Source: Calliopum simillimum (taxonomy: Eukaryota; Arthropoda; Insecta; Diptera; Lauxaniidae). From it: DNA of 64,000 nucleotides. The stretch lies in NCBI GenBank assembly GCA_951812925.1, contig OX638370.1, positions 117,318,897 to 117,382,896 on the forward strand, given 5' to 3'. How positions within the stretch are numbered: position 1 is the first letter of the stretch; each line of letters begins with the position of its first letter. Below the pieces are notes generated by a model. It saw nothing but the letters and a program-made list of their open reading frames with translations, made no database searches and had not been told where the DNA came from. Position numbers and translations under genes: made by a program. This document shows, piece by piece, positions 1-64,000 of the stretch.

Positions 1-1560
1 GCTTAAGGGGTTTGACTGTGTTTTTTTTATAATTTTTGATTTACTGACAATGGCATTGTTATAATTTGTTTGGTCGATTTCGAATTGTTCCCTATGTTAT
101 TTTTTTTTTTTTTTTTGGATTCAATCATATTTTGTGTTGTTGGCGTTGAAAGGCGTTGTATCCTTTGATGATTGAAAAGTTGATGACGCGTGATTCTTGA
201 ATTTGAGTTAAGGAGCGTTGTTGCTGCACTTCACATTTTATGTGTTACTCGTATTTAATTTGGAAAGTTGAGTTTTGTTAATTTTGTGAAAGGATGTCAG
301 CAGATTTTTGCCAATAATGCCGCCGACAAGCTCAAGTGGTCGGGATTTTTTTTGTTTTTTTTTTGCTGTTAATTTCTTATGTGTCTGAGAGAGTATAAGA
401 CGGTTATACATTTGCTCTTGATTTCGAATTTGGAGAACTTTGAAATGCATAGGTGTTGATGTTATACAATAGTTTGGTATATTTGTTATAAAGCTTAACT
501 ATTTTGAAGTTTTTTTATAAAATTTATCGAATTTTGTAGCATGTTCCGATCTTTATCGAAATTTTTATTTATTAAAATTTTACACAATTTACTTCAACAT
601 TTTCAAATTTCTCGAAATTGTTCGAATTTTCTTGATTTAGTAAAATTTTTTTTAAAATTTCCAATATTTATGAATTTTAGCATTCTTCCTGGAAAATTTT
701 TCCAATTATGCAACATTTTTGATTTGATCACTACTTTTTTTCGTATTTTGCTTTCTCTCTCAAGCATTTGTCAGTTTTTCCGTGATTAATGGGTGTATTT
801 CACGAAATGACAAAAAAACACCTGACCTATGGGTGTATTGTGCGATTGAAGCAAAATTTTGACCATCCTACCATGAAATTATTTCAAAATTAGCATTTTT
901 AGTAATGTACATACATCCCAGAATCAAAAAGAAATCCTAATAAAGTTACATCGCATCAAAACTACCTAAAATGTCCCCTCCGTCATAGCCCTTAGCCAAA
1001 TACAATATTCCACTGATATTCTGCGTGTGGACATATTTAAGTTGCATAAGAACAAATACTTTTTTAGTAGAGCAAGCCTCCGATGCTTGCTGGTGGCACT
1101 ATCACCATTGTCCAAATCCGTAGGTAATTCTATATCACTGCGGTTATTCCGCCGCGTTAGACTTGGAGGGCTTCCGCGCCCTGTTTTTTTTTCAAACCCA
1201 TTCATACAGAAACCAAGCCCAACAGAGGAATTCTCTCCAAATGTTCCCATGTACAAAATGGCAAAAGTACGGCAATGAAGTCGATGTCCCCTTCGTCATG
1301 CTCAAAATATTGGTGAGAAGTGGAATTTTTTTGGTGGATCATCATTGTGAAATAGTCTGTCAAACTTAGTCGATTGTGCCCGGTAGCAAGAGTTGGCGAT
1401 TTGCTTTGTGTGTGTAATGCTCAATTATTCATGAAATCTCCCCTGCGTCATGTGTCCCCTCCGACATGATTTTGCGTAATTTTTATTTCTAGTGTTGGAA
1501 ATTACGAAGTAGTAAGCAACTACTTGACAATATTTATCAATAAAAACATGTTTTTAACAA
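1..1560. other. AT-rich non-coding DNA, no gene recognised
   Basis: No ORF here has coding character. T runs occur near 103-117 and 349-363. A short direct repeat of the word ATGGGTGTATT lies at about 790 and 829. The stretch 960-1490 is less AT-rich and contains the word TGTCCCCTCCG twice (about 972 and 1450), which could mark an old repeat, but I could not assign it. Overlapping ORFs on both strands at 966-1369 share no recognisable domain. Confidence 0.5.
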
Positions 1561-1573
1561 AACCAAACATGGC

Positions 1574-2141
1574 CCAATATGGCGGTCAAAAATTCAATAT
1601 AATGGACTTTATTTAAAAATAAACTATTGCGAACCAAATTTCGTGCATGAGGGATTTTTGGGTCGCTTATCACGAAACCGGGGTTGGATTTACAAAATTC
1701 AAAATGGCGGATCCAAGATGGCGAACGAAATTTTCAAAAATTATCCGATTTTTTTGGAAATTTGGTATATAGGGGTTTTTGAGGTTGCTAATTACGAATC
1801 CGAAGTCGGATTCACAAAATTCAAGATAGAGAATACAAAATGGCAGACAAAATTTTCAAAAATCAAACTTCAGTCATCTTGGGTCTACGATCTTGAATTT
1901 TCTAAATCCAACCACGGATTCATAATCAATGACCCAAAAAACGTTCATATACCAAATTTCAAGAAAATCGGTTGAATTTTGAAAATTTCGTCCGCCATCT
2001 TGGATTCGCTATTTTGAGTTTTGTAAATCTGACTCCGGATTCGTGATCAGCGACCCTAAAACCCCCATGCACGAAATTTGGTACACAATAGTTTATTTTT
2101 AAATAAAGTCCACCATATTGAATTTTTGACCGCCATATTGG
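1574..2141. repeat. Foldback (inverted-repeat) element, about 570 bp
   Basis: The left end CCAATATGGCGGTCAAAAAT is mirrored at the right end as ATTTTTGACCGCCATATTGG, and the complementarity continues inward for most of the element (for example AAATTTCGTGCATGAGGG against CCCCCATGCACGAAATTT). Each arm holds degenerate sub-repeats containing the word TTACGAATCCGAAGTCGGAT. Related words recur at 4250-5110, 8430-8600 and 27830-28280, so this is a dispersed family. No transposase is present, so it is non-autonomous. A target duplication was not found. Confidence 0.8.
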
Positions 2142-2284
2142 AGTATCGAGAGGCATCGTGTAGATTTTAGGGGCTTTTGAGACTACTTATGATCTGGACG
2201 ATGAAATTCACCGGTTCAACAACTTTTCAAATTCAAATTTTCATATTCCGAAATTACGGTGTTTCGTGACATCCACTCATATAT

Positions 2285-2330
2285 TTTACTAGTTATCCCG
2301 GGCGCGACTTCGTTCGCCCGATGCATCGTA
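2285..2330. repeat. GC-rich hairpin motif, probably the end of a dispersed repeat
   Basis: The motif CGGGCG-N10-CGCCCG near 2299-2320 forms a 6-bp GC hairpin in otherwise AT-rich DNA. Similar TATCCCGGGCG...TTCGCCCG words are common at the ends of dispersed insect repeats, but I cannot name the family here. Confidence 0.35.
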
Positions 2331-2639
2331 CAAATATATGTGCATAATCTCATCCATCTCTGTCAAACAGTTTCAAGGGTATAAAGAATTTTGAGTTTGG
2401 CGATATTATATGTCTGGATACCTTCACAATATCCATTCAAGTATACAAATGCAGAAAAAGACAGACAGAAAACTGGGCGGAGAAAAAGGAATTTTAAAAT
2501 AAAATATGCCTTTAAGCTTTATCGGACATAATATTCATGACTGGGAAAAATTGTTGAATGGTTCTCGATTTATGGACTTTTTGATATGGCTGAAGAAGTC
2601 AAAGGAATTCCGAATTAGAGCCTGTTCTATAACCTCACC

Positions 2640-3020
2640 AAATAATAAATCTTTGAAAGAAAAAAATCATGCAAATTGAATAACTAGTTTTTGAGTTATA
2701 GGATTTTTATTGTCAAAAAGTAGGAAAACAATTTTCAAATGTTTAATTCAAAGCTTCAGAACTTTGCAAATTTCTTGGAAAGCTCATACAATTAGCTTAA
2801 AGTTTTTTACAGATAAGTTTTCTCTTAAATGTAAGGGTGACCCAAGAAGATTTTTTTTTTTTTGTAAAATAAATCAGAAAATCAATTTTTTGCCTAAAAC
2901 TCTGAAAGGGTACATTTTAGACCAATCTCCTTCTCCCGCTCAGACAAAATTTTTATTAGTCCAGGCCTCCTCTATCACCTCTCAGCAACTTCTCAAGCTT
3001 AACGCTTAGACCATGTATAT
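2640..3020. repeat. Fragment of a foldback family, copy 1 (one arm)
   Basis: This carries the family words AGGGTGACCC, CAGAAAATCA, GGGTACATTTTAGACCA and TAGTCCAGGCCTCCTCTATC. The same series occurs at 30530-30870, 32847-33620, 35375-36200 and 61890-62010. Only one arm is present, so this is a truncated copy. Confidence 0.6.
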
Positions 3021-3337
3021 TTTGTGGTGAGTTGTAAAACTTTGGCGAAACAATCCAAAAAAACTTTGATAAACAGTAAGAGACCTACAAATTTTTATTT
3101 AAAACGCTGCAGAAAAACAAGGCGCCATAATAAAGCTGCGTGAAATAGATTGCGAACGGTGTTTTCTTTTTTTTTGGGAGCTACAAGTTTTTGTATGTTA
3201 GCGGTTAAAAAAAATTAACAAATCAAATCAGACATTCATTAATTACAATAAATTTCCAATGCATTTATTGTGTTTTTTTTTCACGCGCTCTTTTGTTTTT
3301 ATGCCATATATGGACCGTATTTCGCGCTAAAACAGTT

Positions 3338-3568
3338 TCAAGCAAAAGTTTTAAAGATACCACCAAATGTGCCATACTCGAAATAGTCATGGATGGCATT
3401 CAGATGGCATATATAGCACCCAACTACTCGTATAGCGGCATACGTTAAAGAAGCCAACAAAACATCCTTGGGCGTTATCAGCGCTATGAAATACGCTGAA
3501 GTTTCAAAATTGGCAAATTGGCTGCAAGGCGGTGGAACTTGAAACGTTTTTGGCCTAAAGACAAACAC
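3338..3568 (-). other. Possible coding remnant, unidentified
   Basis: A 76-codon minus-strand open frame has more balanced composition than its surroundings. Its translation is hydrophobic in the middle (around ALITPKDVLLASLTYAAI). The plus strand also has partially open frames through the same DNA. I recognise no family, and no splice sites clearly define an exon. It may be a gene fragment or chance; confidence that it is a functional gene is low. Confidence 0.15.
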
Positions 3569-3569
3569 T

Positions 3570-4250
3570 AAAATAAAATGATATTAAGAAGAAAACAAAA
3601 AAAAACAAAAAAAACACAAAAAACATTAAACTTGGGCACATGCTAAAAACTATAGAACCAAAGAAGAAGAGTCGAAAAAATATGATTTTTATTTCTTTCT
3701 TGATATTCGTGCCATTCTGCTTGGGGCTCGAAAAAATCATAAAAATTTGTTTTAGGTTTTTTTCCTCATTTTTCTGCTTCATTTATTATTTTAGTTAAAA
3801 ACAATAAAAAAAAAATTAAGATGAACTGTTATAACTGACAGATGACTACTAGAAGAATAGTTCGTGTCAAATATCAAATGTCAGTTTACGGAACTGCAGC
3901 TGACACGACTGTCAGTGATATGTGGTTGTGTCTGGGAGAGGCGCAGAAGAGAAGCAGTAACATGTTGAAATTTATGAGCTAAGCACATTTATTGATAAAA
4001 TATCTGCAAATAAAGAGTTTTTAAATAAAATAAGGAAAATAATATTTGATATCTGTGATATCATCGGTAGCATTTAACTTTGAAAATGAGCGTGATCGCA
4101 TCAAGGACATGCTCGCCTTCCATATGGTCCGAAATCGTCCGCAGTTTTTTTTATCCAAAAATTTAATCCAAAATTTGGAATTTTCGTTATGTAATTATTT
4201 TTTGAGAAAATCGTCATACATTTTGGATCTGTCATTTTGTTTTTAAGAAA
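3570..4250. other. AT-rich non-coding DNA
   Basis: A-rich tracts at 3590-3625 and 3805-3820, and no recognisable gene, repeat or RNA. The short plus-strand ORF at 4046-4246 has no coding character. Confidence 0.5.
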
Positions 4251-5110
4251 TGTATGTCGACTTTTGGAATCAGCGATCCCGAAACCACCCTAGCTACAAT
4301 TTTGTTGTCATATAATCACAAGATTTTGATTTTTATAAAGTGGTTTTCAAGTTAGGAATCAGCGACCCGAAAAACATAGAAACTGATATGTTCTTTTATC
4401 AAAACTAAGCTGGATAGACAGTGGTCCAGACGGCACCGATTAGCCGTAGTCTTCATCATTAAGCTTTACTTTTATGTTTTCAAAATTGAAACTTTTCTTT
4501 CTGAGATATCACTCATTAAAGTAAAGATACTCCAATTCCATACAAATTGCAAGACATCTCGGAAAATTGTGATCTTATTGGAAAAGTCTGAAGGTAAGGC
4601 TTAAGAAGGAAGATTAGGGCTACACAATGGCGTTGATGAAAGTGCACTACTCTTCTGCTTGAATGAAAGCTATATGCCTGAAAAAAGTGTTTTCTACACT
4701 TAAAAACAAAGAACTGATACACAAAAATAAATGCCAGATTCGGAATCAGCGACCGCAAAAGAACCAAAATAAGATCTTAGGGGTCGTTAATCACGAATCT
4801 GAAGTCAGAATTTTGGAATTTTCAAATCTAAGATAGCGAATGAAATATGGCTTCTCACATCATAATTTTGCCAAGTCGAAAGGGAAAAAATCTATGGCGA
4901 ACTATCAACAAACTTCAACTGATAGTTTTTTGGAATACCCGAAGGTTGCCGAAGGTCTACATGGTCAAAACGAAGAGTATCTGTATATACGAGAGGGAAA
5001 AAGTCTATGGCGGACTATCATTAAACCCTAACTGATAGTTTCCTATAACAACCGAAGATTCCCGAAGGTCACCCGAAGGCTTCATAATCAAAACGAAGAA
5101 TATCTTGGTG
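4250..5110. repeat. Dispersed TCAGCGACC-type repeats and a 115-bp tandem repeat
   Basis: At 4250-4800 the words AATCAGCGACC and GGTCGTTAATCACGAATCTG recur in both orientations and relate this DNA to the foldback element at 1.6-2.1 kb. From about 4879 there are two roughly 115-bp tandem units. Each begins near GGGAAAAA(A/G)TCTATGGCG, continues through CTGATAGTTT, and ends near CAAAACGAAGA(A/G)TATCT. The RTE element is inserted at the end of the second unit, and a third diverged unit continues after it at 8263. Confidence 0.65.
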
Positions 5111-8100
5111 TACTAATGAAGCATGGATCGGAAAACGATGGGAAATAACTCTCCAAGTGGTACCCACCAGAGTGTGGTTAATCCACCTGCCTCGGCAGCA
5201 TGCACATCGGATTTGGAGGTGCAAGAAACATGCATAGTTAGGAATGATTCTCCTATAACTGGAACCAATATGGTTTCTCAAAATTTTAAAATCCTTTCGA
5301 TGAAAACTCGAACACGCATCGGCTCTTGGAATGTCCGAACTCTAAATGAACCAGGCAAAATACACCAAGCCGTTAGAGAACTCCACAAATTCAACCTTGA
5401 GATATTGGGATTAAGCGAGTGTAGATGGAACGGTGCCGGCGAATATGTACTTCCTGACGGCGAAAAATTTCTATACTCCGGTAAATCGCAAGATGACATC
5501 CACAGGGATGGAGTTGGATTTTTGCTAAGTAAAACTGCAGTAAAGGCAGTAATGGAATGGAAACCTGTAAACGAAAGACTCATTTGGTGCAGATTTCGAA
5601 CCCCCGCAAGAAATATTACCATCTTCCAAGCATACGCGCCCACAGAGTTGGCAGAGAGAGAAACCAAAGATGAATTCTACAGCCAGCTCGCTGCAGCAAT
5701 AAACAGTGCTCACAAGAACGACATCATAATGGTTATGGGCGATTTGAATGCCAAAGTAGGCTCAGAAAACCTTAACCTAGAGCACGTGATTGGAAGACAT
5801 GGCTTGGGTGCGAGAAACGACAATGGAGAGCTTCTCATTGACGCCTGCAATACAGCCGGTCTTGTCGTTGGAGGTACGCTATTCCCACACAAAAAATGCC
5901 ATAAAGCTACTTGGGTGTCTCCAAACAACACCACTGAAAACCAAATCGACCACTTCTGCATTAGCAGAAAATGGAGAGGGAGTCTTCTGGACGTACGAGT
6001 AAAGAGGGCCGCTGACATAGGCTCCGACCACCATCTTCTCGTCGCGGTCATTCGACTAAAACTTGCCGCTAATAAACGTCCCAGCGAACAATCTGTAGCA
6101 AAAAAATTCGACGTGCTTAAGCTTAAGAACGATGAGGTACGCAGATCTTTCGTAGAAGAACTTAAAACAGTTCCGTTCGATTGTGGTGGAAGTATTGAAA
6201 CATCATGGAGGGCCGCTAAGGCTGCGTTCTTAAACTCCAGTGAAAAAATACTTGGGTTTCGACCCTCGAACAAGAAGCACTGGATGAGCGAGGAAACGTG
6301 GGGTCTTGTCGAAAAAAGAAGAAGCGCGAAAAAACTGAGAGACGACGCTAAAACTAGAGCGCAAAAGAACGTCGCCGAAAAGGTCTTTAACTCTCTCAAT
6401 AAAGAAGTCAGGCGATCGTGCAGACAAGACAAAAGAAGAATGTATAACGACCTCGCGAGCGAAGCCGAAAGCGCTGCAAATGCTCAAAATCTCAGGCAGC
6501 TTTACGATATCACCCGCAGATTATCAGGCAGAAAACTCCAACAGAGCCGCCCTATCAAAGACAAAAACGGAAATCTCTTAACATCTGCAGACGACCAACT
6601 AAACAGATGGAAAGAGTATTTTTGCGATATACTAAATCCCATGTCTACCACATCCCTGCAACCAGAATCACCAACTACAACTGCCGCAATGACTCGCAGT
6701 AGTAGTCGAATACAAACACCGCCGCCTACAATTGATGAAATTGTGAAAGCTATCCAAAGCATGAAAAACAACAAGGCCGCCGGTATAGATCAAATAACAG
6801 CTGAACTGCTAAAGGCATGCCCCGTAACATCAGCTAAAATTCTCCATCCTCTGCTCAACAAAATCTGGAGTGAAAAGCGTTTGCCAGAAGATTGGCTACA
6901 TGGCATGTTAGTCAAATTACCGAAAAAAGGTGACCTAAGCGAGTGCCGAAACTATAGAGGCATCACCTTGCTCTCAGTTCCATCAAAAGTACTGACGAAA
7001 GTGCTTCTGAGCAGGGTAAGCGAAAAACTTGATTCAGCCATTCGAAAGCAGCAAGCAGGATTCCGGCGAAACAGATCATGCGTGGATCAAATCAACACGC
7101 TCAGAATAATTGTCGAACAATCATGCGAGTGGCGTGCTTCACTTCAACTTGTCTTCGTTGACTATAGCACTGCCTTTGACAGTGTCTCCCGAGAAAACAT
7201 CTGGGCGTCACTGCAACGAAGAGGTATTGCCGCAAAGGCCATAAACTTAGTACGTGCACAATATGAAGGCTTTAAATGCAGTGTGTTACACAACGGGTTG
7301 TTGTCACCGACATTCACCACTAATTCAGGCGTACGGCAGGGGTGTTTACTATCACCATCACTCTTCCTTATCGTTCTTGATGATATCCTAGATAAAGCTC
7401 TTAATAAGGCCAAAAGGGGTATTCAATGGAACTTTACCGAACATCTGGAAGATCTCGACTACGCTGACGACATCTGCCTCTTATCGTCCAAACATTCAGA
7501 TATGCAAAGCAAAATTGAAGACCTTGTCTTGGAATCACAAAAGGCCGGCCTAAAAATCAACGTATCCAAGACTAAAAGCATGAAGCTAAACGCAAGCAAT
7601 GACATCACGTTTAAAGCTGGCAGTGATGACATCGGAAACGTCGATAGCTTCACGTATCTAGGCAGCATTATCTCCATGGATGGTGGAGCAAAAGAGGATA
7701 TCAACTCAAGAATAGCAAAAGCAAAAGGCGCGTTTGCTCAACTGAACAAAATATGGTCTTCATCCGTTATATCCACCAAAACGAGAGTGCGCATTTTTGA
7801 TTCGAATGTGAAATCGGTTTTGTTATATGGGTGCGAAACATGGCTTGTTACTGAACAACTAACAAACAAGCTGCAAGTATTCGTCAACAAATGCTTAAGG
7901 CGTATATTAAAGGTTTGGTGGCCTCGCACTATATCAAATGCCGAGCTACATCAAAAATGCAAACAGAAGGCTATAGCAAACGAGATCAAGCTGCGCAAAT
8001 GGGGATGGATTGGTCACACTCTCCGGAAACCACACAGCGAAGTTTGTCGCCAGGCCCTTGAGTGGAATCCACAAGGCAGTAGAGGACGTGGTAGACCCAA

Positions 8101-8262
8101 AACCAACTGGAAAAGGTCGTTGGAAAAGGAAATCCAAGAATCGGGAAAATCGTGGCAAGAGATCAAAGTCATCGCAAGGGATCGTGACAAATGGAGAGAT
8201 TTCATATTGGCCCTATGCTCCTCCTAGGAGTTAAAGGAGAATACATACATACATACACTATA
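5111..8262 (+). mobile_element. RTE-like non-LTR retrotransposon, essentially complete
   Basis: The element consists of one long ORF, a very short 5' leader and a short 3' tail ending in a TACA microsatellite (8241-8257), the sort of 3' end typical of RTE-clade LINEs. It interrupts a 115-bp tandem repeat: unit 2 stops just before it and unit 3 resumes at about 8263 (GGGAAAACATC). The word ACTA occurs on both sides (about 5113 and 8257) and could be a short target-site duplication. The 5' end lies only about ten bases before the ATG, so it is either full length for a short-leader element or slightly truncated. There is no poly(A) tail. Confidence 0.85.
5123..8227 (+). CDS. RTE-type endonuclease/reverse transcriptase polyprotein
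   Basis: This 1034-residue ORF encodes the enzyme a LINE uses to nick target DNA and reverse-transcribe its RNA at the nick. Residues about 65-305 form an apurinic-type (EEP) endonuclease: GSWNVRT (67-73, Asn70), SECRW (catalytic Glu99), GDLNAKVG (Asp207, Asn209) and SDHHLL (Asp302-His303). The reverse transcriptase follows: NKAAGIDQ, the KLPKKGD and CRNYRGITLLS blocks, VDYSTAFDSV, GVRQGCLLSP, and the catalytic YADD at 780-783. The C-terminal region has WGWIGHTLRKP and GRGRPKTNW, seen in many insect RTE-like proteins that are often mislabelled craniofacial development protein 2-like. No stop or frameshift breaks the frame, so the copy is probably young. I chose the first in-frame ATG; the endonuclease begins about 60 residues later. 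Its codon use is more balanced than the flanking AT-rich DNA. Confidence 0.96.
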   Translation: MDRKTMGNNSPSGTHQSVVNPPASAACTSDLEVQETCIVRNDSPITGTNMVSQNFKILSMKTRTRIGSWNVRTLNEPGKIHQAVRELHKFNLEILGLSECRWNGAGEYVLPDGEKFLYSGKSQDDIHRDGVGFLLSKTAVKAVMEWKPVNERLIWCRFRTPARNITIFQAYAPTELAERETKDEFYSQLAAAINSAHKNDIIMVMGDLNAKVGSENLNLEHVIGRHGLGARNDNGELLIDACNTAGLVVGGTLFPHKKCHKATWVSPNNTTENQIDHFCISRKWRGSLLDVRVKRAADIGSDHHLLVAVIRLKLAANKRPSEQSVAKKFDVLKLKNDEVRRSFVEELKTVPFDCGGSIETSWRAAKAAFLNSSEKILGFRPSNKKHWMSEETWGLVEKRRSAKKLRDDAKTRAQKNVAEKVFNSLNKEVRRSCRQDKRRMYNDLASEAESAANAQNLRQLYDITRRLSGRKLQQSRPIKDKNGNLLTSADDQLNRWKEYFCDILNPMSTTSLQPESPTTTAAMTRSSSRIQTPPPTIDEIVKAIQSMKNNKAAGIDQITAELLKACPVTSAKILHPLLNKIWSEKRLPEDWLHGMLVKLPKKGDLSECRNYRGITLLSVPSKVLTKVLLSRVSEKLDSAIRKQQAGFRRNRSCVDQINTLRIIVEQSCEWRASLQLVFVDYSTAFDSVSRENIWASLQRRGIAAKAINLVRAQYEGFKCSVLHNGLLSPTFTTNSGVRQGCLLSPSLFLIVLDDILDKALNKAKRGIQWNFTEHLEDLDYADDICLLSSKHSDMQSKIEDLVLESQKAGLKINVSKTKSMKLNASNDITFKAGSDDIGNVDSFTYLGSIISMDGGAKEDINSRIAKAKGAFAQLNKIWSSSVISTKTRVRIFDSNVKSVLLYGCETWLVTEQLTNKLQVFVNKCLRRILKVWWPRTISNAELHQKCKQKAIANEIKLRKWGWIGHTLRKPHSEVCRQALEWNPQGSRGRGRPKTNWKRSLEKEIQESGKSWQEIKVIARDRDKWRDFILALCSS

Positions 8263-8620
8263 GGGAAAACATCAATGGCGAGCTAGCAACAAGCCTTAAT
8301 TGATAGTTTTGTGGGACACCCCAGCTATGCTATTGGGAATTTTTAAGATGCACACCGGTTCAAAATACCTAAAAGCTGGCCTAAAGTCGAAATCATTAAA
8401 GTTTCGAGACGAGATTTTTTACATGGGGGTTTTTGAGGTCGATGATTACGAATTTGATGTTAGATTTTTAAAAGAGAAAATGGCCGGACGAATTGCATTA
8501 ATATTCAACCAAATCAACAAAAAAATTTGCTCGGGGGTTTTTGGGGTCACTGATTACGAATCTGATGTTAGATTTTTTAAAAAAAAAAGGGCGGATTTGA
8601 AATGGCAAAAAAGCAACACT
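8263..8620. repeat. Continuation of the tandem and TCAGCGACC-type repeats
   Basis: The start (GGGAAAACATCAATGGCGAG, then TTGATAGTTTTGTGGGACAC) is a diverged third unit of the tandem repeat interrupted by the RTE insertion. From 8400 two direct copies of GGGGGTTTTTGAGGTC(G)ATGATTACGAAT-like sequence are spaced about 118 bp apart, matching the 1.6-2.1 kb family. Confidence 0.6.
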
Positions 8621-10600
8621 TGTACAATTTTTATATCTAATTTAAAAATTTATTCCAAAACTTTAACTTTGATAGAGTTGTGTGCAATGGTAAACTGATC
8701 TACATAAAAATGGGTTTTAGATTCTTTCATCATGGAGTATAAGCTGTGTAATAATATAAACATTTTTCCATTTCAGGCGAGCAACACATATTGATACTTT
8801 GTAAGCAATATGAGTTAAATTTTCCTATGGGTGCTTCAGAAAAAATCGCATCAAACAAAAAAGGCAAAAAAGGCACCTCCATTTTTTTATATGTATTAGA
8901 AAAGGTTTCAATCTTCTTAAATCCAAAAAATCTTGGTGGTATGACGTGATACAAATTAGTTCTGGGCTTTTTTCATAACCATTGTTGACTGATTTTGTGA
9001 AATAATTTGATTTTAATTTAATCATAATTACCGTAAAAGTATAAATTATTGCAAGTTTTGATTATATAGGTTCGATAGAATTTTTTTTTTCACAAAAAGA
9101 TTTCATATTCAAACATTAAAATCGGTTAAGTTTTTCAGTAACCACACAATTTTTACAGTGAACATTTAATTTTTACTTTTAACTCACAGAATTTTGCATC
9201 TGAGAAGCGTACTTTTGGAGAGATCCCAAGAGCATTGTAGGAGTACCTAGATCTTTCTAACAAATTTTTTGAGGTCTATGAATATTTGTTAGACAATACG
9301 ATTTATAAAAAGTTAATTTAAAAAAACTTTTTTTTTTGACTTTTGGCCACCTTTTAAGGATTTTGAACCAGTGTGAGAAGGTTTTGAAAGAAATAATAAT
9401 AATACCTAAATTTTTATTGCTGACGTAGAAGTGGCGTAAATTAACACTTTTGTCTGTATCTTCTAAGCTATTAGAAATCAAAAAACAAAACAAACAGGCC
9501 TAGCGAAGCGGGCAAAGAAGGCTAGTCTCAAACAAACGAACTAAAACATATCTTAGAAAACCAAAAATATTCATTAGAAGTAGCTCTTTTTTCGCAATAG
9601 TTCAACATTTTTAGTATTACCTGCCGCTAGCATAAAAAAATCACTAAAAGCATAAGAAAAAAACAACAACATTTCAATATCTCTTGCTGGTACAATAGGA
9701 TTTAGTCCTTTTCAATTATAATCCAGTGAATCCTTAACAAGTATTGGCGCCAGTCATTGAACATTTTGCGTTCTTAATAAGATCAGCCACGTCTGCATTG
9801 AGATTTACGACGATCCTACCTGTGCCGTGATTTTAATTTGCAAAACGCAGGGAACAACAACAACATTGGAAATACACTATGGACAGAGCAAAATAAGGGG
9901 AAGGACTTTGTTTATTTTCGCAAAAGGGTTTAGCTACGGTTCATCATGTTTTGCGCCTCGTTTGACGTGTTAAACTGTTTTTCTTTTGGCCTTTGTTTTC
10001 ATTGTTGACCTTCGTTAATTTTTGCTTTTCTTACACACCCTATGGTTATGTATTCCCTGAAAAATTTGCTATGCGCTTAGATATGGACATAAGTGCTCTG
10101 TTGCACGTTCTGCAGATTTAGATGATGCCAGAAGTTTTCAAGCCAAAATTCATAAATTGACAGCCGATTTCTATTCGGAAGAATATATTTGAAAGCTATT
10201 GACCTAATCTTAATTTTTGGTTAAAATTATGGGCGAATTTTGTAACGAGTTTGATTTTTTAATTTTTTCCACAACCACCCAACAACTCCCCCCCAACTCC
10301 CAAAAAAATTCCAGAAAAATTTTTATTGGATATGGCTTGAAGCAAAACCATATTCTAAACTTCAGCGAATATGTGACAGCAACATCATATTATCTTTTAC
10401 CGCGTGAGATTAAATTTGTGTAGTTAGCTTTCTGATTCTGTTCTTCATTCTGTTCGAAGATCAAAAGTTTTTCACCTATTTACAGATCTATAATTTTTCT
10501 TGAAGTTTCTCAAAAGAGGCTGAAATGAGGATTCTGCAAACTTGGTGCAACTAACTGTTAATCAACTGGATGAAAAATTGTATAGTTTGCACTCAAAGCA
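8620..10600. other. Non-coding DNA, nothing recognised
   Basis: AT-rich, with poly-T runs and no ORF of coding quality, RNA gene or clear repeat. Confidence 0.5.
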
Positions 10601-11250
10601 ACCGTTGTTGCGATCCCACTAACAACAACAACAGCACCAACAACAACAGCAACAACAACAGTTATTTAGCACATTGCCGATCCTAATATGTAACATGAAA
10701 AATGATCATCAAGTGCAGCGGCAACAAACAGTAGCACAGCAACAATAATATTGCTACAACATCAGCCCTGATTGTGACCAACATATGCAAATTACCAACT
10801 GCTCTATCCAACTCGATGCAAACTTGAACGCATTATTGTTCGGGTACTTCCCGTATGTTGCTTGTTGCAGCAAATTTAGTATTCTTTGTAAATTTGCTGC
10901 AGAGGATTTCTGTGAAAGTTTTCCGCAGTAGCAACTTTTGTTGTGCAAGTAATGGTAAGAGTTGCCAGAGTTCAAATTTTAATAGTTTAGGCATGTTTAA
11001 GCCAGGTCTGTGCCATATTCGAGTATGCCCTGAGTTTGCTCTTATTCTGCTCTGAGTCTGATCTTTGTCCATTCTAGCAAATCATATTTGACTTGGCAAC
11101 TCTATGCATCTGCAACAACCCAAAAAAACGCCCATGCAGCAGCAACATTCACTGCTCATCTATCAACAGCAACAACAACCTGCAGCCCACAACTCCCAAG
11201 TCAAATGAAGGCGCATTAAAGTGCGCTGCATTTGCTACCAGTTAAATACA
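10600..11250. repeat. CAA/CAG-rich low-complexity stretch
   Basis: Interrupted CAA and CAG triplets occur at 10618-10662, 10712-10748 and 11160-11185. They resemble opa-type repeats common near fly regulatory and coding DNA, but no frame stays open across them. No exon could be supported. Confidence 0.5.
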
Positions 11251-12700
11251 GATTACGTCGTTACGTTGTTACCTTCCTGGAGGAGAACGAGCGCGTCATA
11301 GTGGCGACTCTAAGCGAAATGGCTTCAATTAAAAGAGAAAAAACACCGGAAAAAAGTTGCTTCTAACTTGTTTTGTTATTTTATTTCAACCCCTCTGGGG
11401 AGGACCTTTTAAAGTTTGCATGAATTCTGTTTCTATCCTACAACTCCCTCAGCATCAGGATCATTAAATAGTATTTCAAAAAAAAAAAAGCTACTGCTTT
11501 CATATATCTATGAGTGTGCACCTGATGTTGTTGCTGCAACATTTTATTCTTCTTAAAAACAACAAAAACAAATCAATTTTTTCCTCTTTTTTTTCTGTGG
11601 CAGCAACGATTTTTGCTTTTGTGGTTGCACGTTGTACGCTTATAATTACCGCATCCATGTCGTTGCGTTGCTACTTCATAAATTAGCATGCCATGTGCTC
11701 ATTTAGTGTTGCTGTTGCTGTTCAAATATTGTGCTGCACAGTGATTTGTACATGAAGGAAAACATGCCAAGTGAAACCAGCTGAAAATTTGTATGGGACG
11801 GATTTAGCTCTAATTTGGCAATAATGTAGTTCCGGTGACATAAGTTATGTGGGAGGATTTTGTCCTATTGCAGGTTTTCTACTCCAAGTTCAACCTTTTT
11901 CACATCAAATTCATACATATTCTTTTATATAATTAAATCAATAAACAGTTAGAGTGGCTATCCACCAGTTTCAACTTTTTTTAAAATAATTGCTATTTTC
12001 ATTGTGATATTACTGTTTTTGCAACATTTTGTCATTCTCCCGTATAGTAATTCTTCCGTCAAATTACCTCCGTGAGAATAGTTCTCTTACGAGACATTGT
12101 TGTTAATTGGAAGCTATGCTCCAACATAAATTTTTAGGGTTGCCAACTGGTTATTTTCATAAATCTTATTTAATTCTTACTTTTTTTGACTAAGTTGAAA
12201 TTTTTGATTTCAGAAACGCTCATGTAAACTTTTCTAAAATTGTAAAAAAACTTTCGGTGTTGCCATTCGGTTTTTTTCGTTGTTAGTATTGCTTAAGCCA
12301 TTATTTAAAAAATTTGAATTTAGCCTTAAAACACTCGAATAAACTTTTTAAAAACCCAACATAAATTTATAGGGCTATCAGCTGGTTATTTTCAAAAATC
12401 TTATTTAATCGTTACGTTTTTTGACGAAATAAATAATATGTTAACAAATAAATAAACTTTTTTAAAATTGTACAAAAACTTTCGAGCGGCCACCCATTTT
12501 TTTTTTTTTTTTTTTTTTTTTGCTTAAATCATATTTCGATTTAGTTGCCGTTAAAAATTTAAAATTAGTCAAAAATTAAATTTAGTTAAACAAAATTTTC
12601 GAAAACAACCATGTGTCAACCCTTAAAGTTTTTGTTGGTTTTTGTTTTAAAAAGTTTATTTAACAGTTTATAGTTTATGTTAATTTTTTAAAAAGGTTCC
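11250..12700. repeat. Non-coding DNA with degenerate direct repeats
   Basis: From 12130 to 12490 a unit of about 230 bp is partly duplicated. The words CTGGTTATTTTCA(T/A)AAATCTTATTTAAT and TAAACTTTT(C/T)(T/A)AAAATTGTA each occur twice. A T run of about 24 bases lies at 12498-12521. No gene is seen. Confidence 0.4.
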
Positions 12701-12769
12701 AGAAATTAAAGTCATCACACATTTTCTGTAACTTTGAATAATAAAAAATAGGTGGGGACAAAATAAGGC

Positions 12770-12990
12770 ATGTTTTGGTACATTTTTCGGAGATTCACCC
12801 ATATAGGCCACAAAATTGTAGCACAGAATTTTTCTCTAGAAGTAGCCGTTTGCGAGAAATTTGCAAAAAAACTGATTTTAGGTGCCATTTTTCCAATAAA
12901 GTAGCGCGAGCAGCAAAGCTCAAAGTTGAAATTCAGAAAGATCACATCGAAATCTATAAAATAACTCAATTTCAAAAATCCCAGAAAACT
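12770..12990. repeat. Diverged fragment of the 24.3-25.7 kb palindromic family
   Basis: The words CACATCGAAATCTATAAAAT, TTTTTCCAATA and AAAACTTTC occur in the same order as in the right arm at 25555-25675. This is an independent, older copy of that foldback family, single-armed. The overlapping ORFs on both strands are by-products of it. Confidence 0.7.
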
Positions 12991-12999
12991 TTCTATATA

Positions 13000-14280
13000 A
13001 AATTACGAAATAATCTTACTACAGCAATTTTGTACAAAATCAAATCACTGTTCAGCATTTCAATGCATCTAGTTTGTGGTCAACTTTGCTATCGGCGCTG
13101 CAGCCGTTGTTGTGTTAATTCATTGCAAACTAACTGCTTTTTTTGAGGTGCTGCTTATATTCAAACATACATACCACCAAGTTCCAAGGAACCACACACA
13201 CAGCCTTGCAACGACGACATCGTTAGTCCAGTTCGCATATGCAGTTATTGCTACATTTTGAGTTTTGAGTAGGAAATCGCTACCACAGTCTCAGCGCAAA
13301 AAAGAAAAATAAAAAAAAAAACTCCAACCACAGCAGCCCAACCCAAAATACAAAGAAACCAAGTCCGTTTTTCTCTGCACCACATTTAGTTTGTAGGATC
13401 AGCCCATGAATGGGAGGCTATTCATGCCAAGCAAATGCATGCATACTACTACTCAGTTTGAAGAGAGAGGAAGCTCGCGCACCCCTAGCGGCTAAAAACC
13501 GCGCGCTCTGATTTTGCGTGTTTGTACAAAGTAGCAGCTTCTTGTAGTCATCGTCATCATCATCATCATCATCATCGCTGTTTTGTGATTGTGGTTTTCT
13601 TGAAAACGTTGCCTGACTTAAATAATGCCCCACGCCCTCTTCTGTGTCTGTATGTCTAAGTCACTTTTTAGCGGTTACTCTCTTCTTTTTGTTTTTGTTT
13701 TGTTTTCTGAAACAGATTGTTTCTCTTAAGGCGGTAGACGCCTTCATCGACATCTTTGGTCTTTGTCCTTTTTTTGTTGAGATTTTGAGGTTACATTTTG
13801 TTTTTATTTTTTCCCTTTTTGACTACTCTTTTGTATTTTCTATATTTGTTTCTTTTTGGTTGTATTTGTTGTTGTTGTATTCCTTTGGAGACTGTTGTCT
13901 CCATGTTGAATGATTGAATTGAATATTGCAACCCTTCGTGTTGAAAAGAATTGTTGCTGCTGTTGCGTGTCTCAAGGTTTTCGAGTTTTTACAATCAACA
14001 TGGATGCATGTGCTATGTATCTCCAAATCAATCTTGCTGTTATTATATGGAAGGCTGCTATTTGTTTATTGTTTTATTATTTATTTTTTAAACTTTTGGT
14101 ACAATTTTGCATTGTAAAGTGTCTTTCATTTGCACGATATGGTGGCTCTTAAATCATTATCTTATTATTTTACGGCATGTAGACCTAAGGGTTAGAAGTA
14201 TTTCAGTCGTTTACGCATCATGCAGTAAGCAAATTTTAGATTTTCCGTAGTTAAACCTAAAATCTGTAAAAGTTTTCACG
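13000..14280. other. Non-coding DNA with simple repeats
   Basis: A (CAT)n microsatellite at 13548-13577 creates an artificial poly-Asp frame on the minus strand. GTT and TTG runs lie at 13860-13878. No gene is recognised. Confidence 0.5.
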
Positions 14281-14650
14281 GCATTCTATGATATGCTGAG
14301 CATTTTTTTGATGGCCCAATCCGGGACTGGAAAAAAATTATTTTATACAAGTGGAGCAAAAGTAATAGTCCATAATATATGATCTATGATCACTCCTTTA
14401 TGGTCTATGTCCATCACCTAAAACAGTTCTAGAATAATATAAAAAAAAATTAAACATTTCAATATGAGCCCATCTAAAATCCGGGACAATTCCAGGAAAC
14501 ACATGAAAATTTATCTGTTTTTGATACGTGGCTTATGTTTCATTATATGTGGACTATGATCTATCCTTTATGATCTATGGTCAATGATATATGGTCTATG
14601 ATTCATAATCTTTGATCTATGATCTGTCTTATATAAAATTGTTGTAGTAT
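14280..14650. repeat. Degenerate repeat, copy A (TCCGGGAC / TCTATGATC words)
   Basis: AATCCGGGACTGG and AATCCGGGACAATTCC are followed by a run of near-tandem words such as GGTCTATGATC, TGATCTATGGTC and TATGATCTGTCTT. The same combination recurs at 15300-15830, so the DNA between (14.65-15.30 kb) is bracketed by two copies of a dispersed repeat. Confidence 0.5.
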
Positions 14651-15037
14651 AAAATTGTTTACGCAGTAATACGCATAAACTCCCAAAAATCGGATTTAAT
14701 TGCCCGCGATTGGCAACGCGAATTGAACCCATCGAAAATTCTGCAATTCATACCGCCATCTCTCTCACTCTCATGCTTATGCGTTGAATACGTCAAACTC
14801 ATGAGCTTTTGTCATTCGTTTTTCCAACGTGCTTAGCAGCGGCCGCCGTTTTTTCATTTATATTCCATTTTAATATTGAATTTGTTTAAAACTTATGATA
14901 ACTTACTTAAAACTAAATTAAAATCGATCAATAAATTATAACGTAAAAGTAAACTCAAGAGTTTGTATTTTTCTTTGGAAAGAAGACACCTGGTGGGGAC
15001 ATTTGATTTCTGCGTTTCACTTTTGGGAACATCATAG

Positions 15038-15208
15038 CCAACGAGTGCTTTTGATCATCGAAGACATCAGCAGCATCATCCTGGTGGTCATCAGCATCGA
15101 TCCAGCGATCATCCATCATCACAGCCACCATCGTCTCAAGCAGCAGCCCACGTAGCAGCCGTCCGCGGTGAACGCCAACAGCAGCAACTTTATACCGCAA
15201 ACATTTAA
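15038..15208 (+). CDS. Possible terminal exon, His/Gln/Ser-rich, unidentified
   Basis: After a CATCATAG acceptor-like site (AG at 15036-15037) the frame stays open for 56 codons and ends in TAA at 15206-15208. The peptide is low-complexity, rich in His, Gln, Ser and Pro (PTSAFDHRRHQQHHPGG at the start, then a QQQQLY segment near the end), like the tails of many fly transcription factors. The DNA is much more GC-rich than its surroundings, and AATAAA follows at 15299-15304. A minus-strand frame (14955-15200) overlaps but reads less like protein. No upstream partner exon was found in the window. It could be the last exon of a gene further left, a relic, or chance. Confidence 0.3.
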   Translation, partial: PTSAFDHRRHQQHHPGGHQHRSSDHPSSQPPSSQAAAHVAAVRGERQQQQLYTANI

Positions 15209-15299
15209 CAAAAAAGTGTTCCTTTCATATCAAACATATTCGGCACTTGCTAAATATACATGAGAAAAAAGAATTCAGTCCCCGGCTGAACAAAAAATA

Positions 15300-15830
15300 A
15301 TAAAAAATATACTGTTCAATTTTTGTCCATCTATCTTTGGTCTATAATCTGGTCTTGATATTCTATGGTCTATTGTCAATGATAGTTGGTCAATGATATA
15401 TGGTCTATGGTCCATAATCTTCAGTCTATGATCTGTCTTTTATAGTCTATGGTCCAAAATCAAGAATTGTTGCAGAATAAAATAAAAAAATACACAGTTC
15501 ACTATATTTCTATCTTAAATTCGGAACATTTACGGGAAGTTTTTGAATCTGTGATGAGAGAGTAAAATCCAGGACTGTCCCGCAAAATCCGGGATGGTTG
15601 GTAACCCTATTCTATAATATATAAATTTTTTATTTCGAATATAGGATCTTTAATCCGGAACAATTCCGGGATATGCCTGAAAACTTGGAACGTTTCCGGG
15701 ACGTTTTTGAATGCAAGATGAGAGAACAAAATCCAGGACTATCCCGCAAAATGCGGCATGGTTGATCGCCCTACTGTATGATATGCAAATTTTTTATTTC
15801 GAATATGAGGCCTCAAAAAAATTATACCTA
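15300..15830. repeat. Degenerate repeat, copy B, with an internal tandem duplication
   Basis: The TCTATGGTC/TATGATCTGTC words of copy A recur here. The block GAGAG(T/A)A(C)AAAATCCAGGACT...CCCGCAAAAT...GGTTG appears twice, about 170 bp apart (near 15555 and 15720), each followed by TTTTTTATTTCGAATAT. Confidence 0.5.
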
Positions 15831-15839
15831 ACCTTAATC

Positions 15840-17600
15840 ACTTAAATTTACCTATCACATTCAGAAGTTAGCAAATTTATTGATATTTTCAATGAAAGTG
15901 CTGTATTATTGCAAAGAAAGAAAATATATGAATGCATATTCTTCAAATGAACCTAATAAAAATTCTTAAAATGTTTATCAAATTTTTTATTGGTTTTCGT
16001 TGTAAGAAATGGCATGTTAGAGACGTCAGTGCAACTTTGCGAAGGAAATTACATATCTTCTTTCTATTTATCACAGCTCAAGGTTAAATGACAAATACAC
16101 TGCGATTCACGTTGATTTCCAGAAATGACTAATGACAAATCCAAACATTGCAGGAATTGAATTGCCTAGAAACACCCCATACATACGAGTGCACATATTG
16201 CCGCAGAGCAAAAACGTCAACCCGGCACTAACTACGCGAATGCTAAAATTCAGAAGCGAGATTTTGTTATAAACTGAATGAAAAATTAGCATAACTTCAA
16301 CACGCGTTGCGCGTCTCAGTGGCACCAGCAATACATCGTCAGTATCGTGATTGGTACATTGGTACCCAACAAGTAAACTGTAGGTAGGTAACCGTATATA
16401 CTCCATGCTTTAACTCCGCACCCAAGAATAAGTTTCATGGCTGCACTTTGCCAACATTCGGCACAATTTCAATGTTGAATGTAAATGAAATATCACCACT
16501 TACGCAGAGTGCTAGAGATTATCAGCGTTATAATATATCGAGAAATCGATATCGGGGAGAAAAACATTAGATTCATACCATATCAAACCAATCAAGATTT
16601 TTTTAATGGAATCCGTTTTGGCTATAAATTGTCTTAAACAACAGTGGTATAGTGAAGAAATTAATACCATTCAGTTTTTCAAATGTAACAACATTTTACT
16701 GAAAAATTACAGAAGATGCTAAATTTCAATATTTTCTGAGTTAATCTTAAATTTTAGTGCAGAGTAAAAATTTTAGTTTAATTTTAAAACCGAAAAGTTT
16801 AATATTTATATAGAACAATGAAAAAAAAGTACTAATTTTAAACTATCTTTGAATAAATTTTGTACTTTTCTGGAGTAAATTTCAAACTTTTTTTTGAAAA
16901 AATCGGAATTTAATACCAAAAAAGTTTTAAATCAATACTAAATGGAAACAAAACTAAGAAAAGTAAACTATCATTTTTTAGTCATATAGCATTAAAGATA
17001 TCGATATTTTCATGAAAATTATACAATCCCTATAACAATTTCAACAGATAGGCCAAAATCATTAACCACAAGAGCAAAGTTTGTGATGGTCTCAAAGAAA
17101 CCAAAGCAGAAAGAAAACGCAACCGTTGTTTAGCATTTCGTGTTCGTATTTGTCTGCTGCATTTGTCCTCAGGCCAATTTTTGCTCTTCTTCCACCAGTT
17201 TACACCCAGTTTTTCATACAAATGCCAAAATGCTGCTGCTGCATTGGTACAAATCCACAAGTGTACAACACTCTTGCTTTAAGGCAGCATCTCATAAGAG
17301 TTTTTGAAGACCTCCAGTGCAGCACGCGATTTATTTCAACTGAAATGGTACCAGTGTGTAACAAAAACAAAAAAAAAAACAATAATACAATCACGAGATG
17401 AAACAATACAACTGTTTTGGGTATAAAAATTCATTCAAAAGCAAAAATAAATAAATTTAATTTAAAAGCGAACTAAATATGGCCCGAACAACACGACAAA
17501 AGTCGAAAATATGCTTGAGTATGATATGATATTCTTGTGGGTCCCTTAAAGTTTGTATATAGTTGTGTTTCTATATGTTTGCTAAATTTGGTTATGAGAT
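15840..17600. other. Non-coding DNA, nothing recognised
   Basis: AT-rich. ORFs at 16107-16406 and 17030-17406 lie on both strands and have no domain or splice context I can support. Confidence 0.45.
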
Positions 17601-17629
17601 TTTGGGGTATTGATCGCTTTTTTTGATGT

Positions 17630-20600
17630 GCTTTTAATATACCTAGTATAATTATTTTGACAAAACCTTTTTGTGACTTGCGTTGCTTAGAACTGAGAAA
17701 TAATGGCACAAAAATGGAGCTCCGAAGAAAGACCATATCGGCAGCTATAACGGGGTACTTTTAATATGCATACTAGTCGGCATAATTATTTTGACAAAAT
17801 CTATTTGTGACTTGCATTGCTTAGAACTGTCAAATAACGGCACAAAAATTATGCTCAGAAGAAAGACCGTGTCAACAGCTATTCCGGGGTGCTTTTAATA
17901 TGCATACTAGTAGGCATAATTATGTTGACAAAACCTATTTGTGACTTGCTTTGCTTAGAACTGTCAAATAACGGCACAAAAATTATGCTCAGAAGAAAGA
18001 CCGTATCAACAGCTATTCCGGGGTGCTTTTAATACTAGTCGGCATAATTATTTTGACAAAACCTATTTGTGACTTGCTTTGCTTAGAACTGTCAAATAAT
18101 GACACAAAAATTATGCTCAGAAGAAAGACCGTATCAACAGCTATTCTGGGGTGCATTAAATATATATACTAGTCGGCATAATTATTTTGACAAAATCTAT
18201 TTGTACTTGCTTTGCTTAGAAATGTCAAATAACGACATAAAAATGATGCTCAGAAGAAAAACCGTATCAACAGCTATTCCGGGGTGCTTTTAATACTAGT
18301 CAGCATAATTATTTTGACAAAATCTATTTGTACTTGCTTTGCTTAGAAATGTCAAATAACGATATAAAAATGATGCTCAGAAGAAAAACCGTATCAACAG
18401 CTATTCTGGGGTGCATTTAATATATATACTAGTCGGCATAATTATTTTGACAAAATCTATTTGCGACTTGCTTTGCTTAGAACTGTCAAATAACGGCACA
18501 AATATGATGCTCAGAAGAAAAACAGTATCAACAGCTATTCTGGGGTGCATTTAATATATATACTAGTCGGCATAATTATTTTGACAAAATCTATTTGTGA
18601 CTTGCTTTGTTTAGAACTGTCAAATAACGGCACAAAAATGATGCTCAGAAGAAGACCGTGTCAACAGCTATTCCGGGGTGCTTTTAATATGCATACTAGT
18701 CGGCATAATTATTTTGACAAAACCTATTTGTGACTTGCATTGCTTAGAACTGTCAAATAACGGCACAAAAATTATGCTCAGAAGAAAGACCGTGTCAACA
18801 GCTATTCCGGGGTGCTTTTAATATGCATACTAGTAGGCATAATTATGTTGACAAAACCTATTTGTGACTTGCTTTGCTTAGAACTGTCAAATAACGGCAC
18901 AAAAATTATGCTCAGAAGAAAGACCGTGTCAACAGCTATTCCGGGGTGCTTTTAATATGCATACTAGTAGGCATAATTATGTTGACAAAACCTATTTGTG
19001 ACTTGCTTTGCTTAGAACTGTCAAATAACGGCACAAAAATTATGCTCAGAAGAAAGACCGTATCAACAGCTATTCCGGGGTGCTTTTAATACTAGTCGGC
19101 ATAATTATTTTGACAAAACCTATTTGTGACTTGCTTTGCTTAGAACTGTCAAATAATGACACAAAAATTATGCTCAGAAGAAAGACCGTATCAACAGCTA
19201 TTCTGGGGTGCATTAAATATATATACTAGTCGGCATAATTATTTTGACAAAATCTATTTGTACTTGCTTTGCTTAGAAATGTCAAATAACGACATAAAAA
19301 TGATGCTCAGAAGAAAAACCGTATCAACAGCTATTCCGGGGTGCTTTTAATACTAGTCAGCATAATTATTTTGACAAAATCTATTTGTACTTGCTTTGCT
19401 TAGAAATGTCAAATAACGACATAAAAATGATGCTCAGAAGAAAAACCGTATCAACAGCTATTCTGGGGTGCATTTAATATATATACTAGTCGGCATAATT
19501 ATTTTGACAAAATCTATTTGCGACTTGCTTTGCTTAGAACTGTCAAATAACGGCACAAATATGATGCTCAGAAGAAAAACAGTATCAACAGCTATTCTGG
19601 GGTGCATTTAATATATATACTAGTCGGCATAATTATTTTGACAAAATCTATTTGTGACTTGCTTTGTTTAGAACTGTCAAATAACGGCACAAAAATGATG
19701 CTCAGAAGAAAGACCGTGTCAACAGCTATTCCGGGGTGCTTTTAATATGCATACTAGTCGGCATAATTATTTTGACAAAACCTATTTGTGACTTGCTTTG
19801 CTTAGAACTGTCAAATAACGGCACAAAAATTATGCTCAGAAGAAAGACCGTATCAACAGCTATTCTGGGGTGCATTAAATACATATACTAGTCGGCATAA
19901 TTATTTTGACAAAATCTATTTGTGACTTGCTTTGCTTAGAACTGTCAAATAACGGCACAAAAATGAAGCTCAGAAGAAAGACTGTATCAACAGCTATTCC
20001 GGGGTGCTTTTAATACTAGTCGGCATAATTATTTTGACAAAACCTATTTGTGACTTGCTTTGCTTAGAACTGTCAAATAACGGCACAAAAATTATGCTCA
20101 GAAGAAAGACCGTGTCAACAGCTATTCCGGGGTGCATTTAATATATATACTAGTCGGCATAATTATTTTGACAAAATCTATTTGTGACTTGCTTTGCTTA
20201 GAACTGTCAAATAACGGCACAAAAATGATGCTCAGAAGAAAGACCGTGTCAACAGCTATTCCGGGGTGCTTTTAATATGCATACTAGTCGGCATTATTAT
20301 TTTGATTAAACCTATTTGTGACTTGCTTTGCTTAGAACTGTCAAATAACGGCACAAAAATTATGCTCAGAAGAAAGACCGTATCAACAGCTATTCTGGGG
20401 TGCATTAAATATATATACTAGTCGGCATAATTATTTTGACAAAATCTATTTGTGACTTGCTTTGTTTAGAACTGTCAAATAACGGCACAAAAATGATGCT
20501 CAGAAGAAAGACCGTGTCAACAGCTATTCCGGGGTGCTTTTAATATGCATACTAGTCGGCATTATTATTTTGATTAAACCTATTTGTGACTTGCTTTGCT

Positions 20601-21590
20601 TAGAACTGTCAAATAACGGCACAAAAATTATGCTCAGAAGAAAGACCGTATCAACAGCTATTCTGGGGTGCATTAAATATATATACTAGTCGGCATAATT
20701 ATTTTGACAAAATCTATTTGTGACTTGCTTTGTTTAGAACTGTCAAATAACGGCACAAAAATAATGCTCAGAAGAAAGACCGTGTCAACAGCTATTCCGG
20801 GGTGCTTTTAATATGCATACTAGTCGGCATTATTATTTTGATTAAACCTATTTGTGACTTGCTTTGCTTAGAACTGTCAAATAACGGCACAAAAATTATG
20901 CTCAGAAGAAAGACCGTATCAACAGCTATTCTGGGGTGCATTAAATACATATACTAGTCGGCATAATTATTTTGACAAAATCTATTTGTGACTTGCTTTG
21001 CTTAGAACTGTCAAATAACGGCACAAAAATGATGCTCAGAAGAAAGACTGTATCAACAGCTATTCCGGGGTGCTTTTAATACTAGTCGGCATAATTATTT
21101 TGACAAAACCTATTTGTGACTTGCTTTGCTTAGAACTGTCAAATAACGGCACAAAAATTATGCTCAGAAGAAAGACCGTGTCAACAGCTATTCCGGGGTG
21201 CATTTAATATATATACTAGTCGGCATAATTATTTTGACAAAATCTATTTGTGACTTGCTTTGCTTAGAACTGTCAAATAACGGCACAAAAATGATGCTCA
21301 GAAGAAAGACCGTGTCAACAGCTATTCCGGGGTGCTTTTAATATGCATACTAGTCGGCATTATTATTTTGACAAAATCTTTTTGTGACTTGCTTTGCTTA
21401 GAACTGTCAAATAACGGCACAAAAATGATGCTCAGAAGAAAGACTGTATCAACAGCTATTCCGGGGTGCTTTTAATACTAGTCGGCATAATTATTTTGAC
21501 AAAACCTATTTGTGACTTGCTTAGAATTGTCAAATAACTGTGCGAAAATTATGCTAAAAACAGGACCGTATTTACAGCTACTATGCATAC
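17630..21590 (+). repeat. Tandem array of about 29 monomers of 128-134 bp with higher-order structure
   Basis: Each monomer contains TACTAGTCGGCATAATTATT, TTTGCTTAGAACTGTCAAAT, ATGCTCAGAAGAAAGACCGT and AACAGCTATTCCGGGGTGC. Most steps are 134 bp; a shorter variant lacks six bases (ATGCAT) before ACTAGT. The first and last monomers are the most diverged, as expected for array edges. A block of eight monomers repeats with an offset of 1057 bp (for example 18099 and 19156, 17881 and 18938). Another offset of 1066 bp links 19865 and 20931. A dimer of 268 bp, marked by GCATTATTATTTTGATTAAA, occurs at 20291, 20559 and 20827. The 61-69 residue ORFs inside are products of the repeat and not genes. Confidence 0.95.
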
Positions 21591-22290
21591 CAAATAGTTT
21601 TGTACCGAATTTGAGCAAAAAACGAATTTTGTCGTGTAATAAATATTTTGACATCAACTTTGCATTGTCACTGTTTTATAGAAAAAATTGTGATTGGAAC
21701 GATTCAAATTTATTTAGTTAACTATGAATATGCTGAGCTTAAAGAGGTAATAAAAAAAAATCCGCTCAAAAGCCAACTAAATTAAATTAAATTTGAATTT
21801 TCGATCACAATAACTCACACATTTTTTATTCGATCTCAACAACCATCAGAAGAAATGAAATTAAATATTTTTAGTTGAAATCAAACTAGCCGTTCTTCTA
21901 CAGATCAGTCGTAGTGAAGTCTTATCTATAAAAATAGTTTTTAACGAATACGGCAACACTACACGAGGAAAAATATTTTTTTTTTATTAATTTTTTAGCT
22001 CAGCATATTCATAAAAGACAAAATAAATTTGAATCGCTCTAATCGCAATTTTTCCTGTAAAATAGTGATTTGGTTGATGTCAAAATACTTTTGGCACGAC
22101 AAAATTCGCTGTTTGCATATAGCTGTAAATACGGTCGTTCTTTTGAGCATCATTTTCGCATCGTTATTCGATAGTTCGATAGTTCTGAGCGTCCGATAAC
22201 CGCAAAAAGATTTTGTCAAAATAATTATGCCAACTAATGTATATGTGTGCTTTAGAAGTGCATTCATAAGAAGCGCTTGGAATTTTTCCA
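21520..22290. mobile_element. Inner part of an asymmetric foldback element: arm, loop, opposite arm
   Basis: The plus-strand series at 21560-21740 (GACCGTATTTACAGCTA, CGAATTTTGTCGTG, GATTCAAATTTATTT, GAATATGCTGAGCT) recurs inverted at 22003-22170. The inverted copy continues outward through a single diverged 134-bp monomer (22130-22240, reading GGCATAATTATTTTGAC on the minus strand). So both arms carry the monomer: one copy in the right arm and about 29 in the left arm. The loop of about 260 bp (21741-22002) is AT-rich without an ORF. I could not define the outer termini or a target duplication. Confidence 0.75.
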
Positions 22291-22299
22291 CATGGAGTT

Positions 22300-23810
22300 G
22301 AAATCAATTTCATATGGACATATTATCAACAATAAATCAATTCCACAATTCGAGAGGCATGCAAAATTTATCATATTTTTATTGTTTAAAATCAGGTGGA
22401 AAAAAAAACAATTTTCAAAAATACTTATTGTTAAAGAATAAAAAAACAACAACTCCCATTTTCAATTCCAATTCAATACACAGTGAGAAGACTGGAAAAT
22501 CCTCTTAAAAATTAAGAAAACTTAGACGCAGGCAGCAAAGCGAAACTGTAAGTGTGTCGGCGTACAAAAATATCCTTTTCTTCATATATCATAAATGTTA
22601 ACCGAAAGATGAGCAGAGGTGTTGCTCACACAAAGAATAATCATCGAACAAAGAGTCCTGATTGTACAAAAATGGAAGGTGGACAGTTTTATGGTCTGTT
22701 GTGTAATCCCAACTAAGTTATGAGTTTATGAGCAACAAAATTGTGTAAGAAACAAATGAGCTGCGGTTTTGTGGTCAAGGCAACGCAAATGTGACAGCAT
22801 AGTGGCGGTGGTAGGTCCTTTATTTCATTGTTTTCATAGCAATGAAATTTTTATGGTTTTTCAATTTTTCTTTTATTTTTTAAATGGGCATTTGTTAACA
22901 TTTTTCTTTTGTTTCACGCAATTTAATTTCAAATTAAAATTTATGACGTCAAATATTTAGAAAATTAAATCATCGTATAGAGTCTGTGCTATGGAGGGGT
23001 GGACACAGCTTATTAATGGCACAATCCAAATGGGTACCCAAGTTTCTTTATAAAAACTAATGTAACGTACTTTATTTTAACAAATAAATTTGTCAGCCTC
23101 TAATGACCCACATAATGAGCGCAGATCTTGTTACTACAGGTACTGCAGCGCAGAGTCTTTCTTTATCTTTCACATTGCATTTATCAACTGCACATCTCTT
23201 TCTTGTGTGCTCATCAATTGACTTCAATTTGCCGCCAGTCTAGCGAAATGCAATTTTTCAATTCATTACTTGAGTAAATTAAAAAATAAAAAGCGGCAAA
23301 CATGAATACCCTTGTTGGCCCTAACCAGTGCTTTTCCAAATGATTTTTTATACATAGATGTGTACATGTACAATAGTATGTGCAGATGCTGCATGTAATT
23401 GCGCTTGCAGCAGTTTTGCTTAAATTGTTCGACATGCAAAATCGTTGACGCTATCGATGATCGTCAATGCACAGTGTTGGAAATGTTTGAAAATAAGGGG
23501 ATAGGCTTGCTTTACCCAAACGATATGGCTAATACTTTTGCAAAATTGGAAAAGAATAGAAAATGTTAACACTGAGTGTTGTCGGAAATTATACCATCCG
23601 AGTTTGAAATATGTCAAAAGTATTGAACAAGTCGGCCGCTGTTGATCAAAGTAGCGAAAAGTAAAAAAAAAAATACGCGTGCAACTCAGTAGACATGAAG
23701 AAAGTGAAATTTATATATGAAAAGTGGGAGTGGTACTTATCTGATTACGCCTATTATTCGACCAGTGTATAGTGTTCACTAGGTAGTATAACAAAAAAAC
23801 AAGATCGCTA
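22300..23810. other. Non-coding DNA, nothing recognised
   Basis: AT-rich with scattered short ORFs on both strands; none resembles a known family. Confidence 0.45.
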
Positions 23811-23811
23811 T

Positions 23812-24235
23812 ATGCCCCCCATTTTGAAACTTATCGGTTTATCCACCATTTGACGTCCGATCAGCAAGTATACCTATAGTATATCGTTGTAAATGTCTCA
23901 ATGTGGGCTATATTTCATTCATAGGAGTAGTTAATCTCAAATGTTTTTTTGACTAGTTGTACTCATTTTCTCAGTTTCTCAGAAGCCCATAAAAAATTAT
24001 AAAATTCATCTCTACGAAGTTTAGCAAATCTAAAACCTGAGTATAAAATATGAAAAACAGGATGTTCCAAAACGAAAATCTCCCCCTAAAATTATGCAAA
24101 ACCCTTTTTTTTTATTTGCATACTGTTAGAAATGTCAAATGTTCAAAGATCAAATCGCGTATTATTTAGAGGTCGAAATAATATTTTTTTTCCTTTAAAA
24201 CCAAAACCGATGAGCTTTCAAAATGGGCGGTTTAA
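23812..24235. mobile_element. MITE, copy 1 of a family with CGCCCATTTTGAAA ends
   Basis: The left end has CCCCATTTTGAAACTTATCGG (first 20 bases quoted in part: CCCCATTTTGAAACTTATCG). The right end (24205-24235) has the reverse complement series CCGATGAGCTTTCAAAATGGGCG. The inner words GCGTATTATTTAGAGGTCG and TTTGACGTCCGATCA recur at 28779-29115. No ORF is present, so it is non-autonomous. Confidence 0.7.
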
Positions 24236-24297
24236 AGCGAACTTTTTTTTTTTGTGATACTATCTAATGTACAGTGTGGAAAAATTTGTAAAAAAAG

Positions 24298-25703
24298 ATT
24301 ATAGTACAATCATTTGGGAGAAAAAAATGATGTTACCTGGAAAGTTTTGCGGGATTTCTGCAAATTAGTTATTTTATAGATTTCGATGTGCTCTTTCAGA
24401 ATTTCAACTTTGCTACCTCGTATCGTGTTCGCTCGAGCCGCCATATTGGAAAAATGGCGTCCAAAATCAGTTTTTTACAAATATCTCTTTAACGGTTATA
24501 TCTAGAGAAAAATTTTGTAGGATAATGTTGTAGCTTATAAAATTTTCTATAAAAATGACCTTTTAATTGTTTTCGTACGACTTATAACTCAGGAGATATC
24601 TTTATTCAAAATTTTAGAAAAATCAGTAAATTGTGAATGCCACTTATGAGTAGGCACAGTGATGTGTCAAGCTTATAATTACGATAACTTATGAACGGTG
24701 AGTCGCACGTTTAAAATAAAAACAGCTGTTTATAGGGAATATCATGCGCTACAAGATACATATTATTTTTTTTTTCATATCACCTATAGTTAAGGAGATA
24801 TTTTTCCCACAAACCTAAGATTTTGAAAAAAAAAGTTTTTTCAAAATGGCTCCTAAACGGTTCGTTCTAGAAAAAAAATTGTCAGTGCATTTTGTAGAAC
24901 GTTTGATTCCCTATAAGAGTCTTTTCGAGCTGTTTTTTCGTCAGACTTACCTTTCATGAGATATCGCGACTTGAAAATCATTCAAAATTGAACATAGTAT
25001 GGCGCATAGAACAATATTCAATTTTGAATGATTTTCAAGACGCTATATCTCATGAAGGGTAAGTCTGACGAAAAAACAGCTCGAAGAGACTCTTGTAGGG
25101 AATTGAACGTTCTACAAAATGCATGGACAATTTTTTTTCTAGGACGAACCGTTTAGGAGCCATTTTGAAAAAACTTTTTTTTTCAAAATTTTATGTTTGT
25201 TGGAAAAATATCTCCTTAACTATAGGTGATATGAAAAAAAAAAAATAATATGTAACTTGTAGCGCAAGTTATTCCCTATAAATAGGTGTTTTTATTTTAA
25301 ACGTGCAACTCACCGTTCATAAGTTATCGTAATTATAAGCTTGACACATTACTGTGCCTACTCATAAGTGGCATTCACAATTTACTAATTTTTCTAAAAT
25401 TTTGAATAAAGTTATCTCCTGAGTTATAAGTCGTAGGAAAACAATTCAAAGGTCATTTTTATAGAAAATTTTAAAAGCTACAACATTGTCCTAAAAAGTT
25501 TTTCTCTAAATATAACCGTAAAAGAGATATTTGTAAAAAACTGATTTTGGACGCCATTTTTCCAATATGGCGGCTCGAGCGAACACGGTACGAGGTAGCA
25601 AAGTTGAAATTCTGAAAGAGCACATCGAAATCTATAAAATAACTCATTTGCAGAAATCCCGCAAAACTTTCCAGGTAAAACTACCAAATGACTGTACTAT
25701 TAT
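24298..25703. mobile_element. Long palindromic (foldback) element, about 1.4 kb
   Basis: The two arms of about 670 bp are inverted copies with a centre near 25005-25015. Examples are GCCGCCATATTGGAAAAATGG in the left arm near 24438 (first bases GCCGCCATATTGG) against CCATTTTTCCAATATGGCGG at 25553, and TCGAAATCTATAAAATAACT at 25625 against its complement near 24375. The ends read AGTACAATCATTTGG (24303) and CCAAATGACTGTACT (25684-25698). ATTAT flanks both sides (24298-24302 and 25699-25703), a candidate 5-bp target duplication; a TA duplication with GTACA termini is an alternative reading. There is no ORF of coding quality. Confidence 0.85.
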
Positions 25704-25709
25704 TCAGAA

Positions 25710-26435
25710 GTTTGATAAAGTCGAAGAATTAAAAAAGTTTTAAAATCATGAAAAATTCTATAAGAATCATGTCGAAAATTTCGTCTGATAGGTAATAAGC
25801 CCTCAAATCCCTTTAATAATGCATTTCCGAACATTGTACAATATGTGTGATATGTATGTACGTATGCATGTACCTACAACAATTTTAATACAACAGCAAT
25901 AATTTTAAATGTTGCTGATGTTATTGCATTTATTCTGTTTTGCACTGTTATGACAAATGTAAGTAGTATTGTTTATTGTTGTTGTTGTATTTTTTTCTCT
26001 TTAATTTATTTATTTTATTGTTATGCTTTATCAAAAAAGTACAATTGTTGCGCAATTATATGAATTGTTTTTTTTCTAAATTACATTTGAAAACAATTTT
26101 GTATTTTACAACACAAAAAAAAATTCTAATTATTTTAATAAGTTGCATACAGCACGGAATTCAACTCCGTAACTGCTGATTCTATCTATCTATATATCTC
26201 TGGTTCAAATGAACACATTCATTCATACATATGGACTTAAATTGTTGTAGTTTTTTTGCAGCAGCGGCATTTCATAACCAAGGGATCAAGGTAACTGGGT
26301 CAAATATCGACTGATTTAAAGTTGTGATAAATTATTGCTTATTGTTGTTGTTGTTGCTGCTGTTGCATCAAGTGAAACTGATACAAATTAATTGATTGAT
26401 ATGTTGGTTAAAAAAAAGCATTCTCAAGTAGCTGA
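25710..26435. other. Non-coding DNA, nothing recognised
   Basis: AT-rich with GTT/TTG runs at 25977-25990 and 26337-26365. No gene, RNA or defined repeat. Confidence 0.45.
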
Positions 26436-26437
26436 CG

Positions 26438-27305
26438 CCAAGAGGAAAAATTTCCAGCGCTTCTGAACCAAGCACTTTAAAAGCGCTTTTCCTCATAGAT
26501 ATTTAGAAGCACTTACACAATGATTTTTTGTAAGGCTAAAGTGAGAACAACTTGGGTTCGAACATAGCGCGAATGATTTTATTTTTTTTTTATTCTTTTT
26601 TTTTTTTTGCTTTATTTTTTTATTAAAATATTTATTATACAACATTTTTCTATTTCACTTTTCTATTTTACTTTTTCATATTATTTGCTTTTGTTTAATT
26701 GAATTGAAACTGATTACACAATAATTCTATGAAAGGCTATAGCAAGAACAACATGGGTTCAAACCCAGCGCGGGCGATTTTTTTTTTATCTTATTTTTTT
26801 GCTTAATTTTTTTTTTATTAAACTATTTTTTATTCAACATATTTTAAGTAATTTCACTTTCTATTTTCTTTTCCCTTATTTATTTACTTTTGTTCAATTG
26901 AATTGAAACTGATTACACAATGATTCTATGTAAGGCAGTAGGAGCATTCAAATGTCAAATTCTGTTTGGACAAAGTTTGCTTAATATACAAATTAAATAC
27001 CTCTTCATCGTATCTGGCGATGGTGTAGAGGTCTAACAAGTTTGTAAATGTAAGTAAAAAATACTATTTTTCTCTCTATCACACGGACGGTCCTATTTTC
27101 AAATCCTGGTGCTGCCAGTTTTTTTTTTTTTTCATATTATTGAAAGAACGCTTACTTTATAAATAACCGCTTTAAATGGTCTTTTTACGCTTGCATCCTA
27201 TGACATGCAATGTTAAAAAGAAAAACTAGTTCTTAGAAACGGAAGCGCTTATTGGTGAAAAGAAGCACTCCAGAAGGGTTTTTAAAGCACTCCTTTTCCC
27301 CTTGG
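26438..27305. mobile_element. TIR-like element with 200-bp internal repeats carrying tRNA-like T arms
   Basis: The ends read CCAAGAGGAAAA (26440) and TTTTCCCCTTGG (27290-27303), with further inverted similarity inward (AAGCGCTT, AAGCAC). Inside, a unit of about 200 bp recurs near 26512, 26711 and 26912, marked by TTACACAAT(G/A)ATTCTATG and followed by AAGGC. Two units include a pol III B-box-like word, GGGTTCGAACATAGCGCG (26554) and GGGTTCAAACCCAGCGCGGG (26755). Each is followed by GCGA and a long T run, like the 3' end of a tRNA gene. A third tRNA-like stretch, split by an AT-rich segment, lies at 27018-27120 and also ends in a T run. Confidence 0.55.
26735..26785 (+). other. tRNA-like 3' half with B box and poly-T stop
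   Basis: ATGGGTTCAAACCCAG forms a T-arm-like hairpin around a B-box-like core, then GCGCGGGCGA and a run of nine or more T. A matching but more diverged copy is at 26540-26590. No complete cloverleaf can be drawn, so this is a tRNA-derived relic and not a tRNA gene. Confidence 0.45.
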
Positions 27306-27309
27306 GATA

Positions 27310-27825
27310 TTACACTCACATAAATAGATCGGTAAAACATTACTTGTTCAGAGTGTTGCATTCGATAAGATTAATAATGAAACATGAACCATACATTAGA
27401 ATCATAAAAATTCAAATTTCTTATAGGATTGCATACAAATTTCAGCTTAATTCTTAGAGTTAAATCGAATTTTTCATACTCAAAATCTTAGCAAAAGAGT
27501 ATAAAATCTGTGACGATTTTTCAAAAAGAAACTGTTTCAAAATTTAATGTTCTTCTCATTTTCCAGTCTTCATCTAATGCAATCTTTTACTATCGATCTC
27601 CACGACTGTGCCGTCTATTGGATTTCCTTTTCCAAAAACTTCTTTCAGACGACTTACTGCGTTGTTGTTAGTAGTAGCGTAGAGTTCTTGAAATCGTTAT
27701 AATCGCTGCAAAAATCACCTCAGACTTTTAATATGGTCGATACGCCACGTCCAGAATGCAATACCAGACGGTCATAAGTTTTTTTTGTTTAGTTTTTAAT
27801 GAAAAAATCATCAGCTGGTATATTT
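27310..27825. other. Non-coding DNA, nothing recognised
   Basis: No ORF or repeat of note. Confidence 0.4.
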
Positions 27826-27829
27826 TTAG

Positions 27830-28290
27830 GGCCGCTGATTCCGATTTGGAACCATTCACTTGAATACAAAATGGTGGAGAACTTTCTCAAAAAATGATTA
27901 TATCACAACAAAATTATGACTTTGGAAGGTTTTGAGCTCGCTGATTCCATATTTGTGATCAAATATTCCAACCAAATTCAAATTATTCAAAATGGCGGAA
28001 AATTTTCTCAAAAAAAAATGATTATATCACAACTAAATCAAGGCTATGGAGGATTTTAATTTCGCTGATTTCAAATTCGGCATCAAATTTTTCAAAACAA
28101 AATGCAAGATCTAATATGACGGACAATTTCTCCAAAAATTATTATGTCGAGACAATACTATGGCTAGGGAAGATTTTGATGTCGCAGATTCCAAATCGGG
28201 ATCAAATAGATTCCAAATTCGGTATCAAATATTTGGAAAGCGGAAATGGCGGAAAATTTTCTCAAATTTTTAACATTAGACTAAATCATA
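27830..28290. repeat. Near-tandem repeats of the TCGCTGATTCC family
   Basis: Units of about 120 bp, each with CGCTGATTCC(G/A), (G/A)ATCAAAT, AAAATGGCGGA(A/G)AA(C/T)TTTCTC and GATTATATCACAAC. They are related to the repeats at 1.6-2.1, 4.3-5.1 and 8.4-8.6 kb. The ORF at 28116-28421 lies largely within these units and is not considered a gene. Confidence 0.65.
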
Positions 28291-28778
28291 CCAGTACTAT
28301 CTTAGATATCGGATTTTATTGTATTACCTTTAATAGTTTAGCTGGAACGTTACAAGAATACAGAAAACTCGCTGAAGAAAGCTTATTGCTCTCTAAAATA
28401 CAGCATGAATTGGGTGGCTAGTAATTTAAAGTAATACTTATATCTATCCAACATATTTCAAGTACCAAAATATAATATCATTTCTGATTTTTCGAGTCTG
28501 AAATTGATGAATTCAGATAATGTAAATTTCTCCTGAAAATCTCTTTACAACAGATAAATATGTCTTAAAAAATAATTAATATATGACCTCTTAAAACATT
28601 TCGTTTCAAGATACGTCCCTCTTTTCATTTATCAAATATTTCAGTTGAGTGTCGCGTGCAAGTGTCTTGACAGTACTTGAATATCAAAGAAGAAAACACA
28701 AATACTGCATGAATCTGTCTTTTTGGATTTGCTTCAGTTCAGTTCAGTGCATGTACTGTAGTTGCAGTGTACGCTTTA

Positions 28779-29115
28779 AATCGCCCATTTTGAAAGCTTA
28801 TTGGTTTTTATTTTCAAGGAAAAAAAAAAAATTTTTTCGACCTCTAAATAATACGCGATTTCATTTTTTCCCATTGCTCCGCCATTTGGCATCCGATTAT
28901 CAAGTATAGTATATCATTGTAAATGTCTTGTCTTCAATTTCAACAATTTTAGGAAACTTTGTACATACTTAACCTTTGATATATACCATACTTTATGATC
29001 AGACGCCAAATAGCGGAGCAATAGGAAAAAGTCAAATAGTGTATTATTTAGAGGTCTAAAAAAAAATTTTTTTTTCCTTAAAAATCAAAACCGATAAGCT
29101 TTAAAATTCACATTT
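28779..29115. mobile_element. MITE, copy 2 of the CGCCCATTTTGAAA family
   Basis: Left: CGCCCATTTTGAAAGCTTAT. Right: ATAAGCTTTAAAATTC preceded by AAAACCGAT. The arms also mirror GACCTCTAAATAATACGCG against TGTATTATTTAGAGGTC, and TGCTCCGCCATTTGGC against GCCAAATAGCGGAGCA. No ORF. Confidence 0.75.
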
Positions 29116-30525
29116 ACTAGTCTGCCAAAAGTTAAGAAATATTTCTTACAAAAATAACAAGCAAGACAAAAGAGACAATAAATGAAATGTATTTCTATAA
29201 TAACCACTTGAAGATCAACCCCAATTAATAACAAAAAAGTATTAAAAGCAAAAAGATACTCAACAATGAAACTGTAAAAAAAAAATTGCTTGCCACCGTT
29301 TAATTACTTTGAGAACTGATAAATACTTGCGATCGCCAATAATTTTTAAAAAATTCCCAGCATATAAGCTTAAGCAAAAGCATCAAACAAAAGATTTGAG
29401 GATAAAAAAAAGTTTTTGAATCAAATTTTTTACAGCACCTTAATACATAGGCAAGTCTTAAAATCAATTGAACTCCTCAATTTAAAATTTTGCATTCAAT
29501 GTTTCTATTTAAATTTTATGCTTCAGTCTTATTTACCAGTATTTTTGCTGCTAAAAATTAAAAAAATTTTTATGTTGACCCTTAAACATACCATGTGCCG
29601 CAGCAGTAGGTACCCAAAAACAAAACGGCATTCGGGACAAGTGCATCATTCAAGTGCGCACACAACATTTGCTCGAGGGTATTGCAGTAAATTCATATGA
29701 ATGTTTTTTGACAAATCGCTTTAGTCACACTTGCACATTCTGCTTTAAAGTTATACCAACAATATAACATGCTGCATGCAGCATTTGCGCTTCAAGGACC
29801 GGCTGCATAGAAAACAAGCTGCATAGCAAAATTTTAGTAAAAAAAAAAAAAACTAAAAAAAAACTATGAAAATGTGGGCGTTTTTAGCAGATTACACTGC
29901 TGCTGCTGCAGAGTCAAATGAAAAAAAAAAATAAAAATTAAAAAGTTGCTGTAAATTTTAAATCCCATTCAGCTGCACGATCAGCATTTCTGTTGGATAT
30001 TAACACCCATGATGTGTAATTTTGTAGGTGAATAATTTAAAATGAATTTGTTGTTAATTAGTGTTTGGTACATATATTATTTCAGATATGACTGGCTGTT
30101 AATAGTGAAACTTAAGAAAAAAGTAAAAAAAAAAAATATAAAAAAACTTAAGACACAAAATTTACCTTTCTATAATTCGCAAGTTTGTGCCTCAAGTCTT
30201 TTGTTTGCCGCTAGTTTACATAGTGCGTGTGGGCAATGTAAGCTTTTCTTCTGTTTAGTTTGTTATGCACTGTTCAAAAGTCTAATAGTTCACGAGTTAA
30301 AAAAGTGTTCACTTTTACACTGAGAAAAATTTAATAAGATCTGATAATATAAATAAAAAGGTGTAAAAATTTGGTTTTTTTGAAAAATGCAAATTTTATT
30401 GCGGCTTATAATAAATATGATCTTAGGCAACAAATCAAAAATTGGTATGACAAATGCACTTCCGCATTAAAGCAAAATTTACGGAAATTTAAAAAAAATT
30501 ATAAAGAGGTATGTTAAGTGAACCT
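29116..30525. other. Non-coding DNA, nothing recognised
   Basis: AT-rich with several A-rich tracts (29840-29860, 30125-30150). No gene supported. Confidence 0.45.
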
Positions 30526-30529
30526 TTTC

Positions 30530-30870
30530 ATACTAAAATGACCGCCAAACTCAAAAAGTAGAAAACAATTTAAATACAATTTTAAAGGTCCAGAACTTTC
30601 CAAAATTCTTCTAACTCCCATAAAACAAATACACGTTTAGAAGGCTCATGCAATTTGGTAAAAGTTTCTAGCAAAAAAAAAATTCTCTAAAATGTTAGGG
30701 TGACGCCAACAATTTTTCTTTGTAAAACAAGTTTGAAAATCAGTTTTTTTTTTCTATTACTCCTCAGTGGTGCATTTTAAACCCACCTCCCCTCAGTTAC
30801 AAGTTTTTGTTAGTCTAACACTTCTCTATCAATTCTCAAAAGCTTGCGCCCTTTTTTCCCCTAAAAGAGC
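30530..30870. repeat. Fragment of the foldback family, copy 2 (one arm)
   Basis: Carries TAGGGTGACGCC, TTTGTAAAACAAGT, GTGGTGCATTTTAAACCCAC and TTTTGTTAGTCTAACAC in the order seen in copy 1 (2.64-3.02 kb) and in the right arm at 36.0-36.2 kb. Confidence 0.6.
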
Positions 30871-32230
30871 TAAAATAAAAATTCCCTCATTAAAGTAATA
30901 CATGTGGGCATTATATCGAACGTGACGGTCGAATACATTTGAAGCAAATAAACAAAAGTCGAAATAAAACGAATTTTTATTTTGACAATAGGTATAACTT
31001 ATAGCACTTAATTAGCCCTATAATTAGCGCTAAGTTTGATTTTGCGCAATTCTTCGTCTTCAAGATAATTGGAAAAAACCAAGGCGTTCGCACGGGACAA
31101 AAATAGAAATGGATTTCCCCACCAAGAATTCAAACGCCGATTGCAAGGAAACCTGAGGCAATATTTCAATGGGACTAATTTTAGAATGTTTTGCATTGAT
31201 GTCTCTTAAAAATGGTTTTTATTTTACTGTTTTTAATTTAATTTTAATCATAGCCACACGGGTCGTGTTGCATGGGACATTTTTCTTTTTTGCACTGTAC
31301 AAATTTTAAATGGAAAATCTTCCTGAAAACCAGGATTTTGCACCAGCTATTGACATTTAACTTAATGTTTTTATTTTTTAATTTTTTTCAACTGTTTAAA
31401 AATGCTCTTTTACTTAAATACCATATATATTGTAACTAATTGATTGCTAAGGGCATTACTAATTATGTTTTATTTCACTATGAATAATTTCTATAATTTT
31501 TAGAATCACCATTAAAATATCATCTTCACTTCCACTTTGTACAAATGATGAGGATGTTTACAATAAAAAATGAATGAATGAATGTATGAATAACTTTTGC
31601 ATGACAGTGACATTACATTTTTAATTATGATCCAAACATATAGTTGCATATCTGCACAATATGACTTTTTTCTACCATATTGTAAACTCACATAATTAAC
31701 CAACAAGAGTTGGTTGGGATCTTTATGAGTTTGTCGTATTTATGAACAGCGCCAGCATTTAAGTAAAAGTATGTAGTAGCAAATCCTATGTAAATTTCTA
31801 TTAATATATATATATGTACATTTTTTTTTTTACAAAATCATCACTTATTCATTTATCATGACTTGGCTGAGTCTTGTCTGTTTAGTTAACTGACTGACTG
31901 TGGGTTTTTTCTGTGTTTTTTTTTTTTTTTCTTATCAATTAATTTATTACAGTTTACCATGATTCGTGGTGATTTGTTGTGAAAACGCGTGCAGTTCACA
32001 CGAGTAATTAACTGATTTGAGTGTGTAATTCAATGCAACGGAAAATTTTTATGTACATCATGATGACTTTGATGATGACTTTAAACTTATGAGTGAATTT
32101 TTTTAGATTTTATAAAAATAGGAAATAATGCAAGCTTAACAGCAATGTTTCATTCATATAACCACAGAAATTTCAAGTAGGTAACACAGGGAGTAAATTA
32201 ATTTTGGGTTAATTTATTATTTTGAACAAT
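30870..32230. other. Non-coding DNA, nothing recognised
   Basis: AT-rich, with a short (AT)n at 31805-31818 and T runs at 31820-31832 and 31914-31931. No gene supported. Confidence 0.45.
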
Positions 32231-32234
32231 TTTA

Positions 32235-32737
32235 AGGTTACCGGACATAATCCCAACGGACATAATCCCCATTTCGTAAATGGGGATTATGTCCGAAAAA
32301 TTTGCGGACATAACCCCCATGGCCAAAATGGGGGTTATGTCCGAAAAATTTGATTAAGATTGAACAAAATTTTTGCAATTATTCATTTAAAAAATTCATA
32401 TAGTGTTGGATGTTATAGACTGATCCGCTGCCGAAGGCCGCCGCGAAGCCGGTGTTGGATTTTTGGGAGTTTTAAATCTTGAGCTGCGGCCGCAGGTCGC
32501 CCACTTACCCCTTCTCTTATGAAACATTACTGTGTCTAGCAAACTAGGTGTTGGATGTATTATAGACTGATCAGCGCTGAAAGCCGCAGCGGAAACGGTA
32601 TTGGAATTTTTGGGAGTTGTAAATCCTGAGCTGCTTCTGTTGTCAATAACAAAATATCGTTATGGGGACTATGTTTCGAACATAATCCCCATATCATGAA
32701 TGGGGATTATGTCCGTGGGGATTATGTCATGGCACCC
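32235..32737. mobile_element. Non-autonomous element with GGGGATTATGTCCG ends and hairpins
   Basis: The left end GGTTACCGGACATAATCCC followed by ACGGACATAATCCCC is matched inverted at the right end by GGGGATTATGTCCGTGGGG and ATTATGTCATGGCACC. Within the left part two nested hairpins are built from the same word, one with GGGGATTATGTCCG and one with GGGGGTTATGTCCG. The middle holds two copies of a roughly 150-bp unit (GTGTTGGATGT...AGACTGATC...TTTTTGGGAGTT...GAGCTGC), at about 32403 and 32549. No ORF. Confidence 0.75.
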
Positions 32738-32846
32738 AATTTTATCCGTAATTTTTTCTTGTTATACATCAGATTGAAGCAAATTCGTCCAAAATATGCA
32801 AAATTATGATATCTCTTGCGATAAGCATTTTTTCGATATATCTGCA

Positions 32847-33640
32847 GGGTGTCTTGCATAAAGATACGAAGCGTCTGGGTGGTGAAAGAGAAAGCCTAGA
32901 CTAACTAAAAATTGTACCAGAGAGAGGGGGGACTAAAATGTACTCCTGAGTAGTTACATTGTTTAAACTTATTTTCTGACTTATTTTAAATGAATTAATT
33001 TTCTAAGGTCCCCCTAATGTTTTAGAAAAACTTTTTTACAAAAGCTTTTAGTTAATTGTATGAGTTTTCTTATAATGTATGTATTTGGTTTTTAAGGTTT
33101 TAAAGCATTTCGCAAAGTTCCGGACTTTTAAAGTTGGTATTTTAAATTTTCTTTGCTATTTTTTGACTTTGGCAGACATTTTAGTATTGAAAAGGTGCTA
33201 TTAAAACACCCCGTTATAATTTTATTTGAAATTCTCGTTAATTTTTCTTCAATTCGGTAGTACATTTATCATACCAGTTTTTTAATTTAAGGTCGGAAAA
33301 TTTTTTTTCTATTTAACACATGGATTACTAGCATGCGTTTCGCTGCATATGATGTGCGTGCTAGGTCCATTAAGCTAGCAGAGCGAAAATGGCAGAACTG
33401 AAAAAAAAAATGAAATAATTATAGGCTAATTTTGGGCCCAAACGCCGAATTTTAAGCTCTTCATTTTTTTAAAAAAAAAAGTTTGCTCTGCTAGCTTAAG
33501 CAGAACTTTGCAAAATCCTTTTAAACCTTATAAGCCAAATACATTTTTGGAAATCTCACGCAATTGGCTAAGAGTTTGCCATAAAAAAATTTTCACAAAA
33601 ATGCTAGGGTTGGTAGTTTTTTTAATAAATATTTTGAAAC
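32847..33640. mobile_element. Foldback family, copy 3 (diverged, with internal changes)
   Basis: Left arm: GGGTGTCTTGCATAAAGATA, GTCTGGGTGGTGAAAGAG, GCCTAGACTAAC and GGTCCCCCTAATGTTTTAG. The right arm contains TTTTAAACCTTATAAG, CTCACGCAATTGGCTAAGAG and ATGCTAGGGT. The arms are inverted copies but the right end is missing. A non-homologous GC-richer stretch around 33340-33500 carries CTAGCAGAGC and GCTCTGCTAG as its own inverted pair. Confidence 0.55.
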
Positions 33641-34430
33641 ATAGAAATTCGCTGTAAAATTTGGCTTGAATTTAATAAATTATAATCGAACGAAATCTAA
33701 CCGACTACTTTATTTACTAACAAAATCTACAAGCCCCATAAGCTGAGCTGTCAGACTCATGTCTAGTTCGTGCTTGTTATAGAAAAACAAGTGGAATTTC
33801 CGCAAAGTCATTGTGAAATCATTTTTCATTATTATTTAAACTTATAAATTGCAGCAAATAGCTGTAACTTTTATTGTGTTTGATGCAGTAAGGTGAAAAA
33901 ATCAATAAAACAATGCAATGGGGGTATTGCGAAATTCTTGGTCGAAATTAATTTAAATAATTTCAGATAACTCGGTATATCAAAAAGAACCCTCTGTGAG
34001 GCTTAAATCTGTTGACTTAATCAAAAGCTCTCAGTGTCACTATGTAAATGTTCTCTAGCGTCAATGTTTTTGTTAAATTCTTGCGATTGCATTATGTAAA
34101 GTTTGTTTCTTAAGTCTTTAGTTTTAGTTGAAAACTGAACTTTTTTATCGGCTTTGTCGGCACGGTAGTCACAGTCGTTAATGGATTATGTCATTGCTAT
34201 TTGAGATTTCTCACAAATTGGTTTGTGTCATTGATTTGCTTTGAAACGAGTAGATCTACTCGTTACAAAACTAACGAAAAATGTACTTTTCTGGATATCA
34301 TAAAATTATGATATTTATTTGTATGAAATTATTTTAATTGAATCATGACCCAATTACTTTTTTGGACATGATACAATTATGTATAAGCAAATTAAAAAAT
34401 TGGGACTTTTGTTCAAGTATTTTCTTTTTC
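33640..34430. other. Non-coding DNA, nothing recognised
   Basis: No ORF or repeat of note up to the acceptor-like site at 34435. Confidence 0.4.
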
Positions 34431-34434
34431 ACAG

Positions 34435-34768
34435 GACCGAATTGAAAGTCAAATGAACGCAAATATTGATGTGAAAACCAATCAATCTCTCTTATGTTGA
34501 ATATGAACGCATCAATGGATTGGCCGTGAAGCAGCAGGAAATTCAGCAGGCTAAAGAAGCTAAAACATTTCGCGATGATGTAAATGAAGAGGTTGCAAAG
34601 TTTAACCGCGAACGTATGGAACAATATAGTCCTCAAGAAACAACAGAAGAAAAGAAAGCTCGAAGTTTGGAAAAAGAGAAAATTTCAAAGTATAAAACTG
34701 AAGAAAAAGCTGCTACCCAAGAGATCGGTGGCTGCCAAGTAGTTCATAAAAAGTGGGTATTATCATAG
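34435..34768 (+). pseudogene. Broken terminal exon of a charged coiled-coil protein
   Basis: A textbook acceptor (pyrimidine tract then TTTTTCACAG) precedes coding-like DNA. The first frame reads DRIESQMNANIDVKTNQ and then meets a stop. A one-base shift continues in another frame (YVEYERINGLAVKQQ onward) for about 85 more residues to TAG at 34766-34768. The product is rich in Glu, Lys, Gln and Ala with heptad-like spacing (KEAKTFRDDVNEEVAKFNR), suggesting a long helix or coiled coil. I do not recognise the family; cytoskeletal or ciliary coiled-coil proteins look similar. Retention of the acceptor argues for an unprocessed gene fragment and against a retrocopy. It could also be a live last exon with a sequencing error. 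No upstream exon was found. Confidence 0.5.
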
Positions 34769-34769
34769 A

Positions 34770-35370
34770 GCTTGAAGAAGGTATCCAATGAGATTTAACA
34801 CTTTTGTTTGTTGGCTCCATTACAAAATTAAGCATCTGAAAATAATGCCTTAAAACTGTGTCCAAAACAAGAGTACTGCGTTGGTTTTTTATTTTCCTTG
34901 TACTTTTGGAGCATGAAATTTGAAAAGGAAACTATGGAAAGAAACTGAATATTTTCAATCAAAAATATTTAACGTTTTTTTAATTTCAATTTTATTAAAT
35001 ACAATTGACCTCAGAGCATAATTAAATTTCTGGAAATTTTAGGTTTATGTTATCCCAAAATGAGCCCCATTTTTGAGACATTTTATAATTTTTCATAAAT
35101 TGGTCAAAAATTAAAAGTTCCAAAATCCAGAAAAATTTCACAACTATACTCGTACTTTCGCAAAACCAAGAATTATGAAAATTCTGAGGGGAAACACTTT
35201 GGGCGTCTGCGACAAACCGCTATTGGTTCACTATAAAATCAAATAACTCCGTTGGTTTTACGAATTTCGAAAATGCCGAGGGTAAAAGTTTTTCAGAATA
35301 GTTCCAGGAATCTAACACTTTTCGATGTTCTACTGATTCCTTTCCGCCATATATATGATTTCTATATGAA
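34770..35370. other. Non-coding DNA, nothing recognised
   Basis: No feature supported. Confidence 0.4.
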
Positions 35371-35374
35371 TGCA

Positions 35375-36200
35375 GGATGTATCGCATAAGGTTATGAAAC
35401 TTATGGATGGTGATAGAGGAGGCCTAGACTAACAAAAAAAAACTGATATTCTGACTTGTTTTACAAAAAAAAATTTTATGGGGTCACCCTAACGTTTCAG
35501 AGAAAATATTTTTATAGGAAACTTTTAGCTAATTGTGTTTGCTGTATCAAACTATTTAGCTTATAGGGTTTGAAAAGATTTCGCAAAGTTCTGGACTTTA
35601 AAATTTGATATTTAAAGATATGTTTCCTATTTTTCGACTTTGCCACCCATTTTAGTAAGAAAATGGTTCCATTAACATACACTTTCATAATTATTTTTGG
35701 AGTTCCCGTAAAATTTCCATAAATTTGATAGTACATTTGCTATCAAAATTTTTTAATTGAGGTCAGAAAAAAATACTTTTCAAGAACAATCTGTTTTAAA
35801 GCTCCAATAGATGAAGGGCCGTGCGTGCAGCGGATTCCGAATTAAAGGAAATTTAATGAGAATTCCAAAAAAAAAAAAAAAATATATAGAAGTGAATTAA
35901 CGGCAAAGTCAAAAAATTGGAAAAAAAATTAAAATATTTACTTTGAAGATCCAGAATTTTGCAAAACCCAATTAAATATCCTTTTAGGAAGATCATACAA
36001 TTAGCTAAAACTTTCCCATACAAATTTTTCTCTAAAACGTTAGGGTGACCCAATAAAATTTATTTTGTAAAACAAGTCAGAAAATTAGTTTTATCCCTAT
36101 TACTCATCAAGGGTACATTTTAGACCATCAGGTAAAATTTTTTTGTTAGTCTAGGCCTCCTCTATCACCTCCCAGTAGCTTCGTAATCTTATGTAGGGTT
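35375..36200. mobile_element. Foldback family, copy 4 (both arms present)
   Basis: Left arm: GGATGTATCGCATAAGGTTA, GATAGAGGAGGCCTAGACTA, TTCTGACTTGTTTTAC, GGGGTCACCCTAACG, TTTTAGCTAATTGTG. The right arm repeats these inverted: ACAATTAGCTAAAA, CGTTAGGGTGACCC, GTAAAACAAGTCAGAAAA, TAGTCTAGGCCTCCTCTATC. The arms are about 330 bp and the total about 825 bp. This is the reference copy for the fragments at 2.6, 30.5, 32.8 and 61.9 kb. Its right end lies only about 100 bp beyond the Eth poly(A) signal. Confidence 0.8.
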
Positions 36201-36303
36201 TTAATAATCATCGATTCAATTGAATTGAACTAAAGCAATAGCTACTTTTTTTTTGTATTTTTAATAAAAAAATTTCTAACTTTACTCTGCAAAAAAGTTA
36301 TAT

Positions 36304-36309
36304 TTTATT
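36304..36309 (-). terminator. Poly(A) signal of Eth
   Basis: AATAAA on the minus strand, about 133 nt past the Eth stop codon and the first canonical hexamer there. Confidence 0.6.
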
Positions 36310-36441
36310 CGTATTGAATAATACAAAGTGTCCAATATATAATACGACTAGAATAACTCATTTGATGAATTTAATATCAAACCCTTTAACATATTATATA
36401 TTCTGTGATTAAAAGTTATATAAAAACAACTGAAATATAAA

Positions 36442-37144
36442 TTATTTTCTTAAGTTATTGTAGTGCAACATCTCACGATCATATCTAGATGGATACATTT
36501 CATTTTCGGCTCTATTGTAAAAGACAAAGTCAGTATCATCATTATAATTTCCATATGACGACATTTGTTTGGTGAAACCTAAATCTTCCTTCAAACGTTG
36601 ATCTGGCATGCGTCCCAACGATATTACTTTGCCATACAAATCCACATCCATTTGTAACGCACGATCAAAGTCCTTCCAATGTACAAATTTAACATTTTCA
36701 CTTTTAATTGCGTCTTTTTCAATTAGCTCCATGAGTGTATTCACATTGACCGGTTGCACAACACTATACTCACGTTCGGCAGCTGCTGCAGCTGCCGCAG
36801 GATGCATTATAACACGTTTAACAGGTTGTGGAATCTCATTAAGCCAAGACATTAGGTTACCATTTGCATTGAGCTATATTATTAGAAAAAACAAATATTA
36901 TTAAATCAAGAACTAGTTTATCACTCATCATAAACATATAACCTACATTTTCATCACTTCTTCCGATACGCGGTATTTGCTTGGCATTTTTTAGAAAATA
37001 ACTCTCATATTCTTTATCAGATCTGCGTCCGAGTCGTGGCACATTTTTAGTTATTTTCAAAAAAAATCCAGGACTATCATTAGTTTTGCATGATAAGAAG
37101 AGTGTCGACAAAACAAGTAGAGTTGAGAAAAGACCGAAATGCAT
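36442..37144 (-). CDS. Eth: Ecdysis triggering hormone precursor
   Basis: Encodes the prohormone of the Inka-cell peptides that start the ecdysis behaviour sequence through the ETH receptor. The model has two exons: 37144-36947 (66 codons) and 36873-36442, joined by a 73-nt intron with donor GTAGGT and acceptor ATATAG in phase 0. The product is about 209 residues, close to the roughly 203 of Drosophila. Residues 1-20 are a signal peptide (MHFGLFSTLLVLSTLFLSCK). ETH1 ends in SPGFFLKITKNVPRL (residues 24-38) with the amidation and cleavage site GRR. ETH2, ending in FLKNAKQIPRI (50-60), follows with GR. Both carry the PRX-amide C terminus of the family. Exon 2 encodes the long acidic propeptide tail, including an eight-Ala run. 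The exon 2 open frame begins at an internal Met, but the acceptor lies seven codons upstream. It is the only neuropeptide precursor of known type in the window. Confidence 0.95.
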
Positions 37145-37239
37145 TTTATTTTAAATTTTAATGAACTGAAGAACTTAGGAACTTAAATTTCGAATGTCTC
37201 GTTCGTTAAGTTAAAGCTCATTTTCTTCTGGCTCAAAGT

Positions 37240-37275
37240 AAACTAACTTAATTCTCCGCAAAAGCCATTTTTATA
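37240..37275 (-). promoter_or_regulatory. Eth core promoter (TATA box and initiator)
   Basis: TATAAAAA reads on the minus strand at 37275-37268. An initiator-like TTAGTTT lies at 37246-37240 with its A (37244) 31 bases downstream of the first T of the box, the usual fly spacing. This predicts a 5' leader of about 100 nt. No hormone-receptor site was identified with confidence. Confidence 0.55.
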
Positions 37276-37299
37276 TCATAACAATTTCATCAAAATAGA

Positions 37300-38320
37300 A
37301 TGATCAACCTGCAGTTTTGGCAATTTAAACATATTGAGCTGAGCGCAGTTTTTTCTGGATGGTTTTTATCGCTTTAAAAACAGAGCAATTTCTGATAAAA
37401 TTTTCAACCCGCATGCAAATGCGCATAAATTGATACAATATGTATTAAAAAATTTGCATTATCGATTGATTTTTTTAATTTCAGACCATATGGAAGTTTT
37501 TTTTTACAAAGCTGGCTTGTGAAGAGTTTATTACCCTCTGAATCAACTATGCAGTATGAGAATAATTTTTTAACTAACCATCTAATGTTATTTTCCACTA
37601 TTTAGGTAAAAAATTTCTCAACTATTTAGTTAATTAGGGTTTTCCATAAAACATATGAATATCTAGAAAACCTCGTAAACTCGTAAGAGCTTTCAAAATA
37701 AATAAGAATTTCGACAATTTTACGAGTTATGAGTTATGAGTTAAGTTTGGAATATGAACATAATTCAAACCGCGAGAATTTGCGCATTTCGTAGTTTTCC
37801 ACAAACTAAATGTGGCCTCCATAAATCAGATTGTATAAATTTAAAATTGCTTTTGAACCTTGCTGAGTTCTTAGAATTTGTACGTCCTTTATTCCTTACG
37901 TTCGTAATATTTCTCGCTTCAAAACCAAATAGGATGTTCATCAAAATTTGATAGAAATCGGCTGTTCGTATTAAGGAAATTTCCGCACATTTTGAACACT
38001 ACTCAATCGATGCGGAAACTGCTAAAATAATGCGAAATGCAAATTTTCACTTTGACTGCGGAAAAGTACGAAGTGCGGAGTTTTCTGCGATTTGAATGAG
38101 TCCGCCTAATCTGCAGAAAATAAATGGATGCCACGAGTTGTCCTTACCTATTTTGAACCTTAGGGAAATTTTGGATAACCAAATTTGTGAGAAAAAATTT
38201 TGGGGGAAAAAAATTTATACTGGGGAAAATTTGAAGAGAAAAGATCTTACGTGTATCTAAACAGTATGACAATTATTAACAGTTGCGGTTACCTTCGAAA
38301 TTCACCATTTGCTCTTGAAT
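37300..38320. other. Eth upstream DNA, no gene recognised
   Basis: AT-rich and without repeats of the families above. The part nearest Eth probably includes its enhancer, but I see no specific binding-site cluster. The short ORF at 37754-37951 has no support. Confidence 0.4.
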
Positions 38321-38329
38321 TATTAGCTG

Positions 38330-39112
38330 TGTTCTTTTGAACACTTTATCTGGGCTTGTGTACTAGGCCAGATCATTCTCCATACAAAAAAAAAAAAGCT
38401 TATAAAAACCCCTCCTCATTTGGAAGAGTATATAGGAAAGAAAACATGTCTTTTATTTTACCCACTCTAAAGACAGCCCAACTGGTGTTTTTCCATAACT
38501 TCGGCAAATGATATCTGATGTTTTAAAATTATATATCGTTCTGAAGACCTTTATTAAGCCTACATTTTTTCCTCCTGTTTTAGGACCTACGAGGTCATAT
38601 TCGACTAGTACGTCCTACATTCTCTGGTTCGTTTTTCCCTAAATGTCCCTTTTTTTCTTTATAAATTTTAAGTCTCTGAAAATTCGGGTATCCTTAAAAC
38701 ATGTAAAAGCCTCGAAAGCATCGTCAACTCGTAAAACTATCAAAGTTCGTATTGATTTTGACAACTATTACGAGTTTTACCCAAAAAGTGCTGATTAAGG
38801 CCCAATTAAACCCATTTTAACGATGGGTATATAGCTTTTAAACATCGGACATCACTGGCCGAAGTATGGAAAAAAAGGAGATTTTGGAGTTTTTGCAGTG
38901 GTTCAAAGAATTCTTTGTTTGCTAGATACACTTAAAGTAAGATTTCAAATAGAGGGCGGTTTTTTAAATAATTTTTTCATCGACCTGTCCTATTGTGTAA
39001 GCACATTCTGACAAACGTATAGGTAAGCAACAACAAATGTGCTTAACTTAAGCCAGATAAATAAAAGTGCTTAAATCAAGCCCGGATAAAGTGTTCACAA
39101 GAACATCGCCGC
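38330..39112. mobile_element. DNA transposon remnant with TGAACACTTTATC ends
   Basis: TGTTCTTTTGAACACTTTAT (38331) and the inverted ATAAAGTGTTCACAAGAACA (39093-39112) form terminal inverted repeats of about 28 bp; the right one continues through a related AAGTGCTTAAATCAAGC. No ORF is present inside. A single end with TGAACACTTTATC also occurs at 63937-63949 near the window edge. Confidence 0.65.
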
Positions 39113-39182
39113 ATCAGTGAACAACTCACACACATGATTTTACGTCACGAATCGTACGTTCACTGATGCGGCGATACGATCC
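39105..39182. repeat. Long hairpin at the transposon's right edge
   Basis: ATCGCCGCATCAGTGAAC (39113-39123 region) pairs with GTTCACTGATGCGGCGAT at 39158-39176 around a spacer of about 36 bp. The near-perfect GC-rich stem stands out in AT-rich DNA and may be the inverted end of a second small element. Confidence 0.6.
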
Positions 39183-39492
39183 CAGTTTTGTTCCATCCAC
39201 ATCGATTAAACAACACAAAGCTCTTGACCATTTAGTCAATTAAAATTTTAAGATTACATTGCTTATATGGTCGTAAAACTTTTTTGGGGAAAATTTTCAA
39301 GATTCAAAAAAAAAAAAAAAAAAGAAAGTTCGAAATTTCAAAACGAAATAAATATTTTTCACAACGAAATTTCCCCCAAATTCTGGACTTTTGACAAAAT
39401 TTCCCCTAAATATGGAACATTTATATTTTTGTAACAAAACAAAAAAAAAAAATTTCCAAATTTCAAAATGAAGTGAATGTTGTTTCAATATA

Positions 39493-40362
39493 GGGTAAGG
39501 TAACCAGCTGTGGGCCGTCATCGGTTGTGGGCCACCCCTTGTATTTTTGACGTTTATAAAATATGACAGATCTGAGTATGAGGTTATGTGTATATTGACA
39601 ATAGACAGTATTAGTGCAAACACTGAAGTGAAAGGACGCATCTGATCCGCAGCTACAACAAAAGAAAAAAAATTGAAGAAATTTTCAATAAAGTAATCTC
39701 TGAAGATTTTGTGAGTGTGATAAAGCGAAGTGAAATATTGCAAAGAGGTGAGTGTTATGCATTTTTATGCAGTATTCGCGTTAAATTTTCCGATTTTATA
39801 TCGAGTTTGCTCAAAATTTTTCGCCACGAGAATTTTGCCAGTCACTTAAGAGATGGCTGCCGTTACCGGTCATGGGCCACCATGTTTTTTGCATGAAAAT
39901 TATTGCAAATCGTGTTTTTAACTTCCTTGTCAAGGTGTTTTATGCATTTTTATGCAATTTTAGTCATGTCTACCCCGAGAAAAAAAAGATGTACCAAATT
40001 GCGAATCCGATGAGGATGATTAATAATTTGAAAAAGTCACATTCTCTTGATGTTTTTTCGCCACTAGAGGCTTCATTGATAAATAAATTTTGATAATACA
40101 TATTTCTTTACTGGTTTTGCAATTGAAGTGGATTTTTCAGAGTGGCCCACAACCGGTTATAAAATTTTTTTTGTCCAAAAACAAGCTCTATACAAAATTT
40201 GTTAAAATAAATTTTTTGTTGAAAAATTATAGAAAAATTGTTTCTTTTTGGTTACCTACCGCCTCTAGCTTTCCATTGGTACCCACAAGTCCGAAAAATG
40301 TATACTTGAATGCAAGTTACGGGCAAAAAACGAAACCCGGCCCACAACCGGTTACCTTCCTC
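39493..40362. mobile_element. Non-autonomous transposon with GGTAACC...GTGGGCC termini and TA target site
   Basis: The termini GGGTAAGGTAACCAGCTGTG (39493) and, inverted, GAGGAAGGTAACCGGTTGTG (ending at 40362) agree over about 24 bp. TA lies directly outside both (39491-39492 and 40363-40364), as in Tc1/mariner-type insertions. Internal copies of the terminal word occur at about 39862 (GTTACCGGTCATGGGCCACC) and 40143 (GTGGCCCACAACCGGTTAT). This sub-terminal repetition may be transposase binding sites. The small ORFs inside (39711-40413) are not a recognisable transposase. It sits about 230 bp upstream of the ARL14EP-like start codon. Confidence 0.8.
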
Positions 40363-40589
40363 TATTTTATAAATATATATATTTTTGTTAACACGTACTG
40401 TAATGTAATTTGATATGTTTTAAAATAAGGTTTTCTTAACATTTACATAAAAGTATCCCCTAGATTGCCCCCTAGACCTTTTAAAATCCCCTAAATCTAG
40501 GAGAAAATCCCCTAAACTGGCAACACTGCCTGTCGCAAATTGAAATAGTGTTTCTCAAATAACTGCCTTTTTTTTTGTAAGCTGAAAAT

Positions 40590-40820
40590 ATGAATAAATG
40601 GCTTAATGTGAAGGACTTCCTCTTGGATGCTGCTCCAAGAATAACACGCAAAAGAAAATTGCAGCCACAGCCTGTCCAGACTGCCAGCGACGAATGTGAC
40701 TGCGAGCGTTTAAATTGTCCGGGATGCTGGTATCCATGTGAGAATTGCGGCTCCAACAAGTGTTCTCCATTCTGCCGAGTGGGGCGCAAGTATCCAATAG
40801 AATGGAAGGAATCAAATTAA
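40590..40820 (+). CDS. ARL14EP (ARF7EP_C)-like cysteine-rich protein
   Basis: A 76-residue single-exon protein. The C-terminal half has eight cysteines (36, 38, 43, 46, 50, 53, 58, 62) in the arrangement CDC-x4-CPGCWYPC-x2-CGSNKC-x3-C followed by GRKY. This is the hallmark of the ARF7EP_C domain found in ARL14 effector protein, a factor that in mammals links ARL14 to myosin 1E and is also found with chromatin regulators. The cysteine pattern suggests metal binding; that is inference. The N terminus is basic (RITRKRKLQ), which could serve nuclear targeting. Two AATAAA signals lie at 40864 and 40877. The gene converges on Orc4 with a gap of about 310 bp between stop codons. A transposon ends about 230 bp upstream of the ATG, so its promoter is very compact or partly transposon-derived. 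Confidence 0.85.
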   Translation: MNKWLNVKDFLLDAAPRITRKRKLQPQPVQTASDECDCERLNCPGCWYPCENCGSNKCSPFCRVGRKYPIEWKESN

Positions 40821-40863
40821 AAAAAATATGTAAATTAATTGAAATTAAATTTGTTTAACAAAA

Positions 40864-40882
40864 AATAAAAAACTGAAATAAA
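40864..40882 (+). terminator. Poly(A) signals of the ARL14EP-like gene
   Basis: Two overlapping-range AATAAA hexamers at 40864-40869 and 40877-40882, 44-57 nt past the stop codon. Confidence 0.6.
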
Positions 40883-41071
40883 AGAACATTACAAAGAAAA
40901 GAGATTAGAATTCGTAAAAGGTTAAAGTAAGGTAACGTTGAATTACCCATGGTTGGTAAACTTTCTTTCGATCGATATTAACAAACCTTAAAAGCGACAT
41001 ATTTTGAGTTATCCAACAAACAGTAGGGAAACATATTATGTAGATATTTTTGAAAAATTTCAATGTGAAAC

Positions 41072-41077
41072 TTTAAT
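41072..41077 (-). terminator. Possible Orc4 poly(A) signal (ATTAAA)
   Basis: ATTAAA on the minus strand, 57 nt beyond the Orc4 stop. It is the commonest variant hexamer; no AATAAA lies closer. Confidence 0.4.
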
Positions 41078-41133
41078 TAGCAATTACAAAATCATATTTT
41101 TTCTTATACTATAGATACAAAAACAGTCTCATG

Positions 41134-42633
41134 TTAAATAAGCGAACTCTGCGCCCACTGCGACACCTCAGTGGGAAGTGCCTGATATTTTTGCACTGCT
41201 TGATTTATTTGTTTTGAAGTCAGTGCCATTTTGTGCATTTCAAATTCTTTCTGCACCTTGCAAGCAGCCGTTGTTAGCGGCAGTATAAATTCGATGTTAC
41301 GCAAATGTTCGAAAGCCTTTAGCACCACAGCGCGTTCTATACCTTGCATAGTTGTCGAGACTTTAGCGAATTTCGCAAAGCGTGAAAAAATTATTTCAAA
41401 ATTGAAAGGATCTCGATCATAGATTTCAGAATGATGTTTAATTGCAATAATCAAACATAGTTCTAAAACTGAAAGTCCTGTAAGTAGCTCAATCTTATCA
41501 TCGATTTCATAAGTGGCAACCAAATGTGTAACATGTTCTGCGGTTAAATGCTTGCAGTTATCTTCATGTATTGTAGCTATCAAACGAAATAGAAACAGCT
41601 TAAAGATGGCTTCACTTACGTCAAAATCGTAAAGTGATTGTAGGGCTGCCTGCACTGATTTATCCGTAGAAAGCACTGTAATATGTTTATTCCATGAATC
41701 GCAAAATTTTTTACTAAATTTATACTTGGCAGGTTGAAAATGATTGCGATGAAACGTTAGTTCCGTATATTCTGGAACATTAATGGTTGCGATTCTTGTG
41801 CTAATCTCTTTCAATTCCTTGTCGTTTGGTATACTGAGAAGTTCGCGAAAAAGTTTCAGCCGCTCCGGGAAGTTATCTCCATTTGGAATTAGTAAAATTT
41901 GTCTGTAAAATATACGAAAAAGAATTAGCCCATATTTTCTGAAATTACTAACTACTCTTATATTGCTTACCGATGAGAAAAACGTGATTTGACCCGCTTC
42001 TCCAATAATTCAATCACATCCAAACGACAAGTAATACCAAGCACACAAATAGGTGCCTGTGCTGATTGTGATACATCAAAGAGATTATATAAAAGCGTTT
42101 GATTATGATGTGCACAAAATAAATCAAATTCTTCCAATATAAAAATTACGCTTTTTGATTTCTTTCCACCAGTCTTCAAGGATGCAAGTAAGAATGCCAA
42201 ATTTTCTGCGAATGAACCAAAAACTTTACCATCCACTGCATTCTCTAACTGCATCTGCACCGTCGCTGCCTTGAGCGCCAAACGATCATCTGTATGTAGG
42301 TTGCCATCGAGATGAACAATCAAAGCGTTTCGTTCGAATGCTTCATTGGGTAACAATTCGGACAGCACGGAGTTAACCAGCTGTAATTTTATTGGGAATT
42401 GTTATTATTTAAATTAATATGTATTTTATTTTGCATCTGACCGTTGTTTTTCCTACACCTCTTTGTCCAATAAGCAGCAATGAATTTGATTCACCCAATT
42501 CTCCTGTGCGTTGCAACAGATCCCGAACATTTTGGCGCTCTGTTTCGTGGCCCCGGAATGTTGTGTAGTCGCGCTGCAGTCGTTCTTTGAGAAATCGTCG
42601 CACTTGGATGGTTTCTGTAAGTTCCACCGGCAT
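41134..42633 (-). CDS. Orc4: Origin recognition complex subunit 4
   Basis: Subunit of the six-protein ORC that marks replication origins and loads MCM helicases. Exons: 42633-42442, 42380-41971 and 41902-41134, with introns of 61 and 68 nt (donors GTCAGA and GTAAGC, acceptors TTACAG and TTACAG). The product is 456 residues, against about 459 in Drosophila. It begins with an N-terminal helix and then the AAA+ ATPase core: Walker [10 protein letters not shown] (56-64, split by intron 1 right after the last Thr), the conserved [11 protein letters not shown] segment (about 86-96), Walker [10 protein letters not shown] (142-150), sensor 1 GITCRLD (179-185) and the arginine-finger segment [10 protein letters not shown] (192-201), where intron 2 falls. 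Exon 3 carries the lid and winged-helix region. The first ATG opens exon 1 close to the domain start. No in-frame break is seen. The donor of intron 1 (GTCAGA) is weaker than consensus. Confidence 0.96.
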
Positions 42634-42833
42634 TTTTTTGTATTATTTATGTCAATTTTAATTCAAAACTTCGTTTTAAACAATGTACCAAATAAACAAA
42701 ACGAGTGACAGCTAACGAAAGTTGATAGAAAGTCAGTGCGTTGTAGCGGCATTATTGTTAAGTAGGACACACACGAGTGCGAACGGAAGACCAAATAGTT
42801 GGGCGATAGTTTTATTCTCCATTGCGGCAAATA
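42634..42833. other. Orc4 upstream region
   Basis: About 200 bp between the Orc4 ATG and the next MITE. No TATA box is evident, which fits a housekeeping gene. No specific core motif could be named. Confidence 0.4.
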
Positions 42834-43231
42834 AAGGGCCGTTCACACGTACAGTCTTACTTGCGCTAACCTAGTTCGTGAAAATAGAGAGTTTGCGCAT
42901 ACTTTTTTTATCGCAACCACATGACACAGGCAGAATACTTCATTTTCATAGCAACATGACGTCTAGCAAACATTTTATTTTTATCTGAATTGTTTTTTTT
43001 TTGCATGTGTTCCAATATAGATTAACGAAAAAATTCATAATTTCATGACAGAACTATCTCATTCGATATAAATACATTTGAAGTGTGAAAATTAAGCGAT
43101 AGATTGAAGGCATGGCTTATGTGCTGTTCACACATTATAACTTATCTCTGTCTACACGTACAGACTTACCTACACAAATCGGATTGCGCAGGTAAGTCTT
43201 GAGGTAAAACTGTACGCATGGACGGCTCTTA
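42834..43231. mobile_element. MITE with GTACAGTCTTAC arms, about 400 bp
   Basis: Left GGGCCGTTCACACGTACAGT then CTTACTTGCGC. Right, inverted, GCGCAGGTAAGTCTTGAGGT, ACTGTACGCATGGACGGC. The imperfect terminal repeats are about 45 bp. A further internal copy (TCTACACGTACAGACTTACC) at 43151 makes the right end double. No ORF. Confidence 0.7.
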
Positions 43232-43301
43232 AGAGTGTGCACATTTGTGTTGAGTAGACTATTGATTATGTGTTAAAAAACATGCCAAAAAAGAACTAAA
43301 G

Positions 43302-43414
43302 CCCGTTTCGCCTAGAAATTTATGAAGTGATTTATTCGTAACTCACCTCATTCTTTATGTATTGAAAGTCAAATAAATCTGAAATCACCTCATAAATCTC
43401 GAGTCGAAACAGGG
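43302..43414. mobile_element. Small MITE, about 113 bp
   Basis: Ends CCCGTTTCGCCTAGAAATTT and, inverted, AAATCTCGAGTCGAAACAGG, with inner words ATGAAGTGATTT and AAATCACCTCAT also inverted. Almost the entire element is a hairpin. A diverged relative may lie at 53070-53215. Confidence 0.6.
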
Positions 43415-43776
43415 TATAAGACGTTTACAGGTTTTTATTACAAAAATCGGTAAATTGGTCATATAAGAAAAAACCGCGGAGTTCTATTAAATAAGAGGGT
43501 GGAAATCGGAAAAGGGGGTAATTCACCCTTTAAAGTTTTTCAATATATCTAGTGCAGCAAAATTTCGATATTTTTTCTTGAAAACTTTTTTGTAGAGAAT
43601 TATTATCCCAACTTACAGCTATGGAAAAAGAAATAGCATGATTGAGTTTATTAAAAAAAAAAAAAAAATTAAGGGCTACTCCCGAGGGGGGTTAAAACGG
43701 GAAATATACCCTTACCTGCTGCCCTATCTTTTAAAAGAAACTATCGTCCGAATTTAAGTACACTGTTATAGCCGTA
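43415..43776. other. Non-coding DNA, nothing recognised
   Basis: AT-rich with an A run at 43652-43668. No gene or clear repeat. Confidence 0.4.
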
Positions 43777-44270
43777 GAGCCAGCGCTTAACAACAACTTT
43801 GCGTTTCTAAAAGCTGGTTTTGTTACAGTTGGTTATAGTAATTGTGTACACCAATAAACTGTCGATCAGTCAAGCGAACTGTAGAACAGGTGGCTGATAT
43901 ATGGTCTCAAACATGCGATTCTAAGCATTTTATGCCATGTTCAGTTTTTTCGTAAGATGCCTACCTCTTGAGTAAAAAAAGCGTTTTGCCTTTCAAGGGG
44001 CTGCTGACCAGCCTTGTTCTAACGTTTAACTGACTTACCGACAAAATTGTTTTTTATATGCATCATACAATCTGTATAGCAATTTTCAGCCATTAGAAAT
44101 TAATTTGATCAAAATCAAAATTATGACATGTTTGAGACCATATACTTATCAGCCACCTGTTCTACAGTTCGCTTGACTGACCGACAGATTATTGATGTAC
44201 ACAATTACTATAGCCAACTGTAACAAAACCAGCTTTTAGAAACGCAAAGTTGTTTTTAAGCGCTGGCTCT
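43777..44270. mobile_element. MITE with GAGCCAGCGCTTAA ends, about 490 bp
   Basis: The left arm GAGCCAGCGCTTAACAACAA, AAAGCTGGTTTTGTTACAGT, GAACTGTAGAACAGGTGGCT, GGTCTCAAACATG is mirrored by the right arm CATGTTTGAGACCATA, AGCCACCTGTTCTACAGTTC, ACTGTAACAAAACCAGCTTT, TTAAGCGCTGGCTC. The arms are about 155 bp. TA lies next to the left end (43775-43776) and close to the right end (44271-44272), consistent with a TA target. No ORF. Confidence 0.8.
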
Positions 44271-44543
44271 TAGACTATTAGACACAAACCAAATCTAAAG
44301 TTTCTCAAGGACACAAAACAATTTCTGTAATTCAAAATGGGGGTTTTCGTGAATAAATATTCCAAGGGAATTTTCTCAGACTGCCATGCCTTCTCTATTG
44401 CAGTTTTAGAAAATTCCCCGGGAATCTTGAATCACGATAACCCCCAATATTACACATACCTCTCTCTCACAATATGTAAAAGATTACTAAATTGCAAAAT
44501 GAATGCCACAATATCCAACAACCCAACCTGATTCGAAATATTT
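44271..44543. other. Non-coding DNA, nothing recognised
   Basis: The short plus ORF at 44337-44531 has no domain or splice support. Confidence 0.4.
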
Positions 44544-44623
44544 CGATTATGTCTCGAAGTGAAATAGAGTTCGAGACTGGTGATAAAACCAGTGGTCTTG
44601 AGTTCAATTCTCAAAATAGGCGA
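44544..44623 (+). other. tRNA-like sequence (degenerate), with poly-T stop
   Basis: A cloverleaf can nearly be drawn: acceptor CGATTAT against ATAGGCG (one mismatch, one wobble), a D-like stem CTCGAA/TTCGAG, an anticodon-like stem ACTGG/CCAGT with an eight-base loop, and a perfect T arm TTGAG-TTCAATT-CTCAA. It is followed by A and a T run (44624 onward), as at pol III genes. The loop is one base too long and the A box is poor, so I call it tRNA-derived and not a functional tRNA gene. Confidence 0.45.
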
Positions 44624-44659
44624 TTTTTTTTATAAATTACATATTTTTTAAAATTGTTT

Positions 44660-44722
44660 CAAGCGTTCGCTTTCCATGAAAAGGAACCGGGTTCGATTCC
44701 CGGCATGTATAAGTTTTTTTTC
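44660..44722 (+). other. Second tRNA-like 3' half with poly-T stop
   Basis: Perfect T arm CCGGG-TTCGATT-CCCGG, preceded by an anticodon-like hairpin TTCC-ATGAAAA-GGAA and followed by CATGTATAAG and a run of eight T. Its 5' half is replaced by AT-rich DNA. It lies about 100 bp after the previous module in the same orientation. Confidence 0.45.
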
Positions 44723-44882
44723 TTACAAAACTTTTTTACTGTTGTTTTACTATCATCTTAAGATGCAGTGCAATGAACTCATGTGTTATGTTATATGTAT
44801 GAGGAATAAATGCATTTTGTTTTAAAGGAGTGTTGCAATTTGATAACGATTGGCATATTAACAAGAAAAAATACTTACTCGT

Positions 44883-45046
44883 TAGGGGCTGTCCATAAAC
44901 TCCGTGACGCTCCTAGGGGCGGGGGGGGGGTTCGAGCAAGCGTCACGCTTGGTGTATTTTATTTATTTTTTATATGAAACTACCGACACATAGGGGGGGT
45001 TCAATATAGCGAATTTTAGCGTCACGGAGTTTATGGACAGCCCCTA
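44883..45046. mobile_element. Small hAT-type MITE, 164 bp
   Basis: Terminal inverted repeats TAGGGGCTGTCCATAAACTC and GAGTTTATGGACAGCCCCTA are identical over at least 20 bp and extend through CGTGACGCT. TAGGGGCTGTCC-type ends with subterminal GTGACGC are typical of hAT-derived MITEs. An 8-bp target duplication is not evident in the flanks. No ORF. A G run sits at 44920-44930. Confidence 0.85.
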
Positions 45047-45430
45047 AGGAAGAAGGAAGATTTTTATTTTAATTTTATTATTCAGTAAATATACGAACAA
45101 AATATTGGCATTGGCGGTACTGATCCGGTGTGTACCTTAAAATAAGAATAATTATTAAAGTTTCACACGATTGTAGGAGTATAAGGCGTAGTAATTTAAA
45201 ATTTTGACTGAGAACTGCCTAGATGAGGAAAAAAACCCTTACAAAAAAAATAAAAAAATAAAATAGAAAATCAGACAAAGGTCTGCCATTCCCGCAAAGA
45301 GATATTGCAACGAAATTATTAATTTTAATTAATTTTTTTTTTTTTTAATTGAACTTTTAGTCATTGCATTTTCAATGCATTTTCTAACACATAGTTATGA
45401 CAGATCAAGGAATGGATTAAAAACACGGCT

Positions 45431-45477
45431 ATAGTGACATATGTTTCGTCTTTCGGCGCAAAGACTCATCAGACTAT
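45431..45477 (-). ncRNA. Hammerhead self-cleaving ribozyme, type I with minimal stem III
   Basis: All conserved core parts are present on the minus strand: CTGATGA (45472-45466), stem II GTCTTT/AAAGAC (45465-45460 with 45453-45448) closed by loop GCGCCG, GAAA (45447-45444), a two-pair stem III CATATG (45443-45438), then T and C giving the cleavage triplet GTC. Stem I is ATAGT (45477-45473) pairing with ACTAT (45435-45431). Cleavage is predicted between 45436 and 45435. The G-C pair opening stem II and the A-U pair at the base of stem III match the consensus. Hammerheads with such short stem III are known from Penelope-like and other small retroelements. No core mutation is seen, so activity is plausible but not shown. 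Confidence 0.85.
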
Positions 45478-45560
45478 TTTTGTTGTAATTGTAGTTATAT
45501 TTGTTTTACTAAATTAATTATAATTGAAAAATTGCATGGTGAAAAACTTTTTGTGTTTAG

Positions 45561-45636
45561 GCCTGGGCGGGAGTTGAACCAGGGGCCTCCCGGTTGGTAG
45601 CACAAGTCGTTAACCAATGCACCAGCCTTGCCCGGC
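45561..45636 (-). other. tRNA-like sequence with pol III A and B boxes
   Basis: On the minus strand an A box TGGTGCATTGG (45624-45614) and a B box GGTTCAACTCC (45580-45570) match consensus and are separated by 33 bp, as in tRNA genes. The flanks GCCGGGC and GCCCAGGC resemble a partly paired acceptor stem, but the T stem no longer pairs, so it is a tRNA-derived promoter and not a tRNA. A T5 run at 45546-45542 could stop transcription before the ribozyme. Confidence 0.6.
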
Positions 45637-45756
45637 TGGGAAGCCGACTTAATGTTTTTAATCCGTTCCTTAACATGTCATAATTATGTGTTAGAAAATG
45701 CATTGATAGATTTTATGTAAATTGATCTTTGCAATGACTAAAAGTTCAATTAAAAA

Positions 45757-46790
45757 TGAATTTTCCATTATTTTTTTTATAGTAATATTTTTGGCGGTTG
45801 TCGAGATATTTTATTGAAAAGAAGAAACTTTCCACTGTTTATGCTTCGTTTTTATTAAAATATTACAGTCTCATTTTTAAATACCCACATATATTTATTT
45901 TTACACAAATTTTCAAACGTGACTCACGTCATTACACGTTAATTATTAGCCATACAAATTAGGGATCCATTAGGAACCATAAAAATTGATGGGTTTTTTG
46001 GAATTCCCGCCGTATTTAGTTGCAAAAAAAAAAAAAAATATAAAAACTTTATTCAAATGAAAATAAACGACCGACATCATGAAAGTTCTTTATTCGACTT
46101 TGTCTTCTTTACAGATTAACTTAACTAATAAATTATAAATGCAAAAAGCCAAGAAAAAACACAAAAAAAAAAAAAAATTAAGAAAAGAAAAAACAAATTA
46201 TTAAAAACAACTTTTTAAGCTGCCTCTTGCAAAACAGCTTTTGACAAAAGAATTAAAAAAAAAAATGATTGAAATCGGTTTTTCTTGATTTTATTTTAAA
46301 TACGAAAAATAAACCTGCTTAAAATTTGCGACACAAATTTAAATTTCTCTTGGCATTTTCTTACCATTCTTAACATCTTCTAATAGTTTTTTTTTGTATG
46401 AAAGATTTTTGTTTAATTCACAGGCCTAGTATTTTGAGGAGCGGTATGTTATTCTATCATGAGTACAAAAATTATTAATTTTATATTAAAATTGTGACGT
46501 TAGGGAATAACGCCCAAGAATAAAAACGCAATTATTACGATACATTTTTATAAATAAATTTTGGCGAAAATCATTTTGAAAACAACGCCTATAGTTGGGG
46601 CTTTGTTTCGTTTTTTTTGGCGTTATTTTGTTAAAAAAAAATAAAAAAAATAAATGACATCTAAAATAATAACCAAATAACGCTCAAAAAATTTGAAATA
46701 GATCCCAAAAACAAAAACAAAAACAAAATAAAGCCCAAAATATTTTCACATAAATTTGGGCGATTATCATTTTGGAAATAACGCCCAAAA
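45757..46790. other. AT-rich non-coding DNA with ATAACGCCC direct repeats
   Basis: GGGAATAACGCCCAA at 46502 and GGAAATAACGCCCAA at 46775, with ATCATTTTG(A/G)AAA between, form a pair about 270 bp apart and bracket an A-rich segment. A-rich tracts lie at 46025-46038 and 46163-46177. No gene. Confidence 0.4.
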
Positions 46791-46799
46791 TTTATTTAT

Positions 46800-48590
46800 A
46801 TGAAAATATATTTTAACTTCATCCTTCACTTCTTCTTCAATGAAAATTTCTTTCCACGAAGTTTTTTTTTTTCAAGCTTGGGAATAGGTGATATTTGCTG
46901 CGTGCCAGATCAGAACTTTAAGGTTGGTGAGCCAAAACATCGAAGCCTACCTTCTGCAGAGCAGCCATCGCAACTCGTCTCTTGTGAACAGTCGCGTTCT
47001 CGTTCGGCAGGAGAACACCTTTGGTCAATTTTCCCCTTCTTTTTTCTCTGACGGCTTCGTTGAACTTCTTGAAGATTAAAGCTTAGTATTTTTCGGTTAT
47101 GAAGACACCTTTTATCTTTGTAATCGATCCCTTCACAGTCCTAAAAGAGTGTCGCCATGATTTTCACAGCCGACTGTGACAGCTTAAACTTTTTATTTGG
47201 TGATGTGCCTCTTTGTGCCACACACGCCTGTTTGGACTCAGGTTTATAATGACAAGCCCGAGATTCGTCCCCAGCAATAATTCGAACAAATACTCTATCT
47301 CTGTCCTCACTACAGAAGTCCAAAAATTGGGGAGAATTCTTCACGCTCAATTTTTTTGAGGCTTCGTGAGCATTCTCGGCACCCATCTTAGACTGACTTT
47401 AGTCATACTAAGATTACACAGGTTTACAAAAAAAAATGTCATGGCGTTTTGACCAGACTATATGTTTCCTAGGGACTTTGACGTCCTGAATCTGAGTCCG
47501 GGGTCCGTTTTTTTCCAGAATGTCTGAGAAAAAAGATTTCAAGGTCATATGGAGGTCAAAATGGTCATATGTCGTTTAGTGATAAATTCGCTAAAATTCT
47601 AAAACTAATTTTATATCATTGAATTCTTAGTCCTTAAAAAGATTATGTTATCAAAAAGGGTCTTTCGTATCTAGTTTCGGAGATATAGCCATAGGAAGAT
47701 CCGGATATATCTTCTATGAAAACCGCTATAAGTTGGGAACCACTGAATGGATTTGAAAAATATTGGTGTCATATGAAAGGTATTTTGTTGTTGTTGTTGA
47801 TGTATTTGTTGTTGTTATTGAAAATTTCAAAAAACGTCATATCTCCAAAACTATGAATCCAATTGAAAATATGCGCATATAAAACATTTTTATAGGCGGT
47901 CAGAATACCTTTCATATGACACCAATATTTTTTAAATCCATCTAGTGGTTCCGAACTTATAGCGGTTTTCATAGAAGATATATCCAGATCTTCCGATGGC
48001 TATGTCTCCGAAACTAAGTTCGAAAGACCCTTTTTGATCACATAATCTTTTTAAGGGCTAAGAATTCAATGATAAAAAATTAGTTTCAGAATTTTAGCGA
48101 GTTTATCACTAAACGACACATGAACCCCATTTTGACCTCCATATGACCTTGAAATCTTTTTTCTCAGACGTTCTGGAAAAAAAACAGACCCCGGATTCGG
48201 ATTCAGGACGTCAAAGTCCCTAGGAAACACATAGTCTAGTCAAAACGCCATGACATTTTTTTTTTGTAAACCTGTGTTATCGTCAAGAATTTAAAAAATG
48301 TATCTGATACTCCAACCATTTCTGTGAGCTTTGTTTTCTTTAGTCGGACATCTTTCAATATTAATTTTTCTACTTTTTAAATGATTTTTGGAATGGTCAC
48401 CTCGATCGGCCTGCCTGGCCGTGCTCTTCTACAAGTGAATCGCTGCCTTGGGCAAAGAGATTATGCCACTTGTAAACCATAGTTTTACTCGGACAAGAGT
48501 TCCCGTAAACGTATGATGTCTTTTCCAATATAGTCTGAACTGATTTCCCTTGCTTTATAACAGCGCTTATGCTCCATATTTGTTGCATAT
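46800..48590 (-). pseudogene. Mariner transposase pseudogene, split by an insertion
   Basis: Minus-strand fragments give the mariner order. N-terminal DNA-binding part: 48588-48397, with GNSCPSKTMVYKWHNLF. Central part: 47386-47141, with FVRIIAGDESRACHYKPESK, where IxGDES holds the first catalytic Asp. C-terminal part: about 47050-46800, with VLLPNENATVH, then SSDLARSKYHLFPSLKK. The second catalytic Asp is replaced in NENA and stops and shifts break the frame, so no active enzyme is possible. The DNA between the first two parts is a separate palindromic element (47417-48276). Copies with catalytic spacing of this kind belong to the Tc1/mariner superfamily. Confidence 0.85.
47417..48276. mobile_element. 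Palindromic element inserted in the mariner copy, TTA target
   Basis: Ends CACAGGTTTACAAAAAAAAA and, inverted, TTTTTTTTTGTAAACCTGTG. The arms of about 400 bp mirror GTCATGGCGTTTTGAC, TTTCCTAGGGACTTTGACGT, TCAAGGTCATATGGAGGTCA and others. TTA flanks both ends (47414-47416 and 48277-48279), a 3-bp duplication like that of PIF/Harbinger-type elements. The centre has a GTT/GTTATT-rich spacer near 47790-47820. No ORF. It postdates the mariner insertion. Confidence 0.85.
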
Positions 48591-48599
48591 TTCAGATTT

Positions 48600-50120
48600 T
48601 ATTTGGCATTGACTTGTTTGGTCGACAATAGCTCAAAGACCAATGACCCGAATAATGCATTGAAAAGTGCATTAGAATAGCAGGAGAATATTTTAAAAAG
48701 AAAAAATAAATTTGTATTTTTATTTCCACTCCTTAAACTCCAATATGCGGACTTAAAAATTCCCACTCGTCTGAATTAATTAAAACACCGCTCGCAACAT
48801 CTACTTTTAATTTACAATGTCTACAGTTGATGGTGTTATTTTTCTTTAATATGGCGCCAGAGGGACAAATGAACCGTATCATATCGTATTTCAAATGTTT
48901 TGGATCGATTCAATCAATTTGCTGGAGCATCAGTTTTTGTTTCTTTGAAATATTTTACAAATTAACATAATTTTATTTATGGCGCTAGAAATTAATTTTA
49001 CATTTTTTCACTTTGTTCTTTAGTCGGGGGAATTCTCAATAAAAAAAAAAAAAAATAGAAAGAAATATGCTGATCGTAAAGAACAATAATTAATTTTTTA
49101 TTTCGCTATTCTAGTCCAATGATTCGAAAGGTTATTAGCGTTGGACAAGAACAAAAGGCAACGAAAAAAACAAACAGATCCGGTTGAATATTATTTTTCC
49201 AATAAAACCAAAACATACTTACGTAGTAAAACTTTTTATTTATGGACGAACTGTTATAGAATTTTGCTATAGATTTGTTTAATTTTGTGAATATTCTTCG
49301 ATGTTGTATTATTTTGTATATAGGCTTAAAAGTGGAAACACCTATCTCCCAATTTACAATACAGTTTTGCAGGTTCAAAAATTCGTCACTAAGTTAAATT
49401 TGAGTCTTAATAATTTCACACCCATTAATTTTTATCTAAAATCTAAATGCATATTTTAGATATATGTATCCATCTTTCTATAGAAAAGCAGAAAACATTT
49501 AATTTAAACCCAGAAGCTTAAACAAGAAAACATATAATCTCTTTTTCTTTTTTTTTTAGAATATTCGGAAAGATGCCCCGTAACATATCTACTACTTCTG
49601 AAATGAAGGTCGCTTTTCCTGTGGAGCATCAGAAAGTTTTTAATTATTTTTATTGAAAGTTGAATTCATAAGTTAATTTACCAATTTACTTACTTTGCAG
49701 TAGAGTCAAAAAAAGAAAAATCACCAAAATTAAGTTAATCAGAAGCCTAAAAACCAAATTACAAACAAACATCACCACAATTGATAAGCGCAATCAAGAA
49801 ATGCTTAACTAAGGTCTAGGTGAAGTAAAACCACTTTCTGTACAAATGTATAAACTTGACTTTGGATATTGCAGCAGCGCTCTAACTAACCAGGTAACAA
49901 CTACCAACATACTCGTACACCAATGTGCATTTGCAATTATGCGTTTTGTGATTTTTCTTCATCTTCTTCTTCTATTTTCTGTTACTGTAAATCCAGTTTT
50001 ATTTTCCCACTGATTCTTTCAGATAGCCACAATTGATTTTCTACACTGAAAGCCTCTTTTTTTGTGAATTTTAAAGCTACCAAATACTCAATGTGCTCTT
50101 TGTGAGAAGATGTGGTCGCA
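48600..50120. other. Mostly non-coding DNA, one exon-like stretch
   Basis: AT-rich. Apart from the exon-like segment at 49560-49656, nothing recognisable. Confidence 0.4.
49560..49656 (+). other. Exon-like segment after a strong acceptor, unidentified
   Basis: A 20-base pyrimidine tract ending in TTTTTAG precedes a frame open through MPRNISTTSEMKVAFPVEHQ, with ATG at 49573 and TGA at 49654-49656. The first bases (ATA TTC GGA AAG) are also open. It could be a terminal exon, a small ORF, or chance; I recognise no family and found no partner exon. Confidence 0.2.
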
Positions 50121-50129
50121 CAGTCATAC

Positions 50130-50460
50130 TTTGAAAACAAAATGTGTACATATTTCTATGATAGAAAAACCAAAGGTGTAAACTTGGTAAGGGAATTTTA
50201 TAGCCCCAGCTACAATTTTTATAGTCCCATTGTCTTGAAACTCGTCAAGAATAACTAAGAAAATTAGCTTTTTTGGATTCCATGCGAACGACATTGCTGA
50301 CCGTCCTGCCCAGAAGGGTGTCTTTAATATATTAACTGGACCTGAAGATTTAATTAAAACCAAATTAAAGATAAATCGATTAACCTTACTTTGGCTAAAT
50401 ACTTTGAACCTTAGAAAAACGCAGCTCCTCTTACAACAAAACAAATTGGACACTTCAAGC
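50130..50460 (+). pseudogene. Possible relic of a LINE RNase H domain
   Basis: One plus frame reads NDIADRPAQKGVFNILTGPE around 50287-50345, resembling the GNEIADxLAKxG...GPE motif at the end of RNase H domains of R1/Jockey-type retrotransposons. The preceding bases fit GIPG only with a shift. It is short and degraded; chance similarity is possible. Confidence 0.35.
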
Positions 50461-50930
50461 TACTTGAGCATTTCAATCAAATGAATCTCCACAGACATGA
50501 AGTCACAACTCTGTCTAAATTCAGATAGCTTTCGCTCAGATCTTCCACTTACTGTTCTCAGTGTCTGAGTGAAATTTGGTTGGACTAACTCAAAAAACAC
50601 TTTCAATACAGCATTTTGGATCTTTTGCTTGTATGGGAAGCGCCACGCTCCCTTATTCGAGAATACGCATCATAATTTTTACACCACTCGCGTAGTCAAA
50701 AAATTAAAGTAATCAACACTAAATTTCAAACATAAATTACCTTACGTATGAACTATTTGATGGGTTCGTAAAGTAATATTTACAAATAAAATGTAGTTAA
50801 ATAATAAAAAATATTTACTTCAAATTCCCTACATTTAACTTTATGTAGAGTAAATTATACTTAAAAATTTATAATTCTAGTAAAAATAATTTTATTTTTT
50901 TCACGCACAAAAATGAGTGTCATAATATTT

Positions 50931-51202
50931 ACTCCACTCGGGTAAGGTAAATATCACAAAAATATATAATCATTTGGACTTTTATAATTTTATGTAGTAA
51001 CAATTTCTATTTTTAGACAGACATTTCATATACAAATTTTATACCTCTACATCATATGCGCCAGTAGCGCAGGAGGATCTATCTATAACACGGAGGGGCC
51101 AGGGTTCGTAAATAACACGTAAATTTTTTTAAACAAATTACTAGCAAATATAAATTTTGAATTGACTAAAACAGTAAGGTGAAATTTACTTCAGTGGGGA
51201 GT
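50931..51202. mobile_element. Small TIR-like element with a tRNA-like interior
   Basis: ACTCCACTCGGGTAAGGTAA at the left and, inverted, TTTACTTCAGTGGGGAGT at the right give imperfect ends of about 20-25 bp. Inside, plus strand 51058-51110, an A-box-like TAGCGCAGGAGG and a B-box-like GGTTCGTAAAT are spaced about as in tRNA genes. No ORF. Confidence 0.45.
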
Positions 51203-51209
51203 TGTAACT

Positions 51210-51900
51210 AGTCTGACTTGAAGTTCTGGTAAAATTTAAGAGAAATAAAGTAGCAAAATCTTTTTTTTTTTCGTGCACTAACAGTGAGCTTTTGCAATTT
51301 TTGCATATATCGGAGATGCCACTCCCTTTTGTCCGATTTCGTCTAGTTTTTGTTCAGAACTTGCGCTGACCGTCCCTAGTATTTATGTGTATTTTGGTTG
51401 CATTGTCGTGAAAAATACTCCTAAAGTTGCATACTGAATATATATACTTATATATACCAAATAACTCAAAACTAGAAAAAACTGACTAAGTGCTTTTCAC
51501 TTGTATAGGGGCGATATATACCCTTCCATACCTGCCACGCTTGCTTCCCGCGTTACAAGTGGAAGACAAAGTCCATATACCCTGAGTGTAGAGTATCAAC
51601 ATATCTTTTCACAATAGCCACAAGAAAAATCCACGAGCTCGTTAGCCAAAATACTGAAAAATTAGACATTAGTTAAACCCTTGTTACCATTTTAGTAAAT
51701 TAATGACTGTGAATTCGGGCCTTACAGGTTCAAAATTTTGTTAAAGATTAACATGCAACATCTGGTCAAATTTCAATCTCATTTGCGCACACTGCCTTTA
51801 AAGCCCGGCTTTTGATGAGCGCACACATATTGAGTGAGAGCAGAGATGAGCCACATCTGGTTGGACTGAGTGTAATTTCGTTACAAGTGCGTATGTATTT
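51210..51900. other. Upstream DNA of the 52.7-kb gene
   Basis: Intergenic, with AT-rich and mixed composition. GAG/GCG-rich words at 51810-51860 may be regulatory, but no site can be named. Confidence 0.35.
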
Positions 51901-51922
51901 GTGTGACTGAGGAGCGGTTGCG

Positions 51923-51960
51923 TATAAAACAGAAGCGTCTACTCTGGATGAATTTCATTT
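51923..51960 (+). promoter_or_regulatory. Core promoter of the secreted-protein gene
   Basis: TATAAAAC at 51923-51930, with an initiator-like TCATTT at 51955-51960 (A at 51957, 34 bases downstream). It predicts a 5' leader of about 760 nt before the ATG at 52720, unless an intron lies within the leader. Confidence 0.45.
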
Positions 51961-52719
51961 GAAGTCAAATCTTTAAGTGCTACAGTGCAGAGCTAACAAA
52001 AAGCTGGGTTTTTTTTAACGCAAAAAGATAAAGAAGAAATAGAAATAATAGCGAATTTCTCTTTTCTACTCGAACAAAAAAGTGTCTGCGTGTGTGTTAC
52101 AATTTTTAAGTCGAGTTATTGAAAACTGGCGACAAATAATTTTGAGAAAACTTTAAAAAATATTGTTAACTTTTTTAAAACATTAAAGAAACTATATTTC
52201 CGGAATAAATTTCCAGCAAAAAGTCAAATTTTAAGCTTTTCGTGCACTTGTGCAATATACTAATTAAATTCAATAGATACTTTTTAGTATCTTTGAGATA
52301 CGAAGTGAAGATACATAGCTGTAAGCTAATGAAAAAACAGTAAAAATAGAAAAGTACCAATAAAACATAGTTTTAACATAAAAAAGAAAGTTTTGAAGTG
52401 AAATTTTTAAAAAACAAAACAAAAAATTCCGTAACTTTTAAATTACATATTATACAACAACAACAGCAACGTTGCAGTAGACACCCTTTTTTGCGGTTTT
52501 CATAATTACACGCGTAAAAACGTGTTAACCTGCCTTAAAATATTTAAAATTTTTTTTGTTTTTGTGCTGCCACATTTTTTTGTTAACTTTAATTTTGTTT
52601 TGATTTGTTTTTGTGGTAAACACGTTGCCCCTTCTACCTTTTTTATTGTACATTATTCCACTGCTAAAGGTATTTAACCCCGCCCCCCTCTTCCCTTCAA
52701 CTGGAAAAAATAAAACACC

Positions 52720-52833
52720 ATGACAGCGGTCAAAGCGAAAGTAATTGCAACATCACTCATCTTGGCCGTCTCATTGCAATTGTGTTGCGGCTCAGCGATA
52801 CCAATTTGGGAATTTTTAACACGTAACGAAAAG
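52720..52833 (+). CDS. First coding exon of an unidentified secreted protein
   Basis: ATG in good fly context (AACACC before it) opens 38 codons ending in GAA AAG followed by a near-perfect donor GTGAGT, phase 0. The peptide is a classical signal sequence: basic start (TAVKAKV), hydrophobic core IATSLILAVSLQL, and small residues before a likely cut after GSA. The predicted mature start is IPIWEFLTRNEK. This looks like the start of a neuropeptide precursor or other small secreted protein, but I do not recognise the family. No second exon was found in the remaining 11 kb, so the following DNA is probably a long intron. The promoter and 5' leader lie directly upstream. Confidence 0.75.
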
Positions 52834-54350
52834 GTGAGTTTCTGTTTTTCTTTTTTTTAATGTATTTTATCTGTATCTTTTGCTGTTGTTATCTTTTTGT
52901 CACTAAATCAAGAAATTTAAATTATTTAATCAAAACAAGTTGATATGCACCTAAATAATTCCAATTTTTATGTGTAAGGTTTTTTAAAGATGGTTGGAGA
53001 TGGTGTTTTCAGCCGAGATTAATTGATGAAGTTTAAATATTGTATGTGTATTATAAAGTTTTTCCCTAAAACTACGTTTCCAACGGTGATTTGTGAGGTG
53101 ATTTACGGCTTTTGCGAGATTTAGCTCTAAGTCTCGCTGTAAATTACGTTAAACATAAAAAAATAAATTTACTTCTGACGAGATTTATTTTAAATCTTGA
53201 CATAAACCTCAATAGGGCTACCGATTTAGGTTTGTTCTGCCTAAGTGGCACCCCTTAACTCTGACAGCTGACCCTGCTTAGAAATCATTAGGAAACCAGT
53301 AATTTTAAAAATAATAACTAAATAAAAGAATTGCTCTGACTTTCATGGTCGTGGGCTCTTCAGAAACTTATTATTTCACCAGATGGCGCTTCAAAAATCA
53401 TTTAATGCCTAGAAATGGATTTTCAAAATATTTTCTAAAGTTTTCATCATTTATCGTCCTTGAGATGAAATTCTTTGCAGAATATTTAAGTGGAATGCTT
53501 TAACCCATCGTTGTCCAGTTTTTTTTTAAAACGGGGTTAAAAAGACCCATAAAACGAAAAAAGTGTAGATGGCTAAAAATGCTTAGAATTGTTCATAGAA
53601 TACGAGTGAATTTTTTCAAAATTTTTTTTATTTTTTCAAAAAAAATTTATCAAATTGTGTTTTCAGCTGTTAAGCTCACGTTTGTCAGCAACATGCTAGG
53701 TTTACTTAAAACCGAGGCATTTACGAAAAAATTTCATGCAACGTAAAATGCTTAAAATCCGTCAAAGAATTGGTGAGAATTTTTTCAGAATTTTTTTTTA
53801 TTTTTTGACTATATTTTGAATTCGATAAAATAAGTAGATCGAAAAACTCTGAAAAAATTCACACGTATTTTTTGGCATTTGGCATTTTTTGCCGCATACA
53901 TTTTTTTCTTTAGATCGTTTTTCCGACCTCTTTATTGAAAAACATAAAAAATTTGATTTTTGGGACCGAATATTATATATACCCAAAAAAAAAGTTTTTA
54001 AACGCCAAAATTTTTGTAAGCACATAATCTTTGTTTCTAAAGCACTCCTTAGTATCCATTGGTTTTCTCAGAATGAAAAAAAAAAAAATAAATAAAAAAT
54101 GATGCAGAAATCGTTTTTAAGAGTCCTTCTAACTTTTGAGTTGGTTTCGAGATGAATCTAAATTTCCACCCGGTCTAATATAATATATAATAAAGTATCC
54201 AGTCCAGCGTTAGAGACGCAACGTTTCTTGAAATGTTTTTCCTTGGTTACCCAGTGTTCCAAACGGATAAAGAGCGGAGATATGAAGATATTAAAATGGT
54301 TAAAATTTTCTCTTCCATTCGCTAATGTTTTTACTTAAATTTTTTGTAAT
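52834..54350. other. Putative first intron, transposon-poor part
   Basis: AT-rich. A degenerate inverted-repeat segment at 53070-53215 (GTGATTTGTGAGGTGATTTA at its left) resembles the small MITE at 43.3 kb. A near-tandem pair at 53580-53800 shares AAATGCTTA(A/G)AA(T/A)T and GTGA(A/G)AATTTTTTC. No exon found. Confidence 0.4.
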
Positions 54351-54358
54351 ATGTTCAT

Positions 54359-55792
54359 TAGCTATGGGCTTAATAACAATTTTTCGATTTTTATACCCTG
54401 CGGTGGTTTTTTATGTGAGGTTTGATGAAAAAGTAAGTGAGCCAAAATTTGGACGGGGTGGGGTGGGTCTAACCCTTGCCGGTTTTGAGTCAAAGTTCGA
54501 ATTTCGGGGGTAAAATTTTGAAAAAAGCTTCTAACTGCAAACCAGTTATACTTACAGGCATAGAATGTATGACCAACCCCCATTATATTTTCTACTCCAA
54601 CATTTTCACCAAACATACTTACCCCCTATCTCTACCCCTAAGGGTCGCTCCCATATAAGTCTTCATTTTCATGACATTTTTATAAAATCGACCTCCACCA
54701 CCCCCAGGCTGCCCCTACATTGTTCGAAAGTATGACCTACCCCCATTATTTTTTCCACCCCATCATTTTCAGGAAACATACTTACCCCCTATCTCCACCC
54801 CATAGGGGTGCTCCCATACAAAAATACTCATATTTATGTTAATTAATAAACATTTTTTCTCTCATCAACCCTGCCCCCATAGTGCTACTTAGGAAGGTAA
54901 AATGTATGACCGACCCCTATTAGTTTTTCCAGCTCGACAATTTTACAAAACAAACTTGCCCTCTATCTCCGCCCTTTAGGGGTGCTCTCATACAAAAGCG
55001 GTCCGGGGTGCGACTTTATACTGGTGTACTAATATTGCTTCTGTTACAAAAATTAATTGCCACAGTTACAGTGGTTTTGAATTAAAAAAAAAAAACGCGT
55101 ATCACGTATGACGGAAACGAGCAGTTACTGGGTGTGCCGATCGTACCATCTGGTAAAAATAAAGGACGGAGATAGAGGGCAAGTTTGTTTAGTAAAATTG
55201 TCGGGCTGGAAAATTTAATGGGGTCGGTCATACATTTTACCTTCCTAAGTAGCAATATGAGGGAAGTAGGGGTGATGAGAGCAAAAATGTTTATTAATTA
55301 ACATAAATATGAGTATTTTTGTATGGGAGCACCCCTAGGGGGTGGAGATAGGGGGTAAGTATGTTTCGTGAAAATGATGGGGTGGAAAAAATAATGGGGG
55401 TAAGTCATACTTTTGAACAATATAGGGGCAGCCTGGGGGTGGTGGAGGTCGATTTTATAAAAATGTCATGAAAATTAAGGCTTATATGGGAGCGACCCTT
55501 AGGGGTAGAGATAGGGGGTAAGTATGTTTGGTGAAAATGTTGGGGTAGAAAATATAATGGGGGTTGGTCATACATTCTATGCCTGTAAGTATAACTGGTT
55601 TGCAGTTAGAAGGTTTTTTCAAAATTTTACCCCCGAAATTCGAACTTTGACTCAAAACCGGCAAGGGTTAGACCCACCCCACCCCCTCCAAATTTTGGCT
55701 CACTTACTTTTTCATCAAACGTCACATAAAAAACCACCGCAGGGTATAAAAAGTTAATTTTTAAACTGTCCATACAAACTAGCCCATAGCTA
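54359..55792. mobile_element. hAT-like palindromic element, 1434 bp, with perfect 8-bp target duplication
   Basis: ATGTTCAT lies immediately outside both ends (54351-54358 and 55793-55800). The termini are TAGCTATGGGCT and AGCCCATAGCTA. The arms, each about 650-700 bp, are inverted copies (for example TACCCTGCGGTGGTTTTTTA against TAAAAAACCACCGCAGGGTA). They also contain GGGGTAAGTATG and GGGTAGAGATAGGGG-type sub-repeats that recur two or three times per arm. An 8-bp duplication fits hAT or P-type enzymes. No transposase ORF, so it is non-autonomous; the mirror ORFs are by-products. Confidence 0.9.
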
Positions 55793-55800
55793 ATGTTCAT

Positions 55801-56347
55801 CAATACTTATATCCTACAAGCATTAGGTTATTAATCATTGTTTTTAAGAAATGTTAATTATTTTGCTACCAACAAGCATGGATCAGATGGCTTGAGTGCT
55901 TTTGTAAACAACATCCAAGCTTGTTGTTAGCAAAAAAACTTAGGTAATTATATACACATTAAGTTAGTACCTAGCGTTTTTTACGATGAGCAGATATTAT
56001 AGGTTCTTTTTATTCTAATGTTCTAATCAAAATAATAATAATATTTATAGATATTTCTTAAATGCATAATAAATTACTTCGTGAGAGGTAATGAATGTTT
56101 TCTTACAAGTTATAAATAACTTTGAGCGTAAAGTTTGCCTGAAGTCGCATCAACTTTTCTTTGTGATTATAATCAATTATGTTTTTTTTTTTTTTTTTTT
56201 GTTTTGAAATACCATACAATTTATAATATTAATTATTAAACAGTAGTTATGATAACAAAGCATTGATGTTCTAAAAGAATAATAAAATTAATTATCATTA
56301 GAATATAATAGAAAAAACAATTTAAATTTGCGAGAAAAAATATAACA
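55801..56347. other. Non-coding DNA, nothing recognised
   Basis: AT-rich with a T run at 56179-56202. Confidence 0.4.
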
Positions 56348-56998
56348 TATCGATACCTTAGAGCGCTATAATCCTATCTCCATATTTTCAATTGTTGGGG
56401 AATGCAAAAAGAAGATTTCAAACAGTGGTTATTTAGAGTTGGCTGCTATTTTGATATAGCGATAAATGCAACAATTTTACCCATGGTATATTTTAACATA
56501 ATTTAATGTTTTTAACCAATTTTATTAATTTCTAACGAAATTTCAGCCAACTTATAGTATGCCATTACTTTTGCCCTCGTAAAGAATTGCACTATTCTTT
56601 AAATAAAATGACGAAGAATGTCATGAAACGATTTTTTTTTTAAATTTTTAAATTTTTGGTTCCAACATACAAAAGGGAACCCTTGGGTGTAACAAAATTT
56701 TTTCACTAAAATGTCGCGAAAAGTCATGAAACGCAAAAAAAAAACAGGAAAAAACAAAAAAAAAAAAAATTTTAAAATGTGGCTTATTTGAATATTCAGT
56801 GGAGATAAAACAGTAGCGCTCTTCAAAAAATTACAGTTTGGAGATAGGATTTTTCCTAATTATCAAATATTTTGGTATTTTAGTGGTATTTTGACATCAC
56901 ACAGTTTTGCACTCGGTAAAAAAGCTCACAAGGATACCATAACTGCAAAAATCTCAAAATCGCAAAAAGTGGAGATAGGACTACAGCGCTCTAGGGTA
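56348..56998. mobile_element. MITE with TATCGATA ends, copy 1
   Basis: Left end TATCGATACCTTAGAGCGCT followed by ATAATCCTATCTCCA. The right end has, inverted, TGGAGATAGGACTACAGCGC and CTCTAGGGTA. The interior matches the element at 60.8-61.5 kb in the opposite orientation (for example GATTTCAAACAGTGGTTATT). The right terminal TATCGATA is lost by mutation. No ORF of coding quality. Confidence 0.8.
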
Positions 56999-56999
56999 G

Positions 57000-59620
57000 G
57001 CGAAGAAACACTTACAAATTTTATGCGTTTACTTCAAAGGCGGATAACGCGGAAAGTAAGAGTCCAATCGGAAAGGTTTGAGAAGGAGAATTATGGCTAT
57101 TCGATGCCATTAAAAATAAAAAATGAAATAACACATTTTTATGGAATTGCATAAAATCAGCGCATTCTGCAACTTCAAACTAAGGATATCTCAAGATGCT
57201 GCAGGATGCTGCGATTCTGATTCTAAGGGTACATATCTTGTTAAAAGTTCACAAAATTTTTTTTTATTTTGTGTGCCTGCATAATTTTTGCAATCAAATA
57301 TTTCAAGATACTTTGTACAGCTTAAAAACTTGACGACTTAAAATTTTGTTTTGTTTTGTAAAGTTAATTTTCAAATCCGGTTCATTTCTCCGAACGAAAT
57401 ATGTGTATTATTAAATTTTTTCTTCATTTTCGTCATTTATTTTTTTTGTTTGTATGAAGAGAATTTCGCAGATATAATTCTATTTTTGGAAAAAGATCAA
57501 TAATAATGATATGCATAACTTAAGAAAACAAGATTATAAAAATATAAAAAAATTTGGAAAAATAAAAAAAAAATCCCAGAAATAAGCTGCTACACAGTTA
57601 GATATGCGTATATAGCGTATCATTAATTATGCATGTACTTTGCTCGCATAAGGCACTTAATCTTTAGTCGGATATCAACACCTTATCAACGACTGAGCTC
57701 TGGTTAAAGAATTCAAGATATTTAAAGAATAAACACAAGAATTAATTAAAAACCTAAAAACACAAATCATATGATAAAATCATTCAAGGAAATATTAACA
57801 TATTCATTGGGCTTTTATTACGACTTCGAGAGACGACTGAACATTAGCGCGAATAAAGAGATGGTATGGACAAGATTAAGAAATTCTATTGAAGAAACAA
57901 ACAAAGAAAGATGAGACGCCGCTAAAGAAAAAGCGAAAAAACCAATGACGCAAATAACATGTAGCTATGTTATCAACAATGCTATAACAGCTACATAATT
58001 AATATTCCAACTTTATAAATATGTATATGTTTTATTAAAAAATTTACATTTTGGCATAAATTAATTGTATCACTTTCCCATAAGTAGCGCCACCACTAAC
58101 AACACCAACGCCACCACCATCTTTATCAACAGCTCTTTTATATTAATCGAGATCATATAGGTGCGTTCATAATCGCATATAACGCTCTGAGATAAAAAGT
58201 TGTGGTTAATTAAAAAATTACGGTCTCAGTGTAATAATCAGACAGTCATTTTGGTCGGTCGTTCGGTCAATAACCCATACTTACTAACTTGATGACGACC
58301 AAAAACAGTAAGAGACCATGCGAGATGTAATTAATTATTTAATCTAAATAACGAATGTTCGAAAATACAAAGAGAAAAAAATCCGTGGCTAATTATATAC
58401 ACATAGTCAACTTTATACATAGCGAAAGCGTGCTTTTTACTGTGCCCTATATGGTTTTTTTTTATATTTTTGTTGATTTTACGTAAAAAAACAAAAGTAA
58501 TTCAATAACATAATACTCGTAACCCAATATATTCATAAGCGTTTGTGAATACTTTTATTTTGTTTTTTAAATAAAATTATGAATAATCGGTTATGGGATA
58601 AGGCGTTACGTTAGGGTGGTTTATACAGATTGTGATAGTTTGGTTATATTACAACAAATACTAACGGTTTAAATTGAGTAGTTATGTATATTTTGGATTC
58701 ATAAATAAATAAAAACTAAAGTTCGGTATTGGAGCGAGTTTTTTTTTTTTTTTTTTTTTTGATTTTAATACACTATGTAAGTCAAATTAAGACTTTACAT
58801 TTAAAAACAAGCATATTCATTATGACGGCATTTGTTATTTGAATATGGACTGCAGATGCTTGATAAATTAGCCATATATTGATTTTGCATATTTCTAAAA
58901 TAGTGATGACAAACCAAGATCAAGATTAGAGTAGTCATAGTCTTGGTCTTGGGCATTGAGTCATGGTATTGGTTTGGATATGGAATCTTAATCCTGGTCT
59001 TGAGCATTAACTCTTGGTCTCGGTCTTGAAAAAATTTTATCGACTGAATGCTCTTTTCCTCTTTATATTACGATCAAATCAAAGAAGAAAATTTGAGAAT
59101 TGATAATAAAAAATTTCCATGATAATTTTTTTCTAATTTTGGCACGAGATTGATAGATGTTGTAACTTACATTCGGGTTTTGCAGCCAACAAATTGACTA
59201 AAAATTTCTAATTCTTTAATCCCTAAAAAAATCACTACGCAATCAAAGGTTCAATACCAACCTCGCAATATTATTCCATTATACTCGAAACCTCCCATTT
59301 ACAACACATTCTCAAAATCATCGTAGCTGTTTATTAGAACGGCAATTATACATAATCTGTTAATAATAATGCGTTACTCGTATAACCGCCAAAAATGGTC
59401 CAATTGTAGATCGATTGAGTCAGTAGTTTTATAATATTACTGATTTAGATTAGATTAGGGTGGCGATAATTGCGTTGACCAAAAACCTCACAAAGACCGT
59501 CTAGGTCTATAGCGTTACCACAAACTCCCTTCTGTTAGACGAATAGTATTAAGGGAACTGATGCTATTATGGTACTCCTAATGTTTAGGTGGAATTTGAA
59601 AGAGAACCGTTAGATCAATT
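57000..59620. other. Non-coding DNA, simple repeats only
   Basis: A T run of about 24 bases at 58738-58760 and a degenerate (T)CTTGGTCTTG-type low-complexity patch at 58915-59030. No gene or exon recognised. Confidence 0.4.
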
Positions 59621-59624
59621 TCGT

Positions 59625-60440
59625 CCTAATTATACCCTACACCCAGGGTATATTCACTTTGTAGTTCCGTTTGTAACGCAGAGAAGGAGGCGTGGCAGAT
59701 ATGGAAAATTATATATATTCTTGATCAACGTAACCTCCTGAGTCGATATATCCATGTCCGTCTGTCTGGCTGGCTGGCTGGGTGGCTGGCTGGCTGGGTG
59801 GCTGGCTGGCTGGGTAACGGCTGTGTGTGGAAATACATTTTTTGGGAAAACTAAGCAAGATAATTCAATGAAATTTGGTACACAGCCTTCGTCGTCAAAG
59901 TTAGCGCGGGGGATTGAAAATGAGCGAAATCGGTCAACGGACACGCCTACCGCCCATACAAAAAATATCTTCAAAATGCAAATTTTGGAGTATATTTCAC
60001 AACAATGCAACCAAAATACACATAAATACTACGAATTGTCAGCGCAAGCTCTGAGAAAAAGCTGGTCGAATTCGGACAAGAGGGCATGGCACCTCTCATA
60101 TAAGCAAAAGCTTCAAAACGCTGTACTGAAAGCGTTTTTTGAGATAATCAAACTAGATTTGACTCGGACACTAAGAACTATAAATGCAAGCTTTAAGCAA
60201 AAACTGGATAAAATCGGACAAGAGGGCGTGGCTCCTCCCATATAAGCAAAAGCTTCAAAATGCTATTCTGAAAATATTTTTTCAGATAATCCAACCAAAT
60301 TAAATACTAAAAACTATAAATGCAAGCTCTGAGAAAAAACTGGGTGAATTTGGAGGGCGTGGCACCTCCCATATTAGCAAAATTTTCAAAATACTGCTGT
60401 GTTGGGTATTTAATGTTTGGCCAGGCCAAAGGTAACACCC
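59625..60440. repeat. Dispersed repeat with GAGTCGATAT head and about 140-bp tandem units, copy 1
   Basis: It begins near TATACCCTACACCCAGGGTA, then CCTCCTGAGTCGATATATCC, a (GGCT/GGGT)n stretch at 59763-59816, and then units of roughly 140 bp marked by GCAAGCTCTGAGAAAAAGCT, GGACAAGAGGGC(A/G)TGG and CTCC(C)ATATAAGCAAAAGCTT at about 60045, 60190 and 60325. The same series recurs at 61.47-61.89 kb. Such GAGTCGATATnnCCATGTCCGTC repeats are widespread in fly genomes. The 163-codon frame at 59754-60245 is produced by the repeat and not considered a gene. Confidence 0.6.
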
Positions 60441-60579
60441 TTACTAGTTTTATTTAATGTTTATCATTGAAGTATTGGCTACAGAATATATTTAAAAAAA
60501 ATGTGTGCAATTTCATTAAAAAAAGTTATTGAGCAAAATCTGAAAAAAGTCAAAAAAGCTGTTTTCAAAAAGTTCTCAG

Positions 60580-60840
60580 GTAATGTGGTATATATGGTGG
60601 CACAATGTGGTATATATACTGATCAGTACTTGTAAAGTGGGCTGGTAATGTGGTACATATAAGTAGGGTAATATGGTATACTTAACCATACAACCAAATA
60701 TAAAGTTTAAAAGGTATGAAATAAGTTAATAATAACATTTACATTGGTTCTCAAACTCATAGTTCTTATTATAAAATAAACAGCCATTAAATAATGTTAA
60801 AAATATCAAGAAATGTTCATATACCACATTAGCGAAGCCC
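60580..60840. repeat. AATGTGGTATAT-containing segment
   Basis: AATGTGGTATATAT occurs twice at 60592 and 60607 and, diverged, at 60647, and inverted as ATATACCACATT at 60820-60831. It may be a small inverted-repeat element between the two GAGTCGATAT copies. Boundaries are uncertain. Confidence 0.3.
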
Positions 60841-60847
60841 GTCTATA

Positions 60848-61465
60848 TATCGATACCTTAGAGCGCTATAGTCCTATCTCCACTTTTTGCGATTTTGAGA
60901 TTTTTGCAGTTATGGCATCATTGTGGGATTCTTTACCGTGTGGAAAGCTGTGTGATGTCGAAATACCACAAAAATACCAAAATATTTCATAATTAAGAAA
61001 AATCCTATCTCCAAACTGTAATTTTTTCAAGAGCGCTACTGTTTTATCTCCACTAAATATTGAAATAAGTCACATTTTTAAAAAAAATTCTTCGTTTTTT
61101 CGCGTTTTCTTCGCGTTTCATGACTTTTTGAGACATTTTAGTGAACAAATTTGGTTGCACTCAAGGCTCCACTCTTGTTTGTCGGAACCAAAAATTAAAA
61201 AAAAAAAAAAATTCTTGTTTTTCGTGTTTTCTACTCATTTTAGTAATGATATACTATAAATTGGCTGGGATTTCGTTAGAAATTAATAAAATTGGTTAAA
61301 AACATTAAATTATGTTAAAATAGACCATGGGTAAAAAATATTGCATATATCGTTATATCAAAATAGCAGCCAATCGTAAAATAACCACTGTTTGAAATCT
61401 TCTTTTTGCATTTCCCAACAATTGGAAAAATGGAGATAGGACTATAACGCTCTAAGGTATCGATA
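60848..61465. mobile_element. MITE with TATCGATA ends, copy 2 (both ends intact)
   Basis: TATCGATACCTTAGAGCGCT at 60848 and, inverted, TAACGCTCTAAGGTATCGAT ending at 61465, with GTCCTATCTCCA/TGGAGATAGGAC inside. TA lies outside each end, a possible TA target. It is inserted right at the start of the second GAGTCGATAT repeat, which resumes at 61466 with TATTCTAGATCAGCG. Opposite orientation to copy 1. Confidence 0.85.
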
Positions 61466-61890
61466 TATTCTAGATCAGCGTCACCTCCTGAGTCGATATA
61501 GCTATGTGGTCTGTCTGGCTGGCTGGGTGTGCGTGGAAATACATTTTTTGGGGAAACAGAACAAGATAATACAAAAAAAATTTTCAAATTCCAACTTTAG
61601 CAGTATTTTTCACGACAATGCAACCAAAATACACATAAATACTATGAATTGTAAGGGCAAGCTCTAAGAAAAAACTGTGCGAATTCGGACAAGGGGCGTG
61701 GCACCTCCCATATAGGCAAAGGCTTCAAAACTCTATACTGAAAGCGTTTTTTGAGACAATCGAACTAAACTTTACTCAGACTCTAAGAACTATAAGTGAA
61801 TGCCCTGAGTTAAAACTATATGAAATCAGACAACAAGGCGTGTCACCTCCCACACAACACTATGCTGAAAATGTTTTTTGAGATAATCCA
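61466..61890. repeat. GAGTCGATAT dispersed repeat, copy 2
   Basis: Starts TATTCTAGATCAGCGTCACC, then TCCTGAGTCGATATAGC, a short GGCTGGCTGGGT stretch and two units with GCAAGCTCTAAGAAAAAACT and GGACAAGGGGCGTGGCACCT, in the same order and orientation as copy 1. Confidence 0.65.
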
Positions 61891-62010
61891 ACCAAAATCA
61901 CAAATTTTTTTTTTTTTCTATAACTCCTCAGAGGTATATTTTGACCCCAGCAGGTGCCATTTTTATATCACCCTCCAGAAGCTTTGCAACCTTACCGTTT
62001 ACACCCTGTT
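61890..62010. repeat. Fragment of the foldback family, copy 5 (end only)
   Basis: AACTCCTCAGAGGTATATTTTGA and AGCAGGTGCCATTTTTATAT, then ATCACCCTCCAGAAGCTTTG. These match, with divergence, the right end of the copy at 35.4-36.2 kb. Confidence 0.4.
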
Positions 62011-64000
62011 TAAACAATAAGAATAATCAAATAGTTTTGTTCAAAGAAATAGAAACAATAAATTTCTAATAAAAGCTTGAATGTCATCGTCAATTGTCAA
62101 TAAACTTGATTCTATTGAATATTTTTTTTTTTTTTTTCAATTTAGCATCAATATCAATGTTGTCGTGTTTCATTTTTCGTGATTGTTCAACACACATATT
62201 TACTCTAATATGTATAAACTTATCGAGTATTTCGGTTTTAGATATTAAACTCATCTATAGCATTTTGTGTGCAAGATAACAAGCTGACAGACTATATTAT
62301 CTCGTTTAGAGATTAAAAGCTGTTTTGATTTATATACAAGGGTACCGGCTAGGCCGGTATTGTTGCAAGTGTGAACGGTTAGTAACTGTTCACCCTGCAG
62401 CATCATAAAATGATTTTAAATCAATTTGTAGTCATTTAAAGATGAAAAATTTAAAGAAAACAAATGTTAATAATGCAACGGTTTTTTGTTTACGTCAATA
62501 TATAAACAAGATTTTTGTCAATTGATAAAAAATAATTTGTATTAACATCGGCGTGGGGAGATAAAATACAAATTATTATGAAAAGAAATTTTCAATAACA
62601 TGTGTTAGAAAAACATATAACAAAATAAAAACATTTTCAAGTCCAAAGTTCATAAGATGCCTTAACAGTTTAAGGCAAAAAAAATACCATTCATGAACTT
62701 TACATTGTTCTATTAGCTCGTGAGCCTTTTCTTGATGCAAACTTAAAGATTGTTGTAAGGTAAATTTATCCTACCTGATTACGGTTTCTTCAATAATTAT
62801 GTTTCAAACATTTTTTGGGAAGTTTTTTTTTCAGTCAATGGATAGAAAAAGTTCGATTTCGAGGTGTACCGGCCAGGTTTTCTCCAATGATCAATCACCG
62901 GAAAAGGGTCGAAAATTAAATACTTGCTTTGCTACGGATATCACAGTTTTACTCGTTTATCAATGAATGTGCAAGGTTAACGAATTTAGTGATCTGATTT
63001 CCAGAATATCATACGTACTCTTCAAAACTGTGGCTGCAATTAAAAAAATACTTGGATAATAATTTAATATTTCAATATGCATGTCAATACCCGAAAAATT
63101 ACCTCAAGGATGCAAACACTATCGAATTAATACCACAACTTGAATGCAAAGTATCAATTACAAAAAAATGTTCAATAAGTGTTAAAAGCTTAGATCAAGT
63201 TCTTAAGTATCGAGTATCATCTATTTTGAATAAATATTTTATTAAAATTAAAACAAAATGCATGTCAAGGAGATGTGGACGACCTGCAACAACAATAACA
63301 GCCGGTGTGTAAATTGTGGTTCATTTAAATTTCCAAGAGTTCACAATGAACCAGGGTAAAATGCAAATTTTACGCCTAAAGAAATCACTACAACAATGTA
63401 GAGCTCTTCTAGCAATTCAAAATTTGTTAAACCCATCACTAAATGCTTCACAATCAATTTAAAATATAACAAAAAATAAAAAAAAAGATACATAATGCGT
63501 ATTGATAAAATAAAATCCGTTAAAAGTCTAAAAATAAAAAATAAAAATTACTGAATGAAAAATAAAAACATTTTGCCATTGAACTGGAAAAAATGAACTT
63601 ATCTTTAAAAACAATGAACAAAAAAAAAAAAAACAAAAAAACTACTACAAAACCCGTAAATATCTACCTTGTTAACTTATTCATAAAATCGAAGATTTCA
63701 GTTATTGTTTATGCACGTGAATTAACAATAAAAACCAATGCCAAGGTTTACATTTCAATACTGAAACATAGAATATCGAAAAAGAAAAAAAAAATTTTTT
63801 AATTATGAGAAAATTAATTTTTTTCGAAATTAAACTTCGTTATAATTAAATTTACTGTAAAAGAATCAATAAAAAACTTGTAAAAACAATAAATAAACTG
63901 AACAATTAACAAATTTATGGTTGTTTTGTGACTTTTTGAACACTTTATCAGCGTAGTTTTTTAGCATTAGTTCATCTATCAAACATAATTTTCGATACTA
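62010..64000. other. Non-coding DNA, one unassigned ORF
   Basis: A plus-strand frame at 63052-63312 stays open for 86 codons and ends in RRCGRPATTITAGV. It lacks a recognisable domain, and its ATG-like start is not strong. TGAACACTTTATC at 63937-63949 is a lone match to the ends of the element at 38.3-39.1 kb, perhaps the edge of another copy. Confidence 0.35.

Follow-up and report, generated by a model that had tools for sequence, protein, structure and literature searches.

The window that we analysed, a 64,000-nucleotide stretch of contig OX638370.1 (assembly GCA_951812925.1) of the lauxaniid fly Calliopum simillimum, carries a complete type I hammerhead ribozyme motif on its minus strand (45477-45431), and the motif lies inside a 415 bp non-coding element with inverted repeats at both ends (45342-45756). 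The ORC4 coding region occupies 41137-42633 of the minus strand in three exons, which leave only 3 residues of the Drosophila miranda protein uncovered and were mapped using proteins over 300 aa among the matches listed; D. miranda provides the best named relative (71% identity over 66% of the query), and closer matches reach up to 89%. A placement of the ribozyme in an ORC4 coding intron is rejected, since 2.7 kb separate the element from the coding exons (42633-41137); an intron of the ORC4 untranslated leader could still contain it. Elsewhere in the window, a long LINE open reading frame on the plus strand (5120-8227; 1,034 aa from its ATG) gives endonuclease, reverse transcriptase and DUF6451 matches, and a satellite array with a 134-bp unit (17648-21522; 29.3 copies by TRF) is accompanied by an inverted partial copy at 22119-22243. 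Minus-strand frames at 36442-37150, which contain SPGFFLKITKNVPRLGR and KNAKQIPRIGR and give no Pfam match, presumably resemble an ecdysis-triggering hormone precursor.

Direct reading of the sequence establishes that every part of the hammerhead is present. On the minus strand, the motif consists of the 5' side of stem I (ATAGT, 45477-45473), the core segment CTGATGA (45472-45466), the 5' strand of stem II (GTCTTT, 45465-45460), the loop of stem II (GCGCCG, 45459-45454), the 3' strand of stem II (AAAGAC, 45453-45448), the core GAA (45447-45445), a palindromic stem III (ACATATGT, 45437-45444), the cleavage base C (45436) and the 3' side of stem I (ACTAT, 45435-45431). All pairs are Watson-Crick, with 5 bp in stem I and 6 bp in stem II, the first pair of stem II is G-C, and both stems adjoin the core. 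The core residues C3-A9 and G12-A14, the A15.1-U16.1 pair and H17 all agree with the requirements printed in PMC3088659, and the hammerhead ends open in stem I, as a type I hammerhead does. The predicted cut falls between 45436 and 45435, with the bases verified in the sequence. A stem descriptor with free loop lengths, applied to both strands of the window, matched only this site (45431-45477). An earlier note on this DNA had claimed that every conserved hammerhead part is in place, with a 6-bp stem II opening with G-C and a 5-bp stem I at the cut, and the sequence bears this out. Its two-pair stem III stands as far as pairing within one molecule is concerned, but is better read as an A-U and a C-G pair closing an ATAT loop within an 8-nt palindrome, a form that the earlier note had missed.

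The sequence ACATATGT is its own reverse complement over all 8 nt; that is, it can form 2 pairs and a 4-nt loop within one molecule, or 8 pairs between two. The RF00163 consensus likewise has an 8-nt palindromic stem III (ACGcgCGU), and stem III is defined here by the sequence, by alignment to RF00163 and by a two-strand fold. In the predicted two-molecule fold, the hammerhead takes a double-hammerhead form, a shape that follows from the palindrome in stem III. The dimer energy was considered as proof of dimer action and rejected, 303 of 500 shuffles gaining as much. Palindromic stem III sequences occur in repeat-type hammerheads, including those of Aedes, for which the cited part of PMC3088659 treats the dimer as hypothetical; there, an Aedes repeat hammerhead tested as a monomer gave no cleavage under the assay used. 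According to section 8 of PMC7761336, the weak helix III of many type I hammerheads blocks cutting by the monomer but not by the dimer. Because only 2 pairs of stem III are available within one molecule, cutting in a single RNA is probably weak here, and would be better in a dimer paired through the palindrome.

Covariance models, the check that the earlier note had proposed, place the match correctly but leave it below every curated cut-off. At gathering thresholds, Rfam gave 0 matches over the whole window. In a permissive Rfam scan of a 59-nt stretch, the type I family RF00163 aligned end to end at exactly 45431-45477, with a score of 21.5 bits against a cut-off of 34 and an E-value of 0.0014 (59-nt query, 4,227 families), which by our arithmetic scales by length to ~1.5 for the window over all 4,227 families; in a permissive scan of a 651-nt stretch, RF00008 reached 25.4 bits against a cut-off of 48.5. 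Since these scores fall below the Rfam cut-offs, we treat the type I hammerhead as a candidate and do not file it as a family member.

The chance control comprised 4,775 dinucleotide shuffles of the window, scanned with the same loose descriptor and graded by the minimum number of pairs in stems I/II/III. The shuffles gave 866 matches at the level of at least 3/3/2, 140 at 4/4/2, 41 at 5/4/2 and 2 at 5/6/2, the last being the level of the observed hammerhead, which corresponds under the loose descriptor to a chance of ~4e-4 per window. Compact-loop estimates from the window's own base frequencies are 2.6e-5 per window with G-U pairs and 1.0e-6 per window with Watson-Crick pairs only. The earlier statement that chance occurrence is very unlikely therefore holds for one window, by the shuffles and by the compact estimate, but no longer applies when windows are scanned in the thousands. 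We conclude that a chance origin is unlikely in one window, and that the motif alone is insufficient if thousands of windows are scanned. According to the hypothesis of chance, an ordinary element of the MITE or foldback class acquired the hammerhead sequence in its loop by accident, and the motif never cut; the Rfam scores under cut-off agree with this hypothesis, and the 2 matches of equal quality that the loose descriptor gave in 4,775 shuffles imply that some are to be expected when thousands of windows are scanned. Against it, the all-Watson-Crick form with compact loops is much rarer, and the motif coincides with a palindromic stem III, a palindromic 8-mer following GAAA at just 14 of the 1,205 GAAA sites in the window. 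We regard chance as unlikely, though as an account to be taken seriously.

The inverted repeats of the element, with arms of 84 nt on the left and 104 nt on the right, confirm that the hammerhead lies in a TIR element. The outer block of the left TIR (45342-45368, plus strand; 27 nt) is 100% complementary to the outer block of the right TIR (45730-45756, minus strand), and the inner block of the left TIR (45372-45425, plus strand; 54 nt) is 91% complementary to the inner block of the right TIR (45653-45706, minus strand). The measured arms correct the element length from the 416 bp first given to 415 bp, and the description of the element as lacking an ORF is justified: the longest stop-to-stop frame overlapping the element has 60 aa. 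Having TIRs, short length and no coding frame, the element has the properties of a MITE or foldback element. At both ends, TTAA stands next to TTGAAC and is a possible target site, but as evidence for a target site it proves nothing, because TTAA is part of the symmetric ends; a search for target-site duplications outside the TIR ends found only A/T-rich runs, none of them convincing. A plus-strand T run at 45333-45346 becomes, on the hammerhead strand, an A run that follows the element. Among six elements in the interval examined, 36000-56000, three neighbours have longer inverted repeats (43768-44278, 47412-48281 and 54388-55752). The last of these is a 1,365-bp element with inverted repeats of 485 nt at 97%, and the second is an 870-bp near-palindrome beside minus-strand frames (46910-48281) that look, on inspection by eye, like a mariner transposase; a Pfam scan of 3 frames gave no match. 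Beside the hammerhead element, at 44874-45055, lies a 182-bp element with 38-nt inverted repeats at 92%.

Upstream of the hammerhead, on the same strand, a G+C-rich stretch contains a B box and an A box at tRNA spacing, which the earlier note had also missed. The B-box-like sequence GGTTCAACTCC (45570-45580, minus strand) has 0 mismatches to the consensus, and the A-box-like sequence TGGTGCATTGG(T) (45613-45624, minus strand), with its start 44 nt upstream of that of the B box, has 2 mismatches to the consensus. Between the B box and the hammerhead are two minus-strand T5 runs (45542-45546 and 45527-45531; span 45527-45546), and a T5 run is the expected stop signal of Pol III. In 460 shuffles, a perfect B box with a 2-mismatch A box occurred 2 times at exactly that grade, and A/B pairs with at most 2 mismatches in total occurred 17 times. 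A real tRNA gene is rejected, in that ARAGORN reported 0 genes and Rfam no tRNA match, and a tRNA fold was not found. On its sequence, the A/B-box segment appears tRNA-like and is perhaps the head of a SINE; it is at present probably not the promoter from which the ribozyme is transcribed, Pol III being predicted to stop at the T5 runs before the hammerhead. On the plus strand at 44560-44710, two stretches resembling T arms, GAGTTCAATTCTC and CCGGGTTCGATTCCCGG, suggest by eye tRNA-derived debris.

Searches for further copies found the element once. In one self-comparison of the window, the matches other than the TIRs themselves were at E 1.5 or worse, giving no second copy; another self-comparison gave one further match, a 33-nt AT-rich stretch at 23248-23278 (E 5e-4). 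No copy was found in viral contigs (5 scans), prokaryote genome contigs (1 scan) or plasmid records, collections that are poor in insect DNA, and two chance reading frames of the element yielded no second copy in a protein collection. Absence from viral, prokaryote, plasmid and protein collections says little, because insect repeats are not expected there; the lack of known copies nonetheless counts on the side of chance. In the window, the element is a single unit and not a tandem array of the 150-450 bp units that characterise retrozymes.

The same features bear on two retroelement hypotheses. According to the first, the locus is a single-unit retrozyme or hammerhead-SINE retroposon that moves by reverse transcription, and the apparent TIRs are the sides of a self-paired RNA rod. 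Its size, low G+C content and strongly self-paired RNA are like those of animal retrozymes as presented in the cited parts of PMC7229834, and the A/B boxes and the A run after the element are both found on the hammerhead strand, but the element is not tandem, its arms, with 27 nt at 100%, are far more regular than those of a viroid-like rod, the T5 runs come early, and target-site duplication does not rise above A/T-rich chance matches. We consider this hypothesis rather unlikely. To our knowledge, a tRNA-like head is not a feature of Penelope-like elements, and the second hypothesis, that the locus is a Penelope-like relic in which a pseudo-LTR piece with a minimal hammerhead is accompanied by an inverted end, appears to us highly improbable. 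Self-comparison of the window showed no tandem pseudo-LTR, and among the 9 larger ORF products scanned there is no GIY-YIG and the sole reverse transcriptase is that of the LINE ORF 37 kb away. In favour of this hypothesis is the conservation of minimal type I hammerheads in Penelope-like elements described in section 8 of PMC7761336 and in PMC11167929.

The predicted fold of the full minus-strand element has an energy of -152 kcal/mol, equalled by 0 of 100 shuffles (z -14); this strength is due to the TIRs. In the centroid of this fold, hammerhead stems I and II stand directly on the TIR helix. One hypothesis for such an arrangement is that a TIR family of transposase type has its own hammerhead beside the TIR helix and cuts its full-length transcript internally, so that the ribozyme would be used by a DNA transposon, a proposal that we hold to be distinctly unlikely. 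The lowest pair probability in stem I is 0.51 in the full element, 0.51 without any TIR and 0.67 in a short piece, and 0.17 and 0.21 with the left TIR but without the right. A role of TIR pairing as a ribozyme switch is not supported, stem I having the same value with full TIRs and with none; at most, in these models, the right TIR would undo the disturbance of stem I that comes from the left TIR. The strict open-core form has a probability of at most 0.012 in 9 of 9 sequence contexts, and the open-core probability is 0.009 vs. a mean of 0.003 with 30 shuffled right TIRs. Hammerhead pieces folded alone do no better than shuffles (z -0.17 and z 0.61, the minimum-energy structure of the latter being without stem I). 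A possible outer stem I, recognised by eye and interrupted by an internal loop, is rejected, its duplex energy being matched by 1,327 to 1,621 of 2,000 shuffles at each of 4 flank lengths. With no outer stem I beyond shuffle level, nothing points to the loop-loop contact that fast hammerheads make, a result that again favours chance, although minimal hammerheads also occur without contact between loop I and loop II (PMC7761336, section 8).

Taking these results together, we assign a probability of roughly one half to the reading that a retroposon-like hammerhead segment, captured or native, resides in a non-autonomous element with long TIRs, and that the ribozyme is still able to cut, best as a dimer. 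According to this proposal, which is drawn from sequence features, the carrier would be a non-coding element of the MITE/foldback class, and its internal cargo would comprise a tRNA-like A/B-box head followed by a weak type I hammerhead whose stem III is palindromic. In RNA of the minus strand, pairing of the inverted repeats would produce a long handle; the hammerhead would form at the loop end of this handle and would cut once, between 45436 and 45435. The upstream product, comprising the right TIR, the tRNA-like head and the ribozyme, would carry a 2',3'-cyclic phosphate at its end, the left-TIR product would start with a 5'-hydroxyl, and the TIR helix would hold the two products together until it is unwound. 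Cutting would be more effective when two copies pair via the 8-nt palindrome than in a single RNA. The likely original job of the ribozyme, inherited from the captured retroposon, would have been to trim or monomerise its own transcript. If copies of the element keep the ribozyme, self-cleaving RNAs would also ride, or be used, in elements of transposase type, and a short insect repeat would offer a simple setting for asking what genomic hammerheads do.

Dispersed minimal type I hammerheads are known in animal non-coding DNA (PMC7761336, section 8), and the animal hammerheads in the cited parts of this literature are tied to retroelements and satellite repeats. The repeat-associated type I hammerheads of Aedes aegypti (Perreault et al., 2011; PMC3088659) are likewise dipteran, lie in interspersed repeats and have a palindromic stem III that permits dimers; they differ in occurring in multiple copies, vs. 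the one seen here, and in that the cited part of that paper describes no TIR or tRNA-like part. The Schistosoma elements SMalpha and Sjalpha (via PMC8490949) are likewise short and SINE-like with a type I hammerhead, for which the title of a paper cited there states activity, but they form repetitive satellite-like DNA and are described there without long TIRs. The metazoan non-LTR retrozymes, in the cited parts of PMC7229834, share a type I hammerhead, a short non-coding unit of low G+C content and a strongly self-paired RNA, but are tandem repeats that yield RNA circles, in contrast to a single unit between long TIRs. The minimal hammerheads of Penelope-like elements and Terminons (PMC7761336, section 8; PMC11167929) share the very short stem III and possible action as dimers, but in the cited sections sit in reverse-transcriptase elements with pseudo-LTRs, none of which are seen here. 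MER6 (PMC6887750), a MITE with a SINE body, provides a precedent for a DNA transposon that carries SINE-derived cargo; it differs in being from vertebrates and in having a V-SINE body without a tRNA head, and the cited part mentions no ribozyme. Among the matches listed in the open-licence literature, no title or opening of an abstract named a hammerhead carried by a TIR element; as evidence of absence, this is weak.
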